A stretch of 34,680 nucleotides of DNA, from contig JADZAK010000113.1 in NCBI GenBank assembly GCA_020852595.1, forward strand, positions 1-34,680, in the 5' to 3' direction. This document shows positions 1 through 34,680 of this stretch, piece after piece. This DNA comes from Rhodospirillaceae bacterium (GTDB lineage: Bacteria > Pseudomonadota > Alphaproteobacteria > Rhodospirillales > Rhodospirillaceae). Numbering within the stretch: the first letter of the stretch is position 1; every line of letters starts with the position of its first letter. Under the pieces are notes generated by a model that searched no databases, had not been told where the DNA came from, and saw only the letters and a program-made list of their open reading frames with translations. A program made the translations under genes and the position numbers.

Positions 1-1
1 C

Positions 2-430
2 GGCGGGCTCGCTTTCGCCGAGTTTCTGGAGGGAGAGGGGCTGGTCCTCGCGACGGACCTGCTTGTCCCCTTCGCGCACTGGATCACGCCCGAGGGCCTA
101 TTCCCCAAACGCTTCGATACGATGTTCTTTCTCGCGGCCGCGCCGGCCGGCCAGGTCGCGGCGCACGACGGCGAGGAACTCGTGGACTCGTGCTGGATCG
201 CGCCGGCGCGGGCCTTGGCCGGCGAGGGCGGAGGCCGGCTGGAGTTCGTCACGCGCCGCAATCTCGAGAAGCTCGGCCGCGCCCGGACCGTTGTGGAAGC
301 TCTTGAGACCGCGCGCGCGCGCCGGATCGTCACCGTGCTCCCGGCGATCGAGGACACGCCGGAGGGACCGCGCGCGCGCCTGCCGGTCGAGGCCGGCTAC
401 GGGGGGCCCTTGTTCGATTTCAGCCGATAA
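2..430 (+). CDS. NUDIX hydrolase, NUDT19-like (3' part, 5' end outside window)
   Basis: The open frame enters from the left edge and ends with TAA at 428-430, giving about 142 residues. The stretch reading FAHWITPEGLFPKRFDTMFF (residues about 24-43) is the pattern I associate with the C-terminal half of NUDT19/acyl-CoA-diphosphatase-type NUDIX proteins, followed by a segment predicting the acid-rich EELVDSCWIAPARAL helix region and a short C-terminal tail. The NUDIX box itself (GX5EX7REUXEEXGU) would lie upstream and is not in the window, so catalytic competence cannot be judged. Known family members hydrolyse nucleoside-diphosphate-linked substrates such as CoA derivatives; the substrate here is inferred only. 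The gene runs away from the secretion locus and shows no link to it. Confidence 0.72.
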   Translation, partial: GGLAFAEFLEGEGLVLATDLLVPFAHWITPEGLFPKRFDTMFFLAAAPAGQVAAHDGEELVDSCWIAPARALAGEGGGRLEFVTRRNLEKLGRARTVVEALETARARRIVTVLPAIEDTPEGPRARLPVEAGYGGPLFDFSR

Positions 431-440
431 CGGCGACCGG

Positions 441-500
441 CTCATAATTAAGTATACTGTCCCCGCAACTAATTGAGGGGACAGTATACTTAATTATGAG
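441..500. repeat. Perfect 24-bp inverted repeat with 12-nt loop (MITE/REP-like hairpin)
   Basis: Arms at 441-464 and 477-500 are exact reverse complements and are separated by GCAACTAATTGA. Each arm contains the self-complementary octamer AGTATACT next to a GGGG/CCCC end. The element begins 10 bp after the NUDIX stop codon and is AT-rich compared with its surroundings. From memory, the string AAGTATACTGTCCCC recurs in many bacterial genomes near IS200-like (Y1, REP-associated) transposases, so this may be a non-autonomous copy. It could also act as a bidirectional transcription terminator for the NUDIX gene, although it lacks a proper T-tract. No transposase gene is present here. Confidence 0.85.
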
Positions 501-730
501 GGGTGTCGGCGTTGAGGGGGGCTTACTGTCGGTTGTGCGAGTCTGTGGAGTGTCTGCTAATAGGTGCGGTTTGGGGGGCGTCCATCGGTTTCGACTCGCG
601 ATCCGAACGATCAAAAATATCTTTTATATTCAATATCTTACATGTGGTTTTGTTGATACACGCCATTCGTTGACGCCCCGAAACCCTTCCTATAGAGACG
701 GCGAGAGGGCTTACGGGGGTTTTTTGTTCG
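501..730. promoter_or_regulatory. Non-coding leader upstream of the TolC-like gene, with AT-rich core
   Basis: No convincing gene lies between the hairpin and the TolC-like start at 731. Bases about 608-660 are strikingly AT-rich (AAAAATATCTTTTATATTC and following) in an otherwise GC-rich sequence, which fits a promoter region for the secretion locus. I cannot assign a clean -35/-10 pair. A G-rich stretch around 714-718 precedes the ATG at 731 and may serve as a weak ribosome binding site. Confidence 0.35.
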
Positions 731-2044
731 ATGCGGTCGTGTTTTTTCGTCGTTTGCGCGGTTTTAGCTGTGAGCGCGCCGACGTCCGTTGTTATTGCTC
801 AGTCGCTGGAGGCTGAGCTGCGCGGCCTTGCGAGCGACCATCCCATGATCAAATCCGCCGAAGCGCAGCGCGCCGCCGGCGCGCAGGGCCTGCGGGCGAC
901 GCTGTCGCCGTTCCTTCCGACCCTGGATGTCGCGGGCGGCAACGGCTACGAGCGCATCAACACACCCGCGTTCCGCGCTTCGCCCGACGGCCCGTTCGAT
1001 ACGGACGCCGAGAACTACGCGCTGACCTTGCGCGAGAACATCTTCGACGGCGGCCGCAAGTTCGCGAACCGCCGCGCCGCCCGCCTGCAGCTCAACGTGC
1101 TCGATCTGTCGCTGACCAACACGCGTCAGAATGTCCTGTACGAGGGCGCCATGGCTTATATCAACGTGCTGCGCCAGGCCGAACTCGTGACATTGACCTC
1201 GCAGAACGGGGACAACATCAGAAGGCAGCTGAACCTCGAAGACGAGCGCGTGCGCCGCGGGTCGGGCATCAGCGTCGACGTCCTTCAGGCAAAGTCCCGG
1301 CTTCAATTCTCGATGGAGCGTTTTGTCGCGACGCGCGGCGCGCTCGACGAAGCCCGCGCGCGCTATCTTCAGGTCTTCAGCCATCCGCCCGAGCAGAAGG
1401 GCATGGCGCTGCCGCCGCCGCCCGACCGCCTGTTGCCCAAGACCGTCGAGGACGCGGTCGCCATCGCCCTGGCCGAGAACGCGCAGGTCGAAAGCGCCAA
1501 CAAGCGCATCGATATCGGCGAAGAGCAGCGCGACGCGATCAATGCCGAATATTATCCGAGCCTCGATATCGTCCTGCAAAGCAAGTACGAGCGCGACTTC
1601 AACGGCGCGCCCGGCATCCGCCGGGACAAGTCGGCGAAAGTGCAGGCCACATGGACGTTGTTCAGCGGGCTCTCGACCCAGTCGCGCGCCGCGCAGGCGG
1701 CCGCCGACACCGATGCGCGGCGCGCGGACTATCAGCAGGCCCGCCGCAAGATCGAAGAGCAGACGCGCCTTGCGTGGCACGCGCTGCAGACCGCCAACGA
1801 GCGCGTCGGTCTTCTCGAGAACGCCGTCAACATCGCTTCGGAAGTGTTCGGCTCGCGCACCAAGTTGCGCGAGGCGGGCAAGGAAACCGTGATCAACGTT
1901 CTCGATGCCGAGAACGAAGTGTTTTCGGCGCGCATCAACTACGCCTCGGCTCTCTACGATGCGCGGCTTGCGGCCTATCAGCTCCTGCTCGCGATCGGGC
2001 GGCTGGAAGCAGAGGCCGTCTCCGCAGGCGCGGCGGCGAAATAG
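731..2044 (+). CDS. TolC-like outer membrane channel of a type I secretion system
   Basis: This 437-residue protein starts with a signal peptide (MRSCFFVVCAVLAVSA..., likely cleaved after about residue 24, ...VIAQ). The mature part has the duplicated TolC layout: helical segments rich in Ala, Glu and Gln, with the pattern LRENIFDGGRK (about residues 100-110) in the first repeat and the matching ATWTLFSGLSTQSRAAQAA (about 305-323) in the second. These are the two strand-to-helix transitions of OEP-family channels. Length and architecture fit the type I secretion outer membrane component family. It would form the trimeric channel-tunnel through the outer membrane for export of the giant RTX protein encoded immediately downstream, working with the ABC exporter and HlyD adaptor at 15.4-18.5 kb. 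Confidence 0.92.
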   Translation: MRSCFFVVCAVLAVSAPTSVVIAQSLEAELRGLASDHPMIKSAEAQRAAGAQGLRATLSPFLPTLDVAGGNGYERINTPAFRASPDGPFDTDAENYALTLRENIFDGGRKFANRRAARLQLNVLDLSLTNTRQNVLYEGAMAYINVLRQAELVTLTSQNGDNIRRQLNLEDERVRRGSGISVDVLQAKSRLQFSMERFVATRGALDEARARYLQVFSHPPEQKGMALPPPPDRLLPKTVEDAVAIALAENAQVESANKRIDIGEEQRDAINAEYYPSLDIVLQSKYERDFNGAPGIRRDKSAKVQATWTLFSGLSTQSRAAQAAADTDARRADYQQARRKIEEQTRLAWHALQTANERVGLLENAVNIASEVFGSRTKLREAGKETVINVLDAENEVFSARINYASALYDARLAAYQLLLAIGRLEAEAVSAGAAAK

Positions 2045-2140
2045 ACCTGAACCCCGAGCAGGGCGGCCGACCCGCTCCTCGCTCCATAAGTATTGGCGGG
2101 CCACTTGCGCACCGATTTTAGACCAGGGGAATCATCTCAA

Positions 2141-5100
2141 TTGTCCGCCGCCGCTCCGGAAGCGGTACGGCAATGGCTGGACGTGCGCGAGGTCCATGCC
2201 GAGGACGGGGTCGTCGTCATCGCGAACCGCGAGCTTCTGCTCACCAGCATGTTCAGCCGAGCGGGCGTGGACCTGGTCATCAGCGCGCCCAACGGCATCA
2301 AGTACATCGTCAAAGGCTTCTTCCTGAACGATCACCTGCCGACGGTGTCGGACGGCGTTTCGACTCATATCCCCGGCGAACTGGCCGGCCAGTTCGCGGG
2401 CTCGATCGCACCCGAACAATATGCGGCGGCGGCGGCCGGCGCGCCGGGTCCGGTTGCGGGCGTCGTGCGCTCGCTGACGGGGGTCGTGCGCGGTATCCGC
2501 GCCGCGGACGGTTCGGAAGTCCAACTGAAGATCGGCGATCCGCTGTATCAGGACGACATCGTCGAAACCGACGCCGGCGCGCAAGTCGGCCTGGTCTTTG
2601 TCGACGGCACGACGCTGGCGCTGGGCGAGAACGGCGAGCTTGTGCTCGACGAGCTGGTTTACGATCCGTCGAAGGCCGCAGGGAAAGGGACGCTGCGCCT
2701 GGTTTCGGGCGCGGCGGAATTCGTCTCGGGCGGCATCGCCAAGTCCGGCGCCGACAACATGGTGTTCCAGACGCCCGTGGCGACCATCGGGATTCGCGGA
2801 ACGCGCGTCCTTGCGACCTACGATCCCGTCACCGGCGACGTAACCGTCGTGAATCGGCCGACGGGGACCGACGCAGCCGGCAACGAAACCGCGGGCCGCA
2901 TCACACTGACGCTGCCCAATGGAACCGTGATCGGCGACGCGGTCCAGGGCAACAACGGCTGGCAGTGGAACGCGGACCCGGTGACGGGCCTGCCGAACAC
3001 GCCGCCGACGGCCGTGCAGTTCACGCCGCAGCAGATCCAGAACATCGCGGGCGCGGTGCTCGACGCCGTGAACAACCTGCAGACCCAGATCCAGCAGCAG
3101 CCGAACCTCATCCCGACCCCGCAAGGCGGCGGCACGAATGCGCCTTCGAGCGGTCCCGCGGGACCCGGCGGCGACGCGGGCGCGGCAACCGGCGGTGACG
3201 CCGGCGCGGACGGCACGCCTCCCGCCGACGGCGCGCCGCCGACCACGCCGCCGTCGCAGACGACGCAGACACCGGCGATCAACACCGGGAACGTCGCGGG
3301 GACCCTCGCCTCGACCGGCAATCCCAACGCGGGAACCGGCACGCAAGGCGCGGCGCAGCAGGGGACCGCGGGGACGCAAAACGCCGCGGGCGCGACGGGG
3401 ACGGGCACGGGTACCGGGACGGGCACGGGCACGAATACAAACACGGCCGGGACGGGCACGGCTCCGGTCCAGGGGCCGACGCAACCCGTCATCCAACCCC
3501 CGCAGCCGCCGCCCAATCCCGTGCTGTTCAGCATCGCGGGCGGCGGCACGACCGACGCGGCGCAAAGCACGATCACGTTCACCATTACCCGCAGCGGCAA
3601 CGTCGGCGTGTCCGCGTCGGTCAACTACGCGACGGCCAGCGGCAGCGCGGGCGCGGGCGTGGATTTCACGGCGAACGCGGGCACGGTCACTTTCAATCCG
3701 GGCGAAACGTCCAAGACGGTGACCGTCACCGTGCTGGCGAACGCGAACGGGGAACCGGAAGAAAGCTTCTCGGTTTCGCTGAACGGCGCGAGCGCGGGCA
3801 GCGGCGCGCCGGCGAATATCATCGGCGGCTCGGCCAGCGGCACGATCGCGGCGGACCCGCCGCTTCCGTCGCTGTCGATCGCGGGTGTCACGGTCACCGA
3901 TGCGGTGGCCGGCACGGCCGTGCTGATCGTGACCCGCACCGGTTTCCTGGATGTGCCGACAACGGTCACCTACCAGACCGCGCCGGGCAGCGCCTCGGAA
4001 GGCTCCGACTTCTCGCCCACGCGCGGATCGATTTCCTTTGCCGCCGGACAGGCCTCGGCGCAGGTGACCGTCGCCATCGCGCCCGACAGCGCAACGGTCG
4101 GCGGCGAAGCCGCCGAGACGTTCACGGTTGCGCTGATCAATCCCGTGGGCGGCCTGATCGATCCGGCCGCCGGCACCGCGACGGTCGTCATCGAGCAAGA
4201 TCCCCTCGCGACCTTCTCGATCAGCGCCGGCGCCCCCGCGATCGAGGGGGCAACCGCGGTCGTGACCGTGACGCGCGGCGGCGATCTCAGTCGCACGGTT
4301 GCGGTCGGATATACGGCCGAGAGCGGCACCGCCACGGTCGGTACGGACACAGGCGGAGCAAGCGGCGGCCTGCTGGTTTTCGGGATCGGTGTGACGACAC
4401 AAACCATCGGCTTCCCGATCGTAAGCGATACAATTCAGGAGCAGGCGGAATCGTTCACCGTCTCGCTACGAAACCCGGTCGGTGGAACGATCGGCCAAGG
4501 CAGCGCCACCGTCTCCATTCTCGCCGACCCCGTGGCGACCTATGCCATCGACAGCGTGCAGGTCGCCGAAGGCGCGACCGCGGTCCTGACGGTCACGCGC
4601 GCCGGCGATCTTACGCTGCCGGGTTCGGTTTCCTTCGCGACGGCGGCCGGCAGCGCGACCTCGCCGGGCGACTTTCAGAGCGCGAGCGGAACCTTGAACT
4701 TCGCCGCCGGGCAGGCGAGCGCGACCATCTCCATCGGCACCGTGCTGGACAATACGCAAGAGCCGGCCGAAAGCTTTACCGTTCAACTTTCGAATCCGGT
4801 CCGCGGCACAATCGCCAATGGGACGGGCACGGTGTCGGTGTCCGCCGACCCGCCGTTGCCGACGGTTTCGATCAGCGGCGGTTCCACGAGCGACACCGCG
4901 GCCGGCTCCCTGAGTTTCACGATCACGCTGTCGGCGCCGGCGACGAATACGATCACCGTGGATTACGCCACCGAAAACGGCAGCGCGACCGCGGGATCCG
5001 ACTTCACGGCCACGTCGGGCACCGTGACGTTCCTTGCCGGCCAGACGACGCAAACGGTGTCGGTGCCGATTGCCGCCGATTCCAGCGAGGAAGGCGAGGA

Positions 5101-8100
5101 AAGCTTCGGCATGCGCCTGACCGGCGCGCTCGGCGCCGTGATCGCGGGCGGGAGCGCGACCGGTACGATCTTGGCCGACGCGCCGCCCGCAGCGGTCGTG
5201 CCGCAGATCACGCTCAGCGGCGGTACGACCGTGAGCGACGCCACGGCGACATCGGTGGTTTTCACCGTGACGCTGTCCGCGGCAACGTCCGTCCCGGTAT
5301 CGGTCAACTATGCGACGGTCGCCGGTACGGCCGACAGCAGCGACTTCGGTCCGCAGTCGGGGACGCTGACGTTCCCGCCCGGAACGGTATCGCTGACGGT
5401 CACCGTTCCGATCCACGCCTTCGGGGCAAACGAGCCGGCCGAAACGTTCTCGCTGGCCCTCTCGGATGCGTCGGGCGGCGTGCTGGCGACCAGCACCGCG
5501 CAAGTCACCATTTCGGCCGATCCGTCGTCCACGTCGGCCACGATCGCCACGCTGCTGTCCACGCAAGGCAGCTACAACAATCAAAACGTCATCGTCACGG
5601 ATTCGGCGAGCATCGCCGACATCAAGACCGTCGACGCGGCCAACGGCGCCGGGACCGTCACGCCCACAACGATCGGCGATACGAGCATCAACGTGATGCG
5701 CGCGCACGGCTATGTCGGCACCGCCACCAATGTCGCGTTCACCGACGTCGTCGGCGCCGAGATCCTGCGCGACTTCGACATCAAGACGAACGGAACGGTC
5801 TCGGCGGCGGCGGTGTCGGGCACGGCCTCGACGCTGCTCGGCTCCGGCGCCGCCTACATCTCCAATAAAAACGTGGAAGTGGTGGCGACGTCGAACCTCG
5901 CCAACGGCCAGCTCGCCAGCATCGATACGGCGAACGGCGCCGGCAACGTGACGGTCGTCGGATCCGGGGCGCTCCTGAGCGGCCTGACCGCGTCGTCGGT
6001 CATCACCTCGGGCTACAATGTGCGCGCGACCGGCCCGGTGACCATCAACGAGCTGAGCACGATTAAAGCCGTGGTCCCGGGGGTCACGTATGGCGCGGTT
6101 CAAGACACCGCCGCGAACATCATGACCTACCTGAACGGCGGCGGGATCATCGCGGGGCATCCGGCAATCGTGATCGCTCACGGCGCAGGCATCGCCGCCG
6201 ACCTGAACAACATCGACGCCGCCAACGGCACCTACAACGTGGTTGTCCGCGGAACGCTCGCGAACCTCCTGGCGTCGGACAATTTCGTCACGCGCCAGGT
6301 GACCGTAACGTCGGGCGTCACCGGGTTCTCCGCCGGCGACGTCGCGACGTTGCTCGGCAAGGGCGCGGCCGTCGTCGTGATTGAAGATACCGCCCAAAAC
6401 ATCATCGGCGCGGGCATATCCGGCAACTATTCCACGCAGCTTCTCGGAAGCCCAAGCATCGCGGACATCGCGCAGATCGATGCCCTGAACGGCACCGGCA
6501 CCGTGTTTTACGAAGCCGTGGCCGACACGGCCGCGAACCTCGTGGCCGGAGCCGCGCGCCTGACGGCCTTCCCCAACATCATGCCGGTCATCACCGGCAC
6601 GGCGACGCTCGCCCAGGTCGAGCAGGTTCTGGGGATCGTCGACGGCGCCGTCGGCCTGATGAATTCGGCCACGAATCTCGCCGCCATGGCGTCGACATTC
6701 GCGGGCACGCTTCTGCCTATCGTTCCGATGGTGACAGGTTCGGCGACGATCCAGCAGCTTCTGGACATCGAGCCGATTTCACCGATCGCGACGAGCTACA
6801 AGGAAATCGCGGATACCTACGCCCATATCTCGGCGAACCTGAATTTCGTGAGCGGCGACGTCAACCTGACGATCACCGATCCCATCACCCAGCCGCAGCA
6901 CGACGCCCTCGACGCCCTGACGTCGGGTTCGATCACCTGGACGCTGGGCACCGGCAATCAGGCCCCGATGTTCGCCGGCACCGCCGTGGGGAACACATAT
7001 ATCCAATTCGACGGCACGAACGACTACGTCGCCACCAACGGCACGGTCCCGCTTCAATCCCACAGCGTCGAGATGTGGATCCGCACCACGCAGGACGGCG
7101 GCGCGCAGACGCTTTCGGATATCGGCGGCAAAGCCTTCTTCATGATGGAGAACGGCTATCTCCAGGTCCGGCTGATCCACGGCGGCCAGACCAAAAGCGT
7201 CGAGGGATCGATCGCCGTCGCCGACGGCGAATGGCATTACGTGTCCTACAGCTTCGACGCGGCGACGGGCGAGATCGCGGTCTATGTCGATACGCAGGAA
7301 GACAGCCTGGCGCGGAACGGCGGCGACCTCGGCGTCGGCGACGACTTCGCCGCCGCGTTCACGGTGAACGGATACGCGTCCTTCGGTTACGACACGGGAA
7401 CGGCGTTCTTCCGCGGCGACATGGGCGAGATCCGGGTGTGGGACGACGTGCGCACCGCCGGCGAGATCGAAACGTTCCGCGGCGGGCCGGTGCTCAACAA
7501 CGAACCGGGCCTCAAGCTCTATTATACGTTCGCCGATTACGAGTTCGACGAGAACAACGGGACAGGGTCGGTCACGAACCAGGTGACGGGCGGCAGCGGA
7601 CTTGACGGCACCGGCCAGGGCGGCAGCGGCGGGGCACAGGAAGCGCCCATGCCGGTCACCACCGGCGCGGACAACGCGATCCGGTTCAACGGCTATTACT
7701 ACACGCAGGTCGATACCCATATCCGCGCGCTCGACCGCAGTTTCACGCTGTCGGCGGACATCCGTCTCGACCATGCATCGGGCGATCTATCGAGCCCCGG
7801 CACGATCTTCGGCAAGGCCGCGGGAGGTTCCGCGCCGTATTCCGACTGGGAAGTCCGCGTTTATGTCGACACCGACAATACGCTCGTGTTCGACGTGAGC
7901 GACGGGACCTCGAGCTTCGGCCACATCGTCAGCGGCGTCGCCCTGCAAAAGGACCTCTGGTATTCGGTCGCGGCGACTTACGACGCGTCCAGCGGCGAGA
8001 TGCGCCTGTATGTCAACGGCGCCGCAACGGGCGGTTCCGATACCGTCTCCACGCGCCATACCGGTTCGGAACCTCTGAAAATCGGCCAGTTGAACTACAG

Positions 8101-11100
8101 CGACTGGTTCAGCGGCGACGTTTCGCGCGTCAGCGTGTGGGAGACGGCGCTCGACTCCTACGCGGTCGCGGCGCTCACCGACATGGACCCGTTGTCGGAC
8201 ATGAATTCGGAAGGACTGGTCGCTTTTTATTCCTTCGCCGACGGCCAAGGGTCCAACGCCGCGGATTCGGTGACGGGCGTCACGGGCGTCTATACCGGCG
8301 CGGTCTCGGGCAGTCCGGAATGGATCGTGCCCGCGCCGCCCATCGGGCGAGGCGGCTATGACTTCGAGGTGCTGGAGGATACGCCGTTCACGTTCCGCGT
8401 GACGGCCCGCGATCCCGATCAGGGCGCGCTGCTGTCCTTCACCGTGGATTCCGGGCCGACGTCCGGCACCATCAGCGGGCCGCGTTATATCAACGGCGGC
8501 ACGGTCGAATTCACCTATACCCCCGACCCCAACTACGTCAGCAGCCCGACGCCGGACCAGATCACCGTCAGCGTCAACGACGGCACCGCGCCGCCGGTGA
8601 CGCAGGTCATCACGTTTCACGTCAATTACGTGAACGACCGGCCCATCCTGCTCGGCTTGAACGAGATCCCCGACGTCGAGGAGGGAGAGACCGATCCGGC
8701 CGGCGTCTCCCTCGCGGACATTTTCGCGGGCCAGTTCCTCGATCCCGACGGCTCGTTCATCGGGGCCGTCGTCGTCGGCAACGAAGCCGACCTCGTGACG
8801 CAGGGCACATGGCAATGGTCGCCGGACAGCGGCACGACCTGGCACGACATCGGCGCCGTCGCCAACGACGGAACCGGCCTGATCCTGTCGGTCGGCACGC
8901 AGCTCCGCTTCGTGCCCGCGGCGTCCTTCCCGCCGGGCTCTCCGCCCTCCCTGCTGGTGCGCGCCCTGGATTCGGCGTACGCCGGCGCATTCTCGACGAG
9001 CAGCGGCGGCGGCCGCGTGAGCGTGGGCGACCAGATCGCAAGCCACACCATTCTCATGGGACCGCCGACGCCTCTTGTCGTCGAGGTGGTGCCGCAGAGC
9101 GCGGTCACGGCGCTCTTCACCGGTTCGGACGACGATTGGTTCAACACCGCGAACTGGTCGATCAGCGCGGTTCCCGGCACGAACGCCGACGTCGTCCTGA
9201 ACGGCAGCGACGACGTGCTGTTCGACAACGGCCAGCCGTACGGCGGGGCAAACGCCGTCCACTCGATTCATCTCCAGGATTCCGCGCACCTGACCATCGC
9301 GCGCAACGGCACCGATACGGGCCTCGGCGTTCTCGGCAACGTCGATATCGCGACATCTGCGCAGGTGACGATGGAAGGCGGCGACGCCCTTGCCGTCGGC
9401 GGCGACATGACCGTGGACGGCGTCTTCGCGGGCACGGCGGGCGCGCTGCTCTTCAGCGACGAATCGTCGCCGGACTTCACGGTTGACGGCCTGATGGAGT
9501 TCGTCGACGCCGACTTCTCCATCGACGGCGAGGACAGCTCCAGCCTGCCCAACATCTACAACGCAGGTTTTATGGATATCGTCGTCGCGAACGACGATTC
9601 AACGCTCGAGATCGAGTACGCCAACTCCTTCCAGAATACCGGCGTGATCCGGCTCTTCAACAGCCTCACGGGCAATCACGACGCCGTGCTCCACCTTCTC
9701 GGGAGCGGGCAATTCGTCAACACCTCGGGCGGCATCGTCCGGTTCCACGGCAGCGACAACGGCACACGCCGCATCGAGCTGACGGGGCAGATGGTGAACG
9801 TCGGCAGCGCCACGTCCGGCCAGGAGTCGACGATCGACGTGAACGCCGACGCCGTCATCGGCGGAAGCTCGATCCTCAATACGGGCATCATCGACGTCGC
9901 CGCCGGCAAGACGCTGACCTACTACGGCAACAGCTACGGCTCGGCTTACCTGCACATGCAGAACGCCGGCTCCTTCCAAGGCGCTTTCGCCGGCACCGGG
10001 ACCGTGTTCTTCGACGATTCCCAGGACGGCGGCGCCGACGCCTACTTCAGGACCTACGACGGCTTCACGCTGCAGGCGGGCGGCCCGACCCTCAGGTTCG
10101 GCAGCTTCGACGGCAACAACTCCGCCCGCTGGACCGCGGACGGCCTTACGACCATCAACGGCGTCGTGAACGTCACCGTCCTGACCATCGGCGGTTCCAA
10201 CGCCCAGTTCGTGGTCAACGGCACGGTCAACGTGACCGGCGGCGTCGCGGGCGCGAACAATATCCATGCCAGCCTGTTCGCGTCCTCGAATTACAACAAC
10301 ACGACCGCTTTCCGCATCGGCTCCGCCGGAACCTTGAATCTCGCCGCCGGCACCCTCGCCAACGACGCGACCGTCAACGCAGACCTCTGGTACAACGTCA
10401 CGAACGACGGCACGATCAACATCACCTCGAACGGCGCCGACGTCTCGTTCTATAACAGCGGTTCCTACGACTATCTCAACCCGTCAAGTCCCAACAACCA
10501 GGGATTCACCAACAACGGCGCCATCAACGTGTCGGGCACGGGGGCGGCGTCCATCGGGTCCAGCAATTTCGTCAATGCGGCGGCGGGTGTGCTGACCCTC
10601 GCGATGGATACGCGCTTCTACGGCCGGGGCTTCAACCTCGGCGAGATCGTGCTCCATGGCGGAACGACGCTCGTTCTCGACGCCAATACCGACTTCGTTT
10701 TCGAAACCGGGTCGGAATTGACCTATACGGGCACGGGGATCGCGACCGTCGCCCTCCAGGGCGGGGCGAGTTCCAATCTCGACGAGTCCTATCTCGTCTT
10801 CAAGGACGACTTCACGCTTGCGCAGAACGTGAGGTTCGTCATCGGCCAGCCGGGAACCGCCTATAACTACGTCAGCCACGTATATAGCGACGGGTCCTCC
10901 TTGACCTTCACCGTGGAAGGCGGCCTCGACTTCAATCGCGGCTCGCTGACCTACGACACGGTCCTGGTCAAGAACGGCGGCTTCATTCAAGCCATCGACG
11001 CCGGTTCGTCGGGCGTCGGCGCCGAGGTCACGGTGGAGAGCGGCGGGCGGATCGACGTCAAGGAGACGGGCAACGATATGCTGACGTTCTCCAACGGCCT

Positions 11101-12928
11101 CGTCACGCTCGAGACCGGCGCCATCGTGCTGGTCGAGGACAACGTCAACAACGGGAAAAACAGCACCCTGGGATTCCAGACCGACGTCGACAACAGCGGC
11201 CTGGTCACGCTGACGCGCAGCGGCGGCAGCGCGGACGACGCGGTTCTGCACATCTCCGAGCATACGTTCACCAATCTTTCCGGCGGCGTGGTCGACATCG
11301 GCAGCAACGTTGTCGAGATCCACGGTTCGCCGGACTTTGGATCCGGGGCTTCGCCGGGGATCCTGCGCAACCAGGCGGGCGGCACCCTGACGCTGGCGTC
11401 GGGCGGCGCCATCAACATCTTCCTCGGCGCCCTCGAACTGAACGCCGCGCAGCTGCTGCCCACGGGCTTCGTGCTGAACCTGGGCGATACCTATTATTAC
11501 GACAACATCGGCACGGGCTTTAAAGGCACGCTGGCCGGCAGCGGACTGGTGACGAACCAGGGCGAAATCAACCTGAACGGTTCGACCGTTTCCGCCCACG
11601 TCGTCAATACGGGAACCGTCACCGCCTACCGGGCCACGACCCTGGATTTGACGGCCAATGCGTTCGACAACGCGAGCAGCGGCGTCTTCACGATATCCTC
11701 CGGCGTCACGGTGAATGTCACCGGCGGCGGCGCGGCCCTCTTCAACAACCAGAGCGGCGCGACCCTCAATGTCGCGGGGATCTTGAACCTCAACGGCGGG
11801 GCGCTCACCAACGGCGGCGCCATCACCGGTTCGGGCACCATCAGCATGGGCGGCGGGACGTATACCAACAACGGCACCTCCAGCATCAGCCCCGGGGCGT
11901 CTCCGGGCCGCCTGACGATCGACGGCAATGCCGTGTTCGGCGCCCGCAGCCGGACCCTGGTCGAACTCGGCGGCCGCGCGCCCAAGGACTACGATACGCT
12001 TGCGGTCACCGGGCGCTTCGCCGCCGGCGGAACGCTCGTCCTCCTGCCGTGGCTGTCCTTCGCCGCGGCGGCCGGCGACAGTTTCGACGTGTTCACCTGG
12101 AGCGCGCGCGAGGGCATGTTCCACGAGGCGAGCGGGTTGGCGCAGTTCGACGGCGTGGCGCTCGATACCGTCTTCAGCGATCACGGCCTGACCCTCGTGG
12201 CGCGCGCCGTCACGCACGAGGGCGAGGGCGATCTCTTCGGGGCCGCGGGCGACGACGTCCTCGTCGGCCGCGGAACCGGAACCGTGCTCGACGGCGGGGC
12301 GGGCGACGACCTGCTGCTCGGCGGCGACGGCGGCAACCGCTTCGTCGGCGGCGCGGGCTCGGACCGCCTCATCGGCGGGCTCGGCGCCGATACCGCGGAC
12401 TACAGCGCCGATGCGGGCGGGGTCCGGATCGACCTCGCCGCCGGCACGGCCACGGACGGGTTCGGTGGAACCGACACCCTGATCTCCATCGAGGACCTGA
12501 TCGGCACGGATCATGCGGACGTCCTGATCGGCAGCGACAAGGACAACATGCTTGCCGGCGGCGGCGGGGCCGATACGCTCACCGGCGGCGCGGGCGCGGA
12601 CGTCTTTGTCCTGCGCGGGCCCGAAGACGGCGGCGACACCATCACCGACTTCACGCCCGGCGAGGACCACATCGCGCTGGCGGACTTCGCGATCGGCGCC
12701 GTGGCGCAGGGCGTGAACTTCTCGGTCGTGGAAGGACCGTTCGACGGCGCCGCGGCGGGGGACAACGCCGCCTTCGCGGCGGGCGCGGCCGCGCTGATCT
12801 TCAGCGTGGCGGACAGCACCCTCTATTACGACGCGAACGGCGCGGCCGAGGGTTATTCCGCGGTCGCGGCGACGCCGGGTGTCACGCTTGCCGCAAGCGA
12901 CATCCAAATCTACACGGCGGCGGCGTAA
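2141..12928 (+). CDS. Giant FecR/Calx-beta/LamG/RTX type I secreted surface protein
   Basis: About 3,595 residues. I chose TTG 2141 because AGGGGA (2125-2130) lies upstream; in-frame TTGs at 2093 and 2105 are alternatives. Domains in order, numbered from 2141: a FecR-like domain (about 127-240); a Pro/Gly/Thr-rich linker with GT repeats (320-457); six Calx-beta domains (460-1127, each with a DFTA...GTVTF / E..ESF.V.L pattern); a block of repeats with IADI.TVDAANGAGTV and DTAANI motifs (1129-1607); two LamG/concanavalin-like domains (1615-1810, 1840-2057); Ig/cadherin-like modules (2070-2307); a long Asn/Gly/Thr-rich beta-solenoid stretch (2320-3250); a SPGASPG-type beta segment (3250-3357); RTX nonapeptides such as GGAGADTLTGGAGAD (3364-3500); and a C-terminal secretion region (LYYDANGAAEGY). 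There is no Sec signal peptide, as expected for type I export. A role as a Ca2+-stabilised adhesin or biofilm protein is inferred. No catalytic domain was recognised. Confidence 0.9.
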   Translation: MSAAAPEAVRQWLDVREVHAEDGVVVIANRELLLTSMFSRAGVDLVISAPNGIKYIVKGFFLNDHLPTVSDGVSTHIPGELAGQFAGSIAPEQYAAAAAGAPGPVAGVVRSLTGVVRGIRAADGSEVQLKIGDPLYQDDIVETDAGAQVGLVFVDGTTLALGENGELVLDELVYDPSKAAGKGTLRLVSGAAEFVSGGIAKSGADNMVFQTPVATIGIRGTRVLATYDPVTGDVTVVNRPTGTDAAGNETAGRITLTLPNGTVIGDAVQGNNGWQWNADPVTGLPNTPPTAVQFTPQQIQNIAGAVLDAVNNLQTQIQQQPNLIPTPQGGGTNAPSSGPAGPGGDAGAATGGDAGADGTPPADGAPPTTPPSQTTQTPAINTGNVAGTLASTGNPNAGTGTQGAAQQGTAGTQNAAGATGTGTGTGTGTGTNTNTAGTGTAPVQGPTQPVIQPPQPPPNPVLFSIAGGGTTDAAQSTITFTITRSGNVGVSASVNYATASGSAGAGVDFTANAGTVTFNPGETSKTVTVTVLANANGEPEESFSVSLNGASAGSGAPANIIGGSASGTIAADPPLPSLSIAGVTVTDAVAGTAVLIVTRTGFLDVPTTVTYQTAPGSASEGSDFSPTRGSISFAAGQASAQVTVAIAPDSATVGGEAAETFTVALINPVGGLIDPAAGTATVVIEQDPLATFSISAGAPAIEGATAVVTVTRGGDLSRTVAVGYTAESGTATVGTDTGGASGGLLVFGIGVTTQTIGFPIVSDTIQEQAESFTVSLRNPVGGTIGQGSATVSILADPVATYAIDSVQVAEGATAVLTVTRAGDLTLPGSVSFATAAGSATSPGDFQSASGTLNFAAGQASATISIGTVLDNTQEPAESFTVQLSNPVRGTIANGTGTVSVSADPPLPTVSISGGSTSDTAAGSLSFTITLSAPATNTITVDYATENGSATAGSDFTATSGTVTFLAGQTTQTVSVPIAADSSEEGEESFGMRLTGALGAVIAGGSATGTILADAPPAAVVPQITLSGGTTVSDATATSVVFTVTLSAATSVPVSVNYATVAGTADSSDFGPQSGTLTFPPGTVSLTVTVPIHAFGANEPAETFSLALSDASGGVLATSTAQVTISADPSSTSATIATLLSTQGSYNNQNVIVTDSASIADIKTVDAANGAGTVTPTTIGDTSINVMRAHGYVGTATNVAFTDVVGAEILRDFDIKTNGTVSAAAVSGTASTLLGSGAAYISNKNVEVVATSNLANGQLASIDTANGAGNVTVVGSGALLSGLTASSVITSGYNVRATGPVTINELSTIKAVVPGVTYGAVQDTAANIMTYLNGGGIIAGHPAIVIAHGAGIAADLNNIDAANGTYNVVVRGTLANLLASDNFVTRQVTVTSGVTGFSAGDVATLLGKGAAVVVIEDTAQNIIGAGISGNYSTQLLGSPSIADIAQIDALNGTGTVFYEAVADTAANLVAGAARLTAFPNIMPVITGTATLAQVEQVLGIVDGAVGLMNSATNLAAMASTFAGTLLPIVPMVTGSATIQQLLDIEPISPIATSYKEIADTYAHISANLNFVSGDVNLTITDPITQPQHDALDALTSGSITWTLGTGNQAPMFAGTAVGNTYIQFDGTNDYVATNGTVPLQSHSVEMWIRTTQDGGAQTLSDIGGKAFFMMENGYLQVRLIHGGQTKSVEGSIAVADGEWHYVSYSFDAATGEIAVYVDTQEDSLARNGGDLGVGDDFAAAFTVNGYASFGYDTGTAFFRGDMGEIRVWDDVRTAGEIETFRGGPVLNNEPGLKLYYTFADYEFDENNGTGSVTNQVTGGSGLDGTGQGGSGGAQEAPMPVTTGADNAIRFNGYYYTQVDTHIRALDRSFTLSADIRLDHASGDLSSPGTIFGKAAGGSAPYSDWEVRVYVDTDNTLVFDVSDGTSSFGHIVSGVALQKDLWYSVAATYDASSGEMRLYVNGAATGGSDTVSTRHTGSEPLKIGQLNYSDWFSGDVSRVSVWETALDSYAVAALTDMDPLSDMNSEGLVAFYSFADGQGSNAADSVTGVTGVYTGAVSGSPEWIVPAPPIGRGGYDFEVLEDTPFTFRVTARDPDQGALLSFTVDSGPTSGTISGPRYINGGTVEFTYTPDPNYVSSPTPDQITVSVNDGTAPPVTQVITFHVNYVNDRPILLGLNEIPDVEEGETDPAGVSLADIFAGQFLDPDGSFIGAVVVGNEADLVTQGTWQWSPDSGTTWHDIGAVANDGTGLILSVGTQLRFVPAASFPPGSPPSLLVRALDSAYAGAFSTSSGGGRVSVGDQIASHTILMGPPTPLVVEVVPQSAVTALFTGSDDDWFNTANWSISAVPGTNADVVLNGSDDVLFDNGQPYGGANAVHSIHLQDSAHLTIARNGTDTGLGVLGNVDIATSAQVTMEGGDALAVGGDMTVDGVFAGTAGALLFSDESSPDFTVDGLMEFVDADFSIDGEDSSSLPNIYNAGFMDIVVANDDSTLEIEYANSFQNTGVIRLFNSLTGNHDAVLHLLGSGQFVNTSGGIVRFHGSDNGTRRIELTGQMVNVGSATSGQESTIDVNADAVIGGSSILNTGIIDVAAGKTLTYYGNSYGSAYLHMQNAGSFQGAFAGTGTVFFDDSQDGGADAYFRTYDGFTLQAGGPTLRFGSFDGNNSARWTADGLTTINGVVNVTVLTIGGSNAQFVVNGTVNVTGGVAGANNIHASLFASSNYNNTTAFRIGSAGTLNLAAGTLANDATVNADLWYNVTNDGTINITSNGADVSFYNSGSYDYLNPSSPNNQGFTNNGAINVSGTGAASIGSSNFVNAAAGVLTLAMDTRFYGRGFNLGEIVLHGGTTLVLDANTDFVFETGSELTYTGTGIATVALQGGASSNLDESYLVFKDDFTLAQNVRFVIGQPGTAYNYVSHVYSDGSSLTFTVEGGLDFNRGSLTYDTVLVKNGGFIQAIDAGSSGVGAEVTVESGGRIDVKETGNDMLTFSNGLVTLETGAIVLVEDNVNNGKNSTLGFQTDVDNSGLVTLTRSGGSADDAVLHISEHTFTNLSGGVVDIGSNVVEIHGSPDFGSGASPGILRNQAGGTLTLASGGAINIFLGALELNAAQLLPTGFVLNLGDTYYYDNIGTGFKGTLAGSGLVTNQGEINLNGSTVSAHVVNTGTVTAYRATTLDLTANAFDNASSGVFTISSGVTVNVTGGGAALFNNQSGATLNVAGILNLNGGALTNGGAITGSGTISMGGGTYTNNGTSSISPGASPGRLTIDGNAVFGARSRTLVELGGRAPKDYDTLAVTGRFAAGGTLVLLPWLSFAAAAGDSFDVFTWSAREGMFHEASGLAQFDGVALDTVFSDHGLTLVARAVTHEGEGDLFGAAGDDVLVGRGTGTVLDGGAGDDLLLGGDGGNRFVGGAGSDRLIGGLGADTADYSADAGGVRIDLAAGTATDGFGGTDTLISIEDLIGTDHADVLIGSDKDNMLAGGGGADTLTGGAGADVFVLRGPEDGGDTITDFTPGEDHIALADFAIGAVAQGVNFSVVEGPFDGAAAGDNAAFAAGAAALIFSVADSTLYYDANGAAEGYSAVAATPGVTLAASDIQIYTAAA
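3394..3465. repeat. Short GC-rich tandem repeats encoding Gly-Thr linker
   Basis: A run of imperfect ACGGGCACGGGx hexamers encodes an alternating (Gly-Thr)n stretch followed by Asn-Thr pairs, between the FecR-like N-terminal part and the first Calx-beta domain. Unit length is a multiple of three, so slippage would change linker length without breaking the frame. Confidence 0.6.
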
Positions 12929-12943
12929 GCCGGCGGCGCGGAT

Positions 12944-15316
12944 TTACTTGCTCGTGGCCACATAGACGCCGTCCCAGTCCGCGCCCGGCGGGGCGAGGCG
13001 GAATTCGGCGATGCGTTCGGCGACGATGTCGTAGAAGGCGAGCAGTTCCGTCACCAGTCCCGCATGCGCGCGGACAATGGCGCGCGCCGCCTCCATGCGG
13101 CGGCCCGCTTCGTCCCACCGTTGGGCGCGATAGGCGGCCAATACGGCGTCGTGCGTCCGCTTGAGTTCGACGAACCAGGACTGTTCTTTCAGCTCGGGCG
13201 CGCCGACGAGGGTGAAGATGCGCACGGCCTGCTTCTTGCCCTTGACCTTGATGAGGTCGAGTTCGAGCAGCGGGTACATATCGGCGAGCGCGGCGCTGTT
13301 TTCGCCGACGACGACGGTGACGCCGTAGGACTTGGACTGGCCCTCGAGGCGCGACGCGAGGTTGACGCTGTCGCCGAGCACCGAATAGTCGAAGCGCTGC
13401 TCGCTGCCCATGTTGCCGACGCAGGCGATGCCGGAGTTGATGCCGATGCCGACGTTGAGCACGCGGTGCTCGCGCCCCTCGGCCTTGGCTTCCGCTTCAA
13501 GCGCTTTGTTCACATCCTTCACCGCCTGCACCATGCCGAGGGCGGCTTTGCAGGCGCTGGGGCCGTGGTCCTTGACTTCGAGCGGCGCGTTCCAAAAGGC
13601 CATCACGCAGTCGCCCATATATTTGTCGATCGTCCCGTTGGTCGACAGGATCACGTTGGTGAGCGGCGTCAGGAGCCGGTTGATGAGGCGCGTGAGCCCT
13701 TGCGCGTCGAACAGCTCGGAGATCGACGTGAACCCGCGGATATCCGAGAACATAAAAGTCATCTCGCGGTTCTCGCCGCCGAGCGTGAGCTTGGAGGGGT
13801 CGTCGGCGAGTTTTTGCACCAGGGCCGGCGAGAGGTATTGGCCGAAGGCGCTGCGGACCTGCTTGCGCTGAGATTCCGTACGCATGTATCCGGCGAAGGC
13901 GAGGAAGGCGTAGAAGAGGAAGGCCGATGCGATCGGGAACGTGGGATCGATCAGTTCCAAGCGCGAGGCAAAGGAGTCCCACGAGTACCAGGCGAATCCC
14001 CCGGACACGGCCGCGAAGACCGCGAACCCGGGGCCGATGCCCACCATGGGGGTTATGACGATCATGATCGTGCCGATGACCGTCGCTGCGATCAGCTCGG
14101 CCGCGAGCGCGTAGTTCGGATACTTGAGCTGGTTGTCGAACAGCACGTTCTCAAGGATGTTGGCGTGGGCTTCGACCCCCGGCATCACCGAGTCCAGCGG
14201 CGAGGCGCGCAGATCCGCGAGCAGGCCCGTCGCGGACATGCCGACAAGGGCGTATTTGCCCTTGAGGGCGTCGGGCGCCAGCCGGTTGTGAATCACGTCG
14301 GTCGCGGAAACGTACTGCCGGCTCCAGGACGCGTGCGAGCGGAAGTACGGCCGCAGTTCGCCATGGCCGTCGGTCTCGATGACATAGGACTCGCGGCTGC
14401 GCGGCGGGCGGACGAATATTTGCGTGACGCCGAGCAGCGAAGCGTCGGTGGCGATGCCGATCGTACGCCCGCGCAAGCCGACCCGCAGCATTTCAAGGAT
14501 CAGCGAGGGATACAGCGTGTCGTCGTTCGTGACGACGATCGGGACCGAGCGGACGATGCCGTCGAGGGACTTGTCGGAGAGCGCAAACACGCCGCGGCCC
14601 GCGGCCGCCTGGTCGAGTTCCGGCAAGGGGCGCAAGACGCTTTGCCCCCGCGTGAGATAGGGCATCGGGTTGTCGCCGATCACCGCAAAGGAGGTGCGCG
14701 GCGGAACACCCTTGTAATCGAGCGTTTCCCGGACGGTGGTCTGGCCCAGGACGACCTTGCCGCTTTGCTTGATGGCGGCGGCGAGGATCGCATCGTTGGT
14801 CGGCACGCCCAGCAGGCGCGCGCGAATATCGTCCGCGATCAGCCCGGCGGGAACGGATTCCACGATCTTGGCGACAGAGGTTTGGTCGGGTTCGGAGAAC
14901 ACGATGTCGAAGCCGATGACGTTCACGCCGAGCGCGGTTGCGTTTGTAATCAAGTCCGCGACCGCGGTGCGCGGCCATGGAAACTGGCCCAGCTCGTTGA
15001 TGCTCTTCTGGTCGATGTCGAGGACGACCACGGGACTTTCGGCCGGCATCTCGCGCGGTTTCAAAACCTGGTAGAAGTCGAACACGCGGGCGCGCAGGAC
15101 CTGAAGGGCGACGGGATCGTCGATGCGCACGAACAGCAACCCGAGCAGCACGAGGAGCGTGGTGAGCCGCCCGGACTGCATCATCGCGCCGCGGAACCAG
15201 CGGCCCCACCAGCGCAGGCTCAGCGCATTGGCCCATGGAACAGACCGGATTTTCGCGCCGATTTTCCCAGCCACGCGGGCCTTGGCGCCGTCTGTAGAGT
15301 GAATATCGTCCCGCAC
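12944..15316 (-). CDS. CHASE2-domain membrane adenylate cyclase (class III)
   Basis: About 790 residues. GTG at 15316-15314 is preceded by GGGGGA seven bases upstream; the frame stays open further upstream but that part would overlap the divergent exporter gene. An N-terminal hydrophobic segment (SGRLTTLLVLLGLLFV) is followed by a CHASE2 sensor (about residues 60-395, including VVVLDIDQKSINELGQFPWPR), a cluster of transmembrane helices (about 400-482) and a class III cyclase domain (about 510-690). Visible cyclase motifs are FSDIRGFTS (metal Asp), GTIDKYMGDCVMAFWNAP (second metal Asp), LGDSVNLASRLEG (Asp plus the transition-state Asn/Arg pair) and KVKGKKQ. These fit ATP-to-cAMP conversion gated by an extracytoplasmic signal. 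It converges on the giant protein gene with a 15-bp gap and is divergent from the exporter, so co-regulation with surface protein secretion is plausible but inferred. Confidence 0.9.
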   Translation of the reverse strand: MRDDIHSTDGAKARVAGKIGAKIRSVPWANALSLRWWGRWFRGAMMQSGRLTTLLVLLGLLFVRIDDPVALQVLRARVFDFYQVLKPREMPAESPVVVLDIDQKSINELGQFPWPRTAVADLITNATALGVNVIGFDIVFSEPDQTSVAKIVESVPAGLIADDIRARLLGVPTNDAILAAAIKQSGKVVLGQTTVRETLDYKGVPPRTSFAVIGDNPMPYLTRGQSVLRPLPELDQAAAGRGVFALSDKSLDGIVRSVPIVVTNDDTLYPSLILEMLRVGLRGRTIGIATDASLLGVTQIFVRPPRSRESYVIETDGHGELRPYFRSHASWSRQYVSATDVIHNRLAPDALKGKYALVGMSATGLLADLRASPLDSVMPGVEAHANILENVLFDNQLKYPNYALAAELIAATVIGTIMIVITPMVGIGPGFAVFAAVSGGFAWYSWDSFASRLELIDPTFPIASAFLFYAFLAFAGYMRTESQRKQVRSAFGQYLSPALVQKLADDPSKLTLGGENREMTFMFSDIRGFTSISELFDAQGLTRLINRLLTPLTNVILSTNGTIDKYMGDCVMAFWNAPLEVKDHGPSACKAALGMVQAVKDVNKALEAEAKAEGREHRVLNVGIGINSGIACVGNMGSEQRFDYSVLGDSVNLASRLEGQSKSYGVTVVVGENSAALADMYPLLELDLIKVKGKKQAVRIFTLVGAPELKEQSWFVELKRTHDAVLAAYRAQRWDEAGRRMEAARAIVRAHAGLVTELLAFYDIVAERIAEFRLAPPGADWDGVYVATSK

Positions 15317-15452
15317 GCGAAATCCCCCGATCCCTGAAGCGATGGAGTTTACCCCAACCTGTTGCGGCCGGTCCAACAACCGTGGGCTAAAACCCTCATT
15401 TTTCAACGAAAAATCGCTCACAAGCGGCCGCGGATGGGTTAAATTCCCGCCC
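15317..15452. promoter_or_regulatory. Divergent intergenic region between cyclase and ABC exporter
   Basis: These 136 bp separate the divergent cyclase and exporter genes and should hold both promoters. The only clear structure is a 7-bp inverted repeat, ATTTTTC (15398-15404) and GAAAAAT (15408-15414), around AAC, in a locally AT-rich patch. It could be an operator half-site pair; nothing identifies the regulator. Confidence 0.35.
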
Positions 15453-17228
15453 ATGCAGACCCTGTCCGACCCGCCCGTCCAGGACCCCGTTCCGGCCTGG
15501 CTCAGAAGCCTCCTCGCGCCGCTGAAGCCCCTCTTCAAGGAGGTGCTGGCGGTGTCGTTTTTCCTCAATCTTCTGGCCATCGCCGTGCCGGTGTTCGTGC
15601 TTCAAGTCTACGACCGCGTGATTTTCCATTCGGGCCTCAGCACGCTGCAGGGGCTGGTCATCGGGATCCTCGTGGTCATCGGCTTCGATTTCGCGCTGCG
15701 CAAGGCGCGCTCGCGCATGTTGCAGGCGGTGGCGCTGAAGATCGATGTCGAGGTTTCGAGCCGGGTGGTGAACAAGCTGCTGGCACTGCCGCTGCGCACG
15801 CTGGAATCCCGTCCCGGCAATTACTGGCACCTGTTGTTCCGCGACGCCGACGTGATCCGCAACGTGTTCTCGGGGCAAACCGCCGTGCTGGCGACGGACC
15901 TGCTCTTCGGCGGCGTCTTCCTCGTCATGATCGCGATCATCGCATGGCCGGTGTTCTGGGTGCTGCTGGTCGTCTTCGCGCTGTTTATCGCGCTGGCCTG
16001 GCATGCGGGCCGTTTCGTCGACGCGGCGGCGGACAGGGAAAAGCAAAAGGTGGTGACGCGGGATTCGCTGATCTCCGAAATCATCCTGGGCCGCACCACC
16101 GTAAAGGCGCTGGCCTTGAGCGAGCGCATGAAGGACGAGTGGGAACGCCGCCAGGGAGATTCCATCGTTGAAGGCATCAACCGCGGCGCTCAGAACGACC
16201 TCTATATGTACGCCGGGCAGAGCCTGACATTGATCGCCACCGTGGCGATGACCACCGTCGGCGCCGTGGCGATCCTCGGTCAGAACCTCACCATGGGCGG
16301 TCTCATCGCCGCCAACATGCTCTCCAACCGCTTGCTCAGCCCGATGAACCAGCTGGTGGGAACGTGGCGGACCTATTCCGCGTTCAAGCAGTCGGCGCAG
16401 CGTCTCGTGCATGTGTTCGGCGAGGCGGAGGATCTGCAGGAAAGCCCGATCCGGATGGACCGCCCGAAGGGCCGCATCACGCTGGACAACGCCACGTTCC
16501 GCTACGCCGCCGAAGCGGCGCCGGCGGTGGAGGAGATCAAACTCGAGATCCCCGCCACGGGGATGACCGCGATCATGGGGCCGAACGGCGGCGGCAAGAC
16601 GACCCTCGCGAAGATCATTCTGGGGCTCTACAAACCGGACCAGGGCAAGGTGTTCGTCGACGGCGCCGATCTTTCGCAATTCGCGCGGCGGGACCTCGCG
16701 CGCTGGATGGGCTACGTGCCGCAGGACTGCGTTCTGTTCGCCGGCACCATCCGCGAGAATATCGCCTATGCCAAACCCGAGGCGACGGACGAGGAGATCA
16801 TTCGCGCCGCGACCGCCGCGCGCGCCCACAACCTGATCGTCACCATGCCGAAAGGGTACGGCACGCCGGTGGGAGAAGGCGGAGGGCAGTTGCCCGGAGG
16901 GCTGCGGCAACGCATCGCGATCGCGCGCGCGCTGCTCGACGATCCGCCGATCCTGGTCATGGACGAGCCGACCTCAAGTCTCGACCGCGCGGGCGAAGAA
17001 GAGCTGCGTCAGAGTCTGACGGGCATGGCCAAGGACAAAACCATCATCCTGGTCACGCATAGCCCGCCGATGGTGCACGCCTGCCAGAATGTCGTGATCG
17101 TCGAGCGTGGGCGCATCAAAACGGCGGGCCCGACGCAAAAGACGCTGGAAGCGCTGGGCGCGCTCCGGCCCAGGCCGGGCGCCGAAAACACCCCGGCGGT
17201 GCGTGTCGTGGAAGGCGGCGCCGCATGA
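15453..17228 (+). CDS. Type I secretion ABC exporter (permease-ATPase)
   Basis: About 591 residues from ATG 15453; an in-frame ATG at 15342 would add 37 residues with no family character. An N-terminal transmembrane domain (about 30-290, with the QVYDRVI motif typical of PrtD/HlyB-like exporters) precedes one nucleotide-binding domain. Walker A is GPNGGGKTTL (about residue 375), the Q-loop reads YVPQDCVLF, Walker B is ILVMDEP (about 500) and the H-loop is VTHSP (about 534). The signature motif reads LPGGLRQR instead of the usual LSGGQRQR. There is no N-terminal C39-like domain, as in PrtD-type exporters that move RTX substrates without leader cleavage. The stop codon overlaps the start of the HlyD gene (ATGA), so the two are translationally coupled. 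It would energise export of the giant protein upstream. Confidence 0.93.
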   Translation: MQTLSDPPVQDPVPAWLRSLLAPLKPLFKEVLAVSFFLNLLAIAVPVFVLQVYDRVIFHSGLSTLQGLVIGILVVIGFDFALRKARSRMLQAVALKIDVEVSSRVVNKLLALPLRTLESRPGNYWHLLFRDADVIRNVFSGQTAVLATDLLFGGVFLVMIAIIAWPVFWVLLVVFALFIALAWHAGRFVDAAADREKQKVVTRDSLISEIILGRTTVKALALSERMKDEWERRQGDSIVEGINRGAQNDLYMYAGQSLTLIATVAMTTVGAVAILGQNLTMGGLIAANMLSNRLLSPMNQLVGTWRTYSAFKQSAQRLVHVFGEAEDLQESPIRMDRPKGRITLDNATFRYAAEAAPAVEEIKLEIPATGMTAIMGPNGGGKTTLAKIILGLYKPDQGKVFVDGADLSQFARRDLARWMGYVPQDCVLFAGTIRENIAYAKPEATDEEIIRAATAARAHNLIVTMPKGYGTPVGEGGGQLPGGLRQRIAIARALLDDPPILVMDEPTSSLDRAGEEELRQSLTGMAKDKTIILVTHSPPMVHACQNVVIVERGRIKTAGPTQKTLEALGALRPRPGAENTPAVRVVEGGAA

Positions 17229-18523
17229 AACCCTTCACGCGTCTTGAAAATCTCGTTGCGGCCCATAGCGCGCCGTCGTGGCGGCCGGTCTCCTGGGCCC
17301 TGATGGGCTTCATCGGCCTGTTCCTGGTCTGGTCGCTGATCGCGCGGTTCGACGAGGTCTCCGTCGCCACGGGCGAAGTGGTGCCGCAGGGGCGCATCAA
17401 GACGATCCAGCACCTCGAGGGCGGGATCATCGAGGACATCTACGTGCGCGACGGCGACATCGTGCGCCTCGACACGCCCCTGGTGCAGATCAATCTCGGC
17501 CAGCTCGCCAACAACCGCGACGAGCTTCAGATCCGCCTCGACGGGCTTCTGCTCGCGAAAGCGCGGCTCGAAGCGGAAGCGGGCGGCAAGCCTTATGTGG
17601 CCCCGGCCGAAATCGCGGCCCGGCAGCCGAAATTGGCCCAGGCCGAAGAAGCGACATACCGCGCCCGCCAGGAGGAGTTCAACGCGACGCGGGCCGTGCT
17701 CGAAGGCCAGGTCGTCCAGCGCCGGCGCGATGTGGGCGAAACCAACGCGCGCCTGACGGCGGCGGAGAACAGCCTGACGCTGGCCCGGGAGCGCTTGGCC
17801 ATCTCGCAGGATCTCCTGAAGGACGGGCTGACGTCGAAGCTCGAACACAGCCAGATCCAGAGCCAGGTGGAAGCGTTCAACGGGGAAGCGGCTTCGATGC
17901 GCGAGGCGGCGCCCCGCGCGCGCGCCGCCCTCGGCGAGGCGCAGGAACGCGTGAAGGAGTTATCCTTCAAGTTCAGCCGCGAAGCGCAGGAATTCCTGGG
18001 CGAGGCGGAGCTCAATATCGCGCGCACGAAGGAACTGCTGACCACGGCGGACGATCAGGAGACGCGCTCGACCATCAAGAGCCCGATCACCGGGATCGTG
18101 AAGAATTCGCGCTATCACACCATCGGCGGCGTGGTGCGCCCGGGCGAAGCGATCATGGATATCGTGCCGTCGGAAGACGATCTCGTCGTCGAGGCGAAGC
18201 TCAACCCGGTGGACCGCGGCTTCGTGCGCGCGGGCCAGAAGGCGACCGTGAAGATCGATACTTTCGATTACGCGCGCTACGGCGGCATCGAAGGCGAAGT
18301 GGTCTCGGTCGCGCCGGACTCGACGGTGCCGGAAAACGCGATGCCCTATTTCAAGGTCGTTGTCAGGACCGAGAAGCCCTATCTCGGGGACGAGAGCGAA
18401 GGCCTCGCCATCACGCCCGGCATGGGCGCCACGGTGGATATCCACACCGGGACGAAATCGGTCATGTCCTATCTGGTCAAACCGGTCCTCAAACTGAAGG
18501 CGGAAGCCTTCCGCGAACGCTGA
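17225..18523 (+). CDS. HlyD-family type I secretion periplasmic adaptor
   Basis: This 432-residue protein has a short cytoplasmic N-terminus, one transmembrane helix (about 23-42, WALMGFIGLFLVWSLI), a split lipoyl/biotinyl-like domain starting with IQHLEGGIIEDIYVRDGD (about 60-77), a long Ala/Glu/Arg-rich coiled coil (about 90-275), the returning lipoyl half (STIKSPITGIVKN, about 280-292) and a C-terminal beta-barrel (VEAKLNPVDRGFVRAGQ onward). This is the standard membrane fusion protein order for type I secretion. It would dock the inner membrane ABC exporter onto the TolC-like channel. The ATG overlaps the exporter stop codon by 4 bp. The gene ends one base before the stop of the convergent hydroxy-acid oxidase gene. 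Confidence 0.94.
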   Translation: MKPFTRLENLVAAHSAPSWRPVSWALMGFIGLFLVWSLIARFDEVSVATGEVVPQGRIKTIQHLEGGIIEDIYVRDGDIVRLDTPLVQINLGQLANNRDELQIRLDGLLLAKARLEAEAGGKPYVAPAEIAARQPKLAQAEEATYRARQEEFNATRAVLEGQVVQRRRDVGETNARLTAAENSLTLARERLAISQDLLKDGLTSKLEHSQIQSQVEAFNGEAASMREAAPRARAALGEAQERVKELSFKFSREAQEFLGEAELNIARTKELLTTADDQETRSTIKSPITGIVKNSRYHTIGGVVRPGEAIMDIVPSEDDLVVEAKLNPVDRGFVRAGQKATVKIDTFDYARYGGIEGEVVSVAPDSTVPENAMPYFKVVVRTEKPYLGDESEGLAITPGMGATVDIHTGTKSVMSYLVKPVLKLKAEAFRER

Positions 18524-18524
18524 C

Positions 18525-19688
18525 CTAACGCTTTTGCAGCGGGACCGTTGAAAGCAGGTCCGGCGTGATGTCGGCGATCCTGGCGCATCCGGTGAGCCGC
18601 ATGGCGCGCTCGACCTCGCGATGGAGAAGGGTCAGGGCGCGTTCGACGCCCGGCTGGCCTCCCGCCGCGAGGCCGTAGAGATAACCGCGGCCCACCGAGC
18701 AGGCGTTGGCTCCGAGGGCGAGCGCCTTGAGGACATGCGTGCCGCGCCGTATGCCGCCGTCGAGGATCAGTTCGAGACCGTCGCCGACGGCCTCGCGCAT
18801 CGCCGCGATGCAATGAACCGGCGCGGGCGCGCCGTCGAGCTGCCGGCCTCCATGATTCGAGATCATCACCGCGCTGGCGCCGACGTCGCGGGCGCGGCGC
18901 GCATCGTCGGCGGATTGGAGCCCCTTGATCGCGAACGGGCCGCCCCATTCCTTGATGAGCCAGGCCGCGTCGTCCCAGGTGACGCTGCGCGACAATTGGC
19001 TGTTCACATACTGGATCAAGGACATCGTGCCCTTGCCGAGGGCGTCGATCCGGTGAACGACGTTGGCAAGCCTGAAATCGGGATTGCGAACGATGTTGAA
19101 GGTCCATTCGAAATGACAGAGGAAATTGAGGATCCCTTTGAGACCGAAGCGCGGCGGCATGATCATGCCGGTGCGGAAGTCCCGCTCGCGATTGCCGGCC
19201 ACCGGCGCATCGACGGTCAGGCAGATGGCGGCAAAACCGGCGTCCTTGCAGCGCCGCACGAACTCCGCCGTCAGCCCGCGGTCCTTGTGAACGTAAATCT
19301 GAAACATCTTCGGCGTTTTCGACGCCTTGGCGATATCCTCGATGCTGGTCGTGCCGAGGGTGGACAGGGAATACAGGGTGCCGAATTTCTCGGCGGCGCG
19401 CACGACGGCGAGTTCCTTGTCGTGGTGGAACAGGCGCGACATTCCCGTCGGCGCGCAGAAGACCGGCCAGGCCAGATCCTGGCCGAGCACCTTCGTGCGC
19501 ATGTCGACGGCGTCGACATCCACGAGATAACGCGGCATCAGTTCATAGGCGTCAAAGGCCGCCGTCGCGCCGCGCAGGGACACTTCGTCATCGGCGCCGC
19601 CGTCGATGTAGTGAAATATCGGCGCCGGCAGCTTCTTTTGCGCCAGCGTCCGCAGGTCGGCGATGTTGTGACATTGGGAAAGTTTCAT
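18525..19688 (-). CDS. FMN-dependent alpha-hydroxy-acid oxidase/dehydrogenase
   Basis: This 387-residue protein matches the length of lactate dehydrogenase LldD, glycolate oxidase and related flavoproteins. The active-site set is complete: Tyr27 (FHYIDGGADDE), Tyr132 (FQIYVHKDRG), Asp160 (CLTVDAPVAGNRE), Lys255 (FAIKGL), His279 and Arg282 (SNHGGRQLDG), and the phosphate-binding loop DGGIRRGTHVLKALALGA. His279 would be the base removing the substrate alpha proton and FMN would take the hydride. The natural substrate (L-lactate, glycolate, mandelate or another 2-hydroxy acid) cannot be read from sequence. It has no obvious partner gene here and faces the receiver gene across a 146-bp divergent gap. 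Confidence 0.92.
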   Translation of the reverse strand: MKLSQCHNIADLRTLAQKKLPAPIFHYIDGGADDEVSLRGATAAFDAYELMPRYLVDVDAVDMRTKVLGQDLAWPVFCAPTGMSRLFHHDKELAVVRAAEKFGTLYSLSTLGTTSIEDIAKASKTPKMFQIYVHKDRGLTAEFVRRCKDAGFAAICLTVDAPVAGNRERDFRTGMIMPPRFGLKGILNFLCHFEWTFNIVRNPDFRLANVVHRIDALGKGTMSLIQYVNSQLSRSVTWDDAAWLIKEWGGPFAIKGLQSADDARRARDVGASAVMISNHGGRQLDGAPAPVHCIAAMREAVGDGLELILDGGIRRGTHVLKALALGANACSVGRGYLYGLAAGGQPGVERALTLLHREVERAMRLTGCARIADITPDLLSTVPLQKR

Positions 19689-19776
19689 CCCGTCGGTCTC
19701 CCTCGGGTAGCGGGCGCAATCTGGTGGTGAATTTTATGAAGGCTTCAAGGGCCGCATGCAATATCCGGGCAATTGT

Positions 19777-19814
19777 ATATTAGGCCGAATTTTACGAGAA
19801 AGTCGGGCTAATAT
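19777..19814. promoter_or_regulatory. Imperfect inverted repeat upstream of the receiver gene
   Basis: ATATTAGGCCGA (19777-19788) and TCGGGCTAATAT (19803-19814) pair at 11 of 12 positions around a 14-nt loop. The repeat lies in the divergent gap, ending 20 bp before the GTG start of the receiver protein. It could be an operator or a leader hairpin close to the ribosome binding site. Confidence 0.5.
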
Positions 19815-19834
19815 CGGCGCGGGACGGGGGTGCG

Positions 19835-20212
19835 GTGGCCAAGATTCTGTTGATTGAAGACGACGCCCTGCTCGCGGGCGTGATGGAGGCCGTGCTGCGT
19901 AAGGCCGGGTACACGGTCGTGACGATCCCGAACGGCGGGAGCGCGCTGGCAAAGCTCGAGGGCGAAAATCCCGATCTCGTCATCACCGATCTCATCATGC
20001 CGGAAAAAGAGGGCATCGAGACCATCCGCGCCATCCGCGAAAAGGATGAACATGTGCCTATCGTCGCTTATTCGGGCGGCGGGGTGATGAAGAACTACGA
20101 CTTTCTCAAGATGGCCGTGAAACTGGGCGCCAACGACGCGCTCTGCAAGCCTTTCGCCAACGAGGAGTTGTTGGCCGCGGTCAAACGGCTGCTCGAGAAC
20201 GGGACTGTGTGA
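19835..20212 (+). CDS. Stand-alone response regulator receiver protein (CheY-like)
   Basis: These 125 residues form a single receiver domain. The acidic pair Asp9-Asp10 (LIEDDALL), the phospho-acceptor Asp52 (VITDLIMP), Ser80 (VAYSGG) and Lys105 (LCKPF) are all present, so phosphorylation should work. No output domain follows. The GTG start is preceded by a G-rich Shine-Dalgarno stretch (GGGACGGGGG, ending 4 bases before it). No histidine kinase is encoded nearby, so the partner is unknown. The last 32 bp overlap the 3' end of the convergent deacetylase gene. Confidence 0.92.
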   Translation: MAKILLIEDDALLAGVMEAVLRKAGYTVVTIPNGGSALAKLEGENPDLVITDLIMPEKEGIETIRAIREKDEHVPIVAYSGGGVMKNYDFLKMAVKLGANDALCKPFANEELLAAVKRLLENGTV

Positions 20213-21017
20213 GCTTGCCCAGGCGCACGACGCCGCCCGGCGGCAGCATGGCTTCAAAGGTTTCGCTGCGCAGAAAATCGTACTCCCGGCCGCGCGCCTG
20301 CGCCCAGGCGGCGCAATCGTCCGCCGCGCCGGGATGGCAAAGGATGAGCGGGCGCGGACCCAAGCCGCGCAGGAACGCGGGGAAAGACGCCGCGTAATCT
20401 CCGCCGGCGAAATCGTAAAATCCGCTGAAGCCGTCATTGGTGACGAAGCCGCGCGCGCGCGCGTCGCGCGTGAAAGCGCGGCCGAGCGCGGCGAGGACGC
20501 CGGCCTTGAAGCCGCCGGGGCGCGAAAAGACCGCGCGGTCGGTTGTCGTGCGCAGCCAGGGCCGCGGTGCCATCCCCGCCGCCGCCGCGAGGACAAGGCC
20601 GCGAATGCCGGGAAGAACATGGGTATGCAGATGCCCGTCGATATGCGCGGGCGCACGCCCCATGACCGCGACAAACGCGGCGATTTGCGCCTCGATTTCC
20701 GCCGCGACTTCGGCAAGAGGAACCGCGCCGAGGTAGCTCTTGACGATCAGTTGTCCGATGGACGGCAGGCGTCCCGCCGGCGCGAGGCGCGGCATCGCGG
20801 TCAGCGGCGTCTCATCGACGAGGGTGAGGTGGAGTCCGATATCGACCTTACCGGCCACGGACTTGAGCGCGGGACCGAGCTCCGGCCACAGCGGCGACGT
20901 GGTCATGCAGCTGACCGCGGATATGCGCTCCCGCCGCGCGAGATCGAGGATGGCGGCGCTGATGCGCGGCGTGAGCGCGTAATCGTCCGCGCAGATCGCC
21001 ACCTGAATTTGGCTCAA
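20181..21017 (-). CDS. YdjC/ChbG-like carbohydrate deacetylase
   Basis: This 278-residue protein shows the metal-binding set of the YdjC family: Asp11-Asp12 (CADDYAL), His63 (IGLHLTL) and the HIDGHLHTH motif with His125, Asp127, His129, His131 and His133. Family members remove N-acetyl groups from oligosaccharides or lipid-linked sugars. The proposed start is TTG at 21017-21015, two bases past the stop of the upstream glycosyltransferase, which suggests translational coupling. The Shine-Dalgarno is weak, and a GTG five codons in is the alternative. Pairing with a polyprenyl-phosphate-type glycosyltransferase suggests that it deacetylates a lipid-carried or envelope sugar (inference). A hopanoid-linked (HpnK-like) role is possible, but no hopanoid genes are present here. 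Confidence 0.88.
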   Translation of the reverse strand: MSQIQVAICADDYALTPRISAAILDLARRERISAVSCMTTSPLWPELGPALKSVAGKVDIGLHLTLVDETPLTAMPRLAPAGRLPSIGQLIVKSYLGAVPLAEVAAEIEAQIAAFVAVMGRAPAHIDGHLHTHVLPGIRGLVLAAAAGMAPRPWLRTTTDRAVFSRPGGFKAGVLAALGRAFTRDARARGFVTNDGFSGFYDFAGGDYAASFPAFLRGLGPRPLILCHPGAADDCAAWAQARGREYDFLRSETFEAMLPPGGVVRLGKLTQSRSRAAV

Positions 21018-21019
21018 TG

Positions 21020-22030
21020 TCAGACCAGGGTCTTGAGATGACGCACGGTGGCCGCGCGGTCGGCGCCGGCATGGGCGCCTTCGCGCAGGACCATTTCACG
21101 CACGAGATACAGCGGCCGCGCTTTCACTTCGTCGTAGATGCGGCCCAGATACAAACCCGTCACGCCGATCTGCAGCATGGTGAAACCCGACAGGGCCAGT
21201 GTGGAGACGATGATCGACGCATACCCCGGGACGTCGATGCCGTAGATCACGGTGCGCACGAGGTAGTACGAGCCAAGGGCAATCGCGAGCAATGCGATGA
21301 TGCCGCCGACGTACATGGCCAAGCGCAGGGGCGCCGTGGAAAATGAAAGGATGCCGTCGAAGGCCAGCGCGAAAAGGCGGAACGGCGAGAAGGAGCTGCG
21401 GCCGTGGGCGCGCTCCTCCACGTCAAACGGAATCGCGGTGTTCTTGAAACCGACCCAGCCGTAAATACCCTTCATGAAGCGCGCGCGTTCGCGCATGCGG
21501 CGAATGGCGTCGACCACTTTACGGTCGAGCAGGCGGAAGTCGCCGGCATCGGGCGTGATGGGCGTAGGCGAGAGCGCGTTGAAAGCGCGATAGAACAGCT
21601 TCGAGAGCGCGCGGCGCGCAAGTCCGTCGGTGGCGCGGTCGCGGCGCACGCCGGTCACGACATCGAAACCTTCTTTCCATTTCGCAAGCATCTCCCCGAT
21701 GACTTCGGGCGGATGCTGCAGGTCGGAATCCATGATGACGGTGCAGTCGCCTTCCGCGGCGTCGAGGCCGGCCGTGATGGCGATTTCCTTCCCGAAGTTG
21801 CGGGAAAGACCGATGAGGGTGACGGCGTCGTTTTTCTCGCGCCACGCGGAGAGCTGAAGCCAGGTCTCGTCCCCGCTGCCGTCGTCCACGCAGATGAGCT
21901 CGTAAGGGACCGGCTGATGGTCGAGCACCTCCAGGAGACGTGTCATGAGCGCGTCCACCGATGCCGCTTCGTTATAGAAGGGCAGGACGACCGAAATCAG
22001 CGAGGGCGCTTGCCGGTTTGTGGCAGGCAT
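21020..22030 (-). CDS. GT2 glycosyltransferase, polyprenyl-phosphate type (ArnC/GtrB-like)
   Basis: About 336 residues from ATG 22030-22028, chosen because AAGGA lies six bases upstream; an in-frame upstream ATG at 22111 would add 27 basic residues lacking family character. The GT-A fold shows VVLPFYNEA (about 14-22), VDDGSGD (48-54) and the metal-binding DSDLQHPPE (101-109). Two C-terminal transmembrane segments follow (about 240-265 and 280-305, within MYVGGIIALLAIALGSYYLV and IVSTLALSGFTMLQIGVTGL), as in ArnC, GtrB and DPM1-like enzymes. These attach a sugar to undecaprenyl phosphate at the inner membrane. The acceptor lipid and the sugar are inferred. It is the first gene of a two-gene unit with the YdjC-like deacetylase. 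Confidence 0.9.
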   Translation of the reverse strand: MPATNRQAPSLISVVLPFYNEAASVDALMTRLLEVLDHQPVPYELICVDDGSGDETWLQLSAWREKNDAVTLIGLSRNFGKEIAITAGLDAAEGDCTVIMDSDLQHPPEVIGEMLAKWKEGFDVVTGVRRDRATDGLARRALSKLFYRAFNALSPTPITPDAGDFRLLDRKVVDAIRRMRERARFMKGIYGWVGFKNTAIPFDVEERAHGRSSFSPFRLFALAFDGILSFSTAPLRLAMYVGGIIALLAIALGSYYLVRTVIYGIDVPGYASIIVSTLALSGFTMLQIGVTGLYLGRIYDEVKARPLYLVREMVLREGAHAGADRAATVRHLKTLV

Positions 22031-22163
22031 TGTTTTTCCTTGGTTTCTGCCTGCGAATTTCGCCCGAACCCAGGCCCAAAGCCAGTCACAAATTGACGCG
22101 AACCGCCTCAATTAACACAAAAAGTCGCGTATTCTGGGGCCTTCTCGGAATAAGGGCGCAGAC

Positions 22164-23942
22164 ATGACGGACGTCCCGACGACTGTAACGCGCGCGGTGG
22201 GCGTGCGGCGTCTCGCCCTCGGTCTGGCGCAAGGCTTGTGTCTGTTCCTCATGTTCCAGGCGAAGGCGCACAAGGTATGGCCGGCGACCGATCTCGCGGC
22301 GTTCCAGGCGCTCCTGCTGCCGCTGCTGTTCGCGCCCCTTGCCGCGATCCATGCGCAGGCGCACATGCCGGGCCGGCGTTTGGCCGTGTGGCTCGCGGTC
22401 ATCGCCGCTGTCTGCGCCGCCGCCGGATTCTTTGACGGGTATAAGAACGGCGGCGCGCTCGATGTGGAACGCTGGGAGCCGGGGCCGCTTCTGTTCGCGG
22501 CGGCGGCCGGGCTTTTCATCGCGCAAGCCTTGGTCCTGGCGGCGCAGGCCGACGGGCGGCGCATCGCGGGTTATTCCGCTTACTTCGACGCGGCGTGGAA
22601 ACACGGCGTGCAAGCGGCCGCGGGCATCGGATTTGCCGGAGCGCTGTGGCTTCTTTTGAATCTGGGCGCGGGTTTGTTCACGCTGATCAAACTCACGTTT
22701 TTGTCGGAGTTGATCCACGAAGCCTGGTTCGCAATCCCCGTCACGACGATGGCGCTTTCAATCGCGATTCATCTCACCGATGTCCGCGCCTCGCTCGTGC
22801 GCGGCATCCGTACGCTGGCGCTGACTCTTCTCGCCTGGCTGCTGCCGCTGCTGGCGGCGATCGTCGCGGGCTTCGTCGTGAGCCTGCCGTTTACGGGGCT
22901 GCGGCCGCTGTGGGACACCAACTTCGCAGCGGGCCTCCTGCTCGGGGTTTCGGCCGCGCTGATCGTGCTCATCAATGCGGCCTATCAGGATGGTTTGCCC
23001 GACACGCGCGCGCATACGGCGCTGCGGTGGACGATGACGGTTGCCGCGATCCTGCCGGCGCCGCTCATCGCAATCGCCGCTTACGCCCTGACGTTGCGGG
23101 TTCAACAGTACGGATGGACGGCCGAGCGTGTCTACGCCTTGGCCTGCATCGCCGTCGGCGGCTGTTATGCGCTTGGCTATCTCGCGGCGGCGGTCCGGCC
23201 GACGGAGCGTCTCAGGGGGCTTGAACGCACGAACATCGTCACTTCGTTTGTCGTGATTGGAATACTCGTCTTGTTGTTCACGCCGATCGCGGACCCCGCG
23301 CGCATCGCGGTGACAAGCCAAGTCGCGCGGCTGCAAGAAGGGCTCATCTCGCCGGACGCCTTCGACTACAAATATCTGCGCTTCCAGGGTGGGCGCTATG
23401 GCCTGCGCGCCTTGGAGCGCATGAAGGCGGGTGAAATCGAGGTCGCGGGCGTGAATGACCGCGCGGCGGCGGCGAGCGCACTCACGGAACGCTCCGATGT
23501 GGTTGAGGCGGGCGTCAATCCGCCGGTTGCGCTGGATCGCGATCGCCTCACCGCGAACATCACGGTGAGCGGTGGGGCGTTGCCCGAGACGCTGCTTTCG
23601 CAACACGAATTGGCGCCCGGGCAGAACGGTCCGCCCGCTTGCCTCACGGCTTCGTCCGAGACGTGCGAGGGTTTTCTCTTAGACCTCAACGCCGATGGAA
23701 CGGATGAACTGGTGCTTATCCCGCAAACCGGCGGCCGGCCACCCGCCATCCTGAGCTTCGACGGGAAAGAGTGGCGGAGCGCTGGGACGTTGCCCGCGCG
23801 TCTGTCGTGCGAAGACATGCGCGCGCTCTTACGCACCGGCGACTTTAAAATGCTGCCGTCACAGTGGAACGACCTGGAAATCGGCGGCCTTCGGCTCGGC
23901 GTCGCCGACCGGGGCGACGCGATGTCCACGGCTTGCCCGTAA
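22164..23942 (+). CDS. DUF4153 multi-spanning membrane protein
   Basis: This 592-residue protein has a hydrophobic N-terminal two-thirds with about ten predicted membrane helices (for example LCLFLMFQA, LLLPLLFAPLAAIHA, LAVIAAVCAAAGFF, LLLNLGAGLFTLI and IGILVLLFTPIA) and a soluble C-terminal third (about 380-592) that is presumably extracytoplasmic. The pattern FLSELIHEAWFAIPVTTMALSIAIHLTD and the layout match DUF4153 proteins, whose function is not established. The C-terminal half contains a segment (FLLDLNADGTDELVLIP) resembling a beta-propeller or VCBS-like DLNGDG motif. It is divergent from the glycosyltransferase gene, 133 bp away. Confidence 0.82.
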   Translation: MTDVPTTVTRAVGVRRLALGLAQGLCLFLMFQAKAHKVWPATDLAAFQALLLPLLFAPLAAIHAQAHMPGRRLAVWLAVIAAVCAAAGFFDGYKNGGALDVERWEPGPLLFAAAAGLFIAQALVLAAQADGRRIAGYSAYFDAAWKHGVQAAAGIGFAGALWLLLNLGAGLFTLIKLTFLSELIHEAWFAIPVTTMALSIAIHLTDVRASLVRGIRTLALTLLAWLLPLLAAIVAGFVVSLPFTGLRPLWDTNFAAGLLLGVSAALIVLINAAYQDGLPDTRAHTALRWTMTVAAILPAPLIAIAAYALTLRVQQYGWTAERVYALACIAVGGCYALGYLAAAVRPTERLRGLERTNIVTSFVVIGILVLLFTPIADPARIAVTSQVARLQEGLISPDAFDYKYLRFQGGRYGLRALERMKAGEIEVAGVNDRAAAASALTERSDVVEAGVNPPVALDRDRLTANITVSGGALPETLLSQHELAPGQNGPPACLTASSETCEGFLLDLNADGTDELVLIPQTGGRPPAILSFDGKEWRSAGTLPARLSCEDMRALLRTGDFKMLPSQWNDLEIGGLRLGVADRGDAMSTACP

Positions 23943-24098
23943 AACCGCGTCATTTCAGGCGATTGGCACCATCGTGAGCCCGGCCGCTCATATGGGCGGG
24001 CGTTGGTTTACATATTGTTTTATTTACGTAGTTTAACTTAGCATTTTGAGATATTTGTAAACTAGATATTGGTTTAAGAAAGTGCTAGTTTGCTTAGT
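23943..24098. promoter_or_regulatory. AT-rich control region of the abiE operon
   Basis: The sequence switches abruptly from GC-rich to AT-rich around 24005-24095. TAGTTTA (24029-24035) and TAAACTA (24058-24064) form one inverted pair. Variants of TAGTTTxxCTTAG occur at 24029 and 24086, the latter continuing into the perfect inverted repeat over the antitoxin start codon. Recurrent half-sites suggest a repressor-bound operon promoter. No confident -35/-10 assignment was possible. Confidence 0.5.
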
Positions 24099-24113
24099 AT
24101 GACTAAGCAAACT
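24087..24113. promoter_or_regulatory. Perfect 12-bp inverted repeat centred on the abiEi start codon
   Basis: AGTTTGCTTAGT (24087-24098) and ACTAAGCAAACT (24102-24113) are exact reverse complements, and the 3-nt centre is the ATG start codon of the antitoxin gene. AbiEi antitoxins of characterised AbiE systems bind inverted repeats in their own promoter, so this is a good operator candidate. In mRNA the same bases could form a hairpin hiding the start codon. Confidence 0.8.
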
Positions 24114-24941
24114 GAGGCAAAGCTAAACCAACTTGAAAAGGCCCTTCCAGAAGGGCTGATAGTGGATGCCGCGTGGCTCTCCAAGCACGGTTATTCCACA
24201 TCGCTCCGCAGCCAGTATGTGGCAGCGGGGTGGCTGGAGCAGCCAGCGCGGCGCGTCTATCGCCGGCCGCGCGGAACGCTCCGTTGGGAGCAAGTCATCG
24301 TCTCGCTCCAGACCTTGCTCGATTATCCGCCGCTCATTGTCGGCGGAAGGACGGCGCTCGAATTGCAGGGCTTCGCCCACTACCTGAGCCCTACCATCCA
24401 GGAAGTTCATCTCTACGGCGGCACGCCACCGCCCAAGTGGCTTCACGCCCTCAATGTCGGCGTTCGCTTTATCTATCACAACGACAAGCGGCTGTTTCGC
24501 AACGATCCCATCACGCGCGGCCTTGGGCATGTGCAATGGAATGTGCGAACCGGGCAGACGATCCCTACCGATCCGATCCACAACGGATTAAGCGGCCCGC
24601 CGGGGCCGTGGGATTGGCCGCTGACGCTTTCGACGCCGGAGCGCGCCATCCTCGAATTGCTCGATGAATTGCCCGAGCGCGAGAGCTTCGAGCATGTCGA
24701 TAGACTCATGGAAGGTTTGTCCACCTTAAGTCCGCGGCGTCTGGATAAGCTGCTGGCCGACTGTCACAGTGTGAAGGTGAAGCGCCTTTTCTTCTTCTTT
24801 GCCGACCGCCACCCGCACGCATGGCGCAAGCGCCTCGCGGATGTGGATTTCGGCAAAGGCAAACGCATGTTGGTCAAGGGCGGCAAACTCGTACAGCCCT
24901 ACCAGATCACCGTGCCGGAGGATCTGGGTGGCTTACAGTGA
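24099..24941 (+). CDS. abiEi: AbiEi-family type IV antitoxin
   Basis: About 280 residues from ATG 24099; an upstream in-frame TTG (24090) is disfavoured. The N-terminal 60 residues form a winged-helix-like segment (EGLIVDAAWLSKHGYSTSLR...GWLEQPARRVYRRPRG), followed by the AbiEi core (IVSLQTLLDYPPLIVGGRTALELQGFAHYL) and a C-terminal basic part. This order matches AbiEi antitoxins, which repress their own operon and counter the AbiEii nucleotidyltransferase toxin without direct binding (type IV). It overlaps the toxin gene by 14 bp. Upstream sequence is AT-rich, suggesting a horizontally acquired module. Confidence 0.88.
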   Translation: MTKQTEAKLNQLEKALPEGLIVDAAWLSKHGYSTSLRSQYVAAGWLEQPARRVYRRPRGTLRWEQVIVSLQTLLDYPPLIVGGRTALELQGFAHYLSPTIQEVHLYGGTPPPKWLHALNVGVRFIYHNDKRLFRNDPITRGLGHVQWNVRTGQTIPTDPIHNGLSGPPGPWDWPLTLSTPERAILELLDELPERESFEHVDRLMEGLSTLSPRRLDKLLADCHSVKVKRLFFFFADRHPHAWRKRLADVDFGKGKRMLVKGGKLVQPYQITVPEDLGGLQ

Positions 24942-25836
24942 AGTCTATCTCCGGCAAGTCGCGCTTCTCTTGCGCGTCTTGCCGGATGTGGCGGCCGAGG
25001 CGTGTTTCGCGCTGAAGGGCGGCACAGCCATCAATCTCTTTCTACGCGATATGCCGCGCCTGTCCGTCGATATTGACCTCACATATCTGCCGGTCGAACC
25101 GCGCGCGGATTCGCTTCGCGCCATAGATGCCGCCTTGGCGCGGATCAAACAGCGCATCCAAGGCCGTGTGCCGCGTGTCCAAATCAGGGAGACGCGCAAT
25201 GAAGGTGCGGTGACGCGGCTGCTTGTACGGGCCGACAACGCCCAAATCAAAATCGAGGTGACACCGGTTCTGCGCGGTTGCGTTCTTGAGCCTCGATTGC
25301 TTCCCGTATCGGCGAAGGTCGAAGACACTTTCGCCTTTGCAGAAACCCAAGTCGTCTCATTTGCCGACCTCTACGGCGGTAAACTTGTCGCGGCCCTAGA
25401 TCGGCAGCACCCGCGCGATTTCTTCGATGTGCGGGAGCTGCTTGCAGAGGAAGGCGTGGACGACACGCTCCGGCGGGCTTTTGTCGTCTATGTCCTGAGC
25501 AGCAGCGAGCCCATCGCCAAGCTCCTGACGCCGCCCCGCAAGGACATCAGCAAGGAGTTTCTACGCGCTTTTGAGGGTATGATGGCCGAGCCGGTGCCCC
25601 TGGTGGAATTGACAAATGCGCGCGATGCCATGATTGATACGGTGGTTGGCAACATGCCGGTTGCACACCGCCAGTTTCTCGTTTCCTTCGCGCGGGGTGA
25701 GCCGGATTGGGCGCTTCTCGACGTAGCCGGGGCCGATCAGTTGCCCGCCGTCCGTTGGCGTCAGCAGAAACTCGACCAGCTCTCCCAGGATGAGCGTGCG
25801 GCGCTGGCGGCGGAGCTTGAGCAGGTTTGGGTGTAA
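24928..25836 (+). CDS. abiEii: AbiEii-family nucleotidyltransferase toxin
   Basis: About 302 residues from GTG 24928, chosen because GGAGGA (24917-24922) lies five bases upstream inside the antitoxin gene. The nucleotidyltransferase core is intact: Gly31-Gly32-Thr33 with Asn36 (LKGGTAINLF), Asp48 and Asp50 (SVDIDLTYLP), the IKIEVTP strand (about 108-114), and the family motif around LYGGKLVAALDRQHPRDFFD (about 146-165). AbiEii toxins transfer nucleotides, reported for relatives to act on tRNA acceptor ends, and cause growth arrest or phage abortive infection. The target of this copy is not known. All catalytic motifs are present, so the toxin looks functional. The pair lies between a DUF4153 gene and ettA with no integrase nearby. 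Confidence 0.9.
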   Translation: MAYSEVYLRQVALLLRVLPDVAAEACFALKGGTAINLFLRDMPRLSVDIDLTYLPVEPRADSLRAIDAALARIKQRIQGRVPRVQIRETRNEGAVTRLLVRADNAQIKIEVTPVLRGCVLEPRLLPVSAKVEDTFAFAETQVVSFADLYGGKLVAALDRQHPRDFFDVRELLAEEGVDDTLRRAFVVYVLSSSEPIAKLLTPPRKDISKEFLRAFEGMMAEPVPLVELTNARDAMIDTVVGNMPVAHRQFLVSFARGEPDWALLDVAGADQLPAVRWRQQKLDQLSQDERAALAAELEQVWV

Positions 25837-26022
25837 GGAATGAGGGTAATGCGGCGGCTTAAAACGCGCCTTCTATCGGAGCATTTAGGCGGCATTTCGC
25901 GAGAAGATTGCGCTGCGGAAGCTGGCTGCGAGCCTCAACAAACTATGAGAAATCCGGATTCAGACCTACACGACACCTACACGACGCTTTTGGAGTGTAA
26001 ATTATGTTGAAAGATCAATAGT
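25837..26022. other. Gap between abiEii and ettA with an 11-bp tandem repeat
   Basis: No gene is evident. ACCTACACGAC occurs twice in tandem at 25964-25974 and 25975-25985. The sequence before it (about 25860-25955) reads like a decayed coding remnant, but I could not match it to a family. The ettA promoter and ribosome binding site must lie at its right end (GAAAG near 26012), and the Shine-Dalgarno is weak. Confidence 0.4.
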
Positions 26023-27702
26023 ATGGCAGCCTACCAATACATTTACGTTATGAAGGGTCTGTCGAAGACCTATCCGGGCGGCCGCGAAGTCGTGAAGGAT
26101 GTGTGGCTGTCGTTCCTGCCGGGCGCCAAGATCGGCGTGCTCGGGGCCAACGGCTCGGGCAAATCGACGCTGATGCGCATCATGGCGGGCATCGATAAGG
26201 AATTTAACGGCGAAGCCTGGGCCGCCGAAGGCGCCAAGGTGGGTTACCTCGCGCAGGAACCGGCGCTCGATCCTGCCAAGGACGTTCTTGGAAACGTCAT
26301 GGACGGCGTGGCCGAAGTGAAGTCGCTGCTCGACCGTTTCGAGGAGGTCAGCGCGAAGTTCGCCACTGAATTGTCCGATGACGAGATGAACGCGGCCATC
26401 GCCGAGCAGGCGGAGCTGCAGGAAAAGATCGACGCCGTGAACGGCTGGGATCTGCAGCGCACCTGCGAAATCGCCATGGACGCCTTGCGCTGCCCGCCGG
26501 CGGACGCGGACGTGACCAAACTGTCGGGCGGCGAGCGCCGCCGCGTGGCCTTGTGCCGTCTGCTTCTGTCGAAGCCCGACATGCTGCTGCTCGACGAACC
26601 GACCAACCATTTGGACGCGGAGTCCGTCGGCTGGCTCGAACGGTTCCTGGAAGAGTATCCGGGCACCGTCGTGGCGGTGACCCACGACCGCTACTTCCTC
26701 GATAACGTCACGGGCTGGATCCTCGAACTCGACCGCGGCCGGGGCATCCCATACGAGGGCAACTACTCCTCGTGGCTCCAGCAGAAGAAGAAGCGCCTGG
26801 AGCAGGAAGAGCGCGAAGAAGCCTCGCGCGCCCGCACCATCGACCGCGAAATGGAGTGGATGAGCCAGACGCCGCAGGCGCGCCGCACCAAGAGCAAGGC
26901 GCGTGTCGCGGCGTTCGAAGCGCTCGTGGCCGGCGCCGCCGAGCAGTCGCCGGAAGCGATGCAGATCATCATCCCCACCGACCAGCGTCTCGGCGGCACG
27001 GTCATCGAAGCCAAGGGCCTGACGAAGGCCTATGGCGACCGCCTCCTGATCGAAAATCTGGAATTCAACCTGCCGCCGGGCGGCATCGTCGGCATCATCG
27101 GCCCGAACGGCGCCGGCAAGACGACGTTGTTCCGCATGATCACCGGCCAGGAAAAGCCGGACAGCGGCACGATCCGCGTCGGTGAGACCGTGAAGCTGGG
27201 CTACGTGGACCAGAGCCGCGACAGCCTGAAGGACGACGCGACCGTGTACGAGGAAATCTCGGGCGGCCAGACGGAAATCAAGCTGGGCAAGCACACGGTG
27301 CCGGCGCGCGCCTATGTGGGCCGCTTCAACTTCAAGGGTTCGGATCAGCAGAAGAAAGTCGGCCAGCTGTCGGGGGGGGAGCGCAACCGCGTGCACCTCG
27401 CCAAGATGCTGAAGACCGGCGCCAACGTCATCCTGCTCGACGAGCCGACGAACGATCTCGACGTCGATACGCTGCGCGCCCTTGAAGTCGCGCTTCTTGA
27501 GTTCGCGGGCTGCGCCGTGGTCATCAGCCACGACCGCTGGTTCCTGGACCGTATCGCCACCCACATCCTCGCCTTTGAAGGCGATTCACATGTCGAGTGG
27601 TTCGAAGGCAACTTCCAGGACTACGAAGAAGACAAGAAGCGCCGCCTGGGCGCCGACGCCGTGGAGCCGCACCGCATCAAGTTCAAGCCGATCACGCGGT
27701 AA
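26023..27702 (+). CDS. ettA: Energy-dependent translational throttle protein EttA (ABC-F)
   Basis: This 559-residue ABC-F protein has two nucleotide-binding domains and no membrane segment. The first NBD shows Walker [10 protein letters not shown] (about 42-50), signature LSGGERRR (about 167-174) and Walker [13 protein letters not shown]. The second NBD shows GPNGAGKTT (about 360-368), LSGGERNR and [12 protein letters not shown]. The inserted arm ([29 protein letters not shown], about 138-166) and the charged P-site tRNA interaction linker ([25 protein letters not shown]) are characteristic of EttA. It acts on ribosomes, gating entry into the elongation cycle according to the ATP/ADP ratio. 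It is likely a chromosomal housekeeping gene next to the acquired abiE pair. Confidence 0.96.
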
Positions 27703-27703
27703 C

Positions 27704-27724
27704 GTGAGAGGCGCGGCTCACTTT
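27704..27724 (+). terminator. Possible weak hairpin downstream of ettA
   Basis: GTGAG (27704-27708) and CTCAC (27717-27721) can pair around an 8-nt loop, followed by only three T residues. It is a poor rho-independent terminator and may be chance. Confidence 0.2.
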
Positions 27725-27763
27725 CGGCCCGACGACGCCCCGCAAGGACAGAGGAGATCATCG

Positions 27764-28111
27764 ATGATGAAGGGAAGCTGCCACTGCGGGGACGTGACGT
27801 TCGAAGTGGATGCGGAAATCGAGGGCCCGGTGATCGAGTGCAATTGCTCGCACTGCCGGCGTAAAGGTTATCTCCTGTGGTTCCAGCCGCGCCACAAACT
27901 CAAGCATGCGACGCCGGAGCATCACCTGGCGACGTACACGTTCAACAAACACGTCATCCAGCATCACTTCTGCCTGCGCTGCGGCTGCGCGCCGTTCGGC
28001 GAAGGGGTGGATCCGAAAGGAAACCCAACAGCGGCGATCAACGTGCGCTGCCTGGAAGGTGTCGATCTCACCAAGATCGAGCGGATGCCGTTCGACGGCG
28101 CGAGCAAGTAG
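27764..28111 (+). CDS. GFA-family zinc-binding protein (CENP-V/GFA fold)
   Basis: These 115 residues start at ATG 27764, preceded by GAGGAG (27751-27756). The zinc-ligand pattern of the GFA domain is complete: Cys6-x-Cys8 (GSCHCGDV), Cys26-x-Cys28-x2-Cys31 (CNCSHCRRKG) and Cys70-x2-Cys73 (FCLRCGC). The family is named after the glutathione-dependent formaldehyde-activating enzyme, but most single-domain members have no proven reaction, so only zinc binding is safe to state. It follows ettA by 61 bp on the same strand and may be co-transcribed with it. It is convergent with the exported protein gene at 28115. Confidence 0.9.
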   Translation: MMKGSCHCGDVTFEVDAEIEGPVIECNCSHCRRKGYLLWFQPRHKLKHATPEHHLATYTFNKHVIQHHFCLRCGCAPFGEGVDPKGNPTAAINVRCLEGVDLTKIERMPFDGASK

Positions 28112-28114
28112 CGG

Positions 28115-28747
28115 TTAATACGGCCCCAGCTTCCAAAGCGCGTCTTCCAGCGCTTTCAGTTTAGTGAAGTCGGCGGCGGGCAATTTGCTTTTCGCCGCGC
28201 GGATGAAGGCCTTGCGCTGCACGGCCTCGCCGTCGAAGACCGTGATGTAGGTCGCCGCCGCGTGCGGCACCGCGAGCTCCGGATCGTCGATCTGATTTTC
28301 CTTGGCGATGGACGCGAACAGCTTCTCCATCGCGGGCGCCCGCGCGCGGCGCGGGGTGAGGGTGGCCGGGTCTTTCCCCGGTTCACCGCGATCGATGAAG
28401 GCCCAGTCTTCCTTGCCCTGTTCGTGGTAGATGAGCCGCATGCGCGCGCCGGCCGAGGTCTCGTTGTCGCCGATGGACTGGAGCAGGATCCACTTGTCGC
28501 TGGCGGCGGTGGTTTCTTCGATGGACGTCCACAGCGCGCGGTAATCGTCCGCGCAGGTGGTCAACGCCATGTTGGCGCCTGCGAAGCCAATGGTGTCGCG
28601 GTAGAAGAGCTGACACTCACCCTTGAGCGGTTTGTAGAACGAGACTTCGTTCTCATAAGTCCAGCGCGGCAGTGCCGGCGGACTTTGTGCAAACGCGGGT
28701 GCGGCAAGAGCTAGTCCCAATCCAGCCGATATCACGAACCGCAGCAT
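28115..28747 (-). CDS. Exported protein of unknown function
   Basis: This 210-residue protein starts with a clear Sec signal peptide (MLRFVISAGLGLALAAPAFA, cleavage after AFA). The ATG is preceded by a purine-rich GAGGGCGAG. The mature part is soluble, with two Cys residues (GECQLF, LTTCADDY) that could form a disulfide in the periplasm. I do not recognise a family. It ends 3 bp from the convergent GFA gene and starts 27 bp after the stop of the CHAT tail frame on the same strand, so it could be transcribed together with the CHAT gene. Confidence 0.75.
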   Translation of the reverse strand: MLRFVISAGLGLALAAPAFAQSPPALPRWTYENEVSFYKPLKGECQLFYRDTIGFAGANMALTTCADDYRALWTSIEETTAASDKWILLQSIGDNETSAGARMRLIYHEQGKEDWAFIDRGEPGKDPATLTPRRARAPAMEKLFASIAKENQIDDPELAVPHAAATYITVFDGEAVQRKAFIRAAKSKLPAADFTKLKALEDALWKLGPY

Positions 28748-28774
28748 CTCGCCCTCGTCCCGAAAGGGAAGGAT

Positions 28775-29479
28775 TTACCAAAATGCATCCATGATACTGG
28801 TTAAAGCCACGCGGGATTTTTTGTCTATCCCTTCCTTGATGCACTGCGGACAAAATTTCAGGTGACCAGTCACCCAGCGTACGTCGTGTTCATTATTGAA
28901 ATAACTGGGACAATCCTTTCGTGCGGTGCGCCGGGCACTATGCGATGGGACGTCGGTCAGCGAAAAAACGAGTGCATTTGCAATCATCCGCTCGATAGCG
29001 CGTTCCCCGGCCATGTAGTCTAGGTATTCGTACGTGGAAAACAGGGTGACCTTGTCATCCAAATCCGAAACGGCGGCGTACAGATCCGTGTACTTGTTGT
29101 CCCTCATCGGAAGGTTCGTAAAGGCCACAAGGTAATCGACGCCGAGCTCTTCCCGCTTGCCGCGCAGGCGTTCCGCCACATTCTCAGCATTAAGATATGC
29201 CTTTTTCTTATGCGGCACGCGCCGCCATGTCCCGAGCGGCGCGATAATATAGACAGGTTCGAAAGCGTAGACGTTCTGGCAGTCGGTCAGCTTCTCCGCG
29301 ATAGCTTCCAACTGTGGGAGTGTCCTTTGCACGTCCCATAACGCAACGCGAGTCCTGCCGCGCGCCGCCTGGCGGCGCTCGCGCTTTATTTGCGCCGTGC
29401 GAGCTGCCGGTGTCTTAACCAGAGCTGCGGCGCTATCGTCACGCGCGCATAACGTGGCTGCGGGATCGCGTGCGAACAA
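28775..29479 (-). CDS. Downstream fragment of the CHAT gene, after an in-frame stop, with Cys-rich tail
   Basis: This 234-codon frame lies in the same frame as the CHAT gene and begins within 14 codons of its TAA (29521-29519). Translating straight through gives VAVN-stop-LITGEAIDWAVPVLFARDP, and the second half reads as the natural end of a CHAT domain. The frame is therefore best seen as the separated C-terminus of one 1,158-codon gene, not an independent gene; TTG 29479 would be the only early start and has no clear ribosome binding site. Beyond the CHAT end there is an Ala/Arg-rich linker and a roughly 180-residue domain ending in CPSYFNN...HLKFCPQCIKEG. This arrangement of Cys residues loosely resembles archaemetzincin-type zinc sites, but no HExxH is visible. 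Confidence 0.6.
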   Translation of the reverse strand: MFARDPAATLCARDDSAAALVKTPAARTAQIKRERRQAARGRTRVALWDVQRTLPQLEAIAEKLTDCQNVYAFEPVYIIAPLGTWRRVPHKKKAYLNAENVAERLRGKREELGVDYLVAFTNLPMRDNKYTDLYAAVSDLDDKVTLFSTYEYLDYMAGERAIERMIANALVFSLTDVPSHSARRTARKDCPSYFNNEHDVRWVTGHLKFCPQCIKEGIDKKSRVALTSIMDAFW

Positions 29480-29518
29480 GACCGGTACCGCCCAGTCGAT
29501 GGCTTCGCCCGTGATCAG

Positions 29519-32248
29519 TTAGTTCACCGCGACGCGCGCCTCACGGGTCGCATCACCAATCGTGCGCCCTTTCGCAAGCATCCAATAGAGGTGGCGCGCA
29601 AACGCCGTCGCCGAGACATCGAGAACGCTGTATTGGTTGCCGATGACGGCCGGAACACCGGCTTCCACGAGAGCCGGGGCGATCCCTCTATTGAAATCCG
29701 CCAAACCGCCTTTGCCGGTCTCGCACGCATTCAGGAATACGAGACGTATATTTCGGCGACACACAATCTGCTGTAGGACAGACGCCTCGATCTTCTGTAT
29801 CCCGCCCGTCTGATTCTCGAAGACGAGGCACGCGGTATCTGTTCTCTGATTGTATTCGCCGTGACCGATGAAGTGCAAAATGTCGTGTTGACTGGTTTCC
29901 AACTCCTGGTGAAGCATGTCCGGCGTAGCGTCGAGCAATACGGTCACGCGAGCGAGATTGGCGTCAATCAGACGCTTGAAGCCGGTGAGGATGACCTCGC
30001 GCTCCTGATCATGTCCCAGATACGCAAGGCCCAACGGCTGCGCGACTACGACTAGAATGCGTAGTTGAGTCGAGAGTTCGGGGAAACGATCCCCCGGCAC
30101 GCCAGTGATGACGTTGCGCGTGAAATTAATCTCGGACGCGGCGAGGAAAGTTTTGCGTGCGGGGTCGTAGATGAACTCCCAGGGCAGATTGGCGATCCAG
30201 CCGATCTGCGACGTGAACATGATGTTCACTCTGCGGTTTTTCTGCTCAGCTCGCGCAACATCGTAAAGCCGTCTGACATTTCCCGGCAAAAGCGTTTCGA
30301 AGAGTGTGCAACCCAGCGCAATGAGTGCGTGAGCGTGGGGGAGGACGCTGTCGGCGCGTTCTCCGTTTATATACGCTTCGATCTCTCGCTGTGCCGTAAT
30401 AATTTCGTAGAAACGCCGGCCCGCATCCCCACCGCTTATATGAAACGGTTCGATTGCTTGAGCATTTCGAAAGGTCGCCACCAGCAGAAGGGGCGGCTCT
30501 TTCTTTTTCTTCCCGCTTCCGGCTTTTTTCTGATCTTCTTGTTGGACCGGTTCCTTTTGAGTGGCATTTGCATCCGTCGAAAGAATCGAGAGATAAAAAA
30601 TCTCGTCCGTCGATTCATCTTGCGGCTTGTGTTGCGGCCTTGCGAGGTCGATGGCGGTGGCCGGCGGTGGTGATAGGGGCGTGGCGAGTGGGGGAGATGT
30701 CATTGATCCCTCCAGAAGCGCACCCGCACCGCGGCGCGTGAGGTAAGGGAGATCGGTGCCAGGTTCGAGGATCGCGAGCGCGTGCGATTCCCCGCGAAGC
30801 GCGCGACATAGAAAATCGACGGTAGCGGGGCGGGAGAAGAACGAGATGTGACTGAGCGCCTCACCGGCCATATTCCCCCCGCGGCCGAAGCATCCAATGC
30901 GCGGACCCGGCACGGCGTCGTCAGCCAAAGGACCGAAGCGCCAGCCGCCTTCGGTAGGAACAACAAGATCGTTCGCCTGATTGAAGAAAAAATCGACGCC
31001 GACATCGGCGAATCTTTGCAGCAGCGACGCCGGGGCCTCAAAGTTAGAGGCGATGGCGGAGATTTCGACGTCGCGCGGCAGCATCGCACCGCTGCTTGCC
31101 AGGCGTTTCGGATCCATCGCCGATAACCCGGGCAGCGCGCCGACAACGCGGTGGGCGACCCAGGCCAGCCCCTCTGCGATGAACGACACGCCTTCCGTGA
31201 AGGGGTTCGCGGGAAACAGATCCATCAGATTGGACAGCCAAGTCAAAAGTCTGTCGAAGCGGTCCGGAGACGCGAGAGGTGTGCCTTGATTGGGACCCGC
31301 CACAAGAACCGCGCGGCGGATCCTGATGCGCCGCTTAAGCGCGTCGGGAATTCCAGGACTCGCAAGAGCGCGTAAAACGAGGGCGCCACGCGAATGGGTG
31401 ATGACGTCGAGCGTCGCGCCGTCCGGCAGTTCGGCGAGTAACGCTCTCGCGTTCTCTTCCGGCGTTTTGCTGACGGTGAAATGGTCAAAGACGAAAGTGC
31501 GGTCACCGTAGATCGACGCGGCCGCTTCCATAAAGGTCCGCCCGTCCGAGCCAAGGGTTTCTACCAGATCTGAGAAGCCACCCAACCCATCGGAGAATGT
31601 GCCGTGAATGAGCAGGAGATTCGGTTTGGCCGGATCGGTGCTGATACGCGATTTTCGTGCGACCGGTTGAAGCTCCTTTCCAGAAGCGGTGAGAGCTGCA
31701 AACTCTTTCAGTCCTTCGGCGCGTCCAGCGCGTTTCCATCTGTTCTGTTCCCACGCGCGCCCGAGGGTCGGCATCATTTTGTCGGCGAGAACGCCGGTCA
31801 CCTTGAGAAGGTAGGTCTTGATGACTTTGGTGACGGGGCCGCGGCGCCCGCCACTCCCCTCCGCGGGCAGCGGCACGGAAAAGCGTAACGTTCCGCCGCC
31901 GCCGTTGCGTCCGCGGCGCGTGTCGCCATCTTCCGGCAGGCGGAAGTCGATGGCGCCGGACTGGTGGCGGACCATGAGGACATAGGCGTCGCCCGCTCGC
32001 CGATGAATCTGGATGTCCAACGATGCGTGCGGTTCCGCGCCGGTCATGCGGCGCGCAGGATCGACGGCGAGCACCGCGCTGTCGAGGATCGAGAGCTTGC
32101 CTGTGTCCGCAAGCGCCGCCGCGAATGGGTCCTTTCGGATATCGGCGCTAGAGCGTCGCAGCGTCCAGCCAGAGTTTTCCGAGAGGCCAATGGTTGCGGC
32201 GCGCGCGACGGCCGGCTTCCTTGAGGGCAGGCGTTTCTTGGCGGTCAT
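29519..32248 (-). CDS. Alpha/beta-hydrolase-CHAT protease fusion protein, truncated by in-frame TAA
   Basis: 909 residues before the stop. After a beta-rich N-terminal region (1-200) comes an alpha/beta-hydrolase (about 205-500) with LLLIHGTFSD (oxyanion region), nucleophile elbow ITHSRGAL (Ser about 286) and a later HISFFS that may supply the His. A Pro- and Lys-rich linker (about 515-590, KKAGSGKKKKEPP) leads to a CHAT caspase-like domain (about 600-909) with catalytic His in ILHFIGHGEYN (about 797) and Cys in VFLNACETGKGG (about 839). CHAT proteases in other bacteria are activated by sensor domains and cleave partner proteins, often in defence. The fusion with a lipase-like hydrolase suggests a self-contained effector (inference). 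The catalytic dyad lies before the TAA, but the last CHAT strand lies after it. The transcript likely continues to 28775. No signal peptide is visible, so a cytoplasmic location is expected. Confidence 0.85.
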   Translation of the reverse strand: MTAKKRLPSRKPAVARAATIGLSENSGWTLRRSSADIRKDPFAAALADTGKLSILDSAVLAVDPARRMTGAEPHASLDIQIHRRAGDAYVLMVRHQSGAIDFRLPEDGDTRRGRNGGGGTLRFSVPLPAEGSGGRRGPVTKVIKTYLLKVTGVLADKMMPTLGRAWEQNRWKRAGRAEGLKEFAALTASGKELQPVARKSRISTDPAKPNLLLIHGTFSDGLGGFSDLVETLGSDGRTFMEAAASIYGDRTFVFDHFTVSKTPEENARALLAELPDGATLDVITHSRGALVLRALASPGIPDALKRRIRIRRAVLVAGPNQGTPLASPDRFDRLLTWLSNLMDLFPANPFTEGVSFIAEGLAWVAHRVVGALPGLSAMDPKRLASSGAMLPRDVEISAIASNFEAPASLLQRFADVGVDFFFNQANDLVVPTEGGWRFGPLADDAVPGPRIGCFGRGGNMAGEALSHISFFSRPATVDFLCRALRGESHALAILEPGTDLPYLTRRGAGALLEGSMTSPPLATPLSPPPATAIDLARPQHKPQDESTDEIFYLSILSTDANATQKEPVQQEDQKKAGSGKKKKEPPLLLVATFRNAQAIEPFHISGGDAGRRFYEIITAQREIEAYINGERADSVLPHAHALIALGCTLFETLLPGNVRRLYDVARAEQKNRRVNIMFTSQIGWIANLPWEFIYDPARKTFLAASEINFTRNVITGVPGDRFPELSTQLRILVVVAQPLGLAYLGHDQEREVILTGFKRLIDANLARVTVLLDATPDMLHQELETSQHDILHFIGHGEYNQRTDTACLVFENQTGGIQKIEASVLQQIVCRRNIRLVFLNACETGKGGLADFNRGIAPALVEAGVPAVIGNQYSVLDVSATAFARHLYWMLAKGRTIGDATREARVAVN

Positions 32249-32566
32249 GTATAGGCTCGCAGATTGGCGGTGGCGCGCGCGGTCACACGATGTTCTTGTT
32301 AGAACGGATCAAAAGCAGCTCTTCGTGCGAGCGAAAAAAAATAGACTGCTGCGGCGGAACGCCAATTCCCCGAAAGGCCGCGGCTTCTTAATGTGGCCGC
32401 ATGCTTTCATATCCCCGCGCCATCTTCAGAAGTCGGAGGCGAATGTACAAGCTGATTTTCTACTTTAATGCGAAAGCGCGCAGGGCTTCCCGTGTCTAGG
32501 GGGCGGCGGCGCGTTAATCCCCCAGCAATGGAAAGCGTACAAGAGGAGAGCGGCCAAAACGGCGGC
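32249..32566. other. Gap between the CHAT gene and the trypsin-like protease gene
   Basis: No gene is evident in these 318 bp. The sequence is less GC-rich than its neighbours, with an A-run at 32335-32342 and a small inverted repeat GTTCT-TGTT-AGAAC near 32290. It probably holds the promoter for the CHAT gene on the minus strand. No terminator with a clear T-tract was found for the protease gene. Confidence 0.35.
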
Positions 32567-34282
32567 TCAAAAAATGACTTTATAGATATTGCCATCCGAA
32601 TCCGTCGCCGCGCCAAAGCCGCTGTCGATGTTCGGGACGACGTAGTATTCCGCCTGGAAGCTGCCGCCATTGGAGCAAGCGCCAATCGCAAGTCCGCCAA
32701 CCATGCCTTCGGGATTCGCGGCAATGCCGACAACGTCCCGATATTTATCCAACAGAGAGCCGGACGCGGGTTTGGACATCAGGCTTGTCCACTTGCCGTC
32801 ACAGTTCACGCCATCGGGCCGCGTGAAAGCGAACGTGCCCGCGGTCCCCACCCCGCCCACATTGCCCGTGATGGGTTGCGTCTTTCCGCTTTTCTGGAGC
32901 GGCCCGCCGGCGGGATACATCGAGACCTGAATTCTTCGGCCGCCCGCGGCGGCAAGTTGCGTTGTCGCGGGAGGCGCCGCCACACCCGCCACGGCCAGGC
33001 CGAGCGAACGGAAAGCGTCGTCGACCGGGATAAAGAAATTCAGCCCCACGGACCCACGAAGCTTCTTTACCGCAATCGCCACGACGTTGCCCTTGTCGTC
33101 AAACATGGGGCCGCCGCTATTGCCGGGATTGATCGTCGTTTCGCTTTGGAGAATTGGACCGTCGTCATGCAGGCGATAGGCGCTGACGATGCCGCTTGTC
33201 ACCGTGCCTTCTTGCTCAACGCCTTCCGGCGAACCAATAACATAGACGGATGCGCCAACTTGCGGGCGATCAAATTGGATCGGTAAACCGACCATTCCGC
33301 CGCCCGGGGCCCTCACGAGGGCAACGTCACGCTGGGAATTGCCGGCGATCACTTCGCCGGCGATCTCGCGCCCACCAAAGAAGCGGATCTTTACACTCTT
33401 ATGTCCCTTGATGACGTGGTGGTTCGTCATGACCAGGCCATCGGCCACGTAAAATCCAGAGCCGGTGCCATCGCCCGTGAAGATCGTCACGACCTGATGC
33501 CGGAGTTCCGGGATCTGTTCGCGGAAGGACACGCTCCGCAAAGGGACACGGGGAATTTCGACCGCGGGGGCCGATTGAGGTTGCGGTGCCGGTGGGGGCG
33601 CACCTTCCGCGCCGGGCAATTTTACGGCTGCGACAAATGCCGCATCCGAGAGAAGGGCTTTCGCCGATTCACGAAAGGCCGCGAGCGCGGACTCGGACGG
33701 AATGGTTTCAGCGGCCAACTGCTTCTTCAGTTTGGCGGCGCCTTCTTTTGTGACGCGGTACACAAGTTTCTTTTCGAGCGGATCGAAAACTTGCCAATCG
33801 ACGGCGATCGAGGACTCCATCGACACGCTGATCATGCCGAAGATGTTATGGCCACAGCCTTTTTGCTTCGCGCCGACGATGGCGGCGCCGATCACAAGTT
33901 CGGGCCGCTGCTGGTCGCCGGGCGTGAAAAGGTCCGCGCTGTTTTTCCGGCCGGCGAGTTGATAGCCGGCCGCAGCGGCTTCCTCCATAAACACGTCGAT
34001 ATAATCCATGCCGGTCGCGTCTTTGAACGCGTCCGACATCACGATGGGGTAAGAGTTCGTCACGCAGAACGGATGGACGATAAATTCGCCGAGCACCGTG
34101 CTTGGTGGAACGGTGAGTCCGATGCGCTCCATCGCCATGGAGCGCGTCGGTCCGTCGACCTTGAACTGCGGCGGCGGCGGCGGAGGCGGCTCCGGTTTTG
34201 CGCGGCGCTGGGCCGCATCGGCTGCCGTCGCAGTGAGGACGAGCGCAAAAATCAGCGCGGGCAGACGTGTAGCGCGATGCAT
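32567..34282 (-). CDS. Secreted trypsin-like serine protease (S1C/DegP-like core) with N-terminal lipoprotein-type domain
   Basis: This 571-residue protein begins with a signal peptide (LPALIFALVLTATAADA) and a Pro-rich stretch. Residues about 40-215 form an unassigned periplasmic domain (VHPFCVTNSYPIVMSDAFKDATG...). The trypsin-like domain (about 250-445) carries His (TNHHVIKG, about 287), Asp (QRDVALVRAPG, about 320) and Ser (NPGNSGGPMFD, about 388), so the triad is complete. The C-terminal 120 residues are another unassigned beta-rich module. There is no PDZ domain, so this is not a classical DegP/DegQ. It would act in the periplasm or outside the cell. It reads in the same direction as the CHAT gene 318 bp downstream and is divergent from the Anbu gene. 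Confidence 0.88.
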   Translation of the reverse strand: MHRATRLPALIFALVLTATAADAAQRRAKPEPPPPPPPQFKVDGPTRSMAMERIGLTVPPSTVLGEFIVHPFCVTNSYPIVMSDAFKDATGMDYIDVFMEEAAAAGYQLAGRKNSADLFTPGDQQRPELVIGAAIVGAKQKGCGHNIFGMISVSMESSIAVDWQVFDPLEKKLVYRVTKEGAAKLKKQLAAETIPSESALAAFRESAKALLSDAAFVAAVKLPGAEGAPPPAPQPQSAPAVEIPRVPLRSVSFREQIPELRHQVVTIFTGDGTGSGFYVADGLVMTNHHVIKGHKSVKIRFFGGREIAGEVIAGNSQRDVALVRAPGGGMVGLPIQFDRPQVGASVYVIGSPEGVEQEGTVTSGIVSAYRLHDDGPILQSETTINPGNSGGPMFDDKGNVVAIAVKKLRGSVGLNFFIPVDDAFRSLGLAVAGVAAPPATTQLAAAGGRRIQVSMYPAGGPLQKSGKTQPITGNVGGVGTAGTFAFTRPDGVNCDGKWTSLMSKPASGSLLDKYRDVVGIAANPEGMVGGLAIGACSNGGSFQAEYYVVPNIDSGFGAATDSDGNIYKVIF

Positions 34283-34625
34283 GGAGCCTCCCTAGAACGA
34301 CCGGTACAATCATCGCGGGAGGAAAATGGAAGCGCAAGCCGCGCCGGGCTCCCTTCAAAACATAACTTTATCAACAACTTATATTGGCACGGGAAATGTT
34401 CTTCTTTCCTGGGCGTGCCGGGATTGTTCAACGCCTCCGCCGCGAAGAACGGGCGGACGTGGCTGATGGATATTCAGATGACGCACGCCACTGAAAACCG
34501 GAGTGCGCGAAAAGACCCTCACCGCCCCGCGGAGGGGCCTTCGACGCGCGCGTGCGCAATGCCGGCCCGAAAGTTTGTGCCGTTCTCCGGGGTGGGCTAT
34601 AAGCCGATTCAGAGAGGAAAACCGA
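34283..34625. other. Divergent gap between the serine protease and Anbu genes
   Basis: About 340 bp without a supportable gene. AT-rich bases around 34355-34400 (AACATAACTTTATCAACAAC) may hold a promoter for the protease. GAGGA at 34614-34618 lies seven bases before the Anbu ATG. A GC-rich patch with CCCCGCGGAGGGG (about 34533-34546) can fold into a small hairpin of unclear role. Confidence 0.35.
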
Positions 34626-34680
34626 ATGACGTATTGCGTCGGCGTGCTGCTCAAGGAGGGGCTGGTGATGCTGTCGGACA
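34626..34680 (+). CDS. Anbu proteasome-type peptidase (5' end only)
   Basis: Eighteen codons are visible: MTYCVGVLLKEGLVMLSD, running off the right edge. This is the conserved start of the Anbu (ancestral beta subunit) family of proteasome-like Ntn hydrolases; removal of Met1 would expose Thr2 as the nucleophile. The ATG has a good ribosome binding site (GAGGA, spacing seven). In known genomes Anbu often travels with a transglutaminase-like and alpha-E genes, which would lie outside this window. Only the N-terminus supports the call, but the match is characteristic. Confidence 0.75.
   Translation, partial: MTYCVGVLLKEGLVMLSD

Follow-up and report, generated by a model that had tools for sequence, protein, structure and literature searches.

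A gene that joins an alpha/beta-hydrolase-like domain (DUF7379) to a CHAT domain in a frame of 1157 codons is cut at codon 910 by one in-frame TAA. The gene is accessory and probably acquired, and the TAA, at which translation would end, is probably a recent nonsense mutation. The window studied here is a stretch of 34,680 nucleotides of contig JADZAK010000113.1 from a Rhodospirillaceae bacterium (assembly GCA_020852595.1), and the features discussed below are as follows.

32567..34282, minus strand: flanking trypsin-like gene that has relatives in genus mates and lies at the border of the accessory insert
32248-29519, minus strand: upstream ORF, 909 aa and a stop, with DUF7379 (alpha/beta-hydrolase-like) and CHAT
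31106..31618, minus strand: DUF7379 domain, residues 211-381, with HGTFS at 215 and THSRGA at 284
29483..30307, minus strand: CHAT domain, interrupted by the stop, with HFIGHG at residue 792 and FLNACETG at 838, both before the stop
29521-29519, minus strand: in-frame TAA, codon 910, ending the 909-codon ORF inside the CHAT domain
28775..29518, minus strand: downstream open stretch, 247 codons and a TAA
29462..29509, minus strand: GEAIDWAVPVLFARDP, last CHAT strand, after the stop, identified from the C-termini of relatives and lying in a low-confidence part of the structure model
28841..28942, minus strand: Cys/His cluster near the end of the tail (tail residues H193, C203, H211, H219, C223 and C226)
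28115..28747, minus strand: flanking gene with no function assigned, common to the sister genome G002 (86-89% identical)

Reading frame and domains around the stop

Past the TAA the same frame runs through sense codons from 29518 to 28778 and closes with a second TAA at 28777-28775. A sequence-only reading had proposed a CHAT-hydrolase gene cut by a single in-frame TAA, and the 909-codon ORF followed by 247 open codons in the same frame bears this out, while its figures of 248 and 1,158 codons hold only if the stop codon is counted; the sense codons number 247 and the frame with the stop read through is 1157 codons. An open run of this length has a chance probability of ∼0.0012 under the base composition of the window and of 5e-5 under the region's own composition, and the other five frames of the downstream stretch contain 4, 6, 10, 11 and 11 stops. 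The downstream part looks coding because its GC at codon positions 1/2/3 (0.60/0.445/0.65) resembles that of the part before the stop (0.65/0.48/0.68). The codon score by thirds is +0.05, +0.43 and -0.16, the last third being the one that is not coding-like. Overall, the 247 codons show no frame shift, no second stop and a mostly coding-like composition.

Both domains are recognized well above their curated cut-offs, DUF7379 (PF24096) at 144.7 bits against 33 on residues 211-381 and CHAT (PF12770) at 104.9 bits against 24, so that the proposed identity is upheld as a hydrolase-like DUF7379 with CHAT. We take DUF7379 to be an alpha/beta-hydrolase with HGTFS and THSRGA as its oxyanion loop and nucleophile elbow, and the His and Cys motif positions of CHAT to be catalytic; the CHAT His-Gly and Cys columns are common to all 11 aligned relatives. 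The CHAT domain is not complete in one uninterrupted frame, as the Pfam match stops before the TAA at profile position 266 of 289, and reading the TAA as X extends it to position 283 with a gain of just 1.8 bits. When the entire own genome was searched for CHAT, a single place came up, flagged with ‘1 TAA’ inside. Comparison with relatives is more telling: the peptide after the stop matches the C-terminus of a Ruegeria pomeroyi protein at 10 of 16 residues, and with the three closest relatives it scores 70, 50 and 57 over their aligned C-termini, levels reached in each case by none of 5000 shuffles and none of 5367 37-mers from ten window genes, whereas the other two frames of the minus strand score 14–21. 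These scores, 70 being that against Ruegeria, together with the continuation of the frame in 11 of 11 relatives, confirm the earlier suggestion that the residues past the stop form the last CHAT strand. Moreover, with a profile that combines the upstream ORF and the Ruegeria protein, the match in the own genome runs unbroken across the stop, the part beyond it resting on the Ruegeria row.

A model of the read-through CHAT piece has a caspase-like fold at moderate confidence (mean pLDDT 62.3), and Foldseek placed 8tl0 first, then the anti-sigma factor DdvA and then caspases, with TM-scores to the query of 0.32–0.46 among the 50 matches listed. PDB entry 8tl0, a SAVED-CHAT protease, ranks first in the PDB both in the sequence-profile search (E 2.4e-11) and in the fold comparison (E 5.9e-9, TM-score 0.45), and shares the CHAT caspase-like fold with the window protein. 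It carries a SAVED sensor, however, whereas the N-terminal part of the window protein is DUF7379, and no SAVED domain was matched there by Pfam at E up to 1. Likewise, the PADLOC model SAVED_CHAT matches the CHAT part only (E 2.3e-11, residues 728-901, profile positions 102-253 of 498), and BovA matches residues 768-905 (E 3.2e-8). An eLife 2020 paper on conflict systems with caspases and alpha/beta-hydrolases is reportedly by Kaur and others. In its text (PMC7159879, eLife 2020), which does not contain the word CHAT, NTP-dependent conflict systems pair a caspase-superfamily peptidase with an alpha/beta-hydrolase in neighbouring genes, whereas the window gene has both in one protein.

Relatives, locus and C-terminal tail

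The frame crosses the stop point with a sense residue in all 11 aligned relatives, all of them distant. The expectation that intact relatives have Tyr at this column holds for the three closest and fails for the other eight (I, A, E, K, G, S, A and R), in which the alignment around the column is looser. This count leaves out L017, whose contig ends too early, L006, which is the same gene as L014, five matches outside CHAT only (L003, L008, L011, L012 and L013) and a second weak match on L020. Plasmid matches came to 27 records, three of which were examined (H1, H6 and H10), and 54 plasmid records matched with P0001 as the query. The closest relative is SPO_RS20450 (WP_051420469.1), a CHAT domain-containing protein of the Ruegeria pomeroyi DSS-3 megaplasmid, which shares the DUF7379 and CHAT layout, is 33.4% identical to the upstream ORF across query residues 52-909, and continues over the stop position, where it has Tyr, into the same final strand. 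Unlike the window gene it is uninterrupted, and it ends 36 residues past the Tyr, which leaves the last ∼200 codons of the window gene without a counterpart. Downstream of it lie a SIR2/AAA_21 protein and then a gene without Pfam match (E 0.01) that looks HNH-like by eye.

For the ∼200 codons past the end of CHAT, sequence comparison gave no convincing relative, so that homology supports only the first ∼20–30 codons after the stop. The tail gave only sub-cut-off Pfam matches (DUF885, E 0.026; DUF1428, 0.079; TniQ, 0.15), no match in NCBIfam, PHROGs, PADLOC or PDB, and none in 197 whole genomes of relatives at E 0.001, the own genome aside. With the own genome again aside, one genome among 397 of the phylum and three among 384 of the class matched at E 0.01, these samples and that of the relatives overlapping. 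Two of these four genome matches (L022 and L081), each scoring 35.8 bits, cover tail residues 104-196 and have a DUF1428-like look; since the best of 200 shuffled tails reached 32.0 bits against the same ORFs, they stand somewhat above shuffles, but they are the best picked from hundreds of genomes. The tail may bear a likeness to zincin-type proteins, and its Cys/His cluster is possibly a metal site, judging from the residues. A single-sequence structure model of the tail, with a mean pLDDT of 38.4, was of no use.

The CHAT gene is an accessory locus that is missing from the sister species. In G002 there are 54 bp between aligned blocks where the window has 3872 bp, and 10 bp separate the portions of the two flanking genes that match. 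Neither half of the gene was found by tblastn at five genus-mate loci, and a search of 72 other family genomes with the profile described above gave no match at E 1e-20; a full-length copy was seen in this genome only, among those searched near it. An AbiEi/AbiEii pair lies ∼3 kb from the gene and is likewise missing there in G002. The CHAT gene is probably an acquired defence gene. The listed repeats around the insert, which comprise 20 of the 34 direct families and 25 of the 27 inverted pairs, are short (≤27 nt), and almost none is perfect; no mobile-element mark was recognized among them. No relative was found on viral contigs, either by gene profile or by exact bases around the stop. A promoter scan returned 0 sites, terminator-like sites numbered 6 against 4.8 expected, an Rfam scan of the window gave no match, and the domains listed for the 21 ORFs scanned in the window include neither MoxR nor vWA.

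Alternative readings of the TAA

The sequence-only reading had offered a nonsense mutation, a sequencing error, readthrough or a real split. The present evidence narrows this to a nonsense mutation or a consensus error, with readthrough and a split unlikely; the case has the look of ordinary gene breakage or of an error in the sequence, not of new decoding. That the TAA is a wrong base, from draft-assembly consensus or strain mixture, and that the gene is intact in the organism, is a distinctly less likely reading that still deserves weight: the draft has 259 contigs and 2.33% contamination, the change is isolated in an otherwise clean frame, and the restriction of the full-length copy to this genome, among those searched near it, also favours it. 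On the other hand, assemblies seldom contain isolated wrong bases, and accessory genes often carry real nonsense alleles.

It is improbable that the 909-residue protein is the working form, with the downstream stretch separately translated or a relic. Such a protein would hold all of the CHAT His/Cys and DUF7379 motifs, in-frame TTG and GTG codons exist downstream, and the last third of that stretch, as described above, lacks a coding-like score; however, the part removed by the stop exists in 11 of 11 aligned relatives, and no in-frame ATG occurs within the first 130 codons after the stop. A separate downstream gene is rejected because the earliest of the usual start codons in frame (TTG 29479) falls within the CHAT strand, with no clear ribosome site by eye, and because the tail alone has no convincing relative. 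None of the 11 aligned relatives ends at this point, and the searches turned up no convincing case in which the downstream part is encoded on its own.

Programmed or regulated readthrough of the TAA, giving a minor full-length product, is very improbable. The frame is open on both sides of the stop, and in-frame stops are described as widespread in bacterial genes and on average under purifying selection by Belinky et al. 2021 (PMC7918605); yet the same paper calls most such stops short-lived and assumes functional recoding to be absent in most. Recoding is unlikely here because no stop-reading anticodon occurs among the 39 tRNA genes found, TAA ends 5 of 12 neighbouring genes checked, and the RNA past the stop folds no better than chance (z 0.70 and -1.08). 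The draft's tRNA set is incomplete, since it has none for His or Ile and only the anticodon CGC for Ala. Code reassignment, already judged unlikely from the sequence alone, is rejected in view of the TAA-ended neighbours and the lack of a stop-reading tRNA among those 39. A literature search returned no paper on a CHAT domain with stop codon readthrough in bacteria. We give hardly any credence to the stop as a switch, in which a short hydrolase-CHAT protein is made and rare readthrough in stress or infection adds the final strand and a Cys/His-rich C-terminal domain, so that the caspase-like effector would stay off until translation is disturbed. Readthrough, if true, would be an unusual restraint on a caspase-like effector, and nothing here points there.

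Fate of the gene

Under the preferred reading, that of a nonsense mutation, the intact accessory gene would have encoded a single protein in which DUF7379, alpha/beta-hydrolase-like, is joined to CHAT, caspase-like, and to additional C-terminal sequence, and a recent mutation at codon 910 would halt translation at the TAA. The predicted product would keep the CHAT His/Cys and DUF7379 motifs but end ahead of the last CHAT strand and of the C-terminal sequence, and would probably be unstable or inactive. As a pseudogene by nonsense mutation would lead one to expect, the intact relatives run through the stop position (11 of 11). We infer a real base at the stop, a recent mutation, a loss of function and a role as a conflict (anti-invader) effector; the mutation would be recent because the 247 codons hold no second stop or frame shift and are mostly coding-like. 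For annotation, gene callers would report a 909-residue CHAT protein without the end of its fold. The locus is a clear example of an accessory, probably defence-linked caspase-like gene that has one nonsense codon and is otherwise visibly undamaged, a state that one may anticipate if such an effector is a burden to maintain.

The interrupted frame and its CHAT domain

A CHAT-hydrolase gene cut by a single in-frame TAA, as the sequence-only reading had described it, is real: on the minus strand, a 909-codon frame runs from ATG 32248 to TAA 29521-29519, and past this stop the same frame stays open for 247 further sense codons, until TAA 28777-28775. GC by codon position in the downstream stretch resembles that of the upstream gene, and the other five frames there hold 4 to 11 stops; its final third lacks a coding-like score. 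The following features lie in the gene:

Upstream product residues 211-381, DUF7379 (Pfam, 144.7 bits)
Upstream product residues 648-908, CHAT (Pfam, 104.9 bits; profile positions 6-266 of 289)
28841-28942, Cys/His cluster closing the downstream stretch

Comparison with relatives indicates that the stop is an interruption of the CHAT domain. Among 72,556 plasmid records, 27 matched, and at least 80% coverage was reached only in that of SPO_RS20450 from Ruegeria pomeroyi (33.4% identity, E 2e-119). This protein has Tyr at the column of the TAA, continues with GQSMDWAIPVAYARDP, which shares 10 of 16 residues with the window's GEAIDWAVPVLFARDP, and ends 36 residues past the Tyr. Another search returned three loci, the third too short to cover the stop point; the other two, from Thermoflexus sp. 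and a Chloroflexi bacterium, also carry Tyr there. Against the C-termini of these three closest relatives the post-stop peptide scored 70, 50 and 57, values equalled in each comparison by none of 5000 shuffles and none of 5367 peptides from window genes, and the remaining two frames scored 14 to 21. All 11 fetched relatives that reach the stop region (further matching records lie outside this set) run through it uninterrupted, and none ends at the stop point. The expectation of Tyr in intact relatives held for three of them and failed for the other eight (I, A, E, K, G, S, A, R), which align less tightly at this point. Moreover, the own genome is matched continuously across the stop by a profile that combines the Ruegeria protein with the window's upstream ORF, and also by the Pfam CHAT profile, for which reading through gained only 1.8 bits in the protein scan.

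The first ~20-30 codons past the stop complete the CHAT domain. For the remaining ~200, no convincing relative was found (weak matches or none) in genomes, plasmids, phages, viral contigs, PDB, Pfam, NCBIfam, PHROGs or PADLOC, the whole-genome searches covering 198 relatives, 398 genomes of the phylum and 385 of the class, with the own genome counted in each. Because post-CHAT C-terminal parts vary between groups of relatives, an extra C-terminal domain would be ordinary.

Readings of the stop

The TAA is probably a true nonsense mutation, an ordinary explanation for an interrupted gene. A consensus error behind the TAA is clearly less probable, at about one chance in four. It is quite improbable that the truncated form is a working protein. 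Both CHAT motifs precede the stop, so this form retains HFIGHG and FLNACETG and is without the last strand. Modelling of the CHAT piece with the stop read through (alignment of 3 sequences, mean pLDDT 62.3) places the stop inside the last helix (268-284), followed by that strand (294-298), the helix end and the strand being low-confidence stretches. A fold search with this model ranked SAVED-CHAT first, the anti-sigma factor DdvA next and caspases after it. Readthrough of the TAA is the least likely reading, and programmed readthrough is unlikely because none of the 39 tRNA genes found has a stop-reading anticodon, the RNA fold past the stop is not unusual, and TAA serves 5 of 12 neighbouring genes as a normal stop (CHASE2-cyclase, DUF4153, AbiEii, EttA and the 28115-28747 gene). 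Belinky et al. (PMC7918605) describe bacterial in-frame stops as widespread yet mostly short-lived.

The locus and its neighbours

24090-25836, AbiEi/AbiEii toxin-antitoxin pair, ~3 kb from the gene
28115-28747, flanking gene, matched in the sister species G002
32567-34282, flanking trypsin-like gene, its last 111 codons present on G002's contig

In the congeneric genome G002, 10 bp separate the matching portions of the two flanking genes, and 54 bp lie between the aligned DNA blocks against 3872 bp in the window. By tblastn, neither half of the gene was detected in five fetched genus-mate loci around the trypsin-like gene, some extending just 1-3 kb past it. No match was found at E 1e-20 in the family's 72 other genomes or at E 1e-15 in 384 other class-sampled genomes; weaker, partial matches occur in 9 of 98 other relatives at E 0.001. 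Incomplete drafts are present among these genomes, several in number. The AbiEi/AbiEii pair is missing at the corresponding place in G002 (55 bp against 2038 bp); of the 18 other genomes in the genus, one matches AbiEi, over residues 1-95. Thus, on these comparisons, the gene is accessory, within a stretch that varies between species, and since it is absent in neighbours we infer gain at this locus instead of loss elsewhere.

The own genome carries a second AbiEi-like copy (68%), on contig C196. Matches to the trypsin-like gene from three genus mates (L027, L029 and L038) each carry one in-frame stop (TAA in genome G011, TAG in G010, TAA in G009), and this neighbour may be decaying in several species. 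A secretion-like set at 731-18523 surrounds the oppositely stranded CHASE2-cyclase gene:

731-2044, outer membrane efflux protein
2093-12928, plus strand, 3611-codon ORF
15342-17228, ABC transporter
17225-18523, HlyD

Putative role and product

PMC7159879, a paper in which the term CHAT does not occur, describes a class of conflict systems where an alpha/beta-hydrolase gene always neighbours the caspase-superfamily domain, whereas here both parts are fused in one protein. By analogy, this caspase-like/hydrolase fusion fits a conflict-system effector, a function in the host organism that we infer. At the Ruegeria locus (L019:5860-12664), the relative's gene precedes a SIR2/AAA_21 ATPase gene and one for a 297-aa protein, HNH-like by eye and without a Pfam match; that gene set may be a defence operon. 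Translation of the window gene would likely yield a truncated, probably inactive caspase-like protein.
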